Of a stretch of 64,000 nt of DNA, positions 1 to 64,000 are shown piece after piece. The first letter of the stretch is position 1, and each line of letters begins with the position of its first letter. Both the position numbers and the translations under genes were made by a program. The stretch comes from Salipiger pentaromativorans. Lineage in GTDB: Bacteria; Pseudomonadota; Alphaproteobacteria; Rhodobacterales; Rhodobacteraceae. A model generated the notes under the pieces. That model was given only the letters and a program-made list of their open reading frames with translations, had not been told where the DNA came from and did not search any database. The DNA lies in NCBI RefSeq assembly GCF_024721115.1, contig NZ_JAMDHK010000008.1:1-64000 (forward strand). The letters run 5' to 3'.

Positions 1-90
1 TACGAGCCCAAAATCGGTCCCTGTATGCTAAATCAAAGCCCGATTGCATGGAAATCGGCACAGCCAAAACGGTAGATCAGACGTTCCTTC
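1..90. other. Low-GC flank replacing the regulator 3' end
   Basis: These first 90 bases are about 49 percent GC by direct count, while the adjoining regulator gene is much richer in GC. The regulator reading frame loses family resemblance at about position 95 and stops at 28. This suggests a junction, for example an insertion-element end or a recombination point, but the window stops too early to identify what lies outside. Confidence 0.35.
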
Positions 91-1491
91 GCCCGAGGCG
101 GCCACGACGAAGACATCGCAGCGCAGCAGCGCGCCGCTGGCCGGGTGCCGGTATTCGCCGCTGTCGAGCACCCGAGCCAGCGTGGCCTGGGCCGGCAATG
201 GCAGCGCGGTCACCTCGTCGAGAAACAGGCTGCCGCCGGAGGCGCGCTCGAGCAGCCCGGGCGCCTCTTCGCCGGCCCCGAAGAAGGCGGCGGAGAAATC
301 CGCCTCGCGCAGCATCCGCCCGTCGAGCACGACGAAGGGCCCCTCCCGCTCGGAGGCGGCATGGGCGAGCCGCGCCACCACCTCCTTGCCGGTGCCCGTC
401 TCGCCATGGATCGAGATCGGGGTGAGGCGGCGCGCGGCGCGCGGCAACGCGGCGAGACGGCGGCGCAGCTCGGCATCCTCGATCACCACATCCTTGAACG
501 GATTTCGGGACGGGGCGGCGGGCGCGGCCCGGGTTGGCTCGGGGTCCGGCGCCCAGGAGCGCAGACGCCCGGCAAGCGCAAAGCTCGCCCGGTTCGCCAC
601 CGCGCGCACCGACACCGCCGAGCCCATCCGGTCGCGCAGACGCAGGGTCTCGCCCTGGGCGAGCCGGTGGGCCACGTCCTCGAACCGCTGTTCGAAGATC
701 CGGTCGAAGTTCTCGCCGATCAGCTCGGGAAAGCCGGTGAGGAACATCTCGCCACGCCGGTTGACCGCGTGAATGCGGAAATCCTCTTCCAGCACCAGCA
801 TACCCACCGACAGCGTGCCGAGATATTCGCCGCGCGGGTGGAATTGCAGCACGACGCGGGTGTCATGTGCCGCATGCAGCAGGCAGTTCTCGATATTGCT
901 GGCCGACATCTGCACCAGCGCGGCGGTGTGCTGCTGGCGCGCGGCGGTGCAGGAGGAGGCGTCGAGCACCCCCGCCAGATTGCCGCGCCCGTCGAAGATC
1001 GGCGCGCTGATGCAGGACACGCCGGAATGGTCGCGCAGGAAATGCTCGCCGCCATAGACCTGCGCCAGCCGGCGGGTGGCGATGCAGAGCCCCAGCGCGT
1101 TGGTGCCGCGCAGCTCTTCGGTCCAGACCGAGCCGGGCACCACCGTGCGGCCGGCCTCGGTCGCGGCGAAATCGGTGTCGCTCAGCGTGTCGAGAACGAC
1201 CCCGTCGGGCGACCCGAGCGCGATCATGAAATGCGAGCCGGCGATCTGGTCGAACAGCAGTTCCAGCTCGGGCCGGGCGAAGCGGATCAGCTCTTCGTGG
1301 CGCTGGGTGGTTTCGCGCATCCGGTCGGGCGTGAGCATGAGCTTTGCCGCCCGGCCCAGCGGGTCGAGCCCGTGCGACAGGCTGCGCAGCCAGCTGTCCG
1401 AGATGTCGCCGGCCAGCGCGCCGCCGGGAAAGCGTCCCTGCGTTTCAAGCTGATAGCGCGCGCGGTCAAGCGCGGTTGTATGGAAACTCAT
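28..1491 (-). pseudogene. AcoR-like GAF/AAA+ transcriptional regulator, 3'-truncated, no GAFTGA loop
   Basis: This is a 487-residue activator of the acetoin/glycerol-catabolism AcoR type. A GAF-like sensor lies at about 70-190, a PAS-like segment at about 225-295 and a partial AAA+ module after it. Walker A GETGTGKE is at 363-370 and Walker B GGSLFLDEV is near 418-427. The sigma-54 contact loop GAFTGA, expected between the Walker motifs, is absent (FFGAGEEAPG stands there), so sigma-54 activation is unlikely even in an intact copy. The frame ends soon after the second AAA+ strand in a non-homologous tail, without sensor II or a Fis-type DNA-binding helix; full-length relatives have roughly 600 residues. 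I start it at 1491 because an AGGGAGGAG ribosome site lies 7 bases upstream; a TTG at 1515 is an alternative. It is divergent from the alcohol dehydrogenase. A frameshift rather than a junction is also possible. Confidence 0.7.
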
Positions 1492-1582
1492 CGCCTGGCT
1501 CCTCCCTGATCCCAAGCTGGCGGGCAGGTTAGCGGAGTCCCCGCCCCACCTGTCAACCGCTCTGCCGATTCGCGCGGGATCT

Positions 1583-1597
1583 GTTCAGAAAGTGAAC
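1583..1597. promoter_or_regulatory. Inverted repeat GTTCA-N5-TGAAC in the divergent promoter region
   Basis: A perfect 5-bp inverted repeat with a 5-base spacer lies in the 300-base gap (1492-1791) between the regulator and the alcohol dehydrogenase. Its place and shape fit an upstream activator site for the AcoR-like regulator. I looked for a -24/-12 sigma-54 promoter in the same gap and found no convincing one. The rest of the gap shows nothing else I can name. Confidence 0.35.
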
Positions 1598-1791
1598 GTC
1601 GCGACGGCGCGGGCCTGGCGGGGGATGGTCCCGCTGCGCGGCCGTCCAGATGCTGGACGCCGGCGTGGGCGGGCTGTTCGCGGAGTGCACGCGATCCGGC
1701 GATGCTGCGGCGCGGCTTGTCCGATCCGGGTCCGGGTCGCGACTGTGCGTCTCGCCGTCACTTCCGGCGGCGGGCGACATGGCGCGAAAAG

Positions 1792-2844
1792 ATGAAAGCA
1801 CAAGTACTCCACCAATACGATCCGTCTCTCACCGCCCCGACCTGGGTCTCGCTGGAAGACGTTCCCGATCCGGCAATCCGGAAACATACCGATGTGATCG
1901 TGCGGATCGGCGGCGCCGGCGTCTGCCGCACCGATCTGCACATCATCGAGGGCATCTGGCAGCCGATCACCGACCCCACCGGCACCGGGCTGCTGCCGCT
2001 GATCATGGGCCACGAAAACGCCGGCTGGGTCGAGGAGATCGGTCCCGAGGTCGAGGGCATCAAGGTGGGCGATCCGGTGATTGTGCATCCCAAGCAGTCC
2101 GACGGCACCTGCATGGCCTGCCGCCGCGGCCACGACATGCATGGCGACGGCGCCTTTCCGGGCCTCGATGCCAATGGCGGCTATGCCGAATATCTCCAGA
2201 CCAACGCCCGCAATCTCGTGGCGTTGCCGAAGACGCTCGCGCCCAAGGACGTGGCGCCCTATTCCGATGCCGGGCTCACCGCCTACCACGCCGCCAAGAA
2301 GGCCGCGCAGGTGCTGTTGCCCGACCAGACGGCGGTGGTGATCGGGGCAGGGGGCCTTGGCCATATCGGGGTGCAGGTGCTGCGCGCGATGTGCGCCGCG
2401 CGGATCATCGTGGTCGATATTTCGGACGAGGCGCTGGAGATGGCCGGCCGCTACGGCGCGGACCATCTGGTCAAGGCCGATAGCGGCGAGGTCGATGCGG
2501 TGCTGTCGCTGACCGGCGGCAAGGGCGCCGAGGCGGTGATCGACTTCGTCGGGGAAAAGGGCACGACCTCGAAGGGGCTCGCGATGACCCGGGCGATGGG
2601 CAGCTATTACATCGTCGGCTACGGCGAAGAGATCCGCGTGCCCACGGTCGAGATGATCATCACCGAGAAGAACATCATCGGCAATCTCGTCGGCACCTGG
2701 GCCGAGCTGACCGAGCTGATGGCGCTGGCCGACCGCGGCCTCGTCGAGCTGGCGACCCGGGATTATCGCCTCGCCGATGCCAACCAGGCGCTGCAGGACC
2801 TGCATCACGGCAAGATCCACGGCCGTGCGGTGCTGATCCCCTGA
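1792..2844 (+). CDS. Zinc-type NAD(P)-dependent alcohol dehydrogenase (MDR family)
   Basis: The 350-residue medium-chain dehydrogenase has catalytic-zinc ligands C45 (GVCRTDLH), H74-E75 (GHENAG) and probably D159 (YSDAGLTAYH). The Rossmann motif GAGGLG is at 185-190. It should oxidise a primary or secondary alcohol in the cytoplasm. The structural-zinc lobe is degenerate: the pattern CGxCxxCxxGxxxxC is kept only at C107 and C110, with Asp at 104 and Gly at 118. The ATG at 1792 begins the family N-terminus (MKAQVL); upstream in-frame codons have no family resemblance. It is followed after 44 bases by an ABC importer operon, so its substrate is probably what that importer brings in or a derivative. 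Confidence 0.85.
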   Translation: MKAQVLHQYDPSLTAPTWVSLEDVPDPAIRKHTDVIVRIGGAGVCRTDLHIIEGIWQPITDPTGTGLLPLIMGHENAGWVEEIGPEVEGIKVGDPVIVHPKQSDGTCMACRRGHDMHGDGAFPGLDANGGYAEYLQTNARNLVALPKTLAPKDVAPYSDAGLTAYHAAKKAAQVLLPDQTAVVIGAGGLGHIGVQVLRAMCAARIIVVDISDEALEMAGRYGADHLVKADSGEVDAVLSLTGGKGAEAVIDFVGEKGTTSKGLAMTRAMGSYYIVGYGEEIRVPTVEMIITEKNIIGNLVGTWAELTELMALADRGLVELATRDYRLADANQALQDLHHGKIHGRAVLIP

Positions 2845-2888
2845 GCTCGCAGCCAAGTTCACGTACCAGTCTTTAGGGAGGAGACTTC

Positions 2889-4424
2889 ATGACCACGACC
2901 AAGACGACCGTTCTCAAGCGGGCGCTTTACGCGGCGACCGCGCTGTGCCTGCCGGCGGCGGCGATGGCGCAGGATTACAGCAGCTACGGCATCAAGGAAG
3001 ACGTGCCCGGCGCCTGCAGCTTTGCCGCGATCGACGCCAAGGATTATTCCGGGCGCACGCTCAACATCATCACCCATGCGATCCCGGTGATCGGCGAGCC
3101 GACCGCGCTGCACGCTCAGCAGTTCCAGGAGCTGACCGGCGCCACCGTCAATGTGGTGCATGTGCCCTTCGGCGATCTGTTCCAGCGCATCATGATCCCT
3201 TTCCAGACCGGGCAGGCGGCCTATGACGTGCTGTTCTACGCCTCGCTCTGGCTGGGCGATTTCAACCCCTATTTCGCCGAGGTGCCGCAGAGCTATCAGG
3301 ACAGTTCGGGGATGATGTCGGTGACGCCCACCTACAAGGGGGTCGCCACCTGGAACGGCAAGATGCTGCAATACACGATGGATGGCGACCGCCACTATCT
3401 GAAGTACCGCGCCGATGTCTTCGAAAACCCCGAGATGCAGGCGATGTTCAAGGAGAAGACCGGCCGCGACCTCACGGTGCCCGCCACCTGGGAGGAATAC
3501 AACGAGGTCGCCGCCGCCTTCAACGACATGGATTTCGACGGCGACGGCCAGCCCAATTTCGGCAGCGCCGAGGTGACCAAACGCGACGATCTGATGTTCT
3601 CGGCCTTCATCAGCCGGGTGGCGCCCTATGCCAAGCATCCGGACGTCAAGGGCGGGTTCTTCTTCGATCTCGAGACCATGACGCCGCTGGTCAATACGCC
3701 GGGCTGGGTGCACGGGCTCGAGCTGTTCGTGGAGGCGCAGAAATCCATGCCGCCGGGGGGCACCTCCTTCGGGCTCGGCGACGAGATTTTCTCCTTCGGG
3801 GGCGGGCAGACGCTGATGTCCTATAGCTGGGACGATGCCTTTATCCAGGCGATGCAGGAGGACAGCCCGATCCGCAACAAGGTGGCGGCGGCGATCCTGC
3901 CCGGCGCGCATGAGGTCTGGAACCGCGACACCGGCGCATGGGATCATTTCGACGAGCCCAACCGCGCGCCCTATGTCACCTGGGGCTGGTCCTCGGCAGT
4001 GGCGGCGAACAGCCAGAACCAGGACATGGCCTTTGACTACCTGTGCTTCTTCGCCAACGAGGCCAACACCCTGTCCGATCTGCAAATCGGCCGCTTCGGG
4101 GTGAACCCCTATCGCGACACCCATTTCGATCCGGCCTTCTACGAGACCGAGATGGGCTGGGATGCGGCGGTGGCGGAAAGCTATGCCACCACGCTGCGCG
4201 ACATCGACGGCGGCGCCAACCAGGTCTTTGACCTGCGCGTGCCGGGGGTGGGCGAATTCATGTCCTCGCTGGCTGCGGGCGTGGCGCGGGCCATGTCGGG
4301 CGAGGCCAGCGCGCAGGAGGCGCTGGACGGCGTCGCCGCCGAATGGGGCCAGATCGTCGACCGGATCGGCGCCGACCGCGTGCGCGCGGCCTATGCCAAC
4401 GTCGTGGCGCTCGAAGACCGCTGA
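2889..4424 (+). CDS. ABC transporter extracellular substrate-binding protein (family 1)
   Basis: A 511-residue periplasmic binding protein of the carbohydrate/polyol type, with a Sec signal peptide of about 28 residues ending AAAMAQ. It should capture a small polyhydroxylated solute for the permeases downstream. Residues 213-223 form an Asp-rich calcium-loop-like turn (DMDFDGDGQPN). Its length is above the usual 420-450 residues and closer to the large glycerol-type binding proteins. A strong AGGGAGGAG ribosome site lies 6 bases before the ATG. It heads a five-gene operon with two permeases and two ATPases. The exact ligand cannot be read from sequence; glycerol or another short polyol is my inference from the paired ATPases. 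Confidence 0.85.
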   Translation: MTTTKTTVLKRALYAATALCLPAAAMAQDYSSYGIKEDVPGACSFAAIDAKDYSGRTLNIITHAIPVIGEPTALHAQQFQELTGATVNVVHVPFGDLFQRIMIPFQTGQAAYDVLFYASLWLGDFNPYFAEVPQSYQDSSGMMSVTPTYKGVATWNGKMLQYTMDGDRHYLKYRADVFENPEMQAMFKEKTGRDLTVPATWEEYNEVAAAFNDMDFDGDGQPNFGSAEVTKRDDLMFSAFISRVAPYAKHPDVKGGFFFDLETMTPLVNTPGWVHGLELFVEAQKSMPPGGTSFGLGDEIFSFGGGQTLMSYSWDDAFIQAMQEDSPIRNKVAAAILPGAHEVWNRDTGAWDHFDEPNRAPYVTWGWSSAVAANSQNQDMAFDYLCFFANEANTLSDLQIGRFGVNPYRDTHFDPAFYETEMGWDAAVAESYATTLRDIDGGANQVFDLRVPGVGEFMSSLAAGVARAMSGEASAQEALDGVAAEWGQIVDRIGADRVRAAYANVVALEDR

Positions 4425-4436
4425 GCCCGACCGTTA

Positions 4437-4462
4437 GAAGGGGCCGGTCCGCCGGCCCCTTC
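4437..4462 (+). terminator. Intercistronic hairpin after the binding-protein gene
   Basis: A perfect 11-bp stem (GAAGGGGCCGG / CCGGCCCCTTC) with a 4-base TCCG loop lies 12 bases after the stop codon and 20 bases before the permease start. There is no U-tract, so it is more likely a 3'-end stabiliser or partial attenuator that keeps binding-protein mRNA in excess over permease mRNA than a full terminator. Confidence 0.6.
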
Positions 4463-4482
4463 GTGCCCCCCGAGAGGCCGTC

Positions 4483-5343
4483 ATGTACCGTCAGAAATAC
4501 CTTTTCCTGTTGCCGGGCCTCCTGGTTCTGGTGGCGATCATCCTCTTCCCGCTGCTGTTCACCATCCGCGTGAGCTTTTCCTCCTGGGATGTCTACAACC
4601 CCGGTCTGAACTGGATCGGCGGCGACAACTTCACGCGCCTGCTGGCGGACAGCCGTTACTGGCAGGCGCTTGTCCGGCTGTCGCTGCTGACGCTCGCCAC
4701 CGTGACGCTGCAATATGTGCTGGGCTTCGGGCTGGCGCTGCTGGTCTGGCGCGACATCGCCGCGCGGCGGCTGTTCCGGGTGCTGTTCCTGGTGCCGATG
4801 ATGACCACGCCGGTGGTCATGTCGGTGATCTGGCGCACCATCTTTCACGAAAGCCTGGGGCCGCTGAACCCGATCCTCGACGCGCTCGGCATCGGCGCGC
4901 AGCCCTGGCTGTCGCAGGCCGGCCACGCGCTGGCGGCGGTGATGATCGTCGAGATCTGGCAATGGACGCCCTTCATGTTCCTGATGCTGCTCGCCGGGCT
5001 GCTGTCGCTGCCGCAAGAGCCCTATCTGGCCGCCAGGATCGACGGCGCCGGCCCGATACGGACCTTTCTCTCGGTGACCTTTCCGATGATGGCGGCGATT
5101 TCGACCGGGGCGATCCTAATCCGGCTGATCGAGGCCTCGAAGCTGATGGAGACGATCTATGTGCTGACCTCGGGCGGGCCGGGCACATCGACCGAAACCA
5201 CCAGCTATTACATCTATATCCGCGGCATGCGCGACTTTCAGATCGGCTATTCGGCGGCGCTGTCGCTGACCTATCTGGTGGTGATGATCGTGTCGCTGAC
5301 CGTCATCGCCAAGGCGCTGACCCGCATGGTCGTGAAGGACTGA
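4483..5343 (+). CDS. ABC transporter permease (MalF-like)
   Basis: The 286-residue inner-membrane protein has about six hydrophobic segments. The cytoplasmic EAA loop is near residues 180-200 (EPYLAARIDGAGPIRTF), the docking site for the ATPase subunits. The motif GGPGTSTETTSYYIY near 225-240 is typical of binding-protein-dependent sugar permeases. It should form the translocation pore with the next gene product, whose ATG lies 3 bases after this stop. The first hydrophobic segment begins at about residue 5, so there is no MalF-like N-terminal extension. Confidence 0.88.
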   Translation: MYRQKYLFLLPGLLVLVAIILFPLLFTIRVSFSSWDVYNPGLNWIGGDNFTRLLADSRYWQALVRLSLLTLATVTLQYVLGFGLALLVWRDIAARRLFRVLFLVPMMTTPVVMSVIWRTIFHESLGPLNPILDALGIGAQPWLSQAGHALAAVMIVEIWQWTPFMFLMLLAGLLSLPQEPYLAARIDGAGPIRTFLSVTFPMMAAISTGAILIRLIEASKLMETIYVLTSGGPGTSTETTSYYIYIRGMRDFQIGYSAALSLTYLVVMIVSLTVIAKALTRMVVKD

Positions 5344-5345
5344 AC

Positions 5346-6191
5346 ATGAAACACACCTCTTATCTCGCGCTGAAATACCTGGTGGTTCTCGCCTGGTCGG
5401 CCTTTGTGGTCTTTCCCTTCCTGTGGATGCTCTCCACCAGCTTCAAATCCGCCAATGGCGTGACCGGCGGCGCCACCTGGCTGCCCTGGCTGCAATACGA
5501 ACCCTCCACCGCCGGCTGGAGCGCGCTGTTCGGCGGGCCCGGCGGGGTGAACATCCTGCGCCCCTATCTCAACTCGGTGATCGTCACGCTCTCGGCCTCG
5601 GCGCTGTCGCTGGTGCTGGGCACGCTGGCCGCCTACGGGCTGTCGCGCTTCACCTTCCGCGCCGGGCCGGTGCGTAACGGCGACATCACCTTCTTCTTCA
5701 TCAGCCAGCGGATCATGCCGCCCATCGTGCTGGCGATTCCGTTCTTCCTGATGCTCAAGACGCTGGGCCTGCTCGATACGCTGACCGGGCTGATCCTGGT
5801 CTATATCGCGCTGCTGCTGCCCATCGCGGTCTGGGTCATGGTGGATTTCTTCAACTCGGTGCCGCGCGGGCTCGACGAGATGGCCTGGATGGACGGCTGT
5901 ACCCCGGTGGTGACCTTCCTGCGGGTGATCCTGCCCAATGCGATGCCGGGGCTGGTTGTGGCGGGGATGTTCTGTCTGATCTTCGGCTGGAACGATTTCT
6001 TCTTCGCCTTCACGCTGACCTTCACCAAGGTGCAGCTTCTGCCGGTCTCGATCGTCGCGCTGAACTCGTCGGTGACGCCCTGGTGGGCGCTGTCGGCGGC
6101 GGCCATCGTGTCGGTCGCGCCGCTGGCGGTGCTGGCCTTCGTGGTCGAACGGTTCCTGTCGCGCGGCGGCCTGGCCGGGGCGGTGCGCTGA
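5346..6191 (+). CDS. ABC transporter permease (MalG-like)
   Basis: A 281-residue inner-membrane permease with an EAA loop near 170-190 (PRGLDEMAWMDGCTP) and about six transmembrane segments. It is the second half of the import pore. The ATG at 5346 is chosen because it lies 3 bases after the preceding stop and gives the standard MalG-type N-terminus with an early membrane helix. Its stop overlaps the start of the first ATPase gene (TGATG), which implies translational coupling. Confidence 0.88.
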   Translation: MKHTSYLALKYLVVLAWSAFVVFPFLWMLSTSFKSANGVTGGATWLPWLQYEPSTAGWSALFGGPGGVNILRPYLNSVIVTLSASALSLVLGTLAAYGLSRFTFRAGPVRNGDITFFFISQRIMPPIVLAIPFFLMLKTLGLLDTLTGLILVYIALLLPIAVWVMVDFFNSVPRGLDEMAWMDGCTPVVTFLRVILPNAMPGLVVAGMFCLIFGWNDFFFAFTLTFTKVQLLPVSIVALNSSVTPWWALSAAAIVSVAPLAVLAFVVERFLSRGGLAGAVR

Positions 6192-7255
6192 TGCTCGAGA
6201 TCCGCTCTCTCTCGCTTGTGCAGGACGGCGATACCTGCCTCGACGATGTGTCGATCCGGTTCGAGCCGGGTCAGCTTACCACGCTGCTGGGGCGCACCCT
6301 TGCGGGCAAGACCTCGCTCATGCGGGCCATCGCGGGGCTGGTGCAGCCCGATGCGGGCAGCATCGCGCTCGACGGCACCGACTGGCTCGGGCTGCCGCCC
6401 TGGCGGCGCCCGGTGGCGATGGTGACGCAGCAGTTCATCAACTATCCGCATCTTTCGGTGCTCGATAACGTGGCCTTTCCGCTGCTGCGCCGGGGCGTCG
6501 CCCGCGACGAGGCCCGCGACCGCGCCCGCGACATGCTGGGCCGTGTCGGGCTGGCCGATTTCACCGACCGCCGCCCGGGGCGGCTGTCGGGCGGGCAGCA
6601 GCAGCGCGTCGCGATCGCCCGCGCGCTGGTCAAGAAGGCGCCGGTGCTGCTGCTGGACGAGCCCTTTGTCAATCTCGATTACAAGCTGCGCGAGGGGCTG
6701 CGCGAAGAGCTGATCGACATCCTGACCGCCGAGACCGGGACGATGGTGGTTTATGCCAGCACCGACCCGCGCGAGGCGTTGCAGATGGGCGACCGGGTGG
6801 TCCTGCTTTCCGAGGGCCGTGTGGTGCAGGCGGGTCCGCCGCGCACGGTCTATGGCGCGCCGGTCTCGGTCGCCGCCGCGCAGGTGGTGAGCGATCCGCC
6901 GATCAACCTTCTCGAGCTGGATGTGGCCGAAGAGGGGGCCGAGGTGACCGGTCTCGGCGCGGTCACACCCGCCGATCTGGGCCGCGCGCTGCCGCCCGGG
7001 CGCTATACGCTGGGGCTGCGCGCGCATGATCTGCGGCTGGGCGGCCCGCATGCGGCGCATGTGGCGCTGACCGAGGTCTCGGGATCGGAGACCGTGACCC
7101 ATCTCGTGCTGGCGGGGCAGAATCTCGTGATGCTCGAACGCACCGTCACCGAGCACGCGCTTGGTGCCACCATCGGTATCGGTCTCGACCTGACCCGCGC
7201 ACGGGTCTTCGATGCGACCGGCACCCTTGTTCCGAACGGAGCCGATCATGGCTGA
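6191..7255 (+). CDS. ABC transporter ATP-binding protein, degenerate Walker A (GlpS-like)
   Basis: A 354-residue nucleotide-binding subunit. Walker A is non-standard (GRTLAGKT at 34-41, lacking the GxGK glycine). The signature LSGGQQQR at 132-139 and Walker B LLLDEP are intact, and the H-loop histidine is replaced by Thr191 in ASTDPREA. The C-terminal 130 residues form an MOI/TOBE-like regulatory domain. It overlaps the neighbouring ATPase gene by 8 bases. The defects complement those of that neighbour, so the two probably form an asymmetric heterodimer. Rhizobial glycerol transporters (GlpS/GlpT) have this arrangement. The start overlaps the upstream stop. Confidence 0.85.
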   Translation: MLEIRSLSLVQDGDTCLDDVSIRFEPGQLTTLLGRTLAGKTSLMRAIAGLVQPDAGSIALDGTDWLGLPPWRRPVAMVTQQFINYPHLSVLDNVAFPLLRRGVARDEARDRARDMLGRVGLADFTDRRPGRLSGGQQQRVAIARALVKKAPVLLLDEPFVNLDYKLREGLREELIDILTAETGTMVVYASTDPREALQMGDRVVLLSEGRVVQAGPPRTVYGAPVSVAAAQVVSDPPINLLELDVAEEGAEVTGLGAVTPADLGRALPPGRYTLGLRAHDLRLGGPHAAHVALTEVSGSETVTHLVLAGQNLVMLERTVTEHALGATIGIGLDLTRARVFDATGTLVPNGADHG

Positions 7256-8306
7256 AATCACGCTTGAAACCCTTGGCCACCGCTATGCGCCGGGCCTGCC
7301 CTATGCGCTGCGCCCGTTCAGCATGACCTGGCAGGACGGCGGCACCTATGCGCTGCTCGGCCCGTCGGGCTGCGGCAAGTCGACCATGCTCAACATCATC
7401 TCCGGGCTGCTGCGCCCCTCGGACGGGCGGGTGCTGTTCGACGGGGTCGATGTGACGGAGCGCGACACCGGCAAGCGCAACATCGCGCAGGTGTTCCAGG
7501 TGCCGGTGATCTACCGGTCGATGACGGTGGCGGAAAATCTGGGCTTTCCGCTGGTCTGCCGGGGTGTGCCCGCGGCACGCATCCGTCGCCGGGTGGATTC
7601 CATCGCCGAGCGGCTGGGGCTGGCGCGCCATCTCAAGCGCCCGGCGCATGCGCTGTCGGCGGATCAGAAGCAGCTCGTCTCGCTGGGCCGCGGTCTGGTG
7701 CGCGAGGACGTTGCCGCGATCCTGCTCGACGAACCGCTGACGGTGATCGACCCGCAGCTCAAGTTCGAACTGCGCCGCATCCTCAAGGAGATCAACGAGG
7801 AATTCCGCCTGACCACGGTGCTGGTGACCCATGACCAGACCGAGGCGATGACCTTTGCCAAAGAGGTGATCGTGATGAATCTGGGCGAGGTGGTGCAGGC
7901 GGGCGCGCCGCGCGCGCTTTTCGAACGACCGGCGACCGAACATGTCGGCTGGTTCATCGGATCGCCTGCGATGAATTTCCTTCCTGCCCGGCAGGAATCC
8001 GGCCGGGTGACCGTCCCGGGCACGACACTGTCCGCGGCCGCGCCGGAGGGGCTGGGCGAGGGCCGGCTCTCCCTCGGGTTCCGGCCCGAACATGCCCGGG
8101 TCGTGAGCGAAAGCCCGCAGGTCGCGGGGCAGGTCGAGCGGATCTGGTTCGAGGGCTCCGACGAGGTTGTGGCCTTGCGCGCCGAGGCGCTGACCCTGCG
8201 GGTGCGGCTGCCCGGCGGTCGGGTTCTAGCGACGGGCGACAGGCTGGGCATCTCGGTGCCGCCGGAGAACCTGCTGATCTATCGCGACGGGCGGCTGGTG
8301 GCGTGA
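7248..8306 (+). CDS. ABC transporter ATP-binding protein, degenerate signature motif (GlpT-like)
   Basis: The 352-residue ATPase subunit has a canonical Walker A (GPSGCGKST, 38-46), Walker B (AILLDEP) and H-loop His195 (VTHDQTEA). The ABC signature is changed from LSGGQ to LSADQ (136-140) and the D-loop reads TVIDPQ. Together with the preceding subunit it would form one complete and one dead ATP site. It carries a C-terminal TOBE-like domain. This is the last gene of the importer operon and is convergent with the amidohydrolase. The 147-base gap 8307-8453 is GC-rich; I see no clear terminator in it. Confidence 0.85.
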   Translation: MAEITLETLGHRYAPGLPYALRPFSMTWQDGGTYALLGPSGCGKSTMLNIISGLLRPSDGRVLFDGVDVTERDTGKRNIAQVFQVPVIYRSMTVAENLGFPLVCRGVPAARIRRRVDSIAERLGLARHLKRPAHALSADQKQLVSLGRGLVREDVAAILLDEPLTVIDPQLKFELRRILKEINEEFRLTTVLVTHDQTEAMTFAKEVIVMNLGEVVQAGAPRALFERPATEHVGWFIGSPAMNFLPARQESGRVTVPGTTLSAAAPEGLGEGRLSLGFRPEHARVVSESPQVAGQVERIWFEGSDEVVALRAEALTLRVRLPGGRVLATGDRLGISVPPENLLIYRDGRLVA

Positions 8307-8453
8307 GCCGCTTGCGCGCGCCGGGTTGCCGTTCGTAGCGGGGCAGCAACTGCAAGGCCGGTGCTGAGGCGCGGGGGAGGGGCCCCGGAGGGCTTTTGCC
8401 GCCGGTGGCCGCTCCCCGGATGAACCCGGAAGGCGGGCGCGGGCGGGGGAGTG

Positions 8454-9140
8454 TCAGCCGTAGCGGGCGACCAATTCGTCCGTGTCGGTGACATCGCCGA
8501 AGAACAAGGCGAAATGGATCAGCGCGAAGGCATGCTCGTCGTCGCGGATCGAGGCGCAGCCGTCATGCACCATGGTGGTGCGGAAGTTGCGCATCATCGC
8601 GTCCCGGGCGGTCGATTCACAGCAGGCGTTGGTCATCGTGCCGGTGACCAGAAGCGTGTCGATGCCCGCCGCGCGCAACCGGTCCTCCAGGGCGCCCGCA
8701 CCCTGGATCATCCCGCTGTAGCGGGTCTTTTCGACAATCATGTCCTCGGGCTGCACATCCAGTGCAGGCCAGAGCTGCGAGCCCTCGGCATCGCGGTCGA
8801 GCGCGGCGCAGCGGGTCTCGAAGCGGGGAGGGGTCAGCAGTTCGCGGTGGAAATGCGGGATCGTCTCAAGCGCGTCTTCGGTGAACAGCGTGCGGATCCA
8901 GACCACACGGCCGCCCGCCGCGCGCAGGGCAGTGGCGAGCCGGTTGATATTCGGCACGATCGCCCGCGCATTGGGCACCGAGGCGCCGCTTGCTGGGTCG
9001 AGAAAGTAATTCTGCATATCCACCACCACCAGAGCGGTCGATGTCGCGGGCCGGTCCTTGAAAACCAGGGCGCTGCCCTGACGGGCCACGACGCGCTCCT
9101 GTGCCCAGTCCGGCATCTCGAAAGGGTGGATATGGCTCAT
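8454..9140 (-). CDS. Isochorismatase-fold cysteine amidohydrolase (RutB/carbamoylsarcosinase-like)
   Basis: A 228-residue cytoplasmic hydrolase with the family triad D41 (VVVDMQNYF), K138 (EKTRYSGM) and C173 (TNACCESTARDA). Members hydrolyse amide, ureido or carbamoyl bonds; isochorismate cleavage is unlikely in this context. The start at 9140 has an AGGAG site 7 bases upstream and begins a normal family N-terminus. The gene is divergent from a NitT/TauT-type importer and shares with it a promoter region containing the palindrome TTGTATACAA. The substrate is therefore probably the imported compound or its first breakdown product, plausibly an amide- or ureide-containing molecule (inference). 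Confidence 0.85.
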   Translation of the reverse strand: MSHIHPFEMPDWAQERVVARQGSALVFKDRPATSTALVVVDMQNYFLDPASGASVPNARAIVPNINRLATALRAAGGRVVWIRTLFTEDALETIPHFHRELLTPPRFETRCAALDRDAEGSQLWPALDVQPEDMIVEKTRYSGMIQGAGALEDRLRAAGIDTLLVTGTMTNACCESTARDAMMRNFRTTMVHDGCASIRDDEHAFALIHFALFFGDVTDTDELVARYG

Positions 9141-9229
9141 TTTCGGTCTCCTGACGCTGATTTTTGCCCGATTATTGGGCGTTTCGCGGGGAAGTCCAGG
9201 GTTTGATCCGCAGACTTTCATTTCGTCTA

Positions 9230-9239
9230 TTGTATACAA
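9230..9239. promoter_or_regulatory. Palindromic operator TTGTATACAA (copy 1)
   Basis: This perfect 10-bp palindrome lies between the divergent amidohydrolase and binding-protein genes. The identical sequence recurs at 13419-13428 before the GntR/FCD gene. The pair indicates one regulator acting on both promoters; the GntR protein encoded at 12706-13389 is the obvious candidate. Confidence 0.7.
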
Positions 9240-9303
9240 AGAATCTACTCAATAGGGACGCTTCTGCAACCGTTTCGTCAGAGTTCACAACAGGGAAATT
9301 CAC

Positions 9304-10305
9304 ATGAAGCTCACGCGCCGTCTGACACTCGCCGCCGGTCTCGCCGCCGCCACGTTCGGGCTGGCCCCGGCCATGGCCCACGCCAACGAGGTCACCAAGA
9401 TCGCCTTCATGGAGGTGATCCATTCGCTCTTCTACTCTCCGCTCTATGTCGCGCTGGACCGGGGCTATTTCGAGGACGAGGGCATCGCCTTCGATCTGGT
9501 TGCCGGTCAGGGCAGCGACAAGGTGACCGCCGCGCTACTGGGCGGGTCGGTCGATATCGCGCTCGCCGGGCCGGAAACCACGATCTACGTCGAAACCGGC
9601 AAATCGCCGGAGAAGATCCGCATCTTCGCCGGGCTCACCGCGACGGACGGGTCGTTTCTGGTCGGTCGTGAACCGGGGGAGGAGGCTTTCGACTGGGCCT
9701 CGCTGAAAGGCAAGACGATCCTCGGCTGGCGCGAAGGCTCGTCGCCGGCGCTGTTCCTGCGCGAAGCGCTGACCAAAGCGGGGCTCGATCCCGACGAGGA
9801 TGTCGAGATCATCACCAATGTCGCCATCCCGGCGCGGGTCGGCGCCTTCATGTCCGGCGTGGCCGATTACGGCACCTTCTTCGAGCCCGACGTGACCAAG
9901 CTGGAGGCGAGCGGGCTGCACTCTATGACCAATGTCGGTCAGGCGGTGGGCGACATCGACTATACGGTCTTTATCGCGCGCGAGAGCTATATCGCCGAGC
10001 ATCCCGAGATCGTCGGCGGCTTTACCCGCGCCATCGCACGGGCCGAAGCCTGGATCGACACCGCCCCGGCGGAAGAGGTGGCCTCGTCGCTTGCAGCCTA
10101 CTTCCCAGGCGTCAGTGCGGAAGAGCTGGCCCAGACCGTCCTGCGCCATCGCGAAGCCGGGGTCTGGAAAACCACCCCCGCCGTGACGCCCGAGGCGGTG
10201 GCGGCGCTACAGGCGCTTCTGGTCGGCAATGGGCTGATGGCGGCGGGCAGCGAGGTGCCCTTCGAGCGCGTCGTCGATCCGCAATTCTTCGAGGCGGCGG
10301 AATGA
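9304..10305 (+). CDS. NitT/TauT-family ABC substrate-binding protein
   Basis: A 333-residue periplasmic binding protein of the SsuA/THI5-like (NMT1) fold, with a Sec signal of about 27 residues (MAHAN cleavage zone). The family landmark YVALDRGYFEDEGI is at about 45-60, followed by a glycine-rich stretch LLGGSVDIALAG. Relatives bind sulfonates, nitrate, pyrimidines or aromatic acids, so the ligand is open. Its stop overlaps the ATPase start by 4 bases. The unit ATPase-permease follows in the order usual for this family. Confidence 0.86.
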   Translation: MKLTRRLTLAAGLAAATFGLAPAMAHANEVTKIAFMEVIHSLFYSPLYVALDRGYFEDEGIAFDLVAGQGSDKVTAALLGGSVDIALAGPETTIYVETGKSPEKIRIFAGLTATDGSFLVGREPGEEAFDWASLKGKTILGWREGSSPALFLREALTKAGLDPDEDVEIITNVAIPARVGAFMSGVADYGTFFEPDVTKLEASGLHSMTNVGQAVGDIDYTVFIARESYIAEHPEIVGGFTRAIARAEAWIDTAPAEEVASSLAAYFPGVSAEELAQTVLRHREAGVWKTTPAVTPEAVAALQALLVGNGLMAAGSEVPFERVVDPQFFEAAE

Positions 10306-11114
10306 CCACACATGACACGTCTGGGCGGCACAAGGAGGTGCCGCCCAAGGTCGAATTTCGCAAGGTCAACCTGCATTACTTCTCGGACGAGGGGGAAACC
10401 CACGCGGTCAAGGACATGAGCTTTTCCGTCGGCCGGGGCGAGTTCGTCTCGATTGTCGGGCAATCGGGCTGCGGCAAGTCCACGCTGCTGTCGCTGCTCA
10501 GCGGGCTGATGAAACCGACGAGCGGGCAGGTGCTGATCGACGGCAAGCCGGTCGCGGGGCCGTCGCCGCAGGTGGGCTTCATGTTGCAGCAGGACACGCT
10601 GTTCGAATGGCGCACGATTCTTGAAAACGCCCTTCTGGGCCCGGAGATCCGGGGCATGGACATGGGCGCGGCGCGGCAGCGGGCGGAACGGATCCTGACC
10701 AGCTACGGGCTGGGCCAGTTCCTGCATCACAAGCCGCCGCAACTCTCCGGCGGAATGCGCCAGCGCGCGGCCCTGGGCCGGACCATGTGTATGGAGCCCG
10801 ACATCCTCCTGCTGGATGAGCCGTTCTCGGCGCTGGATTTCCAGACCCGGCTGTCCATCGCCGAGGAGATCGGCGAGATCATCCGGCGCGAGGGCAAGAC
10901 GGCGATCCTGGTGACCCATGACATCCCCGAAGCCATCGCGCTGGCGGATCGTGTCGTGGTGCTGAGCCCGAGACCGGGGCGGCTGAAGAGCATTCACGAG
11001 ATCGGGTTCCCGAGCGCCGGTCCGGCGCGTCCGGGCAGCATGGCCGCCCGCGAGGCGGAGGAGTTCCGCGACTACTATCATACGATCTGGACGGAGATGG
11101 AAACGCATGACTGA
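10302..11114 (+). CDS. NitT/TauT-family ABC ATP-binding protein
   Basis: The 270-residue ATPase has Walker A (GQSGCGKST), a Q-loop region (GFMLQQDTLFEW), signature LSGGMRQRAALGR, Walker B (DILLLDEPFSALD) and the H-loop VTHDIPEA, all intact. It energises import by the adjacent permease. The start codon overlaps the end of the binding-protein gene, and its stop overlaps the permease start by 8 bases. The family is that of SsuB/TauB. Confidence 0.9.
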   Translation: MTTHDTSGRHKEVPPKVEFRKVNLHYFSDEGETHAVKDMSFSVGRGEFVSIVGQSGCGKSTLLSLLSGLMKPTSGQVLIDGKPVAGPSPQVGFMLQQDTLFEWRTILENALLGPEIRGMDMGAARQRAERILTSYGLGQFLHHKPPQLSGGMRQRAALGRTMCMEPDILLLDEPFSALDFQTRLSIAEEIGEIIRREGKTAILVTHDIPEAIALADRVVVLSPRPGRLKSIHEIGFPSAGPARPGSMAAREAEEFRDYYHTIWTEMETHD

Positions 11115-11925
11115 GACCGCTCCCCCCGAAGCCACCGCAGCAACGCCCAGCGTGGCCTACCGGAACTGGATCGAGCGGCAGGCCCGCAACCGGCGCAAGG
11201 TGCAGGTCGGCCGGGTTCTGATCCTGCTGGCGTTTCTGGCGCTGTGGGAGGCCGCCCCGCGCGCGGGCCTCGTCAACCCGATGTTGACCAGCTACCCCAC
11301 GGCGGTCTGGGACGGCTTTCTCGAATTGCTGGCGCAAGGCAGCCTGGGGCTGCATATCGGCGTGACGCTTCTGGAAGTGGTGATCAGCTTTGCCGTGGCG
11401 ATGATCCTCGGCACCGTCGTGGCGATATGCCTGTGGCTGTCCCCGATGCTGGAAAAGATCCTCGACCCGTTTCTCGTGGTGGCGAATGCGCTGCCGAAAA
11501 TCGCGCTGGTGCCGATCTTCTATATCTGGCTGGGGCCGGAAGGGTCGATCTATGCCGTGGCGATTGCCGTGGCGCTCTTCATCACGATCCTGATGCTCTA
11601 CACCGGGTTCAGCCAGACCGATCCGAACAAGATCAAGCTGGCGCGCACGCTGGGCGCGGGCAAGCGCCAGATTCTGACCAAGGTCGTGCTGCCCGGAAAC
11701 GTCCACACCTTCATGGCGACGCTCAAGGCCAATGTGGGGCTGAGCCTGGTGGGCGTGATCGTCGGCGAGTTTCAGGCCTCGAAAGCCGGGCTTGGCTATC
11801 TGATCGTCTATGGCAGCCAGATCTTCCGCATGGATATGGTCATGGCCGCGATTGTGATCCTCAGCCTGATCTCGGTCGCCATCTACCTGCTGGTGCAGAA
11901 AGCCGAAGGCTGGCTGATGCGCTAG
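11107..11925 (+). CDS. NitT/TauT-family ABC permease
   Basis: A 272-residue inner-membrane permease of the SsuC/TauC type with about six membrane segments. Its cytoplasmic coupling helix contains ARTLGAGKRQILTKVVLPGN (about 179-198). The N-terminal 30 residues are polar and basic. It forms a homodimeric pore with the preceding ATPase. It is followed by a strong hairpin and then by an exporter gene. Confidence 0.9.
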   Translation: MTETAPPEATAATPSVAYRNWIERQARNRRKVQVGRVLILLAFLALWEAAPRAGLVNPMLTSYPTAVWDGFLELLAQGSLGLHIGVTLLEVVISFAVAMILGTVVAICLWLSPMLEKILDPFLVVANALPKIALVPIFYIWLGPEGSIYAVAIAVALFITILMLYTGFSQTDPNKIKLARTLGAGKRQILTKVVLPGNVHTFMATLKANVGLSLVGVIVGEFQASKAGLGYLIVYGSQIFRMDMVMAAIVILSLISVAIYLLVQKAEGWLMR

Positions 11926-11927
11926 GA

Positions 11928-11953
11928 CTGTCCCGCCGGGGACGGCGGGACAG
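11928..11953 (+). terminator. Strong hairpin after the permease gene
   Basis: A perfect 11-bp stem (CTGTCCCGCCG / CGGCGGGACAG) with the loop GGGA starts 3 bases after the permease stop. No U-run follows. It may terminate or process the transcript before the TauE/SafE gene, which begins 28 bases later. Confidence 0.6.
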
Positions 11954-11980
11954 CACATCTCAACTTGGAAAGAAAAGACG

Positions 11981-12721
11981 ATGGTATCGCTCTTCGAGCA
12001 GATGCTGGCCCATCACTGGCATTGGATTGCCCTGGTGGTGTTTGCCGGTGCGTTTCTACAAGGTCTCAGCGGGGTGGGACTGGGCATGGTGGCCTCGCCG
12101 CTGCTGGCACTGCTGGCGCCGGAGCTGGTGCCGGGGCCCCTGCTGATGATCTCCTGCGTGATCGCGGTGATGTCGGTCGTCCGGGAACGCGCCGCGCTGG
12201 ATATGTCGGGGCTGGGATTCGCGTTGATCGGGCGGCTGATCGCCTCGGTTCCCGCCGCGCTGCTGATCGGCCTTCTGCCGGTGCGCGGGCTGGCCATCGC
12301 CTTTGCACTGGTGATCCTGCTGGCGGTGGTGGCGAGCCTGCTGAAGCTGCCGCTGCGTCCGACCCGGCTGAACCTGCTGATCGCGGGCAGCGTCTCGGGC
12401 TTCATGGGCACCCTGACCTCGGTCGGGCTGCCGCCGATCGCGCTGGTCTATCAATCGGTCCCGCCGGCACAGCTCCGCGCCTCCATCGGCGGGTTTCTGG
12501 CGGTGGGCGCGCTGATCTCGATCCTGGCGCTGGCGGCGGTGGGGCGGTTCGGCCCGCATGAAATGGGGCTGGGGCTGGCGATGCTGGCGCCGCTGTTTCT
12601 GGGCTTTGCCGTTTCCGGGCGGCTGCGCCACCTTCTGCCCGCGCGCCACATGCGGCTGATCGTGTTGACCATCGCGGCGGGCAGCGCGGGGCTACTCCTG
12701 CTGCGTCAGCTCGTGGCCTGA
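11981..12721 (+). CDS. TauE/SafE-family membrane exporter
   Basis: The 246-residue protein has about seven or eight hydrophobic helices and the family N-terminus (FAGAFLQGLSGVGLGMVASPLLALL). Characterised relatives export sulfite, sulfoacetate or other small organic anions. Next to a NitT/TauT importer and an amidohydrolase it may remove a toxic or waste anion from the same pathway. Its end overlaps the convergent GntR gene by 16 bases, so there is no room for a separate terminator. Confidence 0.85.
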   Translation: MVSLFEQMLAHHWHWIALVVFAGAFLQGLSGVGLGMVASPLLALLAPELVPGPLLMISCVIAVMSVVRERAALDMSGLGFALIGRLIASVPAALLIGLLPVRGLAIAFALVILLAVVASLLKLPLRPTRLNLLIAGSVSGFMGTLTSVGLPPIALVYQSVPPAQLRASIGGFLAVGALISILALAAVGRFGPHEMGLGLAMLAPLFLGFAVSGRLRHLLPARHMRLIVLTIAAGSAGLLLLRQLVA

Positions 12722-13389
12722 GCCGCCTCAAGCCGCTCCCGTGCCCTGTCGCCCGCCTTCAACACATGGCTGCGCGACAGGGCTTCGGCGGTGTCTTCGT
12801 CGCCGTCGAGGATCGCTTGCAGTATGCCTGCATGCTCCTGCCATGACTGGGCCTGCACCACGGGATCGCTCATCGCGAAGCCGAGCGAGGATTTGAGCCG
12901 CATCGCGCCCAGCATCTCGCTCAGGCTCTCGTTTTCAGACGCCCGTGCGAGCGCCTTGTGAAACTCGTCGTTCAGCGCACCCAGCGTGTTGATCTTCTCG
13001 GCGCTCAGGGCCGCCTGTCCGCGCGCCAGGATCCGGCCTGCGGCGGCCAGCAGCTTGGGATTGCCGCGCCGGGCGGCGAGCCGGGCGTTATGGCCCTCCA
13101 GCACCGCGCGGATCTCGACCAGCTCCTGAATTTTCGCCGGGTCCGGCACCGCGATATAAACCCCGCGCCGGGCGTTGACGTCGATCAGCCCGTCGGCGCT
13201 AAGCATGCGGATCGCCTCGCGCACCGGGTTGCGCGAAACGCCGAAATCCTCGGCCAGCCGGTCTTCGACCAGCCGGTCGCCGGGGCGCAGCTCGCCGCGC
13301 TGGATGCGGTCGCGCAGCGCTTCGTAGATCTGGTGGAAAAGCGCCGTATGCGCGGCGCCGAGCGGGCGCGAGGAGTGCGGTTTTTTCAT
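12706..13389 (-). CDS. GntR-family regulator, FCD subfamily
   Basis: A 227-residue repressor or activator: a winged helix-turn-helix at about 15-80 (LAEDFGVSRNPVREAIRMLSADGLI) followed by an all-helical FCD ligand domain at about 90-215. It probably senses a small carboxylate intermediate. The start at 13389 is chosen because the upstream extension has no resemblance and contains the promoter. The palindrome TTGTATACAA lies 30 bases before the start and recurs between the amidohydrolase and importer genes, so it likely controls itself and the 8454-12721 genes. Confidence 0.88.
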   Translation of the reverse strand: MKKPHSSRPLGAAHTALFHQIYEALRDRIQRGELRPGDRLVEDRLAEDFGVSRNPVREAIRMLSADGLIDVNARRGVYIAVPDPAKIQELVEIRAVLEGHNARLAARRGNPKLLAAAGRILARGQAALSAEKINTLGALNDEFHKALARASENESLSEMLGAMRLKSSLGFAMSDPVVQAQSWQEHAGILQAILDGDEDTAEALSRSHVLKAGDRARERLEAAQATS

Positions 13390-13418
13390 TGTAACGTTCC
13401 GGGATCGTTCGACGTCGG

Positions 13419-13428
13419 TTGTATACAA
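13419..13428. promoter_or_regulatory. Palindromic operator TTGTATACAA (copy 2)
   Basis: Identical to the palindrome at 9230-9239 and placed 30 bases upstream of the GntR/FCD start codon, where it would support autoregulation. The two exact copies, both in promoter gaps of the same functional block, are the main evidence. Confidence 0.7.
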
Positions 13429-13781
13429 TGTACGGGCTATCACCGATCGCGGGCGCTGAAAAGGTAAGAGGTCGCAGGGCCACGCACCAGCCTTACGGGA
13501 CACGGAAGGAGCGGCGGGGTTTGCCGCCGGCACGGGTCTGCGGGAACGCGATCAGGACTGCGTCATCATGGAACTTGCGGCCCGCGCCCTGCCCTAAGAA
13601 CGTTTTTCAGGGTTCGCGATCCGGGGGCGCTGTGCCCCGGGAGATGCCGCGACCGCGGGTGCGGTGATTCCCGGGAGCGGCGGGCGGGTGTGTGCCGGGG
13701 AGGTGGCCCGGCGATGTCCGCCCGGGGAAATTTCCTCGCAGAATCAGCGCTGTTCCGGCCCAGGGCGCAGGCGCGGAAAAA

Positions 13782-13799
13782 CAATACCAAAAAGTATTG
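13782..13799. promoter_or_regulatory. Candidate TetR operator CAATAC-N6-GTATTG
   Basis: A perfect 6-bp inverted repeat with a 6-base spacer, overlapping the -35-like TTGACA (13797-13802) in front of the aromatic operon. An 18-base site of the same layout (CAGTAC-N6-GGACTG), identical at 12 of 18 positions, lies at 27679-27696 before the TetR gene. A repressor bound here would block the promoter. Confidence 0.5.
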
Positions 13800-13802
13800 A
13801 CA
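13797..13802 (+). promoter_or_regulatory. -35-like TTGACA of the aromatic operon
   Basis: A consensus -35 hexamer lies 50 bases before the ligase start. The best-placed -10 partner is poor (TGCATA at 18 bases; TATTAT is too far), so promoter activity may need an activator. It is embedded between two dyads. Confidence 0.35.
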
Positions 13803-13817
13803 GGAAAGAGGTTCCTG
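13801..13817. promoter_or_regulatory. Second dyad CAGGAA-N5-TTCCTG
   Basis: A perfect 6-bp inverted repeat directly abuts the CAATAC dyad and spans the spacer between -35 and -10. It could bind a second regulator or form a hairpin in the leader. Its partner protein is unknown. Confidence 0.4.
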
Positions 13818-13851
13818 TGGTGCATATTATTTGCGAATGGGAGGAGACCGC

Positions 13852-15390
13852 ATGACAACAGGATCGTTCCTGATCTGGCAGCACGCCGACACGGCAGCCA
13901 GCCTTGTTGAAATTTTCGAAAGCCGCGCGAAACAGCACCCAGAGCGCCTGTTCATCGCAGATTCGACCCTTCGCGCCTCGTGGGGCGAGGTTGCCTCGGC
14001 GCTGCACGGCTTTGCCGAAACCTATGGCCCCCGCATTCGTGGCAAGGACGTGGCCATGTTCATGAGCAACGGATCCCGCTTCTTCATAACATACCTTTCA
14101 GTATTGTTTTGCGGCGCGCGCCCGGCGCTTTTCAACGCGGCGATGCCGCGCAAGTCGGGTCAGAAGCTGATGGAGATCCTCGAACCCGAGATGATCTTTG
14201 CCGATCACCATCTCGAATTTGCGCCCGATGCGGTCTGTGTCGATGCGGACGCGCTGCGACGCTGGATCGCCACGCCCTCGGACGCCCGGAGCCTTTGCGG
14301 TGCGGGCGACACTCCGGCCACCTATTTCTATTCCGGCGGCACCACCGGCACGCCCAAGCGCATCCTCTACAGCCACCGCCAACTCATCGCCGCCGGTGCG
14401 CGCATGCAATGGGGCTGGCCGATGCGCGAAGGCGAGGTCTTTCTGCCCATCGCCCCCTACAGCCATATCTACGGTTTCCTTTCGGGCATCTGCCTGCCGC
14501 TGCAATCGGGCGGCAGCTCCATCGTGCCCGAGCGGTTCCACCCCGCCGATGTGCTGGATCTGATCGAGCGCGAGAAGGTCAGCGTGCTGGGGGGCGGCCC
14601 GCCTGCCGTTTATCAGGCGATGATGGCCGACCCGGATCTCGACAGCCGCGACCTCAGCTCGCTGCGGGTCTGTCCCGGTGGGGGTGCGGCTTTTCCGGTC
14701 GAGGTGCACCGCCGTTGGAAAGCGCTGACGGGGCTTACGATCTACGAGGGTTACGGCATGACCGAGGTGGCACCCATCGCGGTCAACACCGAGGAGATGG
14801 GGCATCGCGCAGGCGCCGCCGGCAAGCCGGTGCCGGACACCGATGTCGATATCGTCGATATGGAGACGGGCACCCGCTCGGTGCCGCGCGGCGAGGCCGG
14901 CGAGATCCGGGTGCGCGGGCCGCACATCATGCCGGGCTATTGCAACAACCCCGAAGAAACCGCGCTCGTGCTGCGCGACGGCTGGGTGCATACCGGCGAC
15001 ATCGGCGTGATGGACGAAGAGGGTTTCCTGACCATCACCGACCGCAAGAAGGACGTGATCATCCACAAGGGGTTCAACGTCTTCCCGCGCGAGGTGGAAG
15101 AAGCGGTGATCTCGCACCCCGCCGTGTCCGGGGTCTGCGTGGTGGGCCGCCCTGATGACCGCGCGGGCGAGGTCGTGGTGGCCTATGTGGCCCTGCGCGC
15201 GGGCGAAAACGTCAGCGCCGAAGAGCTGGCCGAAAGCTGCCGCCAGTTCCTGGTGAGCTACAAGATGCCCGGCGTGATCGAGTTTCTAGATGCGATGCCG
15301 CTGACCCCCGCCGGGAAGATGGACCGCATGGCGCTGCGCGAAAGGGCGCGGGCGCCGGAACACCGGGAAGTGCGGGCGGCCAACGCCTGA
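13852..15390 (+). CDS. AMP-forming acyl/aryl-CoA ligase (ANL superfamily)
   Basis: The 512-residue cytoplasmic enzyme should activate a carboxylic acid with ATP and CoA. Visible motifs are the P-loop YSGGTTGTPKR (about 157-167), YEGYGMTE (about 299-306), the adenylate Asp in HTGDIG, the hinge DRKKDVIIHKGFNVFPREVEE and the catalytic Lys in PLTPAGKMDR near the C-terminus. The ATG at 13852 has GGGAGGAG 5 bases upstream. It is the first gene of the aromatic operon. It could activate the imported acid, or the side-chain acid released by the meta-cleavage hydrolase downstream. Substrate type cannot be settled from sequence. Confidence 0.85.
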   Translation: MTTGSFLIWQHADTAASLVEIFESRAKQHPERLFIADSTLRASWGEVASALHGFAETYGPRIRGKDVAMFMSNGSRFFITYLSVLFCGARPALFNAAMPRKSGQKLMEILEPEMIFADHHLEFAPDAVCVDADALRRWIATPSDARSLCGAGDTPATYFYSGGTTGTPKRILYSHRQLIAAGARMQWGWPMREGEVFLPIAPYSHIYGFLSGICLPLQSGGSSIVPERFHPADVLDLIEREKVSVLGGGPPAVYQAMMADPDLDSRDLSSLRVCPGGGAAFPVEVHRRWKALTGLTIYEGYGMTEVAPIAVNTEEMGHRAGAAGKPVPDTDVDIVDMETGTRSVPRGEAGEIRVRGPHIMPGYCNNPEETALVLRDGWVHTGDIGVMDEEGFLTITDRKKDVIIHKGFNVFPREVEEAVISHPAVSGVCVVGRPDDRAGEVVVAYVALRAGENVSAEELAESCRQFLVSYKMPGVIEFLDAMPLTPAGKMDRMALRERARAPEHREVRAANA

Positions 15391-15455
15391 GCCGCCCCGG
15401 CATCTTACTGAAAACCATCCCGTTTCTAGCTTTGTCCTGAGGGAGGAGACAAGCC

Positions 15456-16508
15456 ATGACAACCCGACGCGCGACCCGCCGGTCGTTTCTGAAAACCGGC
15501 CTTCTGGGTCTCTCGGCCACGCTGGCGCTGCCGTCGCTGGCCCGCGCCGCCGACACGCTGGTGCTGAACTACAACCAGTGGTTCCCGAGCGGGCACTGGA
15601 GCCAGGCCGACGGGCTTTATAAATGGTTCGAGAAGATTTCCGAGGTGACCGACGGCCGCGTGACGTTGCAGGCTTCGGCCAAGCCGCTGGCGCCGCCGAA
15701 CCGCAACTATCAGGCGGTGGTCGATGGCGTGGCGGACATCGCCTGGGGGCCGCATGGCTATACGCCGGGGGTCTTTCCGCTGACCGAGATGGTCGAGCTG
15801 CCCTTTATCACCCATGACGCGGGTGTTTCCTCGCGCGCCTACTGGCGGCTCTGGAAAGAGTATTTCGAACCGACCGGCATGCAGGCCGACGTGGTCACGC
15901 TGGCCATGCACGTCACGGCGGGCGGCAATATCTCGATGCGCAAGGCGCCGGTGACCTCGATGGCCGGGCTCAGGGGCAAGAAGCTGCGCGTGCCGACGCC
16001 GGTGGTGGGCCGGGTGTTGCAGGAGCAGGGTGTGGTGCCGGTCTCGGGCTCGCTGACAGAACTGCGCGAGATGCTGTCGCGCGGCATTGTCGATGGCACG
16101 GTGATCTCGGACGAGCTGGTGACGGGCTTCAAGGTCGATGAGGACATCCATGGCGTCACGCAGGTGCCGGGCGGGATCTTTTCCAACTCTGCCTTCGTCA
16201 TCATGAACAAGGGCAAATGGGACCGCATCGCCCCCGAGGATCAGGCCGCGATCATGGCGATCTCGGGCGAGGGCCTGAGCGAGACCATGGGCGGGCTGTG
16301 GCAGTCCAACGATCTGGCCGCGCGCGAGAGCTTCAAGGCGCGGCTGGGCGAGAATTACACCGTGGCCGACGAGGCGTTCATGGGCGAGATCGAGACGGCC
16401 TTCTCGGGCGAGCTCGACAAGTGGAAGGCGGCCGCGACCGAGGCCGGGATCGACGCCGAGGGCGCCGTGGGTTTCTACAACGCCCAGATCGCGGAGCTTG
16501 GCCAGTGA
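15456..16508 (+). CDS. TRAP transporter substrate-binding protein (DctP type), Tat-exported
   Basis: A 350-residue periplasmic binding protein with a twin-arginine signal (TRRSFLKT at about residues 8-15) followed by a hydrophobic stretch ending ARA. The DctP fold is shown by the spacing of the LRGKKLRVPTP segment (about 171-181), whose Arg normally clamps a substrate carboxylate. AGGGAGGAG precedes the ATG. The two membrane subunits follow without gaps. Inside an aromatic operon it most likely carries an aromatic or related carboxylate. Confidence 0.88.
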   Translation: MTTRRATRRSFLKTGLLGLSATLALPSLARAADTLVLNYNQWFPSGHWSQADGLYKWFEKISEVTDGRVTLQASAKPLAPPNRNYQAVVDGVADIAWGPHGYTPGVFPLTEMVELPFITHDAGVSSRAYWRLWKEYFEPTGMQADVVTLAMHVTAGGNISMRKAPVTSMAGLRGKKLRVPTPVVGRVLQEQGVVPVSGSLTELREMLSRGIVDGTVISDELVTGFKVDEDIHGVTQVPGGIFSNSAFVIMNKGKWDRIAPEDQAAIMAISGEGLSETMGGLWQSNDLAARESFKARLGENYTVADEAFMGEIETAFSGELDKWKAAATEAGIDAEGAVGFYNAQIAELGQ

Positions 16509-17005
16509 GCGACCGTCATTCGGTCATACTCGCCCTCCAGTGGCCGTTTCGCCTTTTGGCGCAGGCGGCGCTGGTCGGGCTCGTGGTGATCACCGCGGTC
16601 GACGTGATCGGCCGGGTGGTTTTCAACAGCCCGCTTGGCTTTGCCTATGAACTGGTGGGGCTGCTTTTGGGGGTGTCGGTCTATGCCGGGCTTATCGGGA
16701 TGAACTGGCACCGCGAGCATATCCGCATCGACCTGATCGAAGGGCATCTGCGCAAACTGCCGCGTTTCGACCGCGCGCGTGCCGCCATGGTCTGGGCGCT
16801 GGAGGTGATCTTCTTCACCATCGTCGCGCTCTATGTGGCGCGGCAGGCGACGCAGATGCTGCGCTGGCACGAGACCTTTCTGTTCCTGCCGCTGGAGAAA
16901 TGGCTGCCGCTGGCGATCTATGCGGGCTTTGCCGCGCTGGCCGCGCTCAGCACCTTGATCTCGGCGCTGCCCGGCTGCCAGGCCAATCGCGAGGACCTGT
17001 CATGA
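16505..17005 (+). CDS. TRAP transporter small permease (DctQ type)
   Basis: A 166-residue membrane protein with four hydrophobic helices and the DctQ landmark VDVIGRVVFNSPLGFAYEL. It starts at GTG 16505, overlapping the binding-protein stop (GTGA), so it is translationally coupled. It is the small membrane subunit of the transporter and partners the large permease that begins 4 bases before its end. Confidence 0.88.
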   Translation: MSDRHSVILALQWPFRLLAQAALVGLVVITAVDVIGRVVFNSPLGFAYELVGLLLGVSVYAGLIGMNWHREHIRIDLIEGHLRKLPRFDRARAAMVWALEVIFFTIVALYVARQATQMLRWHETFLFLPLEKWLPLAIYAGFAALAALSTLISALPGCQANREDLS

Positions 17006-18291
17006 TCATTGGACTGGCCTTCCTCGCGCTCATGGTGCTGCTGTTCCTGCGGGTGCCCATCGCCGTGGCGACGGGCCTTGTGGGCATCGCCGGGCTTGCC
17101 GCCTTCCAGGGCTGGACCGCCGCCTTTTCGCAGGTTGGCATCATCGCATCGGAAACCGTGCTGACCTATGAATTCGCGGTGATCCCGCTGTTCATCGTCA
17201 TGGGCGCCTTCATCGCCCATTCCGGCATCGCCGGGGAGCTGTTCCGCGCCTGTTATGCCCTTGTCGGCCACTGGCGCGGCGGGCTGGCGCTGTCGACCAT
17301 CGTGGCCTGCGGCGGGTTCGGCGCGGTCTCGGGCTCGTCGCTGGCCACCGCCGCCACCATGTCGCGCATCGCCTATCCGCAGATGAAGCGCTACGGCTAC
17401 AACACGCCGCTGGCCACCGGCTCCATCGCCGCAGGCGGCACGCTGGGGATCCTCATTCCGCCCTCCATCGCGCTGGTCTTTTACGGCATCATGACCGAGA
17501 CCGACATCGGCGCGCTTTTCATGGCGGGCATCGTGCCGGGCATCCTGGGCATGTTCCTTTATGCGGCGGCGGTGTTCTGGAGCGTGCTGCGCAACCCCGA
17601 GGCGGGCCCCGCCGGGGAGAAGCTGGCCTGGTCCGAGCGCATCAAGGCGATCCTTGGCGTCTGGTCGGTGGTGCTGCTTTTCGGTGTGGTCATGGGCGGC
17701 ATCTATGGCGGGTTCTTTTCGCCGACGGAAAGCGCGGGCATCGGAGCCTTCGGTGCGCTGCTGATCGCGGCGATGCGCGGGCGGCTCAGCGTCAAGATGC
17801 TGCGTTCGTCGCTGGCCGACGGGATCTCGACCACGGTGTCGCTGATGATGATCCTGATCGGCAGCTTCCTCTTTGCCAATCTCGTCAACGTGGCCCGCGT
17901 GCCGCAGGCGCTGGTGGCGATGATCGAGCATATGGCGATCCCGCCCATGCTGGTGATCTTCCTGATCATCGCGATCTATGTGGTGCTGGGCTGCGTGCTG
18001 GAAAGCATCTCGATGATGCTGCTGACCGTGCCGGTGTTCTTTCCGCTCATCGTCTCGTTGGGCTTCGATCCGATCTGGTTCGGCGTGCTGGTCGTGGTGG
18101 TGGTGGAAATCAGCCTCATCACCCCGCCCATCGGGCTCAATGTCTTCATTCTCAACGCGGTGCTGCGCGACGTGGCCCTGACCGACATCTTCCGCGGCGT
18201 GGTGCCCTTTATCATGGCCGATGTCGCCCGGGTGCTGATGGTCGTGTTCATCCCGGCACTGTCGCTGACGCTGCCCTATCTCGTGAAATAA
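17002..18291 (+). CDS. TRAP transporter large permease (DctM type)
   Basis: A 429-residue membrane protein with about 12 helices. It contains the family signatures GGFGAVSGSSLATAATM and GTLGILIPPSIALVFYG (residues about 105-155) and the symmetric repeat VLESISMMLLTVPVFFP. It is the sodium-coupled transport subunit. It overlaps the DctQ gene by 4 bases and is followed by a near-perfect AAGGAGGT ribosome site for the hydrolase gene. Confidence 0.92.
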   Translation: MIIGLAFLALMVLLFLRVPIAVATGLVGIAGLAAFQGWTAAFSQVGIIASETVLTYEFAVIPLFIVMGAFIAHSGIAGELFRACYALVGHWRGGLALSTIVACGGFGAVSGSSLATAATMSRIAYPQMKRYGYNTPLATGSIAAGGTLGILIPPSIALVFYGIMTETDIGALFMAGIVPGILGMFLYAAAVFWSVLRNPEAGPAGEKLAWSERIKAILGVWSVVLLFGVVMGGIYGGFFSPTESAGIGAFGALLIAAMRGRLSVKMLRSSLADGISTTVSLMMILIGSFLFANLVNVARVPQALVAMIEHMAIPPMLVIFLIIAIYVVLGCVLESISMMLLTVPVFFPLIVSLGFDPIWFGVLVVVVVEISLITPPIGLNVFILNAVLRDVALTDIFRGVVPFIMADVARVLMVVFIPALSLTLPYLVK

Positions 18292-18302
18292 GGAGGTCTT
18301 TC

Positions 18303-19130
18303 ATGCTGGATACCGACGTTCAGACCCTGACGATCACCGCGGCCGACCACCGCACCAACCTGCACCGCGCCGGTGCGGGCAAGCCGGTGGCGCTGCTGCA
18401 TGGCTCGGGGGCCGGGGTCTCGGCCTGGGCCAACTGGCGCAAGGTGATCGCGCCGCTGTCGGACAGTTTCGACATCATCGCGCCCGACATCGCCGGGTTC
18501 GGCGCTACCGAGCTGAAGCCCGACGCGCAATATAACATCATGCTCTGGGTCGAGCATTTCATCGGCATTCTCGATGCGCTGGAGATCGACAAGATCTCGG
18601 TCGTCGGCAATTCCTTCGGTGGCGCGCTGGGGCTGATGACCGCGATCAACCATCCCGACCGCATCGACCGGCTGGTGCTGCTGGGCACGCCCTGCGGGCA
18701 TTTCCCTCTGACCGGGGGCCTGAAGGCGCAGGGCGATTTCAACGGCACGCTCGAGTCCATGCGCGAGGCGATCAGCTGGTTCCCCTACGATGCCTCGTTC
18801 ATCACCGAGGATCTGATCCAGGCCCGGTTCGAGGCCGCCACCCGCGACGGCGCCTTGGAAGCGTTCCGCAAGCTGATGCCGCCGCCCACCGGTGAAAACC
18901 CCATCGTGCGCGGCATCCCCGAGAAACTGCTGCGCAAGGTTGGCCACAAGACGCTGATCCTGCACGGACGCGAGGACCGCGTGGTGCCCTTCGAGCGCGC
19001 GCTCGACATGCATCAATGGCTCGACAATTCCGAGCTGCACAGTTTCGGCCGCTGCGGGCACTGGGTGCAGATCGAACGCGAGGCCGAGTTCCTGACCCTT
19101 GTCACCGATTTCCTGGGAGAACAGGCATGA
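18303..19130 (+). CDS. Meta-cleavage product hydrolase (alpha/beta hydrolase, MhpC/BphD-like)
   Basis: A 275-residue hydrolase with the oxyanion region LLHGSGAGVSAWANW, nucleophile elbow GNSFGG (Ser near 103), acid Asp in HGREDRVVPFE and His in GRCGHWVQIE. Such enzymes split the C-C bond of ring-fission products into 2-hydroxypenta-2,4-dienoate and a carboxylic acid. The presence of hydratase, aldolase and acylating dehydrogenase in the same operon supports this role. A strong AAGGAGGT site lies 5 bases upstream. It overlaps the LigA-like gene by 4 bases. Confidence 0.87.
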   Translation: MLDTDVQTLTITAADHRTNLHRAGAGKPVALLHGSGAGVSAWANWRKVIAPLSDSFDIIAPDIAGFGATELKPDAQYNIMLWVEHFIGILDALEIDKISVVGNSFGGALGLMTAINHPDRIDRLVLLGTPCGHFPLTGGLKAQGDFNGTLESMREAISWFPYDASFITEDLIQARFEAATRDGALEAFRKLMPPPTGENPIVRGIPEKLLRKVGHKTLILHGREDRVVPFERALDMHQWLDNSELHSFGRCGHWVQIEREAEFLTLVTDFLGEQA

Positions 19131-19384
19131 GCCGCAACGTGCTGGAGAAGGTGCTGTACGATCTGTCGACATCCGGCGCCAACAAGAAGAAATTCGCCGA
19201 GGACCCGGACAAATACCTGTCGCGCTATCAGCTGGGCGCCGAGGAGCGCGCGCTGATCACCGGTTACAAGGTGCGCGAACTGGCCGACATGGGCGTGAAC
19301 ACCATGCTGACCTGGGGCTTCTGGCTACAGGCGGGCAAGTCCAACGGCGATTACCTGAAACTGATGAAACGCGAGGAGGCGTAA
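19127..19384 (+). CDS. LigA-like small subunit of extradiol dioxygenase
   Basis: An 85-residue, all-helical protein matching the LigA fold (protocatechuate 4,5-dioxygenase alpha chain), including YQLGAEERALITGYKVRELADMG. In LigAB this chain closes the active site of the LigB subunit. It is shorter than the Sphingobium LigA of about 139 residues and is essentially the bare domain. It sits directly before the LigB-like gene with a 2-base gap and overlaps the hydrolase stop. Confidence 0.8.
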   Translation: MSRNVLEKVLYDLSTSGANKKKFAEDPDKYLSRYQLGAEERALITGYKVRELADMGVNTMLTWGFWLQAGKSNGDYLKLMKREEA

Positions 19385-19386
19385 GG

Positions 19387-20220
19387 ATGGCGCAGATCGT
19401 CGGGGGCTTTGTCGCCCCGCATAACCCGGTCATGTATTTCAACCCCAAGGGCGCGACGCAGGAACAGTCCGACCTTTGCTATGGCGCCTATGCCGAGATG
19501 GCAAAGCGCATCGCGGAGCTTGAGGCCGACAGCGCGATTGTCATTGGTTGTGACCACTACATACTCTTTGGTACTGAGTGCCTGCCGCCCTACGTGATCT
19601 CTACCGGAGAGATCGAGGGCCCGGTTGACCAGTTGCCGGGGCTCAAACGCAAGCCGCTGAAATCTCACGGCGCGCTGGGGGAGCATATCGCGAAGGTGGG
19701 CCGCGAGACCGGTTTCGACTGGACGGTGGGCCGTGCGCTTAACGTCGATCATTCCGTCGCGGTGCCGCATCACCTGATGCTGGAGCCCACGGGCAAGGAC
19801 ATTCCCATCGTGGCGGTCATGCTGGCCTGCGGTGTGGATCCCTATCTGCCGATGAAGCGCGCTTGGGATCTGGGCGAGCATATCGCCGAGGCGGTGGCGA
19901 GCTTTCCCTCGGACGAGCGGGTCGTGGTGATCGGTTCGGGCGGCATCTCGCACCATGTGGGCGACGAGCGCATGGGCGAGGTGAACCCGGAGTTCGACAA
20001 GAAGGTGCTGGATATCGTCACGCGTGGCGACAAGGCGGCGATGCTGGGCCTCACCGACGAGGAAATCCTGCGCGACGGCGGCAATGGCGCGATGGAGATC
20101 CGCACCTATGCCTGCGCCATGGCGGCGACCCGCGCCGCCGGTGGCCGTGTCATCGCCTATGAGCCTGTGCCCGGCTGGGTCACCGGCATGGGCTTTGCCG
20201 AGCTGGAGGTCGCCGCATGA
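19387..20220 (+). CDS. Class III (LigB-type) extradiol ring-cleavage dioxygenase
   Basis: A 277-residue non-heme iron dioxygenase. The iron ligands of this family fit His12 (GFVAPHNP), a histidine near 58 (GCDHY) and a C-terminal glutamate (GNGAMEIRTY); the catalytic histidine region VDHSVAVPHHLM is present. It would open a catechol-type ring between C-OH and the neighbouring carbon. It pairs with the LigA-like chain just upstream. Classical hca/mhp clusters use the single-chain MhpB here, so this operon is mosaic. It overlaps the ferredoxin gene by 4 bases. Confidence 0.87.
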   Translation: MAQIVGGFVAPHNPVMYFNPKGATQEQSDLCYGAYAEMAKRIAELEADSAIVIGCDHYILFGTECLPPYVISTGEIEGPVDQLPGLKRKPLKSHGALGEHIAKVGRETGFDWTVGRALNVDHSVAVPHHLMLEPTGKDIPIVAVMLACGVDPYLPMKRAWDLGEHIAEAVASFPSDERVVVIGSGGISHHVGDERMGEVNPEFDKKVLDIVTRGDKAAMLGLTDEEILRDGGNGAMEIRTYACAMAATRAAGGRVIAYEPVPGWVTGMGFAELEVAA

Positions 20221-20546
20221 TGATCGAGCTTTGCGACAGCAGCGCCATCGGCGAGGGCGAGATCCTGCGCGTGGATGTCGATGACTTCCCCGCCATCGCC
20301 GTCGCCCGCCACGAGGGCGCGCTCTACGTCTTCCCCGACCGCTGCCCGCATGCGGATGAATCGCTGGCCGAGGGCTGGCTGGAAGACGGGCGCGTCGTCT
20401 GCGGCGTGCATTTCGCCGAATTCGAACTGGGCACGGGGGCGGTGCACAACCCGCCGGTCGGCTGCCCCAACCTCTCTTTCTTCAAATGCGAGGACCGCGA
20501 CGGAAAGGTCTTTGCCACGCTCGCAGGAGGGCCTGTCAATGTGTGA
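20217..20546 (+). CDS. Rieske [2Fe-2S] ferredoxin of the ring-hydroxylating oxygenase
   Basis: A 109-residue soluble electron carrier with the Rieske ligands C43-x-H45 (CPHA) and C62-x2-H65 (CGVHF). It passes electrons from the reductase at 27724 to the oxygenase encoded next. The start offers two ATGs in tandem (20217 and 20220); the first overlaps the upstream stop. The end overlaps the oxygenase start by 8 bases. Confidence 0.9.
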   Translation: MMIELCDSSAIGEGEILRVDVDDFPAIAVARHEGALYVFPDRCPHADESLAEGWLEDGRVVCGVHFAEFELGTGAVHNPPVGCPNLSFFKCEDRDGKVFATLAGGPVNV

Positions 20547-21945
20547 AGGTGGATGCAAGGGGGCGGCAAAGGGCCGTCCGGACATGAAGCCGGTCTATCC
20601 CAGGGCCGCAAGCTATCCGCAATACGCCGGTCTGGTGGACCGCAAGAACGCGCAGGTCGACCGGCAGGTCTTTGTCAGCGATGCGGTCTATCAGGCCGAG
20701 CTGCAACAGATCTTCGCCCGCGCTTGGCTGTTCCTGGCGCATGAAAGCCAGATCCCCAACCCGGGCGATTTCATCCGCACCTCGATGGGCGAGGACGATG
20801 TGATCGTCGTGCGCCAGCGCGACAAGTCGGTGAAGGCGTTCCTGAATTCCTGCCCGCACCGGGGCAACCGGGTTTGCATGGTCGATGCCGGCACCAAGGC
20901 GCGCGGCTTTATCTGCAATTATCACGGCTGGTCCTTCGGCATCGACGGCGCGCTGCGCGGCACCGACGGCAAAGTCTATGAAAAGGACCAGAGCTTCGAG
21001 AAGGCGCAGATCGGCCTGACGCCGGTGGCGCAGATCGACAGCTACAAAGGGCTGATCTTCGCCACCTTCGACCCGGACGCGCCCTCGCTGGCCGAATATC
21101 TCGGGCCGTTCACCTGGTACATGGACATCATGCTCGACAATGATCCCGAGGGGACGGAATTCGTCGGCGGTGCCATCAAGTCCGAGATCGACTGCAACTG
21201 GAAATTCCCCGCCGAGAATTTCGTGGGCGACATCCTGCACGCTTTCTGGACGCACCAGTCCGGCGCGCAGGCGATCCTGGGCGGCGGCGTCGATCTGGGC
21301 TCGCGCTATGACGAGCTGGCGTTTCAGGCCTCGGTCTACGGCCACGGCATCGAGACCAATCTCGACAAGGTCGGCAACACCCGCACGCTGGGCTACCCCG
21401 AGCTGGTCGATTACGTCTTCGACCTGAGCGAAAAGGCCAAGGACCGGCTGGGCGAGCTGCGGGCGCGGGCCATCGGGGCGGTCAGCTCCTGCACCGTCTT
21501 CCCGAACTTTTCCTTCCTGCCGGGGCAGAACACCTTCCGTGTCTGGCACCCGCGCGGCCCGGGCAAGATCGAGCTGGTGGTCTGGACGCTGGTCAATAAA
21601 TCCGCCCCCGAGCACATCAAGGAGCAATACCGCAAGGGCGTGATGATGACCTTCTCGCCGGGCGGCGTGTTCGAGATGGATGACGGTGAGAACTGGGAAT
21701 ATTCCACCCGCGTCAACCAGGGCTTCGTCACCCGCCAGCAACCGCTGCACTACGCGCTGGGGCTGGAAAGCGCCGATCTCGAACGCGATCTGCCGGGCCA
21801 TGTGCACAAGGGCTCGCTCAACGATGCCAACCAGCGGCTGTTCTACACCCGCTGGGCCGAGTTCATGGAATACGACAACTGGACCGACCTTCAGAGCGGC
21901 GAAACCGCGCCGCCGCAGAAGAAAGCGGTCGAGGCGGCGGAGTAA
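20539..21945 (+). CDS. Aromatic ring-hydroxylating dioxygenase, alpha (large) subunit
   Basis: The 468-residue catalytic subunit has a Rieske centre at C105/H107 and C126/H129 (CPHRGN, CNYHGW) and the mononuclear-iron motif with D231, H234 and H239 (GDILHAFWTH). It belongs to the naphthalene/biphenyl/phenylpropionate class by the alpha-beta layout and a separate ferredoxin. The expected product is a cis-dihydrodiol. The ATG at 20539 has AGGAGG 8 bases upstream; longer in-frame starts lie inside the ferredoxin gene. The N-terminus MCEGGCKG has two unusual early cysteines. The substrate is unknown. Confidence 0.9.
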   Translation: MCEGGCKGAAKGRPDMKPVYPRAASYPQYAGLVDRKNAQVDRQVFVSDAVYQAELQQIFARAWLFLAHESQIPNPGDFIRTSMGEDDVIVVRQRDKSVKAFLNSCPHRGNRVCMVDAGTKARGFICNYHGWSFGIDGALRGTDGKVYEKDQSFEKAQIGLTPVAQIDSYKGLIFATFDPDAPSLAEYLGPFTWYMDIMLDNDPEGTEFVGGAIKSEIDCNWKFPAENFVGDILHAFWTHQSGAQAILGGGVDLGSRYDELAFQASVYGHGIETNLDKVGNTRTLGYPELVDYVFDLSEKAKDRLGELRARAIGAVSSCTVFPNFSFLPGQNTFRVWHPRGPGKIELVVWTLVNKSAPEHIKEQYRKGVMMTFSPGGVFEMDDGENWEYSTRVNQGFVTRQQPLHYALGLESADLERDLPGHVHKGSLNDANQRLFYTRWAEFMEYDNWTDLQSGETAPPQKKAVEAAE

Positions 21946-21950
21946 CGCGC

Positions 21951-22508
21951 ATGCTGGATCTTCTCAATATCGCCAAACCCTTTGCCGACATGGACACCCC
22001 CGTGGATGCGGAAACCGAACGCGCCGTCTGCCGCTGGCTTTATGCAGAGGCGCGGTTTCTGGATGCCGAACGCTACCAGGACTGGCTTGAGGGGTTCATC
22101 GACCCCGAAATCCATTACTGGATGCCCGATATGGAGACGCGCCGCCGCGACGATCCGCGCGGCACCTTCTCCTATGGCGAGGCGGCCTATTTCGACGACA
22201 ACCTGCCCGAGCTGACGATCCGGGTGAAGCGCTACAACGAGCCCTCGGCCTGGGCCGACAACCCGGCCACGCGGCACGCGCATCTGATTTCGAACATCGA
22301 GGTCAATGCAACCGACGACCCGTCGCTGCTGGCGGTCTGCTCGGCCTTCACCAATGTGCGCAACCGCAACGAGGCCGATCAGGACATCATCCATGGCCGC
22401 CGCGAGGATGTGCTGCGCAAGGTCGAGGGTGGATTCCGGTTGCTGCGGCGCCGGGTGTTCATCGTGCAGAACGTGCTTCTGTCGAAAAACCTGAACACGT
22501 TCTTCTGA
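21951..22508 (+). CDS. Aromatic ring-hydroxylating dioxygenase, beta (small) subunit
   Basis: A 185-residue protein of the SnoaL-like cone fold used by dioxygenase beta subunits. Conserved pieces are YAEARFLDAERYQDWLEGF near the start and FRLLRRRVFIVQNVLLSKNLNTFF at the end. It stabilises the alpha3beta3 hexamer. It starts 5 bases after the alpha-subunit stop and overlaps the SDR start (TGATG). Confidence 0.9.
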   Translation: MLDLLNIAKPFADMDTPVDAETERAVCRWLYAEARFLDAERYQDWLEGFIDPEIHYWMPDMETRRRDDPRGTFSYGEAAYFDDNLPELTIRVKRYNEPSAWADNPATRHAHLISNIEVNATDDPSLLAVCSAFTNVRNRNEADQDIIHGRREDVLRKVEGGFRLLRRRVFIVQNVLLSKNLNTFF

Positions 22509-23314
22509 TGACCCGGCTCGACGGATATTCCGCCCTCGTCACCGGGGGCGGCAAGGGGATCGGCCGGGCGGTGGTCGACCGCTTTGTCGCCGAGGGCGCC
22601 CGCGTGGGCGTTCTGGTCCGCTCGGAGGGCGATGCCGCCGAGCTGACCGCCGCACATGGCGATGCCGTCGCCCCGGTGGTGGGCGACGTGCGCAACTGGG
22701 CCGACAATCAGGCCGCCGTGGCCGAGGTGCTGGCGCGGTTCGGCACGCTCGACGTGCTGGTGCCCAATGCCGGCGTCTACGATTTCTCGGATCCGTTCGA
22801 GAGCATCGCGGGCGAGGATATGGCGGATCGTTACCGCCAGCTCTTCGACGTGAATGTGCTGGGCTATCTGCTGGCGGTGCGCGCGGCGCTGGATGCGCTG
22901 CGCGCTTCAAAAGGCGCGGTGGTGTTCACGCTCAGCTCGTCCTCCTTCTATTCGGGCGGGGGCGGGGCGCTTTACGTCAGCTCGAAACATGCGCTGGTCG
23001 GCACGGTGAAACAGCTCGCCTATGAGCTGGCGCCCGACGACATCCGGGTGAACGCGGTGGCGCCGGGGGGCACCCGGACGGGGCTGGGCGGGCTGCCGGG
23101 CGACAACCGCGCGCTCGATGCGGTGTCGGGGTTCGAGGAGATGGTGGCGCGCAATGTGCCGCTGGGGTTCCTGTCGGAACCCGAGGACCACGCCAGCCTC
23201 TATGTCACCCTCGCCTCGCGCGAGGAGAGCCGGTTCGTCACCGCCGAGATCATTCGCTCGGATGGCGGGATCGAGGTGCGCGGCAAGCGCCGCAAAGCGA
23301 AGGAGACGTCATGA
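22508..23314 (+). CDS. SDR-family cis-dihydrodiol dehydrogenase
   Basis: The 268-residue short-chain dehydrogenase has the cofactor motif TGGGKGIG (about 11-18), the NAG motif (PNAGVYDF) and the catalytic Ser/Tyr/Lys in SSSSFYSGGGGALYVSSKHAL. It should rearomatise the dihydrodiol to a catechol with reduction of NAD, as HcaB or BphB do. Its position right after the oxygenase beta subunit is the usual one. It overlaps the next gene by 4 bases. Confidence 0.87.
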   Translation: MTRLDGYSALVTGGGKGIGRAVVDRFVAEGARVGVLVRSEGDAAELTAAHGDAVAPVVGDVRNWADNQAAVAEVLARFGTLDVLVPNAGVYDFSDPFESIAGEDMADRYRQLFDVNVLGYLLAVRAALDALRASKGAVVFTLSSSSFYSGGGGALYVSSKHALVGTVKQLAYELAPDDIRVNAVAPGGTRTGLGGLPGDNRALDAVSGFEEMVARNVPLGFLSEPEDHASLYVTLASREESRFVTAEIIRSDGGIEVRGKRRKAKETS

Positions 23315-24279
23315 CGCCCGCTCAGAAAATCGCCGCGCTGAAGGCGCGTCTGCGGCTGCCGGTGGTGGCGGCGCCGATGTTCCTCGTCTCCGGCACCGAC
23401 ATGGTGATCGCGGCCGCGCGTGCGGGCATTCTCGGGGCCTTTCCCGGCCCCAACGGGCGCAGCATCGCCGATCTGCGCGCCTGGTTCGAGACGATCCAGG
23501 CCGCGCTGGGGCCGCAGAACCTGCCCTTTGCCTTCAGCATGATCACCCATTCCAGCTATGGCCGTTTCGACGAGGAGCTGGCGCTGATCGAGGAGTTCCG
23601 CCCCGAGATCGTGATCACCGCGCTTGGCGGCCCGCACCGGGTGACCGAGGTCGTGCATCGCTATGGCGGGCTGGTGCTGGCCGATGTGAACTCGCCCAGC
23701 TACGCAAAGAAGGCGCTCGACAAGGGGGCCGACGGGCTGGTGCTGGTCTGCACCGGGGCGGGGGGCCATACGGGCAGCTATGCCATGGCGCCCTTTCTCG
23801 ACGAGGTGCGTGGCTTTTTCGACGGGCCGGTCGCGGTGGGCGGGGGCATCTCCACCGGCGGGGGCGTGCTTGCGGTCGAGACGCTGGGTGCGGATCTCGC
23901 CTATGTCGGCACGCGGTTTCTGGGCGCGCAGGAAAGCCTCATCCCGCAGGGCTACCGCGACATGGTGATGGCCAGCAGGCTTGAGGATCTGATCGCCTCG
24001 CGCGCCATCACCGGGGCGCTCGGCAACTGGATGCGCGCCTCGGTCGAAGCGGCGGGGTTCTCGCCCGAAGACATGAAGGCCGAGGGCAAGATCGACTTTT
24101 CCGGCGATATGCACGCGGGCGCCAAGGCGTGGAAAACCGTCTGGAGCGCCGGGCAGGGGGTCGGGCAGATCCGGCGGATCGAACCGCTTGATGCCATCGT
24201 CCGGCGGATGGAGCGCGGCTATCGCGAGGCGCTGACACGGATGGCGGCACGGGCCGCCGCATTGGAGGAACTGGCATGA
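23311..24279 (+). CDS. Nitronate monooxygenase-like FMN protein
   Basis: A 322-residue TIM-barrel flavoprotein of the 2-nitropropane dioxygenase family. It shows PVVAAPMFLVSGTDMVIAAARAG at the N-terminus, the histidine-containing glycine loop GAGGHTGSYA (about 149-158) and the phosphate-binding GGISTGGGV. Members oxidise nitronates or act as enoyl or quinone reductases. It is not a standard member of hca, mhp or lig operons, yet it is translationally coupled on both sides, so it probably acts on a pathway intermediate or detoxifies a by-product. Function is not resolved. Confidence 0.8.
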   Translation: MTPAQKIAALKARLRLPVVAAPMFLVSGTDMVIAAARAGILGAFPGPNGRSIADLRAWFETIQAALGPQNLPFAFSMITHSSYGRFDEELALIEEFRPEIVITALGGPHRVTEVVHRYGGLVLADVNSPSYAKKALDKGADGLVLVCTGAGGHTGSYAMAPFLDEVRGFFDGPVAVGGGISTGGGVLAVETLGADLAYVGTRFLGAQESLIPQGYRDMVMASRLEDLIASRAITGALGNWMRASVEAAGFSPEDMKAEGKIDFSGDMHAGAKAWKTVWSAGQGVGQIRRIEPLDAIVRRMERGYREALTRMAARAAALEELA

Positions 24280-25046
24280 GCCATGAAGAGATCGCCGCCG
24301 CGCTGCGGCAGGCGGAGGCGACGGGCGTGCCGATCGCGCCGGTGCGCGACCGGCTGGCGGGCGCCGGAGACGCCTATGCGGTGCAGGAGATCAACACGAA
24401 GCTGCGGCTCGCGGCGGGCGGGCGTCTTGTGGGCCGCAAGATCGGCCTGACCAACCCGGCGGTGCAGGCGCAGCTTGGGGTGGATCAGCCGGATTACGGC
24501 ATGCTGTTCGCCGATATGGATCTGGCCCATGGCGCCGAGCTGCCCTGGTCGGAAGGCGCGCAATGGAAGGCCGAGGCCGAGCTGGCCTTTGTCATGGGCC
24601 GCGATCTGACCGCGCCCGACTGCACCATGGGCGAGGCGATGCGCGCGGTGGAATACGTGGTGCCCGCCATCGAGATCGTGGGCTCCCGCATCGCCGCCTG
24701 GGACATCCGCTTTACCGACACCGTGGCGGACAACGCCTCCTCCGCCTTCTTCACCCTCGGCCCCTCGGCCCGGAGGCTGACCGAGGCCGATCTGCTCGAT
24801 TGCGCCATGGAGATGACCGACGCGACAGGTGTGGTCAGCCAGGGCTCGGGCCGGGCCTGTCTCGGTTCGCCGCTGAATGCGCTGGTGTGGCTGGCGCGCG
24901 TCATGGCCGCCTCGGGCCGTCCGCTGGGTGAGGGCGACGTGGTTCTTTCGGGCGCGCTTGGCCCCATGGTCGCCGCCACCCCCGGCGCCGCCTTCACCGC
25001 CCGGATCGCGGGCTTTGGCGAAACCGCCATCCGTTTTGGAGACTGA
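24276..25046 (+). CDS. 2-hydroxypenta-2,4-dienoate (2-keto-4-pentenoate) hydratase
   Basis: A 256-residue enzyme of the MhpD/BphH family that adds water to 2-hydroxypenta-2,4-dienoate to give 4-hydroxy-2-oxovalerate. Family landmarks include [23 protein letters not shown] (about 50-72), [12 protein letters not shown] and the ending [11 protein letters not shown]. It follows the NMO-like gene with a 4-base overlap and precedes the next two enzymes of the same lower pathway. Confidence 0.92.
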
Positions 25047-25050
25047 CACA

Positions 25051-25995
25051 ATGGACAAGATCAAATGCGCGATCATCGGGTCGGGCAATATCGGCACTGA
25101 TCTGATGATCAAGATCATGCGTATGTCGAAAGTGCTGGAGATGGCCGCCATGGTGGGCATCGACCCGGCCTCGGACGGGCTGGCCCGCGCCGCGCGGCTG
25201 GGTGTGGCGACCACCCATGAGGGCATCGAGGGGCTGACGAACCTGCCCTGCTACAAGGACATCCGCATCGTATTCGACGCCACCTCGGCAGGCGCGCACA
25301 AGCGCCACGACGCGGTGTTGCAAAAGGACGGCAAACAGGTGATCGACCTGACCCCCGCCGCCATCGGCCCCTTCACCGTGCCTGCGGTGAATATCGACGC
25401 CAATCTGGCGGCGCAGAACGTCAATATGGTGACCTGCGGCGGGCAGGCGACCATCCCGATGGTTGCTGCCGTGAACCGTGTCGCCAAGGTGCATTACGGC
25501 GAGATTGTCGCTTCGATCTCGTCGAAATCCGCGGGCCCGGGCACGCGCGCCAATATCGACGAGTTCACCGAAACCACGGCCCACGCCATCGAACAGGTCG
25601 GCGGCGCCACACGGGGCAAGGCGATCATCATCCTCAACCCGGCCGAGCCGCCGATGATCATGCGCGACACGGTTTATTGCCTTTGCGACGAGGCCGACCG
25701 GGAGGCCATCCGCGCCTCCATCGCCGAAATGGTCGCCGAGGTGCAAAGCTACGTCCCCGGCTACCGGCTCAAGCAGGAGGTGCAGTTCGAACATGTGGGC
25801 TCGAACCAGCCGCTGCACATTCCCGAGATGGGCGGCGATTTCACCGGGCTGAAAGTGTCCGTCTTCCTCGAAGTGGAAGGGGCCGCGCATTACCTGCCGG
25901 CTTACGCGGGCAATCTCGACATCATGACCAGCGCCGCGATGAAGACCGCCGAGCGTCTGGCCATCAAACGCCAGTGGATCGCCGAGGCCGCCTGA
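25051..25995 (+). CDS. mhpF: Acetaldehyde dehydrogenase (acetylating)
   Basis: A 314-residue NAD-dependent enzyme that converts acetaldehyde and CoA to acetyl-CoA. The Rossmann motif [10 protein letters not shown] begins at residue 8. The active-site cysteine is in TCGGQATIP (about 128-136), and [21 protein letters not shown] is highly typical. It forms a channelling complex with the aldolase encoded next, one base after its stop. The symbol refers to the MhpF/BphJ/DmpF family, not to a verified pathway. Confidence 0.94.
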
Positions 25996-25996
25996 C

Positions 25997-27016
25997 ATGA
26001 CCAAGCTCTATATCCAGGACGTGACCCTGCGCGACGGCATGCATGCCGTCCGTCACCAGTACGATCTGGGCCATGTGCGCGCCATCGCGCAGGCGCTGGA
26101 CGAGGCGGGTGTGGATGCCATCGAGGTCGCCCATGGCGACGGGATCACCGGGTCGACCTTCAACTACGGCTTCGGCAAATGCACCGATGAGGCGTGGATT
26201 GCCGAGGCCGCCAAGGTCTGCAAACGCGCCAAGCTCACCACGCTGCTGCTGCCGGGGATCGGCACCATCGAGGATCTGAAGCGGGTCCGCGATCTGGGCG
26301 TTCAGTCGGTTCGAGTCGCAACCCATTGCACCGAGGCCGATGTCGCCGCCCAGCACATCGCCGCGGCGAAAGAGATGGGCATGGACGTCTCGGGCTTCCT
26401 GATGATGTCGCATATGAACACGCCCGAAAAGCTCGCCGAGCAGGCCAAGATGATGGAGAGCTACGGGGCGGATTGCGTCTATTGCACCGATAGCGGCGGG
26501 CGGCTGACCATGAAGGACGTGGCCGCGCGGATCGACGCCTATAAGGGCGCGCTGGCGCCCGTGACGCAGATCGGCGCGCATATGCACGAGAACCTGTCGC
26601 TGTCGGTGGCCAACTCGGTGGTGGCGGTCGAACAGGGTGCGACCCGTGTGGATGCCTCGCTGGCGGGCATGGGGGCGGGCGCGGGAAATACGCCCATCGA
26701 GGCGTTCATCGCCGTCGCCAACCTCTACGGCTTCGATCATGGCTGCGATCTTTTCAAGTTGCAGGACGCCGCCGAAGAGCTGGTGCGCCCGTTGCAGGAC
26801 CGCCCCGTCCGGGTGGACCGCGAAACCATGACGCTGGGCTATGCCGGGGTCTATTCCTCTTTCCTGCGCCATGCGGAAAAGGCGGCGGGGCTATACGGGC
26901 TCGACACCCGCGAGATCCTCGTGGAACTGGGCAAGCGCGGCATGGTGGGCGGTCAGGAAGACATGATCGTCGATGTGGCGCTCGACATGATCAAGGCGCG
27001 CGAGGCCGCTGCATGA
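25997..27016 (+). CDS. mhpE: 4-hydroxy-2-oxovalerate aldolase
   Basis: A 339-residue divalent-metal aldolase that splits 4-hydroxy-2-oxovalerate to pyruvate and acetaldehyde. It shows the HMGL-type N-terminus ([14 protein letters not shown]), the metal histidines in [15 protein letters not shown] and the long C-terminal communication domain that docks the acylating dehydrogenase. It is the last gene of the operon. The convergent TetR gene ends 26 bases away, and no terminator hairpin is evident between them. Confidence 0.94.
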
Positions 27017-27042
27017 GCCATGGCGCGCCGCATGTGACGGGA

Positions 27043-27657
27043 TCAGGCGTCGGGCTGGCCGGTGGTCATCGCCAGCGCCTTTTCCAGGAATTCCTCCTGC
27101 GACATCGGGTTGATCGAGCTGTGCAGGATGGAATCCCCCATGAGCAGGCAATAGGCCAGATAGGCCCGGCGGCGCGCCTCTTGCGGCGGGTGTCCCATGT
27201 CGCGAAACAGCTTGGTGATATAGTCGAAGCGGATCTCGTCCACCTCGGCCACCGCCTCGCGCGGCATCTCCACCCGGCGCGCCCAGTCGCGGATCGAGGT
27301 CTCGATCTGCGCGAAGGCGGGAGAGTTCTTGCGGCGCGGAAGCGACAGAAGGTTGCGCAGCCGCCCGCGCGGGTCGTCGCCGGAAATCGAGATCGAGCGG
27401 ATGACGTTCAGCGTCATCTTCTTGCGCCAGTGGCGCAGCATGGCGCCCAGAAGCTCGCTGCGCGTCTTGAAGTGCCAGTAGAAGCTGCCCTTGGTGACGC
27501 CAAGCTTTTTGCAGAGCGTGTCGATCTTGATCCCGCGCACGTTCTCGCTGACCAGAATGTCCAGCGCCGCCTGCACCCAGTCCTGTTCGTTCAGCGGGCT
27601 GCCCTTGTGCCGCTGGGTGGGCCTGCGTCTGGTCGGGGCTTTCGTGGTCTCCGGCAT
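27043..27657 (-). CDS. TetR-family transcriptional regulator
   Basis: A 204-residue regulator with a helix-turn-helix at about 40-65 (IDTLCKKLGVTKGSFYWHFKTRSEL) after a basic N-terminal arm. The C-terminal domain should bind an aromatic or acyl effector. The start at 27657 has GGAG 6 bases upstream; the frame is open further upstream but reads through the divergent promoter. A dyad of the form CARTAC-N6-GKAYTG lies between it and the reductase gene and again before the ligase gene. It is therefore the likely controller of the whole aromatic block. Confidence 0.88.
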   Translation of the reverse strand: MPETTKAPTRRRPTQRHKGSPLNEQDWVQAALDILVSENVRGIKIDTLCKKLGVTKGSFYWHFKTRSELLGAMLRHWRKKMTLNVIRSISISGDDPRGRLRNLLSLPRRKNSPAFAQIETSIRDWARRVEMPREAVAEVDEIRFDYITKLFRDMGHPPQEARRRAYLAYCLLMGDSILHSSINPMSQEEFLEKALAMTTGQPDA

Positions 27658-27678
27658 CGAGATCTCCAGATGTGACAA

Positions 27679-27696
27679 CAGTACCTTAGAGGACTG
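27679..27696. promoter_or_regulatory. Candidate TetR operator CAGTAC-N6-GGACTG
   Basis: An imperfect 18-base dyad lies in the 66-base gap between the TetR start (27657) and the reductase start (27724). It matches the site at 13782-13799 at 12 of 18 positions with the same spacing. It could repress both divergent genes. Confidence 0.5.
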
Positions 27697-27723
27697 ATTT
27701 GGCGATATGAAGAGAGGGAGAAG

Positions 27724-28929
27724 ATGAAAAACGTGGTGATTGTCGGTGGCGGGCAGGCCGGAGCGGCTGCGGCGCTGAAACTGCGAGAGCTCGGCTACGA
27801 TGGCGGCATTGACCTGATCGGGGCCGAATCGTCCCCTCCCTACGAGCGTCCCGAGCTGTCCAAGGGTTACCTCACCGGCAGCACGGCGTTCAACGGGCTG
27901 GTGCTTTTGCCGCCCGACAAGGCCGCCGAGGCGGGCATCGTCTTTCATCCGGGCGTCACGGCGACGGGCATCGACCGCGCCGCGCGGCAGGTGATCACTG
28001 CGCGGGGCACTTTGCCCTATGACGCGCTGATCCTCGCCACCGGCGGAGAACCTCTGCGTCTGCCGCTGCCGCCGGCGCTGGCCGGGCGCAGTTTCGCCAT
28101 CCGCAGCCGCGCGGATGCCGACGCGCTGCGCGCGCGGCTGGATTCGGCGCGCTCGGTCGCGGTGATCGGCGGGGGGTGGCTGGGCACCGAGGTTGCGCTG
28201 ACGGCGCGGAGCTTTGGCGCCGAGGTCGCACTGATCGAGGTCGCGCCCCGGCTCTGCGCCCGTGTCGCGCCCGCCTGGCTGTCCGAGCGGTTGGCGCGCA
28301 TCCAGCAGGAGGCGGGGGTGCGCCTGCATATCGGCGCGCGCCCTGAATTCAGCCCCGACGGCACGATCCGCATTGGCGCCGCCGCGCTGGTGCCCGATCT
28401 GGTGATCGAGGCGATCGGGATGCGCGCAAACGATGCGCTGGCGGAACAGGCGGGGCTGGCCTGCGCCGACGGTGTTCTGGTCGGGCCGCAGGGCCGGACC
28501 GAGGATCCGGCGATCTTTGCCATCGGCGATTGCGCCCGCGAGGCCGGTGGCGCGCGGCTGCGGCGCGAAAGCTGGCAGAACGCCAATCACAGCGCCGAGG
28601 ACGCGGTGCGCCTGCTGCTCGGCCATCCGTTGCGCCGCCCCGAACCCGATTGGTTCTGGTCGGTTCAGGGCAAGTCGCGGGTGCAGATGCTGGGCACTTG
28701 CCCGGACCAGGCCGAACAGCTCGACCGCACCGGCCCGCGGGGCGGCTACAGCCGGCTGTTCCTGCGCGGGGCGCAGTTGATCGGCTGCATCGCCATCGAC
28801 AACCCGCGCGAGATCGCCGAGGCCCGCCGGGTGTTGTCGGGCGCCATGGCGCTGGACATCGCGCGCCTGTCGGACCCGTCGCTGCCGCTGTCGCGCTGCC
28901 AGATCGACGCGCGCGAAGCGATCCGCTGA
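27724..28929 (+). CDS. FAD/NAD ferredoxin reductase of the ring-hydroxylating oxygenase
   Basis: The 401-residue flavoprotein has an FAD site VVIVGGGQAGAAAALKLRELG at the N-terminus, an NAD site VAVIGGGWLGTEVAL (about 148-162) and a second FAD motif IFAIGDCA (about 261-268). It is the HcaD/BphA4/rhodocoxin-reductase type and would supply electrons to the Rieske ferredoxin at 20217. It is separated from the oxygenase genes by the convergent TetR gene and has its own promoter opposite TetR. A strong hairpin follows its stop. Confidence 0.9.
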   Translation: MKNVVIVGGGQAGAAAALKLRELGYDGGIDLIGAESSPPYERPELSKGYLTGSTAFNGLVLLPPDKAAEAGIVFHPGVTATGIDRAARQVITARGTLPYDALILATGGEPLRLPLPPALAGRSFAIRSRADADALRARLDSARSVAVIGGGWLGTEVALTARSFGAEVALIEVAPRLCARVAPAWLSERLARIQQEAGVRLHIGARPEFSPDGTIRIGAAALVPDLVIEAIGMRANDALAEQAGLACADGVLVGPQGRTEDPAIFAIGDCAREAGGARLRRESWQNANHSAEDAVRLLLGHPLRRPEPDWFWSVQGKSRVQMLGTCPDQAEQLDRTGPRGGYSRLFLRGAQLIGCIAIDNPREIAEARRVLSGAMALDIARLSDPSLPLSRCQIDAREAIR

Positions 28930-28945
28930 TGCGCCAAAACCCGAT

Positions 28946-28990
28946 CCCTGCCCGTCAACTGGCGCTGCCCATGCCGTTTGACGGGCAGGG
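28946..28990. terminator. Bidirectional terminator-like hairpin
   Basis: A perfect 13-bp inverted repeat (CCCTGCCCGTCAA / TTGACGGGCAGGG) with a 19-base loop lies between the convergent reductase gene (stop 28929) and GntR gene (stop 29021). It lacks a U-run. Its position fits a terminator serving both strands. Confidence 0.7.
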
Positions 28991-29020
28991 AATACGCGCT
29001 CTGGAGACAGCGGGGTTTCT

Positions 29021-29734
29021 TTACCGGTTCGACGTCTCGCGGCCTTCCCGCATGAAACGGTGCACATCGTCCAGATGGCGCCGCATGGCTTCCTCGGCGC
29101 CGTCGAGATCGCGGGCGGCGACCGCCTCATAGACCTCCCGGTGACCGGCGATGCAGAGGCGGCGGCTTTCCTGTGTAGCATGCGCGCGGATCCGCCCCTC
29201 CTGCGTGCGGTCGGCCACCATCTTGCTGACCCCGAGCACCAGAGGGTTGCTGCACATCCGCGCCAGCACGAGATGGAACTCGATGTCCATCTGTAGCGAC
29301 TGCTCGGGCGGCAGATATTCGTGGCTGGCATTCAGCACGGCCTCGAGCTGAAGGATGTCGGCCCGGGTGGCGTTCTGCGCGCCCAGACGGGCGAGATGCG
29401 GCTCGATGAGATTCTCGATCTCGATGGCATGATCGGCAGAGGAGGGCAGATCGGAGAGATCTTCGTGGACAGAGCCCGCATCCTTGTGGAACCCTGTCAC
29501 GATGGACTGTCGCCCGTGGTGGCGCTCGATCAGCCGCTTGTTCTCCAGCTCCTGCAGCGCCTCCCGGAGCGAGGTGCGCGACACCCCCAGCGATTCGGCC
29601 AGCTTGCGCTCGGCGGGCAGCGCCTGACCCGGCGGGAAATGGCCCGAGGCGATCATCTGCTCGAGATGGGCCGTCAGCTCGGCGCTGAGCGACCGGGGCC
29701 GGCGCCGAAAGGCGGGTGCGGGGGCTTTTCCCAT
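29021..29734 (-). CDS. GntR-family regulator, FCD subfamily (second)
   Basis: A 237-residue regulator with a winged helix-turn-helix at about 30-80 (LAESLGVSRTSLREALQELENKRLIE) and an FCD effector domain at about 95-225. It is divergent from the peptide ABC operon. The intervening region contains TGGTNNNACCA-type palindromes, the recognition pattern of the PdhR/LldR branch of FCD proteins. It most likely represses that operon and itself, released by a small carboxylate or amino-acid derivative. Confidence 0.88.
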   Translation of the reverse strand: MGKAPAPAFRRRPRSLSAELTAHLEQMIASGHFPPGQALPAERKLAESLGVSRTSLREALQELENKRLIERHHGRQSIVTGFHKDAGSVHEDLSDLPSSADHAIEIENLIEPHLARLGAQNATRADILQLEAVLNASHEYLPPEQSLQMDIEFHLVLARMCSNPLVLGVSKMVADRTQEGRIRAHATQESRRLCIAGHREVYEAVAARDLDGAEEAMRRHLDDVHRFMREGRETSNR

Positions 29735-29751
29735 ATCTCTCTACTCACTCG

Positions 29752-29762
29752 ACCACATTGGT
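29752..29762. promoter_or_regulatory. Palindrome ACCA-CAT-TGGT before the GntR gene
   Basis: This inverted-order ACCANNNTGGT element lies 18 bases upstream of the GntR start. Its TTGGT half can also pair with ACCAA at 29774-29778 across an 11-base spacer. It may be an autoregulatory site related to the better palindrome at 29910. Confidence 0.35.
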
Positions 29763-29909
29763 TTACTCCTTAGACCAAAATACCATTCAAAACACAACAC
29801 CGCGCGGGTGCGAGGCGAATGCTTGAAATTTAGGCACAACTGCGAAAAAGAAGACGTTTTTGTCGGAAGGTTGGCGGCTGTCTCTTCACGATGGAGAGTC
29901 CACTGTTCT

Positions 29910-29924
29910 ACTGGTTGGACCAGT
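29910..29924. promoter_or_regulatory. FCD-type operator ACTGGT-TGG-ACCAGT
   Basis: A perfect 6-bp inverted repeat with a 3-base spacer contains the FCD consensus core TGGTNNNACCA and lies 25 bases before the first permease gene. The neighbouring GntR/FCD protein is the expected binder. Confidence 0.65.
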
Positions 29925-29948
29925 TGAGACGAGACCCGAGACCGCAGA

Positions 29949-31052
29949 ATGTCCTCCTTCCCGAACAGCCAGCCGACCGCCAGCGCCTCCGGGGGCCGCC
30001 GCATGGCGCGGCTGGCCCGGCCGGTCGCGCAATTCGGCCTGAATTCCCGGAGCGTTCTGGCAAAGACGGCGAGCGCGGTTCTGGTCATCGTGCTGATTGT
30101 GTCGCTGACCTTTCTGGCCTCGCGCGTGTTCACCGCCGATCCGGTCAACCTCTTCGTCGGGAACTCGGCCTCTACGGAAACCCGCGAGAAGGCGCGCGAG
30201 GAGCTCGGGCTCGCCGATCCGCTGCCGGTACAATATCTGAAGTTCCTTGGCGGTCTGGCGCGCGGCGATCTCGGGCGCTCCTATCTCACCGGCCGCCCGG
30301 TCTCGGCCGATCTGATGAGCCGCCTGCCCGCAACCATCGAACTGGGCCTCTACGCGCTGATCCTCGGCATCTCCGGCGGGATCGTGGCGGGGGTGCTGGC
30401 GGCGGTGAACCGGGGCGGCATTCTGGACGCGGCGGTCAGGGCGGTGACCATCGGCGCGCTGTCGCTGCCGCAATTCTGGATCGGGCTCATGCTGCTGTGG
30501 CTGTTCTTCGTGAACCTGCAATGGCTGCCGGGGCCGTCGGGCCGGCTGCCCATCGGCATGTCGCCGCCCGACCGGATCACCGGGCTCTATGTGGTGGATG
30601 CGCTGCTTCACGGCCAGACGGATCTGGCGATCCGGGCGCTGCGGCAACTGGTGCTGCCGGTGATCACCCTAGCGCTGGGGGTCTTCGCCCCCATCGCACG
30701 GCTGGTGCGCTCGGCGATGGTCGAGTCGCTCGAGTCCGACTACATCCGCACCGCGCGGGCGATGGGCATCCCCACGGCGCGCATCTGGTTCGCCTATGCG
30801 CTGAAACCCGGCCTTTTGTCGGTGCTGACCATCGCGGCGGGGCTTGTCGGCTGGGTGCTGGCGGGGTCGGTTCTGGTCGAGAGCATCTTTGCCTGGCCGG
30901 GCATCGGACAATTCGCCCTTACCGCGATCAAATCCTCGGACTATCCGGTGATCCAGGGCTTCGTCCTCTATGTCTCGGTGGTCTATGTGGTGATCTGGGC
31001 CATCCTCGAATACGTCTACAGCCGCATCGACCCGCGGGTGCGGGCGCAATGA
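29949..31052 (+). CDS. Peptide/opine-type ABC permease (DppB-like)
   Basis: A 367-residue membrane protein with six predicted helices, a large periplasmic loop and the DppB landmarks DPVNLFVGNSAS, REELGLADPLPVQYL and the coupling segment ARAMGIPTARIWFAYALKPG. The N-terminal 35 residues are polar; ATG 30003 is an alternative start. It is the first gene of a five-gene importer whose binding protein, unusually, comes last. The stop overlaps the DppC start (ATGA). Confidence 0.88.
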   Translation: MSSFPNSQPTASASGGRRMARLARPVAQFGLNSRSVLAKTASAVLVIVLIVSLTFLASRVFTADPVNLFVGNSASTETREKAREELGLADPLPVQYLKFLGGLARGDLGRSYLTGRPVSADLMSRLPATIELGLYALILGISGGIVAGVLAAVNRGGILDAAVRAVTIGALSLPQFWIGLMLLWLFFVNLQWLPGPSGRLPIGMSPPDRITGLYVVDALLHGQTDLAIRALRQLVLPVITLALGVFAPIARLVRSAMVESLESDYIRTARAMGIPTARIWFAYALKPGLLSVLTIAAGLVGWVLAGSVLVESIFAWPGIGQFALTAIKSSDYPVIQGFVLYVSVVYVVIWAILEYVYSRIDPRVRAQ

Positions 31053-31909
31053 GGGCCGCTGTCGCACATCCGCGCCGCAGCGCAAAGACGGCTGCCCGCC
31101 GCCGCGTCTGGTCGCTGCGCTTTGGGATTGTCCTGCTTCTGGCGCTGGTCGGCACCGGCCTCTTCGCCATGGTCTGGACGCCCTATCCGCCCGACGCGAT
31201 GGGCGTCGGCGGGATTTATCAACCGCCAAGCCTCGCCCATCCCTTCGGCACCGACCGGCTGGGCGCCGATATCCTGTCGCGCAGCATGGATGCAGCGACC
31301 ACCGATGTGGGCATCACCGTCGCGGTCGTCGCGCTGTCCCTCATCGTCGGCAGCATCTGGGGCAGCCTCGCGGGGTTCTTCGGCGGCTGGTTCGATTACC
31401 TCACCATGCGCGTCCTCGAACTGCTCAACTCCTTCCCCTCGCTGCTGCTGGCGATGCTGGTGATCTCGATTGCGGGGCCCGGCGTGCTGAAGGTGATCTT
31501 TGTCGTCGCGGTGCTGCCGCTGCCCGATTACGTGCGGCTGATCCGGATCGAGATCCGCTCCAAGAAGACCTGGCAATTCGCCGATGCCGCGCGGATGGTC
31601 GGGCGGCGTCCGCTGGGCGTGCTTTTTGCCCATCTGCTGCCCAACAGCCTCCGGCCCGTGCTGAGCTATGCCTCAGTCAACGCCTCCTGGGTGGCGGCGA
31701 CCATCGGTGCGCTCGGGTTCCTCGGGCTGGGGATCGAGCCCGGCTCCGCCGAATGGGGTTCGATGATCTCGCGCGGGCAGGATGCGGTGCTGTCGGGAAA
31801 ATGGTGGGTCTCGTTCTTCCCGGGGCTGGGCATCTTTCTGCTGGCGGCGGCCTTTCACCTGATCGGCGACGGTCTGTCGGATGCGCGGACGAAAGGCGGG
31901 CGGGCATGA
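31049..31909 (+). CDS. Peptide-type ABC permease (DppC-like)
   Basis: A 286-residue membrane permease with the DppC features HPFGTDRLGADILSRSMDAA (about 64-83) and the coupling loop ADAARMVGRRPLGVLFAHLLPN. It pairs with the DppB-like protein. The ATG at 31049 overlaps the preceding stop; the frame is open upstream, but that part is antisense-like noise inside the DppB gene. It overlaps the next gene by 4 bases. Confidence 0.9.
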   Translation: MRAAVAHPRRSAKTAARRRVWSLRFGIVLLLALVGTGLFAMVWTPYPPDAMGVGGIYQPPSLAHPFGTDRLGADILSRSMDAATTDVGITVAVVALSLIVGSIWGSLAGFFGGWFDYLTMRVLELLNSFPSLLLAMLVISIAGPGVLKVIFVVAVLPLPDYVRLIRIEIRSKKTWQFADAARMVGRRPLGVLFAHLLPNSLRPVLSYASVNASWVAATIGALGFLGLGIEPGSAEWGSMISRGQDAVLSGKWWVSFFPGLGIFLLAAAFHLIGDGLSDARTKGGRA

Positions 31910-32718
31910 GCGGCAATCTCGGGAAACCGTTGCTGGAGGTGGAAAACCTCTCCGGCGGCTTCATGGGGCCGGCCGGCGACATCGCCCCGGTGCTGAACGG
32001 CGTGACCTTCACGGTCGAGGAAGGCGCCTTCTTTGCGGTCGTGGGCGAATCCGGCAGCGGCAAATCCCTGACGGCGCTTGCCGCGCTTGGGGTGATGCCG
32101 CAGGGCTTCTGCCGCACCGCCGGAGCGATCCGTTTCAACGGCACCGACCTGCTGGGACTGGACGAAGCGCGGCTGCGGAATATCCGGGGCTCGCAGATCT
32201 CCATCGTGTTCCAGGACGCGCGGGCCGCGTTGAACCCGGTCTTCACCGTGGGTCAGCAGATCATGGATGTTTGCCGCGTGCACCAGAATCTCAGCCGCCG
32301 CGAGGCACGGCGCAGGGCCGAGGAAATGCTCGACCGGGTCCGCGTGCCCGAGGCGAAGCGGCGGATGGCGCAGTATCCGCACGAGTTCTCCGGCGGGATG
32401 GCGCAGCGCGCGCTGCTCGCCATGGCGCTGATCTGCCAGCCGCGCCTGCTGATCCTCGACGAGCCGACAACCGGGCTGGATGTGACGATTCAGGCCGACA
32501 TCCTCGACCTGATCGTCGAGCTGCGCGCCGCCAGCAATATGACGATCTGCCTGATCACCCACGATCTCGGCATCGTGGCAGAGAACTGCGACCGCGTTGC
32601 CGTCATGCGCCACGGATCGGTCTGCGAGACCGGCGATTGCGTACAGGTGCTGAGCGACCCCCGCCACCCCTACACACGCGCGCTGATCGCCAACAGCCAG
32701 CTTGAGGAGATCGTATGA
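31906..32718 (+). CDS. Peptide-type ABC ATP-binding protein (DppD-like)
   Basis: A 270-residue ATPase with Walker A GESGSGKS, the Q-loop VFQDARAALNPVFTVGQQ, signature EFSGGMAQR, Walker B LLILDEPTTGLD and the H-loop ITHDLG. It is shorter than typical DppD proteins (about 320-330 residues) because the C-terminal oligopeptide extension with its iron-sulfur-type cysteines is missing. It overlaps both neighbours by 4 bases. Confidence 0.9.
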   Translation: MSGNLGKPLLEVENLSGGFMGPAGDIAPVLNGVTFTVEEGAFFAVVGESGSGKSLTALAALGVMPQGFCRTAGAIRFNGTDLLGLDEARLRNIRGSQISIVFQDARAALNPVFTVGQQIMDVCRVHQNLSRREARRRAEEMLDRVRVPEAKRRMAQYPHEFSGGMAQRALLAMALICQPRLLILDEPTTGLDVTIQADILDLIVELRAASNMTICLITHDLGIVAENCDRVAVMRHGSVCETGDCVQVLSDPRHPYTRALIANSQLEEIV

Positions 32719-33695
32719 CCGAATCCCCTGTGCTCAGCGTGCGCGATCTGCGCAAGGATTACGACATCCGGGGCAGGGGGCGGCGGCGGACCCTGACGGC
32801 GGTCGATGGGGTGAGCTTTGATGTCTACCCGGGCGAGACCGTTGCCATCGTCGGCGAAAGCGGCTCGGGCAAATCGACCATCGCCCGCTGCGTCACCCGC
32901 CTGACCGAGCCGACATCGGGCGCCGTCACGCTGGCCGGCACCCCGGTGCTGGAGCTGAGCGCCCGCGCCCTGCCGGCGATCTATCGCGATTTGCAGATGG
33001 TGTTTCAGGATCCGAACTCTTCGCTCGACCCGCTGATGCGGGTGCGCGATCTGCTCGACGAGCCGCTGCGCCTGCACACCAAACTGGACAAGGCCGCCCG
33101 CGCCGCAAAGATCGCCGAGCTGCTGCGGTCGGTCGATCTGCCCGAGGACATGGGTGCGCGCCTGCCGCATCAACTGAGCGGCGGCCAGCGCCAGCGCATC
33201 GGCATCGCCCGGGCGCTGGCGGTCGATCCCAAGGTGATCGTTCTGGACGAGCCCACCGCCTCGCTCGACGTGTCGATCCGGGGGCAGATCATCCGGCTGC
33301 TGAAGCGGCTCCAGGCGGAACAGGGCATCGCCTATGTGCTCATCAGCCACGACCTCGCGGTGGTGCGGCGGATCTCGGACCGGGTGCTGGTGATGTATCT
33401 CGGCAAGACCGTCGAGGAGGGCAGTGCGAAGGAGATCTTCGAGGCGCCCGCCCATCCCTATACCCGCGCACTGCTCTCCGCCGCGCCGAAGATCGCCTTT
33501 GGCGAGAGCCGCACCCGGCTGAAGCTGGAGGGCGAGATCCCCAGCCCGGTCGATCTGCCGCCGGGCTGCCGGCTGGCCGGGCGCTGCCCGCTGGCGTGGC
33601 CGGACTGCCGCCGCGCCGATCCGCCCCTTCTCCCCATCGGCGGCACGCATCGTGCCGCCTGCCCCGTGACCGTCCAAGAGACGCAGCGGGCCTGA
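32715..33695 (+). CDS. Peptide-type ABC ATP-binding protein (DppF-like)
   Basis: The 326-residue ATPase has Walker A GESGSGKST, signature QLSGGQRQRIGIARAL, Walker B VIVLDEPTASLD and the H-loop ISHDLAVV. The C-terminal extension typical of OppF/DppF is present, with GCRLAGRCPLAWPDCRRADPP carrying three cysteines. It forms a heterodimer with the preceding ATPase. The binding-protein gene starts 39 bases later. Confidence 0.92.
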   Translation: MTESPVLSVRDLRKDYDIRGRGRRRTLTAVDGVSFDVYPGETVAIVGESGSGKSTIARCVTRLTEPTSGAVTLAGTPVLELSARALPAIYRDLQMVFQDPNSSLDPLMRVRDLLDEPLRLHTKLDKAARAAKIAELLRSVDLPEDMGARLPHQLSGGQRQRIGIARALAVDPKVIVLDEPTASLDVSIRGQIIRLLKRLQAEQGIAYVLISHDLAVVRRISDRVLVMYLGKTVEEGSAKEIFEAPAHPYTRALLSAAPKIAFGESRTRLKLEGEIPSPVDLPPGCRLAGRCPLAWPDCRRADPPLLPIGGTHRAACPVTVQETQRA

Positions 33696-33734
33696 CGAAG
33701 ACGACAACAAGAACCCCAACAGGAAAGGTACAAC

Positions 33735-35366
33735 ATGCTGACAATAAGACAGATTCCCGACCGCCTGCGGGCCCTTGGCTCGGCGGCGCTGACCGCGGGC
33801 CTGGTGTTTGCCGCGGGCGCCGCCACCGCCGAGGCGACGCTCACCACCGCCTGGCCGAGCGATGTCACCAGCCTCGATCCCGTCGCCGTGTCCAACTCGC
33901 CCGACATGGCGGTGGCCTTCAACGTCTATCAAGGTCTCGTGGGCTTCTCCTTCGAGCGCAACGACGAAGGCTCCTATATCGCGCAGGGTTCCGAACTGGC
34001 GCCTGCGCTGGCCGAAAGCTGGGAGCTGGGCGAAAGCTCCGCCACCTTCCACCTGCGCCCCGACGCGACCTTCTACCCCTCCGGCAACCCGGTGACCGCC
34101 GAGGACGTCAAATGGAGCCTGACGCGCGCGCTCAACGGGCTGAACGCGCAGGATCTGACCACCAACGGCATGCAAAGCCCCGATGATGTCGAGATCGTCG
34201 ACGAACACACCGTGACCCTGCATTTCCGCGATTCCGACGGCGCGCCCGTGGCGCCGACCACCACGACGCTGGCCATCTACATGATGCCGCAACAGTCGAT
34301 CGTCGATTCCGTCGCGGCCATGGAACACGCCACCGAGGCCGATCCCGATGCCTCGGACTGGCTGCGCGCCAACACCGCCGGCACCGGGCCGTACTACGTT
34401 TCCGACCACCAGCCGGGGCAGGAGCTGACCCTGAGCGCCGTGCCCGGTCACACGGCGGACCCGTATTATACCGATGTCATCATCCGCATCGTCAACGACG
34501 CCAATATGGCCTCGCTGCTGCGCGCGGGTGAGATCGACATGGGCGAGTACAACCTCTCGATCACCGACATGAATGCGCTGGAAGAGGCCGGGCTGACCAT
34601 CGCCTCAGAACCCGCGCCGCGCATGACCTATCTCGGCCTTGCTGCCGATACCGGCCCCTTTGCCGACAAGACAGTGCGCCAGGCCATCGCCTATGCGCTG
34701 CCCTATGACATGATCGTGGATGCGGTCTATTTCGGCCGCGCCAAGCGCGCGCTCTCCTTCGTGCCCAGCACGTCGAGCGCCGCCACCGATGCCTGGGCGA
34801 TGTATGACACCGACATCGAGCGCGCCCGCGCTCTGATGGAAGAGGCCGGCAGCCCCGAGATTTCGGTTCCGCTGCATTATGGCAGCACCAACCGCACGCA
34901 GGAGGACATCGCGCTGCTGATCCAGGGCAGCCTGCGCCAGATCGGTATCGACGTGACGCTGACGCCGCATACCGACGCGGAACAATGGGACGTGGTCAAC
35001 GCCCGCTCGCAGCCCGCCGAGGGTGTCGCCCCCGCCGCGCCGGAAATGGTGCTGTTCAACTGGGGCGCCTGGGCCGACGATCCCAAGATCCCCGTGGGCT
35101 TCTCCTCGACGACCGGCGGCGTGAACAACTACTCGCTCTGGGCCGACCCGGCGGTCGATGAGATCAACGCGACCTGGCAGATGCAGCCCAATTCGCCCGA
35201 GCGCGATGCCGCCTACAAGAAGGCGCAGGAGATCATCGCCGACGCGGCTGCCGTGATCCCGATCACCTATGCCGACCGGGCCGTGGTGCTGGCGCCCGGC
35301 ATCACCGGCGCCTCCTTCATGGTCTTCCCGCAAAGCCGCTTCGACCTGCTCGAAGCCGCGGAGTGA
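33735..35366 (+). CDS. Peptide-type ABC substrate-binding protein (DppA/SBP family 5)
   Basis: A 543-residue periplasmic binding protein with a Sec signal of about 33 residues (AAGAATAEA). The family-5 hallmark TAWPSDVTSLDPVAVSNSPDMAVAFNVYQGLV follows directly. These proteins bind di- or oligopeptides, but also opines, nickel or glycosides, so a peptide ligand is not certain. AGGAAAGG precedes the ATG. A creatinase-fold protein is encoded immediately after, hinting that the ligand is a peptide-like or N-substituted amino acid. Confidence 0.88.
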   Translation: MLTIRQIPDRLRALGSAALTAGLVFAAGAATAEATLTTAWPSDVTSLDPVAVSNSPDMAVAFNVYQGLVGFSFERNDEGSYIAQGSELAPALAESWELGESSATFHLRPDATFYPSGNPVTAEDVKWSLTRALNGLNAQDLTTNGMQSPDDVEIVDEHTVTLHFRDSDGAPVAPTTTTLAIYMMPQQSIVDSVAAMEHATEADPDASDWLRANTAGTGPYYVSDHQPGQELTLSAVPGHTADPYYTDVIIRIVNDANMASLLRAGEIDMGEYNLSITDMNALEEAGLTIASEPAPRMTYLGLAADTGPFADKTVRQAIAYALPYDMIVDAVYFGRAKRALSFVPSTSSAATDAWAMYDTDIERARALMEEAGSPEISVPLHYGSTNRTQEDIALLIQGSLRQIGIDVTLTPHTDAEQWDVVNARSQPAEGVAPAAPEMVLFNWGAWADDPKIPVGFSSTTGGVNNYSLWADPAVDEINATWQMQPNSPERDAAYKKAQEIIADAAAVIPITYADRAVVLAPGITGASFMVFPQSRFDLLEAAE

Positions 35367-35417
35367 GGCCCGGGCCCCTTCCCTGACGACAGACAAGACA
35401 ACAAGGACGAGACGTAA

Positions 35418-36815
35418 ATGACATCGACCCAGGCATGCGAACGGTTGCTGGACGGTTTCGAACCGGATTTCGACTTCGAAGCGGCCCCTCCGATCCCACC
35501 GGCGGAGTTCGCGGAGCGTATCGAGCGGCTGCGCCGGGAGGCCATCGTTGCCGAACACGATGCCATTGTCGTCAACGCCAACGCCGGCAACGGGTTTTCC
35601 GTCACCAACGGGTTCCTGCGCTATCTGTGCGACTGGGCCAGGGAAGGGGTTCTGGTCATTCCGACCGATCCGTCGAAGGGGATGCACCTGTTCTCCTTCT
35701 ACACCGAAAACGTCATCTTGCCACCGGGGGGAGAGCCCCTCGGCGTCGAGGCCATCTGGCAGATCAGCCCGTTCAGCCTCGAATATGGCGGCCGGAGCGG
35801 CAATCGGCACCGCAGCACCGTCGGCGCGGTGAAAACCCGTCTGGCCGAGCTGGGCTGCGCGCGCGGCAGCATCGCCGTGATCGGCGACGAAAGCTCGGGC
35901 TGGGTCTGGGCCGGGCTGCGGGAAGAGCTTCCCGGTGCGAAATACACCGACGAGACCCGCATGGTGCAGCGCATGCAAAGCATCCTGTCGCTCAACGAAC
36001 GGGCACAGGTACGCAGCGCGGCGCAGCTCGCCGATATCGGCTATCAGGCCGCCTGCCATGTGACACGCCCCGGCGTGAGCGACTATGAAATCTATGCCGC
36101 CTTCACCTTTGCCCAGATGGCGCGGGGCGGCGAAAGCGGCGACGGCTATCAGATCGGCATCAACCAATGGGGCACCGCCTGCGGCAAGCCCTACGGTCAC
36201 CGGGTGCGCGAAGGCGATCTCATCAACATGTATGTCTCGGCGGTCTCCTATCACGGTTATTGGGCACAGACCGCGCGCATGATGGCGGTGGGCGAGATCA
36301 CCGCCCGGCAGGAGGAAACGCTGGAGATGTGCACCGATGCGGTGCGGCGGGCGGAAAAGCTCATCCGCCCCGGCGTGCCCTTCAAGGATCTGCACGCGGC
36401 GGCGTTTTCCGCCTATATCGAGCATGGCTATCTGAAGGACGATGTGACCGCGACCATGCCCTATAACTGGGACGCAATGGCGGATGGCAGCCCCCGGCTG
36501 GTGCCCGCGCAATATGTGCCCAATGCCGATTACGAGGCGCAGGGCCGGCGGCTCGACCATGTCTACCCGGCGACGCGCGGCCCGCATAACCCCAATCTCG
36601 GTCATAGTGTCGGCAGCTTCGGCAATCCGAAGTTCAACGTGACCTCGCATAACACCGCCCGCGCCGAGCCGGGCATGGTCTTTGTCCTGCACGCGCAATG
36701 GCTCGACCCGCTGAGCGACGGCGCGAATATCGGCGATTGCTACCTGATCACCGAGGACGGCTATGAAAACCTGAGCTGTCACTCATCGCTGGAGACGTTC
36801 CGCGTGCCCGCATGA
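35418..36815 (+). CDS. Creatinase-fold (M24 pita-bread) protein lacking most metal ligands
   Basis: A 465-residue protein with the two-domain M24 layout of prolidase, aminopeptidase P, creatinase and ectoine hydrolase. Of the five metal ligands of M24 peptidases only the histidine (H396, LGHSVG) is evident. The two aspartates are replaced by Tyr272 and Gln284 in the GDLINMYVS and GYWAQTAR stretches, and the two glutamates by His425 and Gly439. Creatinase is a metal-free enzyme with similar losses, so this is probably a metal-independent C-N hydrolase rather than a dead protein. It follows the peptide importer after 51 bases and may act on the imported ligand. Confidence 0.8.
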   Translation: MTSTQACERLLDGFEPDFDFEAAPPIPPAEFAERIERLRREAIVAEHDAIVVNANAGNGFSVTNGFLRYLCDWAREGVLVIPTDPSKGMHLFSFYTENVILPPGGEPLGVEAIWQISPFSLEYGGRSGNRHRSTVGAVKTRLAELGCARGSIAVIGDESSGWVWAGLREELPGAKYTDETRMVQRMQSILSLNERAQVRSAAQLADIGYQAACHVTRPGVSDYEIYAAFTFAQMARGGESGDGYQIGINQWGTACGKPYGHRVREGDLINMYVSAVSYHGYWAQTARMMAVGEITARQEETLEMCTDAVRRAEKLIRPGVPFKDLHAAAFSAYIEHGYLKDDVTATMPYNWDAMADGSPRLVPAQYVPNADYEAQGRRLDHVYPATRGPHNPNLGHSVGSFGNPKFNVTSHNTARAEPGMVFVLHAQWLDPLSDGANIGDCYLITEDGYENLSCHSSLETFRVPA

Positions 36816-36922
36816 GGGGTGCAACGCACAAGGCGTGCCCAAGGGCGCGCCGGTTCTGGCACCGGTCGGGACGGGCAGGGCGCGCGCAAGCCCCATGGCG
36901 GATTGACGCTGAACGGCGCGCC

Positions 36923-36939
36923 CGTATATACATACGTAT
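36923..36939. promoter_or_regulatory. Operator-like palindromes before the toxin-antitoxin pair
   Basis: Two overlapping palindromes, CGTAT-N4-ATACG (36923-36936) and ATACGTAT (36932-36939), occupy an AT-rich island 20 bases before the antitoxin start. Antitoxins of the AbrB type usually bind such sites to repress their own operon. Confidence 0.55.
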
Positions 36940-36958
36940 AAACCGAAGAGGGCCTGTC

Positions 36959-37183
36959 ATGATCGAAGTCAAGATCCGCAAAGTCGGCAATTCCGCCGTG
37001 ATGACCCTCAGCGCGGAAATGCTGGCCCTGCTTGACGCCAAGGAGGGCGACACGCTTTACGCGGTGCGTACCGACGATGGCGGGCTGAAGCTGATGACGG
37101 AAAACCCCGAGCTGCAAGCGGCGCTTGCTGCCGCGGAAATCGTCATGGATGAGAACCGCGACCTGCTGCAAGCGCTCGCATGA
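36959..37183 (+). CDS. AbrB/MazE-type antitoxin
   Basis: A 74-residue protein with a SpoVT/AbrB swapped-hairpin DNA-binding domain at residues 1-47 (KIRKVGNSAVMTLSAEMLALLDAKEGD) and a C-terminal helix that should wrap the toxin. It neutralises the Doc-like toxin encoded with a 4-base overlap. The start is the ATG at 36959, preceded by AGAGGG; the frame is open further upstream but without resemblance. It likely represses its own promoter. Confidence 0.85.
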   Translation: MIEVKIRKVGNSAVMTLSAEMLALLDAKEGDTLYAVRTDDGGLKLMTENPELQAALAAAEIVMDENRDLLQALA

Positions 37184-37563
37184 CGCATTGGGTCTGGGTG
37201 CCGCTGCCCGCCCTGCATATCGTGCACGATCGCCAGATCGCGCGGCACGGCGGAGCGCCGGGAACCCGTGACCGGGCGCTCTTGGAAATGGCCTGTGCCC
37301 GCCCGATGAACCTGGCGGCTTACGAAGATCCCGATGTGTTTGCGCTCGCCGCAGCCTATGCGTTCGGCATCTCCAAGGCGCATGCATTCGTCGATGGGAA
37401 CAAGCGAACGGCGTTTGTGGCCAGCTTCACCTTTCTTAGGCTGAACGGCGTTGCGATCCGTCCCGATCCCGTCACCGGCGTCAGGATGATGGAGGATCTG
37501 GCATCCGATCATGTGAGCGAGACCGAGTTTGCGGCCTGGCTGCGGGGGCTTCATTCCGAATAA
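37180..37563 (+). CDS. Doc-family toxin (Fic/DOC fold)
   Basis: A 127-residue toxin with the Fic/Doc active-site motif HAFVDGNKRTAF (about 68-79). Doc phosphorylates elongation factor Tu and stops translation. The usual partner is Phd, but here it is paired with an AbrB-type antitoxin, a known but less common combination. The module sits between two catabolic operons and may stabilise this region. Confidence 0.88.
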   Translation: MTHWVWVPLPALHIVHDRQIARHGGAPGTRDRALLEMACARPMNLAAYEDPDVFALAAAYAFGISKAHAFVDGNKRTAFVASFTFLRLNGVAIRPDPVTGVRMMEDLASDHVSETEFAAWLRGLHSE

Positions 37564-37887
37564 CCCCAGGTTCATGAGCTGTGCCGCGGGCCGCCGGCCC
37601 ATAGCGCGTAAGCAATGTTATGTTAAGTAACCCGGAAGCGACATGTCGGCGCTCGCCGAGCGGGATCTGTCGCAATCCCGGCATGCACGGCGTTTCGGGG
37701 AGGTCCGGCGGATATGGGCCACACCCCTCTTCCGCCACACCAGGCTCGGGCCCTTGCCAGACCCCGAAAATCCCCAAAACACGCCTCCCGACGGGGGACA
37801 GCTTGTCCCCTTTTCGAAGGGACAGACATCCCCGGGCCGCGCTCTCTATGGTCGCCGGATCGCAGCGTGAGATTGGGAGGAGACGCG
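37564..37887. other. 324-base intergenic region before the FAD monooxygenase
   Basis: I see no gene here. It holds a terminator-like hairpin (37794-37814), an alternative pairing partner just downstream (37819-37824) and, at its right end, a strong GGGAGGAG ribosome site for the GTG start at 37888. The AT-rich stretch near 37610-37632 could carry the promoter, but no clean hexamers are visible. Confidence 0.45.
37794..37814 (+). terminator. Hairpin GGGGACA-GCT-TGTCCCC followed by TTTT
   Basis: A perfect 7-bp stem with a 3-base loop is followed directly by TTTTC, the best intrinsic-terminator shape on the plus strand of this window. Its right arm (TGTCCC, 37804-37809) can instead pair with GGGACA at 37819-37824. 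It may end the toxin-antitoxin transcript or regulate the monooxygenase leader. Confidence 0.55.
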
Positions 37888-39516
37888 GTGAGGCCCGCAG
37901 GACGTTCGGAAACAGACTCGCTTTATTTCGACTATCCGCATTTCGATGCGCCACAGGCATCCAGCGCCGAGAAAGCGGCGCGCAGCGCGTGTGTCGCCAT
38001 CGTCGGAGCCGGGCCGGTCGGCATGACCGCCGCCCTCGCGCTGGCGAAGGAGGGCATCCCCTCGGTGCTTTTCGACAACAAGTCGACCTTCAACGACGGC
38101 AGCCGCGCCATCTGCATCGCGCGCCCCAGCTACTATATCCTGGAAAGCCTGGGCGTGGTCGCACCCTTCGTCGACAAGGCGCTTGGCTGGACCACCGGCC
38201 GCTCCTTCTATCGCGGCGAAAAGATCCTCGAATTCAAGATGCCGGACAGCGCGGACGAGAAATTCCGCCCGATGTACAATCTTCAGCAGCAATATATCGA
38301 ACAGTTCCTGTGGGATGCGGTGGCCGCGAACCCGCTGATCGAAACCCGGTGGCAGAGCGAAGTCACCGGGATCGAGGATGTCGCGGACGGTGTGTCGCTA
38401 AGCGTCACCGATCCCGGCGGCAGCTATGCGCTGCTGGCGGAATGGGTGCTGGCCTGCGACGGCGCGCGCAGCCCGATCCGCACCATGCGCGGCCACAGGC
38501 TCCAGGGTCAGAACTACGAAGGCCGCTATGTCATCGCCGACATTCAGATGGCCCATGATTACCCGACGATCCGGCGCGCGCTCTTCGATCCCTCCTCGCG
38601 CCCCGGCGGGACCGTGCTGATCCACAAGCAGCCCGATGACATCTGGCGCATCGACTATCAGCTCGAGGACGACGAGAGCACCGAGGACGCGCTGCGCGAG
38701 GACAATGTGCGTGCCAGCGTCGGCTCGGTTCTGAAGGATCTCGGCTACGAGGGGCCATGGGAGCTCGAGTGGTGGAGCGTCTATTCCGCCAACACGCTGG
38801 CGCTGGCGGATTACCGCGACGGACGCGTTTTCTTTGTCGGCGACAGCGCCCATATCGTGCCGATCTTTGGGGTGCGCGGGCTGAACAACGGGCTGGCGGA
38901 TGCGGCGAATATCGGCTGGAAGCTGGGCTGGGTGTTGAATGGCAAGGCGGGCGAGGCGCTGCTTGACAGCTATTCGCCGGAACGCCGGGGCGCGACGCTC
39001 GATGTCTTCTCCAATGCGTCGAAAAGCGCGCGCTTCATGACCCCGCACAGCCATGGCTGGAAGCTGATGCGCGACGCGGCCCTGTCGCTGGCGCTGACCC
39101 ATCCCTTTGCCGGAGAGCTGGCGAACCCGCGCCAGATGACCGCCTACACCTATAGCGACAGCCCTGCCGTGCTGCCCGACGACCCGGAGTTTGCCGGTGG
39201 GCAGGGCATCGGCGAGGTGCTGCCCGAGGCGAAATGGGACGGCGGCTATCTCTCCGACCGGCTGGGCGACGGGTTCACCCTGCTGTGTTTCGAGCCCGGT
39301 CTGGCGCGCGAGATCGAGGCGGGTCTGTCGCCTGCGGATGCGCTGACGGTGCTGGTAATGCCACCGGCGCTGGCCGAAAGGTTCGGCGCGCAGTCTGGCA
39401 GCGCCTATCTCGTGCGCCCCGACATGCATATCGCCGGGCGTTGGCACAGGGCCACGGCGGCGGCGGTTCTGGACGGCTACGGCCAGGTCACTTTCCGTGA
39501 AGGAGCGCTGCAATGA
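37888..39516 (+). CDS. FAD-dependent aromatic hydroxylase (class A, MhpA-like)
   Basis: A 542-residue flavoprotein monooxygenase with FAD motif VAIVGAGPVGMTAALALAKEG (about 37-57), the DG motif VLACDGARSPIR and the GD motif VFFVGDSAHIVPIFGVRGLNNGLADAANIGWKL. A C-terminal thioredoxin-like domain follows. It should ortho-hydroxylate a phenolic compound with NAD(P)H and O2, as MhpA or PcpB do. The GTG start has AGGAG 5 bases before it, and upstream codons lack resemblance. It overlaps a DUF2783 gene and precedes a TRAP transporter. It might feed the ring-cleavage enzymes at 18303-27016. Confidence 0.87.
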   Translation: MRPAGRSETDSLYFDYPHFDAPQASSAEKAARSACVAIVGAGPVGMTAALALAKEGIPSVLFDNKSTFNDGSRAICIARPSYYILESLGVVAPFVDKALGWTTGRSFYRGEKILEFKMPDSADEKFRPMYNLQQQYIEQFLWDAVAANPLIETRWQSEVTGIEDVADGVSLSVTDPGGSYALLAEWVLACDGARSPIRTMRGHRLQGQNYEGRYVIADIQMAHDYPTIRRALFDPSSRPGGTVLIHKQPDDIWRIDYQLEDDESTEDALREDNVRASVGSVLKDLGYEGPWELEWWSVYSANTLALADYRDGRVFFVGDSAHIVPIFGVRGLNNGLADAANIGWKLGWVLNGKAGEALLDSYSPERRGATLDVFSNASKSARFMTPHSHGWKLMRDAALSLALTHPFAGELANPRQMTAYTYSDSPAVLPDDPEFAGGQGIGEVLPEAKWDGGYLSDRLGDGFTLLCFEPGLAREIEAGLSPADALTVLVMPPALAERFGAQSGSAYLVRPDMHIAGRWHRATAAAVLDGYGQVTFREGALQ

Positions 39517-39692
39517 CACGGACCGAGCTTGAAGCGATCTACGAAGCGCTGGCCTGCCGGATCGACGAGGTCGGAGAGGCGAACAGCCCGCTATACCTGG
39601 CCAAACTCGCCCTGCTGCTGGCCGAGAGGCTCGGCGACGCAACCGCCGTGCAAAGCTGCCTCGACGACGCGGCGCAGGCGCTCGACGCCTGA
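39513..39692 (+). CDS. DUF2783-type small protein
   Basis: A 59-residue acidic, mostly helical protein (TELEAIYEALACRIDEVGE...LYLAKLALLLAERLGD) whose ATG overlaps the monooxygenase stop. The pattern is that of DUF2783, which recurs beside FAD aromatic monooxygenases. Its function is unknown; a small partner or stability factor of the hydroxylase is plausible (inference). Confidence 0.75.
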   Translation: MTRTELEAIYEALACRIDEVGEANSPLYLAKLALLLAERLGDATAVQSCLDDAAQALDA

Positions 39693-39773
39693 TCCCGCCC
39701 CCGTCCCGGCGCAGAGGAAACGCCGGGACGAACGGGCATGAAAACACCCAAAAAAGACTCTGGAGGAGACCCG

Positions 39774-40808
39774 ATGAAACGCGCGAACACATCCTTTGGC
39801 CTGCTGCTGGCCTCTGTCGCCACGGCGCTTAGCCTGACGGCATCGGCGGCGCTGGCCGAAACCAAGCTGGTTCTGTCGAGCTGGCTGCCGCCCCGCCACC
39901 CGCTGGTCAGCGAGGCGATCAAACCCTGGGCCCGTCAGGTTGAGGAGGTGACCGAAGGCCGCGTCAGCGTCCGCATTCTGGCCAAGCCGATGGGCGCCCC
40001 CCCGGCGCATTTCGACATGGCGGCGGAAGGCATCGCCGACATCACCTACGGGCTGCATTCCTTCACCACCGACGACCGGTTCTTGCGGTCGCGGATCGGC
40101 CAGTTCTCCTTTATCGCCGACGATGCGGTGAGCGGTTCCAAAGCGTTCTGGAAGATCTATACCGAACAGCTCGGCGCCGCCGAAGAACATGAGGGCGTCA
40201 AGGTGCTGAGCCTCTTCGTGCACGGGCCCGGCCTGCTCAGCAACAACATCCGCCGGATCGAGACGCCGGACGATCTCGCCGGTCTCAAGATCCGCACCCC
40301 CGGCGGCTATATCGCCGATCTGATCGGCGATCTTGGCGCGACCACGCTCTTCATGTCCTCGGGCGAGGTCTATGAAAAGTTGACGCGCGGGGTGATCGAC
40401 GGGGTGACCTTCCCCTATGACGGGCTCGCGCAGTTCAAACTGGCGGATTACCTGAAATACACCATGTCGGTGCCCGGCGGCTTCTACAACACCACCTGGT
40501 TCCTCGTCATGAACGAAGACAAATGGGCCGAGATTTCGGAGACGGACCGCGCCGCCATCGAGGCCATCTCGGGCGAGGTCTTTGCCGAGCTTGCGGGCAA
40601 GGCCTGGGACGGCTCGGATGCGCAATCGCGCGCGGTCGTCGAAAAGGCGGGGGTCGAGATCCACGAGGCCACACCCGAAACGCTGGCGGCGATCAAGGCG
40701 GCGGCGGCGGGCTATGAGGCGGAGTGGGCCGAAGCGGTCTCCGAAGGCGGCTATGACGGCGCTGCGGCGCTGGCCGAGCTGCGGGCGCAAACCGGCGTGA
40801 CGTACTGA
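39774..40808 (+). CDS. TRAP transporter substrate-binding protein (DctP type, second)
   Basis: A 344-residue periplasmic binding protein with a Sec signal of about 22 residues (SAALAETK). It has the DctP ligand-clamp segment DLAGLKIRTPGGYIADLIGDLGA and the LTRGVIDGVTFPYDGL strand. I use the ATG at 39774, which has GGAGGAG 6 bases before it; an ATG at 39738 would add 12 residues and mask the signal peptide. It probably imports the substrate of the preceding hydroxylase, an aromatic carboxylate by inference. Confidence 0.87.
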   Translation: MKRANTSFGLLLASVATALSLTASAALAETKLVLSSWLPPRHPLVSEAIKPWARQVEEVTEGRVSVRILAKPMGAPPAHFDMAAEGIADITYGLHSFTTDDRFLRSRIGQFSFIADDAVSGSKAFWKIYTEQLGAAEEHEGVKVLSLFVHGPGLLSNNIRRIETPDDLAGLKIRTPGGYIADLIGDLGATTLFMSSGEVYEKLTRGVIDGVTFPYDGLAQFKLADYLKYTMSVPGGFYNTTWFLVMNEDKWAEISETDRAAIEAISGEVFAELAGKAWDGSDAQSRAVVEKAGVEIHEATPETLAAIKAAAAGYEAEWAEAVSEGGYDGAAALAELRAQTGVTY

Positions 40809-40811
40809 TCC

Positions 40812-41360
40812 GTGTCGGGACAGCCGAAAAATCCCTACGGGTCGGGCCCCGTCGGAGCGGGGCTCGACATCGGCAGGCTGCTGGAGCGCTCGCTTGGCAT
40901 CGTCGCGGCGTTTCTGCTTTTGCTGCTGATCCTTGTGACCTGTGTCGACGTGGTCGGCCGGTACTTTTTGAACGCGCCGCTGACGGGCGCGTTCGAACTC
41001 ACCGAAATCCTGCTGGCGGCGTTGGTCTTTACCGCGCTGCCGCTGACCACCGAACGCCGCGAACATGTGGAGGTGGACCTGTCGAGCGGATTTCTGGGCG
41101 CATTGCCGAACCGCCTGCTGATCGCGGTGTCGGGGCTGTTCAGCGCGGCGGTGCTCATCACCTTCGCCTGGCGGCTCTTCACGCATGCGATGAAGGCCGC
41201 GGGCGACGGCGCGGTGACCAACACGCTCGAGATTCCGCTGGCACCCTTCGGCTTTCTGGCCGCGGCGGCCTGTCTGGTCAGCGGGCTCATCGCCTTTCTG
41301 CGCGGCATTGATCCGGGTGGCGCGGGCTTCGAAAGCGGTACAGAGGAGCGGGCACAATGA
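40812..41360 (+). CDS. TRAP transporter small permease (DctQ type, second)
   Basis: A 182-residue membrane protein with four helices and the DctQ landmark CVDVVGRYFLNAPLTGAFELTE. It starts at GTG 40812, 3 bases after the binding-protein stop, and overlaps the large permease gene by 4 bases. The N-terminal 30 residues are polar. It is the accessory membrane subunit of the second TRAP system. Confidence 0.87.
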   Translation: MSGQPKNPYGSGPVGAGLDIGRLLERSLGIVAAFLLLLLILVTCVDVVGRYFLNAPLTGAFELTEILLAALVFTALPLTTERREHVEVDLSSGFLGALPNRLLIAVSGLFSAAVLITFAWRLFTHAMKAAGDGAVTNTLEIPLAPFGFLAAAACLVSGLIAFLRGIDPGGAGFESGTEERAQ

Positions 41361-42673
41361 CGGAATCGCTTCTGGGCTTTGCGGTCCTGCTCGGCCTGAT
41401 CCTGCTGCGGGTGCCCATCGCCTTTGCCATGGCGGCGGTCGGCGGTTTCGGCTTTGCGCTGATGCGCGGCTGGGAACCGGCCTGGGCGCTGACCGGGCAG
41501 ATCGCCTTCGACACCGGGCTGTCCTACAGCCTGTCGGTGATTCCGCTCTTCATCTTCATGGGCAACGTGCTGGCGATGTCCGGGGTGGCGCACGGGCTGT
41601 TTGCCGGGGCCGACCGGCTCTTCGGGCGGATGCGCGGCGGGCTCGCCATGGCGACGGTGTTTTCCTGTGGCGGCTTTTCGGCGGTCTGCGGATCGTCGCT
41701 GGCCACGGCGGCGACCATGTCCAAGGTGGCCATGCCCTCGATGCGCCGCTTTGGCTATGACGACCGGCTTGCCACCGGCTCCATCGCGGCGGGCGGGACC
41801 CTGGGCATCCTGATCCCGCCCAGCGTGATCCTGATCATCTACGGGCTGTTGACCGAGACCAATATCGCCAAGCTGTTCATCGCCGGCATCCTGCCCGGTC
41901 TGCTGGGCGTGCTGCTTTATCTGGTCGCGGTGCGCATTGCGGTCGCGATCAATCCGGCGCTGGCGCCGGACGAGGCGGGCAAGGAGCCGATGTCGCGCGC
42001 GGATGTGATCGGGGTGATTTGCGTGCTGGGGCTGTTCCTGTTCATCATGGTCGGCATCTACGGCGGGTTCTTTACCCCGACCGAAGCGGCCGGCATGGGC
42101 GCGGGCGCCTCGATTCTGATCGCGCTGGCGCTGCGCAGCATGTCGATTGCGGACTTCTTTCAGGCTTTCGTCGACGCCGCGCGCACCACGGCGATGATCT
42201 TTGTGATCATCATCGGGGCCGAGCTCTTCACCAACTTCATCAACTTCGCCGGTCTGCCCGATGCGCTGGCCGTTGTGGTGTCGGATTGGGAGCTGTCGCC
42301 GGGCGTGGTGATCGCGGCGATCATCGTCATCTACCTACTGTTGGGCTGCGTGCTGGAAAGCCTGTCGATGGTGTTGCTGACGGTGCCGGTGTTCTATCCG
42401 CTGATGTACGAGCTCGATTTCGCCAACGAGATGCTGCTCGACCCGGAAAATGCACTGATCTGGTTTGCGGTCGTGGTGGTGGTCGCCACCGAAATCAGCC
42501 TGATCACCCCGCCCGTGGGCATGAATGTCTTCGTCCTCAAGGGCGTGCTCCGTGACGTGCCGCTCTCGACGATCTTCAAGGGTGTGCTGCCCTTTTGGAT
42601 CGCCGACATTTTCCGGCTGACCTTCATCATCCTCGTGCCCGGTCTGTCGCTCTGGCTGGTGACGGCAATGTAG
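41357..42673 (+). CDS. TRAP transporter large permease (DctM type, second)
   Basis: A 438-residue transporter subunit with about 12 helices and the signatures CGGFSAVCGSSLATAATMSKVAMP and GTLGILIPPSVILIIYG, repeated in the second half around VLESLSMVLLTVPVFYP. It is the sodium-coupled pore for the second TRAP importer. A GC hairpin and a LuxR-type gene follow. Confidence 0.92.
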   Translation: MTESLLGFAVLLGLILLRVPIAFAMAAVGGFGFALMRGWEPAWALTGQIAFDTGLSYSLSVIPLFIFMGNVLAMSGVAHGLFAGADRLFGRMRGGLAMATVFSCGGFSAVCGSSLATAATMSKVAMPSMRRFGYDDRLATGSIAAGGTLGILIPPSVILIIYGLLTETNIAKLFIAGILPGLLGVLLYLVAVRIAVAINPALAPDEAGKEPMSRADVIGVICVLGLFLFIMVGIYGGFFTPTEAAGMGAGASILIALALRSMSIADFFQAFVDAARTTAMIFVIIIGAELFTNFINFAGLPDALAVVVSDWELSPGVVIAAIIVIYLLLGCVLESLSMVLLTVPVFYPLMYELDFANEMLLDPENALIWFAVVVVVATEISLITPPVGMNVFVLKGVLRDVPLSTIFKGVLPFWIADIFRLTFIILVPGLSLWLVTAM

Positions 42674-42710
42674 CGCATATGGCGCAGGATGCCCGTCTGC
42701 CGGGACACAA

Positions 42711-42740
42711 GCGGCGGCCTTTTGGCGAAGAGGCCGCCGC
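42711..42740 (+). terminator. Terminator-like hairpin after the TRAP operon
   Basis: A perfect 9-bp GC stem (GCGGCGGCC / GGCCGCCGC) with a 12-base loop lies between the DctM stop (42673) and the LuxR start (42793). No U-run follows, so termination may be partial. Confidence 0.55.
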
Positions 42741-42792
42741 GCCCAAAGGGTCGCCTCTTGCCGGTGGCGCGCGCTTCCCGCAAAATCGGTGC

Positions 42793-43542
42793 ATGTCGAT
42801 CGAACTGCCCCTTGACGGTTTCACCTCCAACCGCAGCCTCGAGGCGGTCTCGACCTGCCTTGAAACCATCGGCACCACGCGGTTCAACCAGTCGTTCATT
42901 GCCTTCGCCATGGGGCCGCTCGGCGCCGATCAATGCATGATCTTCGTCTATGAGGAGCAGTCCGCGCGCTGTTTCCTGTCCTACAACACCCTGCCCGACA
43001 CCGGCGCCCGCGCCCTGGCCGAGAACTACATCCTGCGGGGCCATGAAACCGACCCGATCCGCGCGCGGGTCGCGTCGCGGCGGCAGGCGGATGGCATCGA
43101 CATCTTCCCGCTGGCGGCGCTCTGGGGCGAGATGAGCGAAAGCTACCGCAAGGATTATTTCGAGACGCCGGGCATGGTCGACAAGATCGCGGTTCTTGCG
43201 CGGGGGCGCGGCCTGCTGCTGGGGCTCAATTTTTACCGCTACCGGGAAAGCGGTCCCTATGACCAGGGGGCCGCCGATCAGGGGGCCACGCTCTGGCGCA
43301 TCGCCGCCCAACTTGCGCTTCTGCACTACAGTTCTTCGCAGGACCATTCTCTGGAAGACCCGCTGCTGACACTTTCAGAGCGCGAGCGCGAAACCTGCCA
43401 GTGGATTCTCAAGGGGCTGAGCACCGAGGCCATTGCCTTTGAAATGGATCTCAGCCCGAACACGATCACGACCTATCGCAAGCGCGCCTACGACAAGCTC
43501 TCGATCAACTCGAAAGCGGCCCTCTTCGCGCTCTGCCGGTAA
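42793..43542 (+). CDS. LuxR-family transcriptional regulator (orphan)
   Basis: A 249-residue regulator. The C-terminal 60 residues are a GerE/LuxR helix-turn-helix (LTLSERERETCQWILKGLSTEAIAFEMDLSPNTITTYRKRAY). The N-terminal 170 residues are not an obvious receiver domain and lack the tryptophan/tyrosine pattern of acyl-homoserine-lactone binding; no luxI gene is nearby. It is most likely an orphan regulator of the adjacent hydroxylase/TRAP genes. The start at 42793 avoids placing the hairpin inside the gene; an ATG at 42679 is an alternative. No strong ribosome site is seen. Confidence 0.78.
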   Translation: MSIELPLDGFTSNRSLEAVSTCLETIGTTRFNQSFIAFAMGPLGADQCMIFVYEEQSARCFLSYNTLPDTGARALAENYILRGHETDPIRARVASRRQADGIDIFPLAALWGEMSESYRKDYFETPGMVDKIAVLARGRGLLLGLNFYRYRESGPYDQGAADQGATLWRIAAQLALLHYSSSQDHSLEDPLLTLSERERETCQWILKGLSTEAIAFEMDLSPNTITTYRKRAYDKLSINSKAALFALCR

Positions 43543-43547
43543 GCCCT

Positions 43548-43564
43548 GCGCCCACTTGGGGCGC
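43548..43564 (+). terminator. Hairpin after the LuxR-type gene
   Basis: A perfect 6-bp stem (GCGCCC / GGGCGC) with the loop ACTTG starts 5 bases after the LuxR stop. It is short, without a U-run. Confidence 0.4.
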
Positions 43565-43760
43565 GGTGATCGGACAAGGTGCGGCGCAACGTCGTCGCGC
43601 GCTGGCGCGCCCCGCCACATGACAAGACAAATCCCTGCCGCGTGACCACAGCTAAGCTGCGCTAGCCCTCTGTCGTGATCCAGTGGACACGGGCGCCCTG
43701 GGCTTTGTCAGGAGAGGTATCGGCACTGCATCTACGACGTTAGTTTAATTTTTGGAAAAC

Positions 43761-43777
43761 ATACTTTACAAAAGTAT
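43761..43777. promoter_or_regulatory. Perfect operator-like dyad ATACTTT-ACA-AAAGTAT
   Basis: A perfect 7-bp inverted repeat with a 3-base spacer lies 22 bases before the dehydrogenase start, in an AT-rich island that contrasts with the GC-rich surroundings. It is a strong candidate operator for the polyol operon. The SorC-type regulator encoded at its end is the best candidate binder. Confidence 0.6.
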
Positions 43778-43799
43778 AAGAAATCCCTCTACTCCCCGC

Positions 43800-45512
43800 A
43801 TGACAGGGCATTCAGACATTCCGCGCGCCGACGGCGCCCCCTCCGCTCCGCTTCGCGAGACAGCGAAGGCGCGGCTTTCCGGGCTGACGGAGGTCGATGT
43901 GCTGATCCTGGGCGGCGGTGTGAACGGCATCGCGACGCTGCGCGATCTGGCGCTGAACGGCGTGTCCTGCGTGTTGCTCGACACCGGCGATTTTGCCGCG
44001 GGCGCCAGCAGCGCGTCGAGCCGCATGGCCCATGGCGGGCTGCGCTATCTGGAAGGCCGGGAGTTCCGGCTGGTGGCGGAATCGGCGCGCGAACGCAACC
44101 GGCTGATCGCCAATGCGGGTCATATCGTGAAGCCGCTGGCGATCAATGTGCCGCTCGACCATCTGGTCTCGGGCATCGCGGGGTCGGTCGCGCGGTTCCT
44201 TGGCCTGTCGCGCCGGGGCGGGCCGCTGTCGCTGGCCGCGCTCGAAGGCGCGCTCAGGCTCTATGAGGCCTATGGCCGGCGCGAGCACCCCCTGCCCGCG
44301 CACCGGACCCGGCTGCGCCGCGCGGCTTTCCCGGCGGGGCTGCCGGGAAGAACCCGCGCTATGGTGACCTATTTCGACGGCCAGATCACCCAGCCCGAGG
44401 GGCTCATGTTCGAGATGATCGCCGAGGCGATGGCCCAAGGTCCGCAGATCGCCGTGCTCAACCACGCCACATGGCAGCGCGACGGCGCGGCCTTCGTGAT
44501 CGCCGACCGCTTCGACGGCGCGGTCGGGCGGATCGCTCCGAAGATCGTGATCAACGCGACCGGCGCCTGGATCGACCGTGTGAACGCGGCGCTCGGCGGC
44601 GAGACGCGCTATCTGCGCGGCGTCAAGGGCGCGCATCTCGTGCTCGACAACCCCGCCCTGCACGCGCGTATGAATGGCGAGGCGTATTATTTCGACGATG
44701 GCACCGGGCGCATGGTGATCACCCTGCCCGTGGGCGACAACGTATTGGTCGGCACCACCGAGGTCGAAACGACCGAGCCCGACGATCAGGAGGTTGCCGA
44801 TCGAGAAATCGGCTATCTGCTGCGGGCGATGGACGGGCTGTTCTCGGACGTCTCCGTCACCGAGGAGCATATCGTCTCGATGACCACCGGCATCCGCCCG
44901 CTGCGGCGCGGCACCGGCTCTGTGACCAGCGCGGCGCGCGACCATGCGCTTGAGGAAGACCGTTTCGCCGGGCTCGACGCACCGGTGCTGTCGCTGGTCG
45001 GCGGCAAATGGACCACCTTCCGCGCCTTCGGCGAGGAAACCGCCGACCGGGCGCTGACGCTGCTGGGCCGTTCCCGTCAGGTCTCGACCGCCAGCCGCGC
45101 CTATCCCGGCGCGGCGCCCTGCTCTACCGACGCGCTGACGCAGAACCATCACATCGCCCCCGTACTCGCCGAACGGCTGCTGCACCGCTACGGCGCCCTC
45201 GCCCGCGAGGTCGCACCGCTTTGCGCCGGGTCCGGTGCGACGCCGCTCTCCGGCGCGCCCGACTATTGCCATGGCGAAATCCTCTGGGCGATCCGGGCGC
45301 GCGGCGCGCAGCGGATCGAAGATATCGTGCTGCGGCGCACGAGGCTGACCTTCGGCCACGGGCTGCGGCCCGAGACTCTCGACGCGCTCGCGGCGATCCT
45401 GCACACCGAGACAGGGCGCCCCGCCGATGCGCTCGCGGCCGAGATCCGCGGCGCGCTCGGCGATCCGCGGCTGATGGGGCCGCGCGCGTATCGCGAGGAG
45501 GACGCGGCATGA
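43800..45512 (+). CDS. GlpD/EryB-like FAD-dependent polyol-phosphate dehydrogenase
   Basis: A 570-residue flavoenzyme of the glycerol-3-phosphate dehydrogenase family. The FAD motif DVLILGGGVNGIATLRDLALNG and the following GASSASSRMAHGGLRYLE are family hallmarks; VGGKWTTFR closes the core and a C-terminal helical domain follows. It would oxidise a polyol phosphate at the membrane, passing electrons to quinone. The ATG at 43800 is the first with a normal N-terminus; a TTG at 43752 overlaps the operator. It is translationally coupled to an FGGY kinase, the EryA/EryB pairing seen in erythritol operons, so a C4-C5 polyol phosphate is as likely a substrate as glycerol 3-phosphate. Confidence 0.83.
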   Translation: MTGHSDIPRADGAPSAPLRETAKARLSGLTEVDVLILGGGVNGIATLRDLALNGVSCVLLDTGDFAAGASSASSRMAHGGLRYLEGREFRLVAESARERNRLIANAGHIVKPLAINVPLDHLVSGIAGSVARFLGLSRRGGPLSLAALEGALRLYEAYGRREHPLPAHRTRLRRAAFPAGLPGRTRAMVTYFDGQITQPEGLMFEMIAEAMAQGPQIAVLNHATWQRDGAAFVIADRFDGAVGRIAPKIVINATGAWIDRVNAALGGETRYLRGVKGAHLVLDNPALHARMNGEAYYFDDGTGRMVITLPVGDNVLVGTTEVETTEPDDQEVADREIGYLLRAMDGLFSDVSVTEEHIVSMTTGIRPLRRGTGSVTSAARDHALEEDRFAGLDAPVLSLVGGKWTTFRAFGEETADRALTLLGRSRQVSTASRAYPGAAPCSTDALTQNHHIAPVLAERLLHRYGALAREVAPLCAGSGATPLSGAPDYCHGEILWAIRARGAQRIEDIVLRRTRLTFGHGLRPETLDALAAILHTETGRPADALAAEIRGALGDPRLMGPRAYREEDAA

Positions 45513-46993
45513 GCGAGGATCTTCTGATCGCCATCGACGCCGGGGGGACGGCGGTCAAGGTCGTGGCCTTCGACCTGCACGGCACGGAAATCGCCTCGAA
45601 AACCGCCGATGTCGAGACCATCCACCATGCCGACGGGCGCGTCGAACGCGAGGTCGCCGCCTTCTGGTCCGGCACCGTTTCGGCGCTGCGCCGCCTCGTG
45701 GCGGATTGCGCCGGGCATCGCATCGCCGGGGTCGGCTGCACCGGTTTCGGCAACGGGCTTTTTCTGGTCGACGAGGACGGAAACAGCACAAGGCCCGGCA
45801 TCGTCTCGGTCGATCACCGCGCCCAGCCGCTGGTCGACGAGTTGACGCAGAGCGGCGAGGCGGCCTCCATTTCGGCGCTCACCGGGCACCGGCTCTGGGG
45901 TGGGCAAAGCCTGATGCAATTCGCTCAGCTCGCCCGCAGCGAACCCGATGTCATGGCGCGCAGCCGCTGGGCGCTGGCCTGCAAGGATCTCCTCCGCCTG
46001 CGGCTGACCGGCGAGGCGCTGACCGACCCGACCGACGCCAGCGGCGGTGGCATGATGGACATCGCCCATGGCGGCTATGCCACGGAGGCTTTCGCACAGC
46101 TCGGGCTGACGGACCACGCACACCGCCTGCCCCCCATCGCCGCCAGCGATGGCGTGGCGGGCCGGGTCTCGCGCCAGGCCGCAGAGGAGACCGGGCTGCC
46201 CGAGGGCACGCCCGTCGCGGGCTCGATGATGGACGTGGCCGCCTGTGCGCTTGGCGCCGGTGCGGTGGATGTGCCGGTGCTGACGATGATCGCGGGCACC
46301 TGGTCGATCAACAGCCTGGAAAGCGGGCCGCCCAAAGGCTGCGGCGTGCCGATCCTCAACATGCATTATCGCGGCGGTGACAAACGCCTCATCGCCGAGG
46401 GCAGCCCCTGCTCGGCGGCCAATCTGGGCTGGTTTCTCCATCACGCAATGGGTGGGCGCGTCTCGGTCTCGGAAGCGAACGAACGGGTCGCAAGTTGCCC
46501 CGTCGAGGCCCGCCGCTGCCAGTTCCTGCCCTATGTCTTCGGCCCCGAGCCCCGGCGCGGCGGCTTTGTCGACATGGGCGCGGGGGACGATCTCGGCACC
46601 ATGCTGCGGGCGATCTACGAGGGTGTGGCCTTTCAGGCGCGCCGCCACGCGGAAGATGCGGTGGCGCTGGCCGGGCAGGCGTTTCCGCCCGCGATCCGCC
46701 TTGCCGGAGGGGCCGCGAAATCGCCGGTCTGGGGGCAGATCTTTGCCGATATCTGCCAGCGCCCCGTGGAGGCGGTGCGCGCGGCGGAGGTGGGCGCGCT
46801 CGGCGCCGCGATCTGCGCTTCGGTGGCCTGCGGCGCCCATGCCGATCTGGGCCAGGCCGCGCGGGCGATGACCGGCGTGGCGCGGCGCCACACGCCCAAC
46901 CCGGCGCTGGCCGGATTTTACGACGACAGGTTTCGCAGGTTCCGCCAGCTCGACAAAGGCATGGCGGCGCTGCTGGAGGAGGCGGCCCGCTGA
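45509..46993 (+). CDS. FGGY-family carbohydrate (polyol) kinase
   Basis: A 494-residue sugar kinase of the ASKHA fold. The phosphate-1 motif IAIDAGGTAVKVVAFDLHG is at the N-terminus, followed by the sugar-contact segment RPGIVSVDHRAQPLVDEL and the C-terminal FGGY-type segment RLAGGAAKSPVWGQIFADICQRPVEA. By sequence feel it is nearest to erythritol or L-xylulose kinases, but the substrate is not certain. It overlaps the dehydrogenase stop by 4 bases. It would phosphorylate the imported polyol before oxidation. Confidence 0.83.
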   Translation: MSEDLLIAIDAGGTAVKVVAFDLHGTEIASKTADVETIHHADGRVEREVAAFWSGTVSALRRLVADCAGHRIAGVGCTGFGNGLFLVDEDGNSTRPGIVSVDHRAQPLVDELTQSGEAASISALTGHRLWGGQSLMQFAQLARSEPDVMARSRWALACKDLLRLRLTGEALTDPTDASGGGMMDIAHGGYATEAFAQLGLTDHAHRLPPIAASDGVAGRVSRQAAEETGLPEGTPVAGSMMDVAACALGAGAVDVPVLTMIAGTWSINSLESGPPKGCGVPILNMHYRGGDKRLIAEGSPCSAANLGWFLHHAMGGRVSVSEANERVASCPVEARRCQFLPYVFGPEPRRGGFVDMGAGDDLGTMLRAIYEGVAFQARRHAEDAVALAGQAFPPAIRLAGGAAKSPVWGQIFADICQRPVEAVRAAEVGALGAAICASVACGAHADLGQAARAMTGVARRHTPNPALAGFYDDRFRRFRQLDKGMAALLEEAAR

Positions 46994-47034
46994 GGCCGCG
47001 CGGGACACGACAAAAACCACAGGGAGGAAGACCA

Positions 47035-48315
47035 ATGCAACGCAAGACTCTGCTGCTCGGCACGGCGCTTTGCGCGCTGGCCGCGCAGGTTCAGGCGCAG
47101 GACGCGATGGCCTGCAAGGGCGCGGTGCCCACGCTGAACGTGATCGGCCAGGGCATGCCCGCGGTCACCGCGCTTGACGGCGCGCTGTCCGAGTTCAACG
47201 AGAAATGGGACACCGAGGTGCGCATCACCCTGCTGGGCGAGAACGAGCGGCGCGCCAAGGCGCGGCTCGATGCCTCGACCGGGGCGGGCGCTTATCAGGT
47301 GCTTTATATCGACGAGGCGAACCTCGCCGAATATGTCGATGCGGGCTGGGTCTATCCGCTCGCCGATGTGGTGCCCGAAAGCTATGATCTTGACGATTTC
47401 CGCACCGATCTGAGCAATGTCGCCACGGTCGACGGGGTGCAGTATTTCGCCCCCTTCGTGGGCGGCGGCGACGTGATGATGTACCGCAAGGATTTGCTGG
47501 AGGCCGCAGGCATCGCGGTGCCGACCACGCTCGATGAGATGGTCGCGGCGATCAAGACGCTGGACGCGGCGGACAACGGCGCGCATGGCTGGTCGGCGCG
47601 CGGCCAGCGCGGCTCGGGCATGAATGTCTGGCGCTGGACACCGTTTTTCCGCGCCATGGGCGGCGAGTGGCTCGACGACGGCGGCATGCCCGCCTTCAAC
47701 GGCGAGGCGGCGGTCGAGGCGACCGGGCTTTATACCGAGCTGATGGACTACGCCCCGCCGGGCGTCGCCACCTTCAACTGGTCGGACTCGGTCGAGGCGT
47801 TCCGGGGTGGTCAGGTGGCGATCCTGATCGAATCCGACGTGTTCGGCCCGTGGATGGAAGACCCCGAGAAATCCTCGGTCGTGGGCAAGGTGGGCTATGC
47901 CCCGCCGCCCGATCCGCTGCCCTCGGCGGGCTGGGCGCATGGCTGGGCGGTGTCCAGGGTCGGCGCGGCGGAGGACTGCCTGAAGACCGTGGCGGGCGAT
48001 TTCGTCGGCTGGGCGACCTCGAAGGAGATGGAGCAGAAACGGCTTGCCGCAGGCATCGCCTCGGATATCGGCCGCGTCTCGACGCTGCAAAGCGACGCCT
48101 TCAAGGCGCTGGTGCCGCAGGCCTATATCGACGCGCTGCTCGACACCGGCCCCAAGACCGGCCTGCTGATCATGGCCAGCCCCGCCTGGCCGGAGATCGG
48201 CGACACGCTGGGTCTGACGCTGGAAGAGATCTTTGCCGGCACCCGCGACGACACGCAGGCGGCGCTGGATGAGGCGGCCTTCTTTGCCGAAGACAGCCTG
48301 ATGCGGCTGAAGTAA
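47035..48315 (+). CDS. ABC sugar/polyol substrate-binding protein
   Basis: A 426-residue family-1 periplasmic binding protein with a Sec signal of about 21 residues (AAQVQAQD). The stretch GGGDVMMYRKDLLEAAGIAVPTTLDEMVAAIKTL is typical of carbohydrate-binding proteins. It supplies the importer formed by the next three genes. AGGGAGGAAG precedes the ATG. A GC hairpin lies after its stop, which would favour excess binding protein. The ligand is presumably a polyol, from the kinase and dehydrogenase upstream. Confidence 0.87.
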   Translation: MQRKTLLLGTALCALAAQVQAQDAMACKGAVPTLNVIGQGMPAVTALDGALSEFNEKWDTEVRITLLGENERRAKARLDASTGAGAYQVLYIDEANLAEYVDAGWVYPLADVVPESYDLDDFRTDLSNVATVDGVQYFAPFVGGGDVMMYRKDLLEAAGIAVPTTLDEMVAAIKTLDAADNGAHGWSARGQRGSGMNVWRWTPFFRAMGGEWLDDGGMPAFNGEAAVEATGLYTELMDYAPPGVATFNWSDSVEAFRGGQVAILIESDVFGPWMEDPEKSSVVGKVGYAPPPDPLPSAGWAHGWAVSRVGAAEDCLKTVAGDFVGWATSKEMEQKRLAAGIASDIGRVSTLQSDAFKALVPQAYIDALLDTGPKTGLLIMASPAWPEIGDTLGLTLEEIFAGTRDDTQAALDEAAFFAEDSLMRLK

Positions 48316-48328
48316 ACCGCCCTCCCCC

Positions 48329-48359
48329 GGCCCGGTGCGCTGCTCCCGCGTGCCGGGCC
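48329..48359 (+). terminator. Intercistronic hairpin after the polyol binding-protein gene
   Basis: A 7-bp GC stem (GGCCCGG / CCGGGCC) with a 17-base loop lies between the binding-protein stop and the permease start. Like the hairpin at 4437 it may protect the upstream mRNA or reduce read-through. Confidence 0.45.
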
Positions 48360-48382
48360 CCACTCCCCCTGAAGGATAGGAC

Positions 48383-49255
48383 ATGACCCGGAAACGGTTC
48401 GTCACCCTGACACTTGTCCCGGCGATCGGGCTGCTGGCGACGCTGGCGCTGGTGTCGATCGCGGGCGCGGTGTGGTTCGCCGTCATGAACCGCACGCTGC
48501 GCTCGCCCGATTACGATTTCGTCGGCGCCTACAACTTCCTGCGCCTGCTGCGCGACCGGCGGTTCTTCAACGCGCTGGAAATCTCGGCGGTCTGGGAGGC
48601 GGTCACCGTCATCGGCACGCTAGCGCTCGCCGTGGTCCTCGCGGTGCTGATCTTCGAGACGGTGAAAAAGCCGCTCACCCGCAACCTGATCTGCTTCGCC
48701 TTCCTCGTGCCGGTGCTGCTGCCGCGCGTCGCCGCCGCCTTTATCTGGCGCTTTCTCTATTCGCCGTCGCTGGGCGTGATCAATTATCTCTGCGGCCTTG
48801 TCGGCATCGGCCCGGTCGAGTTCCTCGCCGACCCGTCGCTGGCGCTGATCTCGGTCGCGGTGGTGGATATCTGGCAATGGGGGCTGTTCTTCACGGTCAT
48901 CCTGCTCAAGCTGATGGAGACCCTGCCCCGCGATCCCATCGAGGCGGCGATGCTCGACAATGCCCGCACCTGGGAGATCCACGCCTATGTCACGCTGCCG
49001 ATGCTCAAGGGGCCGCTGATCAGCCTCGCGCTGGTCAAGGCGGTGGAAAGCCTGCGCTCCTTCGATCTGATCTTTGTCATGACCGGCGGGGGGCCCGGCA
49101 CCGCGACCGAAACGCTCGATCTCTATGCCTATCAGATGGGGATCAATATGGGCGGGCGGATCTCCTACGCCTCGGCCATGTCGCTGCTGCTGCTGGTGGT
49201 CACCACCGTCGCCTTCACCATCATCTGGAAAGCGGGGAAGAAATGGGCAAGCTGA
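48383..49255 (+). CDS. ABC permease (MalF-like), polyol importer
   Basis: A 290-residue inner-membrane permease with six helices, a coupling loop EAAMLDNARTWEIHAYVTLPML (about 192-213) and the conserved MTGGGPGTATETLDLYAYQMG segment. It forms the pore with the next gene product. Its last 13 bases overlap that gene. The start has a GAAGGATAGG ribosome-site region. Confidence 0.9.
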   Translation: MTRKRFVTLTLVPAIGLLATLALVSIAGAVWFAVMNRTLRSPDYDFVGAYNFLRLLRDRRFFNALEISAVWEAVTVIGTLALAVVLAVLIFETVKKPLTRNLICFAFLVPVLLPRVAAAFIWRFLYSPSLGVINYLCGLVGIGPVEFLADPSLALISVAVVDIWQWGLFFTVILLKLMETLPRDPIEAAMLDNARTWEIHAYVTLPMLKGPLISLALVKAVESLRSFDLIFVMTGGGPGTATETLDLYAYQMGINMGGRISYASAMSLLLLVVTTVAFTIIWKAGKKWAS

Positions 49256-50058
49256 TTTCCGCAACCCTCACCCGCGCGGTCCTGGCACTGCTGATCGTGC
49301 TGGCGCTGGGGCCGATCCTCTGGACCGTGCTCGGCGCGTTCAAGGAACTGCGCGACATCGTCACCCCGGTGCCGAAGCTGGTCTTCACCCCGACGCTGGA
49401 CAATTTCGCCACCATCCTGCGCAACCCCACCATCCGCGACGGGCTGCTGCATTCGGTGATCGTGGTCTCCGCCGCGGTGCTGATCGGCGCGGTGCTGGGC
49501 ATCCCCGCCGCCCATACGCTGGCGCGCCACGCCCGCAAATGGGGGGACGACGTACAGTTCTTTGTCCTCTCGCTGCGCTTCATGCCGCCGGTGGCCATCG
49601 CGATCCCGTTCATCGTGATCTATCTCGATCTCGGCATCTACGACACGCTCTTTGGGCTGGTGCTGGTCTATCTGATTGTCACCGTCTCGACCGTGATCTG
49701 GCTGGCCGTGCCCGCCTTCGAGCGCGTGCCCCGCGACATCGAGGAGGCCGCCGCCATGGAGGGCTGCGGCCCAGCGGAAATCTTCTGGCGGTTCTCGCTG
49801 CCCGTCGCCGCCCCCTCGCTCTTCGGCGCGCTGGTCTTCACCTTCGTGCTGGTCTGGAACGAGCTGCTGCTGGCGCTCACCCTTGCGGCGCAGAACGCCA
49901 CGCTGCCGGTGGTCGCCGCCTCCATCACCTCGCTCGGCAAAGAGGTGCCCTGGGGCGTGATCAATGCCGCCACCGTGCTGCTGGTGCTGCCGCCGCTCGT
50001 CTTCATCGGCCTGCTTATGGGCCTTCTCAACACCATGGTCCGCAGCGGCCCGAAATAG
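49243..50058 (+). CDS. ABC permease (MalG-like), polyol importer
   Basis: A 271-residue inner-membrane permease with six helices and the EAA coupling loop PRDIEEAAAMEGCGPAEIFWRFSLP (about 161-185). The ATG at 49243 lies inside the preceding gene end and gives a normal N-terminus; longer frames are out of register with family members. It pairs with the MalF-like subunit. Confidence 0.9.
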   Translation: MGKLISATLTRAVLALLIVLALGPILWTVLGAFKELRDIVTPVPKLVFTPTLDNFATILRNPTIRDGLLHSVIVVSAAVLIGAVLGIPAAHTLARHARKWGDDVQFFVLSLRFMPPVAIAIPFIVIYLDLGIYDTLFGLVLVYLIVTVSTVIWLAVPAFERVPRDIEEAAAMEGCGPAEIFWRFSLPVAAPSLFGALVFTFVLVWNELLLALTLAAQNATLPVVAASITSLGKEVPWGVINAATVLLVLPPLVFIGLLMGLLNTMVRSGPK

Positions 50059-50067
50059 GACACTCCC

Positions 50068-51153
50068 ATGGCCAATATTACCTGTACCGACATCGTCAAA
50101 GCCTATGGCGCCCACCCGGTGATCGAGGGGCTTCAGCTCGACATCCCCGACCATGAGTTCGTGGTCTTCCTCGGCCCCTCGGGCTGCGGCAAATCCACCA
50201 TGCTGCGGATGATCGCCGGGCTCGAAGAGGTGACCGGCGGGCGCATCGCCATCGGCGGCACCGACGTCACCGACCTGCCGCCGGGCGAGCGCGGCGTCGC
50301 CATGGTGTTCCAGAGCTACGCGCTTTACCCGCATATGTCGGTGCGCGACAACATCACCTTCGGCCTGCGCCGTCAGGGCGCCAGCCGCGCCGAGATCGAA
50401 CCGCGTCTGACTCAGGTGGCCGAGCTTCTGGGGCTGGAAAAGTTCCTCGACCGGCGTCCCAGGAACCTCTCGGGCGGCCAGCAGCAGCGCGTCGCCATGG
50501 CCCGCGCGATGATCAAGACGCCGCAGGTCTTCCTGTTCGACGAGCCGCTGTCGAATCTCGACGCCAAGCTGCGCGAGAAGCTGCGCACCGAGATCCGCAA
50601 GATCCACATGCAGCTCAAGACCACGACGATCTTTGTCACCCACGACCAGCTCGAAGCGATGACCATCGCCGACCGCATCGTGCTGATGCGCGACGGCAAG
50701 ATCGAGCAGATGGGCAGCCCGGACGAGATCTTCGAACGCCCGGCCTCGCGGTTCGTGGCGGATTTCATCGGCACCCCGGCGATGAATTTCGTCCATGCCG
50801 AGATCGTCGCCGGCGACCGGCTCACCGCGCATGGCGGCGGCATGACCCTGCACCTCTCGCCCCAGGCCTTCACGACACTGAAACCGGGGCAGCGGGTCGA
50901 GCTGGGCCTGCGCCCGGCGCGCATGGATCTCTGCGAGCCCGGTGCCGAGAACGCGCTCAGCGGCAAGGTGGTGCTGGTCGAGAACATGGGCGCCGAGGGT
51001 CAGGTGATCACCGAGGTCGCGGGGCAGGAAATTTCCTTTGTGACCCAGGCGTTCCGCAGCCTCTCGCCGGGCGACAGCGTGTGTTTCGCCATCTCGCCCG
51101 ACCATATCCACGCCTTCGACCCGGAAACGGGCGACAGTCTTCGTCAGGAGTGA
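50068..51153 (+). CDS. ABC ATP-binding protein (UgpC/MalK-like), polyol importer
   Basis: A 361-residue ATPase with Walker A GPSGCGKST, Q-loop VFQSYALYPH, signature NLSGGQQQRVAMARAM, Walker B VFLFDEPLSNLD and the H-loop VTHDQLEA, all intact. A TOBE domain follows from about 240. It acts as a homodimer for the two permeases, in contrast to the heterodimeric ATPases at 6191-8306. The aldolase-like gene starts 4 bases after its stop. Confidence 0.92.
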   Translation: MANITCTDIVKAYGAHPVIEGLQLDIPDHEFVVFLGPSGCGKSTMLRMIAGLEEVTGGRIAIGGTDVTDLPPGERGVAMVFQSYALYPHMSVRDNITFGLRRQGASRAEIEPRLTQVAELLGLEKFLDRRPRNLSGGQQQRVAMARAMIKTPQVFLFDEPLSNLDAKLREKLRTEIRKIHMQLKTTTIFVTHDQLEAMTIADRIVLMRDGKIEQMGSPDEIFERPASRFVADFIGTPAMNFVHAEIVAGDRLTAHGGGMTLHLSPQAFTTLKPGQRVELGLRPARMDLCEPGAENALSGKVVLVENMGAEGQVITEVAGQEISFVTQAFRSLSPGDSVCFAISPDHIHAFDPETGDSLRQE

Positions 51154-51157
51154 TCCG

Positions 51158-52165
51158 ATGACCGCCACCCGCTACGCTGCCAAGCTCGCCCGGATCCGTG
51201 CCGGAGTGTACACCACCGGCGATTACATGATCGCCGACGCCAAGGATGCCGACGTGACCGGCGGCATCCCCGCCACCGGATCGCGCCGTGATGCGCAGGG
51301 ACGGCCCGCCGGGCCACGCACCCGGCCCGAATTCCTCGACCAGATCCGCGCGGTGATCGACCAGGACGTGGTCGACATCATGCTCACCTCGGCGGGCAAT
51401 CTCGACGCGCTGAACGAGGCGCAGGCGTTTCGCGGCAGCGCCATTCAACCCGCCTTTCGCGGCAACGAAACCACCTGCGTTTGGGGAAATATCCGCGGCG
51501 GGCGCTATACCGAAGCCCCTTCCCGCCCCTATCGCGGCGCCGATCTGGGTTTTGCGCCGGGCGATCTGTGCCTCTATTCGCTGACCTTCAACAACGACGC
51601 CGAGGCCGACACAAAGATGCTCGATGCCTATGCCGCCTTTCGCCGCGAGGCGCGGGCCGCGGGGGTGAAGCACTTTCTGGAGGTCTTCAACCCCAACCGC
51701 CCCGATGCCGTCGCCAAAGACGCGCTCGGCGCCTATGTCACCGATTGCATTCTCCGGCTACAGGCCAGCATGACCCGGGCCGAGCGCCCGGAATTCCTCA
51801 AGGTCGCCTATAACGGCCCCGAGGCGATGCAGCAGCTTGCCGCGCATGACCCCTCGATGGTGGTGGGCGTGCTGGGCGGTGCCGGTGCCACCCATCGCGA
51901 CACGTTCGAGCTGATCGCGCAATCCGAACGCCACGGCGCGCGGCTGGCGCTTTTCGGGCGCAAGATCAACCAGGCCGAGGACCAGTGCCTGCTGATCGCC
52001 TGGATGCGGCGTGTCGCCGACCGCGCCGCCACGCCCGAAGAGGCGGTACGGGGCTATCACGCGGATCTCGCGCGCAAGGGCCTGCATCCCGACCGCGCGC
52101 TCGACGCGGATCTGACAATCACCAGCGAGGTGTTGCGCTTTGACGCCACCCCGGTCGCCGTCTAG
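51158..52165 (+). CDS. LacD-like class I aldolase
   Basis: A 335-residue TIM-barrel-like protein of unclear exact family. The segment PEFLKVAYNGPEAM with K215 resembles the Schiff-base lysine strand of LacD/DhnA-type aldolases, and GVLGGAGATHRDTFELI resembles their phosphate-binding loop. It would cleave a ketose phosphate to a triose phosphate and a short aldehyde, or act as an isomerase. It is inside the polyol operon, after the ATPase gene, and overlaps the regulator start by one base. Function is inferred; the context (kinase, dehydrogenase, importer) supports sugar-phosphate cleavage. Confidence 0.6.
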   Translation: MTATRYAAKLARIRAGVYTTGDYMIADAKDADVTGGIPATGSRRDAQGRPAGPRTRPEFLDQIRAVIDQDVVDIMLTSAGNLDALNEAQAFRGSAIQPAFRGNETTCVWGNIRGGRYTEAPSRPYRGADLGFAPGDLCLYSLTFNNDAEADTKMLDAYAAFRREARAAGVKHFLEVFNPNRPDAVAKDALGAYVTDCILRLQASMTRAERPEFLKVAYNGPEAMQQLAAHDPSMVVGVLGGAGATHRDTFELIAQSERHGARLALFGRKINQAEDQCLLIAWMRRVADRAATPEEAVRGYHADLARKGLHPDRALDADLTITSEVLRFDATPVAV

Positions 52166-52203
52166 TGTGCGCCGATCCGCAGCGCCGCAAGACGAGGCCC
52201 AAG

Positions 52204-53157
52204 ATGGTCCGCTCGAACCACCCCTCCGACAGGATCGTCGCCGAGGTTGCCTGGCTCTACTATATCAAGGGGCTGAATCAGGCCGATATCGCCAAGCACC
52301 TGGCCCTGTCGCGGCCCACGGTCGTGGCCTATCTGCGGCTGGCCAAAGAACGCCAGATCGTCGGCGTGAAGATCCAGGGCGCGCATTTCCGGGTCAACGC
52401 GCTGGCCGACGGGCTGCGTGAGCGCTTCGGGCTGGAAAGCGCCTTTGTGGTGCCCGAGGAAGGGAGCCGCGCCGAGACCGCGCAGCAGGTCTGCGAGGCG
52501 GCGGCGCAGTTCCTGCCCGATTTCGTCCGGCCCGGCGACACGCTCGGCGTAAGCTGGGGGCAGACCGTCTCCTTCGTCTCCGAGCGTGTGCCCTGGTGGC
52601 CGGTCGACGGGCTCGTCGTGCGCCAGCTCATCGGCTCGCTGGCCAACCCGCTGCTGCCGACCTGCGAAAGCTGCACCACCGAGATCGCCCGGCGCCTCTC
52701 GGCGCAATGCATCAACCTCAACGCCCCCGCCGTCTGCACCGAGGCCGGTCTGGCCGAAAGGCTGCGCGCGGAGCCGATCATCGCCGAACAGCTCGACCGC
52801 CTGCGCGACTGCAACAAGGCGATCTATTCGCTGAGCCCCTGCACCCCCGACACCCATGTGGTGCAGTTCAACCTCGCCACCGAACAGGACGTGGCGGACT
52901 ACGTTGCCGAAGGCGCCGTTGGCATCATCGCCGGGCGCTTCATCGACCGGGACGGCACGCCTGTGGCCGGAGAGCTGGACCGGCGCATGATCGGCGCCGA
53001 ACTTGACGTGCTGCGCGAGATGGAGGGGCTGGTGGTGGTCTACGGGCTCGAGAAACTCGACGCCACCCGCGCGGCGCTGCGCGGCGGCTACGTCTCTCAC
53101 CTGGTGCTGGATACGGTCCTTGCCGAAGCGCTGCTTGGCGATGGGGAACTGCCCTGA
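52204..53157 (+). CDS. SorC/DeoR-type sugar-binding transcriptional regulator
   Basis: A 317-residue regulator with an N-terminal helix-turn-helix at about 10-45 (AWLYYIKGLNQADIAKHLALSRPTVVAYLRLAKE) and a large SorC effector domain that binds phosphorylated sugars. The ATG at 52204 has GAGG 7 bases upstream; a GTG at 52165 overlapping the previous stop would add 13 residues. It ends the polyol operon and probably recognises the dyad at 43761-43777. The effector is likely the pathway's sugar phosphate. Confidence 0.85.
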   Translation: MVRSNHPSDRIVAEVAWLYYIKGLNQADIAKHLALSRPTVVAYLRLAKERQIVGVKIQGAHFRVNALADGLRERFGLESAFVVPEEGSRAETAQQVCEAAAQFLPDFVRPGDTLGVSWGQTVSFVSERVPWWPVDGLVVRQLIGSLANPLLPTCESCTTEIARRLSAQCINLNAPAVCTEAGLAERLRAEPIIAEQLDRLRDCNKAIYSLSPCTPDTHVVQFNLATEQDVADYVAEGAVGIIAGRFIDRDGTPVAGELDRRMIGAELDVLREMEGLVVVYGLEKLDATRAALRGGYVSHLVLDTVLAEALLGDGELP

Positions 53158-53302
53158 CGAACGGTCCGGGCGCCCTCCCGGAGAGGTTCGGGACATACCA
53201 GGCGCATCCCTCGCCCGCCGGCAAGGGCCGCCGCGCCCCGTAGATAGAGAACCCGGCCACCGGGAGCAGCCATCGGCACGCTGGGCCGCAATCATCCGCC
53301 CC

Positions 53303-54649
53303 TCAGGCGCGCTCCAGCACCTCGCGCACGACGGTTGCAAAGCGCGCGGCGACGGCCTCGCGCGCCACATGCCGCCCCTCGCGCACCAGATGCGCACCGC
53401 GCGCCCAGGTGTCGGACACCCGGACATCCGGGCCGAACAGCCAGCGATCCAGCATCTGCGCGCCGTCGCTGCCGAGGCCCAGCGGATCGTGCAGCGCAAC
53501 CAGATCGGCGGGCGCGCCCACCGCAATCGCGGCATCCGGCGCCCCCAGCGCCTGCGCGCCGCCCGCAAGTGCGCGCCGCAGTAGCTGCGTTCCCGTCGAG
53601 CCGGGCTCTGTCGCCATCACGTTCCGCTCCCGCGCAAAAAGCCGTTGGCCGTATTCCAGGCAGCGCAGCTCATTCGCCAGACCGATGTGGACATTGCTGT
53701 CGGTGCCGATGCCAAAGACGCCGCCCTCGGCCAGATAGGCCGGCCCCGGAAAAAGCCCGTCGCCCAGATTGGCCTCGGTCACCGGGCAAAGCCCCGCGAC
53801 GGCCCCCGAACCCGCGATGGTGCGCCGTTCCGCATCGGTCAGATGGGTGGCGTGGATCAGGCACCAGCCGGGCCCGACCTCCACGGTCTCGAAGAGCCGC
53901 TCCACCGGGCGGCGCCCGCAGAAGCCCAGACAATCCTCGACCTCCTTCACCTGCTCGGCCACATGGATATGCGCCCGGCGCCCCGGCAATGCCTCTGCCA
54001 GCGCCCGCAGATCCGGGGCATCGGCCGCGCGCAGGGAGTGCGGCGCATAACCCACCACATCGCCGGGCCGCGCCATGGCCTCGCACCGCTCGACCAGCGC
54101 CAGAAAGGCGTCGCGCTCGTGCAGAAAGCGCCGCTGGCCCGCGCCCGCGGGCTGGCCGCCGAAGCCGCCATGCGCGTAGAAGACAGGCAGATGCGTGAGC
54201 GCGATCCCCGTCGCCCCGGCGGCGGCAAAGATCCGCGCCGACATCTCGGCGGGATCCTCATAGGCGCCACCGTCCGGCGCGTGATGCAGATAATGGAACT
54301 CGCCCACCCGGGTGTAACCCGCCTCCAGCATCTCGACATAGGCCATTTCGGCAATCGCCTGCGCCCCGTCCGGATCGAGCTGCAAGGCAAAGCGATACAT
54401 CATCTCGCGCCAGGTCCAGAAACTGTCCCGCGCCGCTCCACGGGCTTCGGTCAGCCCGGCAAAGCCGCGCTGGAAGGCGTGGCTGTGCAGGTTGGCCGCG
54501 CCGGGGATCAGGCAATCCACCCGAGGGGCCGAGGCCCCGCGCGCGGGGGCCAAATCCGAGATGACGCCGTTTTCGACGGTGAGCTGAACGTTTTCCGCCC
54601 AGCCCTCGGGCAGCAACGCCCATCTCGCGGCAAGGTGCATCGCTTGCAT
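53303..54649 (-). CDS. hutF: Formimidoylglutamate deiminase
   Basis: A 448-residue amidohydrolase that converts N-formimidoyl-glutamate to N-formyl-glutamate and ammonia. Metal and active-site residues appear in [38 protein letters not shown] and GTDSNVHIG. Its presence together with HutG defines the five-step histidine route. The start at 54649 is where resemblance begins ([16 protein letters not shown] follows); the frame is open far upstream through hutI antisense. It is divergent from hutI across a 91-base gap with a HutC-type site. Confidence 0.9.
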
Positions 54650-54701
54650 GACCTCTCTCAGCCTCCTCTGCGCTTTCGGGCTTCCCGCCTCGCTGTCAAT
54701 A

Positions 54702-54711
54702 TGTATATACT
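54702..54711. promoter_or_regulatory. HutC-type operator TGTATATACT in the hutF-hutI gap
   Basis: A perfect 8-bp palindrome GTATATAC (54703-54710) within TGTATATACT lies between divergent hutF and hutI. HutC repressors of proteobacteria bind TGTATATACA-like sites, with urocanate as inducer, so this is the probable control point for the hut genes. Confidence 0.6.
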
Positions 54712-54740
54712 TAATCGAATCCCAAGGAAAGAGGCGAGCG

Positions 54741-55925
54741 ATGCGAAAGCTCTGGACACAGGCGCGGGTGATCACCGGCGCGGAAGGTGTGACGCCGGAA
54801 CCGCTCGAGGTTCTGACCGAGGACGGGCGTATCCTGGCGGTGGGCGCGGCGCTCGACCGCGCCGGGGCCGAAATCGTCGATTGCGGCGGTGCGCTGATGA
54901 CGCCGGCGCTCATCGACTGCCACACGCATCTGATCCATGGCGGCCACCGCGCCCGCGAATTCGAGCTGCGGCTCGAAGGCGCGAGCTATGAGCAGATCGC
55001 GCGCGAGGGTGGCGGCATCGCCTCGACCATGGCGGCCACCCGGGCGCTGTCGGTCGACGAGCTGGTCGCCACCGCCCTGCCCCGGCTCGACCATCTGCTG
55101 GCCGAAGGGGTCTGCACGGTCGAGGTGAAATCCGGATACGGGCTGGAGATCGAGGCGGAACTGACCATGTTGCGCGCCGCGCGCCGCCTGCAAGAGCTGC
55201 GCCCGGTGCGCATCGTCACGAGCTGGCTGGCGGCCCACGCCCTGCCCCCGGCCTATGCGGGCCGCGCCGAAGACTATATCCGCGAGGTCGCCATCGCCGG
55301 GCTCGACCTGGCGGTGGCCGAGGGGCTGGTGGATGCGGTGGATGCGTTTTGCGAAAGCATCGCCTTTTCCACCGAGGAGCTGGAGCCTTTCTTCGCCCAT
55401 GCGACACGGCTGGGCCTGCCGCTCAAACTGCACGCGGAGCAGCTCAGCCAGTCGGGCGGCTGCCGGATGGCCGCGCGCTACAAGGCGCTGTCGGCCGACC
55501 ATGTGGAATATGCCGACGCGGCGGATGCGGCGGCCATGGCCGCGTCCGGAACCGTGGCCGTACTGCTGCCCGGCGCGTTCTATACGCTGCGCGAAACCCA
55601 GCAGCCGCCGGTTGCCGCCTTCCGCAGCCATGGCGTGCCGATGGCGCTGGCCACCGACCTGAACCCCGGCACCTCTCCGCTCAGCTCGCTGCTGTTGACC
55701 ATGAACATGGGGGCAACGCTGTTTCGCCTGACGGTGCCCGAATGCCTCGCCGCGGTGACGGGCCATGCCGCCGCGGCCCTGGGGCTTGGGGCGGAGACCG
55801 GGCGCATCGCGCCGGGTCTCTCGGCGGATTTCGCGCTGTGGGAGGCCGAGAGCGCCGCCCTGCTGGTCAACCGGATCGGATTCAACCCGCTGAAAGCGCG
55901 GGTCTTCAAGGGAGAATTCGCATGA
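54741..55925 (+). CDS. hutI: Imidazolonepropionase
   Basis: A 394-residue zinc amidohydrolase that opens 4-imidazolone-5-propionate to formimidoyl-glutamate. Motifs are [49 protein letters not shown] and [10 protein letters not shown]. The ATG at 54741 follows GAGGCGAGCG and gives a family-typical N-terminus. The stop overlaps the hutH start by 4 bases. Confidence 0.95.
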
Positions 55926-57451
55926 TTACCCTTTCGCCGGGCGACGTGACGCTGAACACGCTTGCCGAGGTCTATTGGCAGGGCACGCCCGCGCGGCTGA
56001 CGCCCGATGCCCGGCCGGGCATCGAGGCCGCCTGTGCCCGTGTGGCGGAGGTCGCCGCAGGCGACGCGCCGGTCTATGGCATCAACACGGGCTTCGGCAA
56101 GCTCGCCTCGATCCGCATCGCGCCGGGCGACGTGGCAACCTTGCAGCGCAACCTGATCCTGTCGCATTGCTGCGGCGTCGGCGATCCGCTGGCGCCCGAA
56201 ATCGTGCGGCTGATCATGACGCTGAAGCTCATGTCGCTGGGCCGTGGCGCCTCGGGCGTGCGGCCCGACCTGGTTGCGCTGCTGGAGGCGATGCTTGCCA
56301 AGGGCGTGATGCCGGTCATCCCCGAAAAGGGCTCGGTCGGCGCCTCGGGCGATCTTGCGCCGCTGGCGCATATGGCCGCCGTGATGATCGGCGAGGGCGA
56401 AGCCTGGATCGGCAAAGACCGCCGTTCCGGCGCCGAAGCGCTGGCACGGGCCGGGCTGGCCCCGATAGCGCTGACCGCCAAGGAGGGGCTGGCGCTGATC
56501 AACGGCACCCAGGTGTCGACCGCGCTGGCGCTGGCGGGCCTGTTTCGCGCCGAGCGCGCCTTGCAGGCCAGTATCGTCACCGGCGCGCTTTCGACCGATG
56601 CGGCCATGGGCTCGACCGCCCCTTTCGTCGAGGAGATCCACACGCTGCGCGGCCATCGCGGCCAGATCGACGTGGCCGCCGCCCTGCGCGCGCTGCTCGA
56701 CGGGTCGCAGATCCGCGACAGCCACCGCGAGGGCGACGAGCGCGTCCAGGATCCCTATTGCATCCGCTGCCACCCGCAGGTGGGCGGCGCCTGTCTCGAT
56801 CTGCTGCGGCAGGCGGCTTGCACGCTCGAGATCGAGGCCAATGCCGCCACCGACAACCCGCTGGTGCTATCGGACGGGCGCATCGTCTCGGGCGGGAATT
56901 TCCACGCCGAACCGGTGGCCTTTGCCGCCGACCAGATCGCCCTGGCGGTGGCCGAGATCGGCGCCATCGCGCAGCGCCGTATCGCGCTGCTGGTCGATCC
57001 CGCGCTGAATTACGGTCTGCCGGGGTTCCTGACGCCGAAACCGGGGCTGAACTCGGGCCTGATGATCGCCGAGGTCACCACCGCCGCGCTGATGAGCGAG
57101 AACAAGCAGCTTGCGCATCCGGCCTCGGTGGATTCCACACCCACCTCGGCCAATCAGGAAGACCATGTGAGCATGGCCTGCCACGGCGCGCGCCGCCTGC
57201 TGCCAATGACACAGAACCTGTTCTGGATCGTCGGGGTCGAGGCGATGACCGGCGCTCAGGGCATCGCCCTGCGCGGCCCGCTGGCCACCTCGCCCGCGCT
57301 GCAAGAAGCGATTTCCCGACTTCGGGAAATGGTCCCGCAGCTATTCGAAGACCGCTACATGGCACCCGACATGGAAGCCGCCGGCGCGCTGGTCGCCTCC
57401 GGCCAGCTCACCGCGCCGGTCGGCGCCCTGCTTCCGGAGATCGCCCGATGA
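55922..57451 (+). CDS. hutH: Histidine ammonia-lyase
   Basis: A 509-residue lyase that converts histidine to urocanate and ammonia. The Ala-Ser-Gly triad that forms the MIO cofactor is in [15 protein letters not shown] (about 139-153). [32 protein letters not shown]-type loops and [14 protein letters not shown] are conserved. It overlaps hutI and hutG by 4 bases each, so the operon is translationally coupled. Confidence 0.96.
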
Positions 57452-58242
57452 CCCCCGTCACCGTCACCCGGGGCGACAGCCCGCTCGTCCTCGGCTTTCC
57501 GCACACGGGCACCCATGTGCCCAACGCCATCCGCGCGCGGCTCAATGACGAGGGCGCGCTGCTGCGCGACACCGACTGGCATATCGAGTCGCTCTACCGC
57601 GACCTGATCCCCGGCGTCACCGCCGTGCAGGCGAATTTCCACCGCTATGTGATCGACGCCAATCGCGACCCTGCCGGCGCCTCGCTCTACCCCGGCCAGA
57701 CCACCACCGGGCTGATCCCCGAAGTGACCTTCGACAATACGCCGATCTGGAAAGAGGGCGCCGGCCCCACCGATGCCGACCGCGCCGACCGCCTCGCCGC
57801 CTGGCACGCGCCCTATCACGCGGCGCTGGAGGCGGAACTGGAGCGGGTGCGGGCGATCCACGGCGTGGCGGTGCTTTATGACTGCCATTCGATCCGCTCG
57901 GTGATCCCCTGGCTGTTCGACGGCACCCTGCCCGATTTCAACATCGGCACCAACAACGGCGCCACCTGCGCGCCTGCCATCGAACGCGCGCTGTTCAACC
58001 GCTGCGCCGCCTCGGGTCGCACACATATCCTCAACGGCCGCTTCCGTGGTGGCTGGACGACGCGCCGCTATGGCCGCCCCGAAGAGGGATTTCACGCCAT
58101 CCAGATGGAGCTGGCGCAATCCAGCCATCTCGCCACCGAGGAACCGCCCTTTGCGCTCGACCCGGACAAGGCCGAGACCCTGCGCGCCATCCTCAAACCC
58201 GCTCTGCAAGACCTGATCGACGTCGCCGCGACGCTCGCCTGA
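57448..58242 (+). CDS. hutG: N-formylglutamate deformylase
   Basis: A 264-residue hydrolase that releases formate and glutamate from N-formyl-glutamate, the last step after HutF. The N-terminus [15 protein letters not shown], the metal region [10 protein letters not shown] and [17 protein letters not shown] are typical. It overlaps hutH and is followed after 11 bases by hutU. Confidence 0.93.
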
Positions 58243-58253
58243 AAGGACACGCC

Positions 58254-59933
58254 ATGACCGACCCTCGCCACAACCTCCGCGACGTCTTTCCGCCCACCGG
58301 CCCCGAGCTGAACGCCAAGTCCTGGCTGACCGAGGCGCCGCTGCGGATGCTGATGAACAACCTGCATCCCGACGTGGCCGAGAACCCGCACGAGCTGGTG
58401 GTCTATGGCGGCATCGGCCGCGCCGCCCGCACTTGGGACGATTTCGACGCCATCGTCGCCAGCCTCAAGGATCTGGAGGCAGACGAGACGCTGGTCGTGC
58501 AGTCCGGCAAGCCCATCGCCATCGTCCGCACCCATACGGACGCGCCGCGTGTGCTGATCGCCAATTCCAACCTCGTGCCGGAATGGGCCACCTGGGAGCA
58601 TTTCAACGAGCTCGATAAGAAGGGCCTGATGATGTACGGCCAGATGACCGCCGGGTCCTGGATCTATATCGGCGCGCAGGGCATCGTGCAGGGCACCTAC
58701 GAGACCTTTGCCGAGGCCGGGCGCCAGCATTACGGCGGCGATCTCAAGGGCAAGTGGATCCTGACCGGCGGGCTTGGCGGCATGGGCGGCGCGCAGCCGC
58801 TGGCGGCCGTCATGGCGGGCGCCTGCTGTCTTGCGGTGGAATGCGACGAGAGCCGCGCCGATTTCCGCATCCGCACCCGCTATTGCGACGAGAAAACCCA
58901 TTCGCTGGACGACGCCCTTGCGATGATCGACCGCTGGACCAAGGCGGGCGAGGCGAAATCCGTGGCGCTGATCGGCAATGCCGCCGATGTCTTCCCCGAG
59001 TTGCTCAAGCGCATGAAGGACGGCGGCCCCCGCCCCGACATCGTGACCGACCAGACCTCGGCCCACGATCCGTTCCACGGCTATCTGCCCAAGGGCTGGT
59101 CGGTCGCCGAATGGCGCGAGAAGCAGGAAAGCGACCCGCAATCGGTGAACCGCGCCGCCCGCGCATCGATGAAGGAGCATGTCGCCGCCATGGTCGGTTT
59201 CTGGGAGGCGGGCGTGCCGGTGCTGGATTACGGCAACAACATCCGCCAGATGGCCAAGGAGGAGGGGCTGGAGAATGCCTTTGCCTTCCCCGGCTTCGTG
59301 CCCGCCTATATCCGCCCGCTCTTCTGCAAGGGCATCGGTCCGTTCCGCTGGGCGGCGCTGTCGGGCGATCCGGAAGACATCTACAAGACCGATCAGGCGA
59401 TGAAGGAGCTCTTCCCCGAGAACGAGCACCTGCATCGCTGGCTCGACATGGCGCGCGAGCGCATCGCCTTTCAGGGCCTGCCCGCGCGGATCTGCTGGAT
59501 CGGGCTTGGCGACCGGCACCGCGCCGGGTTGAAGTTCAACGAGATGGTGGCGAGCGGCGAGCTGAAGGCGCCGGTGGTGATCGGACGCGACCACCTCGAC
59601 AGCGGTTCGGTGGCGAGCCCCAACCGCGAGACCGAAGCGATGCGCGACGGCTCGGACGCCGTTTCGGACTGGCCGCTGCTGAACGCGCTGGTCAACACCG
59701 CCAGCGGCGCCACCTGGGTGTCGCTGCACCATGGCGGCGGCGTCGGCATGGGGTTTTCGCAGCACGCGGGCGTGGTGATCTGCGCCGACGGCACGCCGGA
59801 GGCGGCGAAACGGCTGGAGCGGGTGCTGTGGAACGACCCTGCCTCGGGCGTCTGGCGCCACGCGGATGCGGGTTATCCCGAGGCCATCGCCTGCGCGAAA
59901 GAGCACGGGCTGCGGCTGCCACGCATCCTCTGA
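58254..59933 (+). CDS. hutU: Urocanate hydratase
   Basis: A 559-residue NAD-dependent urocanase that converts urocanate to imidazolone propionate. The NAD loop [30 protein letters not shown] (about 172-201) and the C-terminal [18 protein letters not shown] are diagnostic. It is the last plus-strand hut gene. A hairpin at 59939 separates it from the convergent hutC. Confidence 0.97.
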
Positions 59934-59938
59934 CCGGT

Positions 59939-59958
59939 CGCCCACCAGAGGGTGGGCG
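59939..59958. terminator. Hairpin between convergent hutU and hutC
   Basis: A perfect 8-bp stem (CGCCCACC / GGTGGGCG) with the loop AGAG starts 5 bases after the hutU stop and 18 bases beyond the hutC stop. It probably serves both strands. Confidence 0.6.
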
Positions 59959-59975
59959 CCCCCGGAACAACACCG

Positions 59976-60707
59976 CTAGGATGACGGTTTGAAATCAGCC
60001 ACGATCTGGTGGCTGTCCCCGGGATAAAGCAGCCGGACCCAGGTCACCCAGGCCCCGGCCGCTTCGGTCCGCCGCGCGATTTCGAGGCAGGCATCGCCTT
60101 TGGAAATCTTCAGCGCGCGGGCATCGTCGGACGAGGCATGGATCGCACGGATGCGGTGCTTGGCCGAGCCCCAGGGCACCGTCGCAAGCAGCCAGCGCCC
60201 GGGCGGCACCTCCGTGAAATCCTGCTCCAGAGCGCCCTCCGCCTCCTGCGGATTGATCAGCCGCGTCTCAAGGCAAAACGGCTGCGCCCCCGCGAAATGC
60301 ACCCCGCGCAGATACAGCAGATCGGCCTCTTCCGAGATCGTCGCGTCTTCGGTGCCAAGCACATCGTCCGGGCGCAACGGCCGCAGCGCACGCTCCAGCA
60401 ACTGAAAACGGTAGGGTTTGCCAAGCGCCGCGACCTCGCTTTCGAGATCGGTGATCTCCATCACCGCCGATTGCGCCCGGGGCTCTGTCACGAAAGTGCC
60501 GAGCTTCTTGCGGCGCAGCAGAAACCCCTCGCGCGTGAGCTGCGTCAGCACCTTGTTCATCGTCATCCGGCTGACCCCGAACTGCGCGGCAAGCTCTGTC
60601 TCTTTCGGAAGCTGGAATCCCGGCTTCCAGTCGCCGTCGACGATCCTGGCCCGCAAATCCTGCAAAATGGTTTCATGCAGTGTCTGGGGCTTTTGCAGTG
60701 CGGGCAT
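59976..60707 (-). CDS. hutC: Histidine utilization repressor (GntR/UTRA)
   Basis: A 243-residue repressor with a winged helix-turn-helix at about 8-75 (KETELAAQFGVSRMTMNKVLTQLTREGFLLRRKKLGTFV) and a UTRA effector domain beyond 95 that binds urocanate in characterised HutC proteins. It ends next to hutU. Neither candidate start has a good ribosome site: I use 60707; an ATG at 60743 would add 12 residues. Its likely operator is the palindrome in the hutF-hutI gap. It is co-oriented with the ABC operon upstream. Confidence 0.9.
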   Translation of the reverse strand: MPALQKPQTLHETILQDLRARIVDGDWKPGFQLPKETELAAQFGVSRMTMNKVLTQLTREGFLLRRKKLGTFVTEPRAQSAVMEITDLESEVAALGKPYRFQLLERALRPLRPDDVLGTEDATISEEADLLYLRGVHFAGAQPFCLETRLINPQEAEGALEQDFTEVPPGRWLLATVPWGSAKHRIRAIHASSDDARALKISKGDACLEIARRTEAAGAWVTWVRLLYPGDSHQIVADFKPSS

Positions 60708-60769
60708 TGGGAAAACTCGTTGCGTGCGCCGAGTGTCGCCCATCTTGCCCAGAGCTGCAACTGAAGAGC

Positions 60770-60789
60770 CCGCGCCTGCTGTGGCGCGG
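60770..60789 (-). terminator. Hairpin between the ABC operon and hutC
   Basis: A perfect 7-bp stem (CCGCGCC / GGCGCGG) with a 6-base loop lies 15 bases beyond the stop of the last permease gene, on the way to hutC. There is no U-run, so read-through into hutC is possible. Confidence 0.4.
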
Positions 60790-60804
60790 ACCCCATGCCG
60801 TCTT

Positions 60805-61599
60805 TCAGCTACGCATGACCCTGCGCAGCCCGGCGAAACGGTCGATCAGCACCATCGCGACGGCGGACAGCACAATGAGCGAGCTGGCCAGCGCCGCGGC
60901 GACCGCGTCGTACTGGAACTTGATGTAGGAGAAGAGCTCGACCGGCAGCGGCGTCCAGCCCGGCGGCGCCAGGAAGACCGAGATCGGGAAATCGTTCCAG
61001 GACAGGATGAAGCAGAGCGCAAAGCTCGAAACCAGCCCGGTGCGCATCACCGGCAGGGTGATCGAGACCAGCGTCCGCAGCCGCCCCGCCCCGACATTGC
61101 GCGCCGCCTCTTCGAAGGAGGGGTCGAAGCGGTGCAGGCTCGCGGTCTGGATCCGCAGCGCATAGGGCATCACATGGATCACATGCCCCACCAGCAGCGG
61201 CAGCAGGCCCGAGCCGTAGCCGAGACGCACGAAATAGATATAGAGCGCAAGGCTGAAGATCGTCGTCGGGATAAGCATCGGCGACATCAGCAGCAGGTTC
61301 ACCGCCGCCTTGCCGCGAAAATCGCACCGTACCAGCGCCATGGCCGCCGGCAATGCCAGCGCGTTGGCGATCAGCGAGGCGCAAACCCCAAGCACCAGGC
61401 TGACGCTCATGCCGCGCAGAAAGGTTTCCGAGGTCCAGGCGGCGCGGAACCATTCAAAGGTGATCCCGGTCGGCGGCAGCACGAATTCGCGCGGGTTCAG
61501 CGACACCAGCAGCGTCACCCCGATGGGAAAGATCAGAAACAGCATCATCAGCGCGGTAAAGCCGCGCAGCGCCAGCGCGCCGAAATCGAACCGCATCAT
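60805..61599 (-). CDS. ABC permease (PotC-like)
   Basis: A 264-residue membrane permease of the spermidine/putrescine type, with six helices and the coupling loop FEEAARNVGAGRLRTLVSITLPV (about 160-182). The ATG at 61599 overlaps the end of the PotB-like gene (ATGA). It is the last gene of the minus-strand importer operon. Substrates of this family include polyamines, iron chelates, and amino-acid-like compounds; proximity to hut genes makes an imidazole compound conceivable (inference). Confidence 0.87.
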   Translation of the reverse strand: MMRFDFGALALRGFTALMMLFLIFPIGVTLLVSLNPREFVLPPTGITFEWFRAAWTSETFLRGMSVSLVLGVCASLIANALALPAAMALVRCDFRGKAAVNLLLMSPMLIPTTIFSLALYIYFVRLGYGSGLLPLLVGHVIHVMPYALRIQTASLHRFDPSFEEAARNVGAGRLRTLVSITLPVMRTGLVSSFALCFILSWNDFPISVFLAPPGWTPLPVELFSYIKFQYDAVAAALASSLIVLSAVAMVLIDRFAGLRRVMRS

Positions 61600-62456
61600 T
61601 GCTTGACCTCCAGCTTGTTGAGGATCAACCGCCCGAACAGCGCGCCCATGCCCAGCAGGATGAGCGTGTTGGCCGCCACCATGATCACCGAGAGCGCGGA
61701 GGCGAAGGGCAGGTCGTTGTTCAGCAACGCCTCGCGATAGATCACCAGCCCGATCATCTGGGTCTTGGAATCGCCCACCATCAGCGGCACGGCGAAGGCG
61801 GCGAAGTTCAGGGAAAAGACGATCACCAGCCCGGCGTAAAGCCCCGGCATCGTCAGCGGAAAGACGATCTTCCAGAACGCCGTCCAGCGGCTGGCGCCGA
61901 CATTGCGCGCCGCCTCGACCAGATAGGGGCTGATTTTCTCGATCGAATCCAGCAGCGACAGCACGATATAGGGCGCGCCGATATAGACCAGCAGGATCAC
62001 CACCCCCTTGATGTTCCACATATAGCGGACCGGCTCGTCATAGACATGCAGCGCGATCATCAGCGAATTCAGCAACCCGCCGCCGCGAAAGATCACGATC
62101 CAGCCATAGACCAGCGTTACCAGACCGATGAGCAGCGGTGCCATCACCAGCGACATCAGCACGTTGCGCAAAAGCCCGCGCGTCCCCGCAATGTAGAGCG
62201 CGACCGGATAGGCGCAGATCACCGAAATCGCGGTGGCCAGAAGGGCGATCCGCACCGAGAACCACAGCGTGTTGACCAGATACCAGGGGTTGCCCAGAAA
62301 GCGGGTGTAATTGTCGAGGCTCAGCGCCTCGACCATATAGGCGCCATCGACCAGCTCGTTGAAACTGGTGCGGACCACCCAGAGCATCGGCAGCGCCACG
62401 AAGATCAGCAGCGCCAGCAAGGCAGGGAGAAGCGGCGGCAGGACCCGGCGCAGCAT
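61596..62456 (-). CDS. ABC permease (PotB-like)
   Basis: A 286-residue membrane permease with six helices and the coupling loop VEAARNVGASRWTAFWKIVFPLTMPG (about 179-204). The start at 62456 is the ATG one base after the ATPase stop; the frame is open further upstream only inside the ATPase gene. It pairs with the PotC-like subunit, which it overlaps. Confidence 0.87.
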   Translation of the reverse strand: MLRRVLPPLLPALLALLIFVALPMLWVVRTSFNELVDGAYMVEALSLDNYTRFLGNPWYLVNTLWFSVRIALLATAISVICAYPVALYIAGTRGLLRNVLMSLVMAPLLIGLVTLVYGWIVIFRGGGLLNSLMIALHVYDEPVRYMWNIKGVVILLVYIGAPYIVLSLLDSIEKISPYLVEAARNVGASRWTAFWKIVFPLTMPGLYAGLVIVFSLNFAAFAVPLMVGDSKTQMIGLVIYREALLNNDLPFASALSVIMVAANTLILLGMGALFGRLILNKLEVKQ

Positions 62457-62457
62457 C

Positions 62458-63549
<1,092 letters not shown>

Positions 63550-63601
63550 GCTGTCACCGTATCCGTCTGGTGCGCTGGCCAACCGGGCCGGCGTAAAAAT
63601 A

Positions 63602-63622
63602 GGTCCGCCCGCCGGGCGGACC
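63602..63622 (-). terminator. Intrinsic terminator-like hairpin inside the ABC operon
   Basis: A perfect 9-bp stem (GGTCCGCCC / GGGCGGACC) with a 3-base loop is followed, on the minus strand, by TATTTTTAC. It lies 42 bases after the binding-protein stop and 52 bases before the ATPase start. It should stop most transcripts after the binding-protein gene, giving that protein in excess. Confidence 0.75.
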
Positions 63623-63664
63623 CAAGTCAAGCGCCGCGGATCGTTGCCCGCGGCGCCAGGGAGA

Positions 63665-64000
63665 TCAGTTCGTCGTCATCTCGTTCAGCTTTTGCTGCCA
63701 TGCCGCCTTGTTCGCGGTGATCTTTTCCTGATCGGGCAGGAACAGGCGGCCAAAGGCCTCGTTCTGCACCAGCAGCTCGCCGAGCTCGAAATCCGCGGGG
63801 ATCGGCGCGTTGTTCACCGTCGGCGCGTACAGATTGCGCGTCGCGAAGGCGAGCTGCACTTCGGGGCTGAGGATGTAATCGACAAAGGCCGCGGCCATTT
63901 CCGGATCGGTGGCGGTCTTGGTGATGTTCATCGTGGTGATCAGCGGGAAGGTGCCTTCCTCGGGGCGGGTGAAGGCGACATTGGTCACGCCCTTGCCCAG
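63665..64000 (-). CDS. ABC substrate-binding protein (PotD-like), cut by the right edge
   Basis: Only the C-terminal 111 residues are in the window. They show the binding-protein C-lobe of the polyamine/iron type (KTATDPEMAAAFVDYILSPEVQLAFATRNLYAPTVNN). The gene continues past 64000, where its signal peptide and ligand-contact residues lie. It is the first visible gene of the PotDABC-type operon and is followed by the terminator-like hairpin. Confidence 0.8.
   Translation of the reverse strand: MGKGVTNVAFTRPEEGTFPLITTMNITKTATDPEMAAAFVDYILSPEVQLAFATRNLYAPTVNNAPIPADFELGELLVQNEAFGRLFLPDQEKITANKAAWQQKLNEMTTN

Follow-up and report, generated by a model that had tools for sequence, protein, structure and literature searches.

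The window analysed here is a stretch of 64,000 nucleotides from the marine bacterium Salipiger pentaromativorans. It contains eight consecutive genes for a dehydrogenase, an FGGY kinase, a binding protein, two permeases, an ATPase, a class I aldolase-like protein (ALD) and a SorC-type regulator (Table 1). The operon claimed in a preliminary description of this DNA was confirmed: all eight genes were present on the + strand, neighbouring genes being joined by overlaps or short gaps on inspection of the sequence and its open reading frames. Gene order and strand were kept in all 14 window-type loci examined (L011 and L048 belong to one species, and L005 and L085 apparently to one genome), and the set is a conserved operon. 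Its only enzymes are the kinase, the dehydrogenase and ALD; aldehyde dehydrogenase, TPI and triokinase are absent from the eight genes. The LuxR-type gene lying upstream (42793-43542) was rejected as a member of the system, since a tblastn search of 69 loci at 1e-8 matched it in none of them.

Table 1. Genes and control elements of the operon
Feature	Coordinates	Strand	Basis
Possible second control box CTACGACGTTAGTTTAAT	43732..43749	+	By-eye reading of upstream sequences
7-3-7 inverted repeat ATACTTT-aca-AAAGTAT, putative operator of the SorC-type regulator	43761..43777		Sequence, shuffles, locus comparison
Eight-gene operon	about 43800..53157	+	Gene order dehydrogenase to SorC regulator
FAD-dependent polyol-phosphate dehydrogenase (DAO + DAO_C), clade apart from GlpD/EryB	43800..45512	+	Pfam, tree, identities
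FGGY-family carbohydrate (polyol) kinase	45509..46993	+	Pfam
CUT1-type periplasmic solute-binding protein	47035..48315	+	Pfam
ABC sugar transporter permease	48383..49255	+	Pfam
ABC sugar transporter permease	49243..50058	+	Pfam; start set from sequence/ORF reading
UgpC/MalK-type ABC ATPase	50068..51153	+	Pfam; PRK11650 449.8 bits, above cutoff 432
Class I aldolase-like TIM-barrel protein (ALD), K215 predicted Schiff-base lysine	51158..52165	+	Model, Foldseek, profile alignment, conservation
SorC/DeoR-type transcription regulator with sugar-binding domain	52165..53157	+	Pfam Sugar-bind 164 bits

The inverted repeat upstream had been described as a perfect 17-bp dyad; its 7-base arms are indeed perfect, but they are separated by a 3-base spacer. 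Taken alone the repeat is weak: when the 257 bases of the intergenic region were put through 2000 simple base shuffles, 15% of the shuffles held a dyad with perfect 7-base arms and any spacer of 0-11, and 1.6% one with a spacer of exactly 3. L006 and L010 carry its inner 15-mer, TACTTTACAAAAGTA, without mismatch ahead of the operon. Among the 10 other loci read upstream, six carry it with 2-4 mismatches and four have a best version with 5, which is the background level (second-best matches, 5-7 mismatches). This conservation helps the case for a putative operator. Strings resembling CTACGACGTTAGTTTAAT were also seen by eye at a similar position in L004, L005, L006, L009 and L010. Because the dyad lies within the TTG-started reading frame (43752), the dehydrogenase probably starts at the ATG at 43800.

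The kinase best matched XylB among NCBIfam models (203 bits, below the cutoff of 380). The nearest solved structures of the binding protein were 5iai (E 7.8e-38) and 4rya, labelled 'Sorbitol' (E 1.5e-28), the former being a ribitol-containing structure according to PMC8468352.

Close kinship of the dehydrogenase and kinase with EryB and EryA, suggested earlier, was not borne out. The dehydrogenase shares 28-29% identity with EryB and GlpD (29% with EryB of Rhizobium plasmid pRL12), and the kinase 28% with pRL12 EryA over 479 columns. The dehydrogenase scored 237 bits against the NCBIfam GlpD equivalog (cutoff 360), its own genome encodes one further homologue (30% identity), and in an unrooted tree EryB and the host GlpD were split from the 18-row window clade with support of 100/100. 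Members of this clade are often annotated as glycerol-3-phosphate dehydrogenase/oxidase. The eryABCD operons of Brucella and pRL12 likewise combine an FGGY kinase as the first step, a FAD-dependent GlpD-type dehydrogenase that then acts on the polyol phosphate, and a SorC-type regulator, the last being an EryD-like trait present in the window operon. EryC, TPI and RpiB, all present on pRL12 (where ery names were assigned here from gene order), are replaced in the window operon by a single aldolase-like protein. An erythritol operon was therefore rejected on the identities, the tree and these missing genes. The product of EryB, L-3-tetrulose 4-phosphate, carries its keto group beside the phosphate, as stated in PMC11508834; ery loci are also treated in PMC3599248.

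ALD (335 aa) was predicted by AF2 to be an eight-strand barrel (pLDDT 90.7, pTM 0.90) in which K215, exactly the residue named in the preliminary description, is placed on strand 6 (residues 214-217). Among the 50 Foldseek matches listed, LsrF, LacD, ADH synthase and archaeal FBP aldolase were the leading ones (E 5.9e-9 to 7.0e-7), with identities of just 11-15% to the solved proteins; LsrF, which NCBIfam names a thiolase, was the top match in both Foldseek and profile comparisons. LacD, DhnA/ADH synthase, archaeal FBP aldolase and LsrF are TIM barrels with a strand-6 lysine and a strand-7/8 phosphate site. The designation "LacD-like" was upheld for the fold but not for the family. Pfam matched no family to the window ALD, which rules it out as a Pfam LacD/DeoC member, and PF01791 (DeoC/LacD) was not among the five one-member Pfam matches of 33 ALD members at E 0.1. 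NCBIfam gave the window protein weak matches only, to ADH synthase, LsrF (14.1 bits against an equivalog cutoff of 297) and archaeal class I FBP aldolase, models matched at E ≤0.1 by 32, 25 and 23 of the 33 members, respectively. Judged from these comparisons and the model, ALD is probably an aldolase-type family without a name in the protein catalogues searched. The full-length plasmid matches listed that carry annotation call it 'hypothetical protein'.

In hhalign, K215 aligned with the IVK lysine of a rhizobial set of Pfam DeoC/LacD aldolases. The lysine is kept at 67 of 69 ALD loci. An alignment of 38 relatives retains it in 35; of those that differ, two lost D27, E175, K215 and K269 jointly, and the third has K29, K215 and K269 all changed to R. 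G237, G240 and R268 are invariant (38/38) and, by analogy, may form the strand-7/8 phosphate site. All window-type rows are identical to the window protein at the 13 positions tabulated.

The 69 ALD loci (45 from genomes, 15 of 47 plasmid records and 9 other genome stretches, leaving out the 101-aa partial match L064 and the own-genome K215E paralogue L056) formed 34 clusters at 80%. A sugar kinase was located within 6 kb in 28 of these; of the other six, three have cut flanks (L012, L015 and L036), two have lost K215 (L088 and L089) and one is from a planctomycete (L039). A window-clade dehydrogenase was nearby in 13 of the 34 clusters, most ALD relatives adjoining PfkB, DhaKL or ADP-PFK-like kinases instead, so that substrates differ within the family. 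In the ALD tree, the GlpD-linked members fall in three separate places. An aldehyde dehydrogenase gene lies near ALD in L059 and L016 and divergently in L048. The Gluconobacter loci have TPI and DhaKL close by; the two Gluconobacter genomes searched encode three TPIs each, and the TPI at the locus could be an EryH-like isomerase.

Dehydrogenases of the window clade also occur beside other aldolases. The mostly rhizobial loci L094-L098 are CUT2-SorC-AKR-GlpD-class I FBA-FGGY-GMC operons, and L110 is the class II FBA locus of pRL12. The dehydrogenases of L093, L094, L095, L097 and L110 belong to the window clade (37-38% identity), their FGGY kinases show 34-36% identity, and an aldolase adjoins. 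In contrast to the window operon, loci of the L094-L098/L110 type have a CUT2 transporter and extra oxidoreductases, and the aldolases are unlike ALD, being Pfam DeoC/LacD (tested on L094) or class II F_bP_aldolase (tested on L093). Three aldolase types are thus found next to clade dehydrogenases: ALD, class I DeoC/LacD (L094-L098) and class II FBA (L093 and L110). No published function for operons of the L094-L098/L110 type was found among the literature matches listed.

Homologue search scores for the dehydrogenase were bimodal in the class and phylum genome samples. All matches of at least 273 bits outside the own genome (22 loci, 13 genera) were compared with 37 GlpD-type control loci from 32 genera, taken non-randomly from the upper part of the lists below 175 bits (the stub L211 was left out). 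An FGGY kinase was nearby in 22/22 clade loci and 8/37 controls, and a class I aldolase in 16/22 (one weak, L180, 75 bits) and 0/37, respectively (Fisher 6.8e-10, which overstates independence as several loci share a genus). Counted by genus, the association was 8/13 versus 0/32 (6.0e-6), or 7/13 without L180 (3.8e-5). Detection of the 16 aldolases relied on a profile built from four L094-type proteins; Pfam was run on only one of these. It should be noted that the partner in these samples was always of the DeoC/LacD type and never ALD, and that all ALD-dehydrogenase pairs came from searches begun with ALD. The link is not exclusive: six of the 22 loci have no aldolase nearby, and five of the 13 genera lack any aldolase-bearing locus. 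An EryA homologue (57-75%) is encoded in the stretch of four of these six loci, two of which also have EryB. At L186, an EryA homologue (59%), the clade dehydrogenase, TPI and RpiB occur together, so it seems that a clade dehydrogenase can supply a route through isomerases.

On balance we favour, with fair confidence, an inducible operon that breaks down a C5 or C6 sugar alcohol, with aldol cleavage as its final step. The polyol would enter through the binding protein and ABC transporter, and the kinase would phosphorylate one of its terminal carbons. The carbinol beside the phosphate would then be oxidised by the membrane-linked FAD dehydrogenase, in the manner of GlpD and EryB, to a 2-ketose 1-phosphate. 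ALD may split this product via a Schiff base at K215, releasing DHAP together with glycolaldehyde (C2) if the substrate is a pentitol or glyceraldehyde (C3) if it is a hexitol. A sugar phosphate of the pathway may be sensed by the SorC regulator, which would act at the box upstream of 43800. The core of the scheme proposed earlier (uptake, phosphorylation, FAD-linked oxidation and Schiff-base aldol cleavage in place of erythritol-type isomerases) agrees best with the evidence and is strengthened by the association of the dehydrogenase clade with aldolases, whereas its closeness to EryB/EryA, its LacD/DeoC membership and its tetritol option are not supported. A C5 or C6 polyol is the likely substrate; a tetritol is unlikely, because cleavage of tetrulose 1-phosphate would yield DHAP and formaldehyde. 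Ketose 1-phosphate cleavage to DHAP and glycolaldehyde is used in the synthetic xylulose 1-phosphate pathway from xylose to glycolic acid or ethylene glycol, which is engineered and takes a ketose, not a polyol phosphate, as its starting point. The mannitol/sorbitol pathway of Haloarcula resembles the window in its CUT1 uptake and final class I aldolase, but there oxidation precedes phosphorylation and fructose 1,6-bisphosphate is cleaved (PMC11519228).

Several other explanations were weighed. Cleavage might be correct while the imported substrate is something other than a simple alditol, such as a polyol with a deoxy or branched chain, a glycoside of a polyol, or a polyol that an aldo/keto reductase forms inside the cell. 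Genes for an aldo/keto reductase and for a GMC oxidoreductase do occur in the class I FBA operons, and one for a Zn-alcohol dehydrogenase in the Metarhizobium and Vibrio versions; we consider this reading unlikely, as such additional genes are all missing from the window operon and its binding protein is nearest to polyol-associated solved proteins. It is rather improbable that ALD is a TIM-barrel epimerase or isomerase replacing EryC/EryH in an erythritol-like route draining via the pentose phosphate pathway. EryC, too, comes from a TIM-barrel family, and L186 groups a clade dehydrogenase with an EryA homologue, TPI and RpiB; however, pRL12 EryC belongs to Pfam AP_endonuc_2 and ALD does not, the predicted strand-6 lysine and the fold neighbours of ALD point to class I aldolases, and clade dehydrogenases also adjoin DeoC/LacD and class II FBA genes.

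That ALD binds a sugar phosphate for a regulatory purpose, or catalyses another lysine-dependent reaction, would fit its distance from every solved member listed and the retention of Salipiger paralogues whose catalytic set is lost; the unchanged positions in window-type proteins argue against this idea, which we regard as very unlikely. The slimmest chance is given to an Lsr-like system in which autoinducer-2 or a similar signal is taken up, phosphorylated and processed, with ALD as an LsrF-type thiolase. Besides the LsrF matches of ALD, LsrK is the top solved-structure match of the kinase and the LsrR model matches the regulator. Yet XylB exceeds the AI-2 kinase equivalog (203 versus 148.6 bits, the latter below its cutoff of 528), the DeoR repressor model outscores LsrR (174 versus 88 bits), the solved proteins closest to the binding protein are of polyol type, and the operon has no further enzyme beyond the three; we know of no role for a clade-type dehydrogenase in the Lsr pathway. 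The failed equivalog cutoffs for AI-2 kinase and LsrF, together with operon content, disfavour such a system.

Among the literature matches listed, from which subscription papers were mostly outside the scope, no publication describing the ALD family or the eight-gene set was recognised by title or abstract start. There is, in our estimation, about an even chance that these loci represent an undescribed 'phosphorylate, oxidise, cleave' polyol route across Alphaproteobacteria and some other Pseudomonadota, in which a 2-ketose-1-phosphate-making clade of FAD dehydrogenases has been fitted with three separate aldolase families, among them ALD as a new family of DHAP aldolases that was recruited on several occasions. 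If so, a function would be provided for the ALD family and for the dehydrogenase clade, and pathway annotations would be corrected. Sugar alcohols would bypass the pentose phosphate pathway, giving DHAP directly together with glycolaldehyde or glyceraldehyde, and these enzymes would be natural parts for ketose 1-phosphate routes that are now engineered.

We found that the dehydrogenase of the operon (see table) is the strongest independent evidence for the proposed scheme, in which a polyol would be phosphorylated, oxidized to a 2-ketose 1-phosphate and cleaved to DHAP and an aldehyde. EryA and EryB (erythritol kinase and dehydrogenase) references were taken from pRL12 of strain 3841, assigned from gene order. 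The window dehydrogenase shared 29% identity with EryB and 28% with the one further GlpD homologue of the host, and an unrooted tree separated these two from an 18-row clade containing the window dehydrogenase (100/100). In genome samples of the class and the phylum, dehydrogenase scores were bimodal (clade members, at least 273 bits; all others, ∼174 bits and lower). All 22 clade loci other than the window's own were compared with 37 control GlpD-type loci. An FGGY kinase was present within 5 kb at every clade locus (22/22) vs 8/37 controls, and a class I aldolase at 16/22 (one weak) vs 0/37 (Fisher 6.8e-10), or 8/13 vs 0/32 by genus (6.0e-6). The 16 partner aldolases matched the profile of rhizobial DeoC/LacD-type proteins, and none of them was ALD, the aldolase-like protein of the window. 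A third type, a class II aldolase, adjoined clade members on both pRL12 and pRltTA1D. That a single dehydrogenase clade should lie next to three aldolases that are unrelated or distantly related would be hard to explain unless the clade product is an aldolase substrate. By the precedent of GlpD and EryB for the carbon oxidized (the EryB product is L-3-tetrulose 4-phosphate according to a legend in PMC11508834), this product is predicted to be a 2-ketose 1-phosphate, which would contain the DHAP half that aldol cleavage requires. A conserved, mostly rhizobial operon (L094-L098) comprised a CUT2 transporter, SorC, aldo/keto reductase, clade dehydrogenase, class I FBA, FGGY kinase and GMC oxidoreductase.

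Coordinates of the operon and of related features in the window and other sequences
Feature	Sequence	Coordinates	Strand	Remarks
Operon, 8 genes	Window	43800-53157	+	FAD dehydrogenase, FGGY kinase, CUT1 binding protein, two permeases, ATPase, ALD, SorC-type regulator
LuxR-type regulator gene (Pfam GerE)	Window	42793-43542		Directly upstream of operon
ALD paralogue L056	G000:C8	62398-63369		With L089: D27F, E175Q, K215E, G241C, K269E
ALD-like stretch L064	Sagittula sp. MA-2	12001-12303		101 aa, 62% identical to ALD, under gene annotated FAD-dependent monooxygenase; possibly remnant or chimera
Second polyol-like locus L110, divergent	pRL12, strain 3841	7766-12155		FGGY, clade dehydrogenase, class II FBA, CUT2 transporter; directly adjoins ery genes

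No aldolase was found at 6/22 clade loci. In four of these, the fetched stretch contained an EryA homologue (57-75%), joined in two cases by EryB (69% and 84%), and L179 and L187 had GntR/UTRA regulators and no recognized partner. TPI was present in L183 and L186, and RpiB additionally in L186, where the clade dehydrogenase may replace EryB. The clade is therefore best called one of polyol-phosphate dehydrogenases that are mostly but not only aldolase-linked.

With regard to the aldolase itself, Pfam gave no family match for ALD and only five isolated one-member matches (E 0.03-0.1) among 33 relatives. NCBIfam matches among these relatives were weak (ADH synthase, 32; LsrF, 25; archaeal class I FBP aldolase, 23), and ALD scored far under all three cutoffs. 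A PDB profile search recovered LsrF (1.9e-5) and MJ0400 (0.003). The AlphaFold2 model was confident (mean pLDDT 90.7, pTM 0.90), with LsrF, LacD, ADH synthase and archaeal FBP aldolase at the top Foldseek ranks. K215, the predicted Schiff-base lysine, lay within the sixth barrel strand (214-217), which is the site of this lysine in class I aldolases, and hhalign aligned it with the IVK lysine of rhizobial aldolases (E 2e-4, probability 47%), one of which was tested and belonged to Pfam DeoC/LacD. K215 was conserved in 35/38 aligned relatives, and G237, G240 and R268 were invariant (38/38). D27, E175, K215 and K269 were all missing together in the Salipiger paralogues L056 and L089, as would be expected of a common active site, and this paralogue appears to be a dead aldolase. 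A ∼40% homologue occurred in 19/20 genomes of the genus (two pieces in G386), with the residue loss checked in two. Another relative, L088 (G393:C64), had R at K29, K215 and K269; it adjoined a ROK-type regulator, and no kinase was found within 6 kb.

The neighbors of ALD were surveyed at 69 loci representing 34 clusters. A sugar kinase (FGGY, PfkB, ADP-PFK-like or DhaKL) lay within 6 kb in 28/34 clusters, and both dehydrogenase and FGGY kinase were nearby in 13/34. The six kinase-free clusters comprised three with cut flanks, two without K215 and one planctomycete (L039). This neighborhood fits an ALD needing a phosphorylated ketose, with substrates differing across the family, and is only supportive since kinases are frequent in sugar loci. 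GlpD-linked ALDs appeared in three separate places of the ALD tree. In a marine alphaproteobacterial single-cell genome (L018), ALD was near D-lyxose isomerase, two PfkB and two FGGY kinases, RbsD and a transketolase half; FGGY and PfkB kinases were nearby in all 19 loci of this cluster.

Gene order and strand of the operon were kept in 14/14 window-type loci examined (partly redundant: L011/L048 are one species and L005/L085 apparently one genome), spanning Salipiger, Roseinatronobacter, Celeribacter, Pseudoprimorskyibacter, Actibacterium, Rhizobium, Agrobacterium and Martelella, with ALD 60-85% identical. Within the genus, close ALD (77-100%) occurred in 4/20 genomes, and thus the operon, in a genome of 5.28 Mb, looks accessory. 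Its flanks contain a TRAP transporter and histidine genes (assigned by visual inspection) and the LuxR-type gene. As far as tested, these flanking genes lie outside the operon system: the LuxR-type gene had no match across the 69 ALD-family loci.

The preliminary description had proposed a pentitol or tetritol as substrate. A tetritol is unlikely because its cleavage would give formaldehyde, and either a pentitol or a hexitol may be the substrate of the window operon. The closest solved binding proteins were 5iai (E 7.8e-38) and 4rya, named for sorbitol; a passage of PMC8468352 gives 5iai as a ribitol structure. In Gluconobacter, the kinase, dehydrogenase and ALD genes were followed by TPI, a CUT2 transporter and a DhaKL-type kinase, a set that would suit hexitol conversion to DHAP and glyceraldehyde. 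An aldehyde dehydrogenase gene followed ALD in Vibrio, lay ∼2 kb away in Metarhizobium and was divergent ∼0.9 kb upstream of the window-type operon in R. daejeonense.

Upstream of the dehydrogenase, an inverted repeat does exist, with a 7+3+7 structure rather than the perfect 17-bp dyad reported initially. Dyads with 7-base arms arose in 15% of base shuffles for spacers of 0-11 and in 1.6% for spacer 3, so the dyad taken alone is too common to mean much. Its inner 15-mer was present without mismatch in L006 and L010, and the ten remaining loci that were read had 2-4 mismatches (six loci) or 5 (four loci), the latter being background level (second-best matches, 5-7). The best match lay 33-43 bases 5' of the start used in 9/10 Rhodobacterales loci, window included (starts of L003, L004 and L010 are approximate), and 72 bases ahead in the exception, L009. 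The natural reading is that the dyad is a candidate operator for the SorC protein.

The tests applied placed the operon outside the erythritol operons, GlpD, Pfam LacD and the Lsr system. The proposed route resembles the first half of the erythritol pathway, followed by a LacD type of cleavage. Phosphorylation before oxidation is an uncommon order, since polyol catabolism usually begins with oxidation, followed by phosphorylation, as stated in PMC10433430. Among titles and abstract starts of the best-ranked open-access matches, no description of the ALD family or gene set was found. Phosphorylation, oxidation and cleavage of a polyol stand as a well-supported, testable prediction for this pathway.
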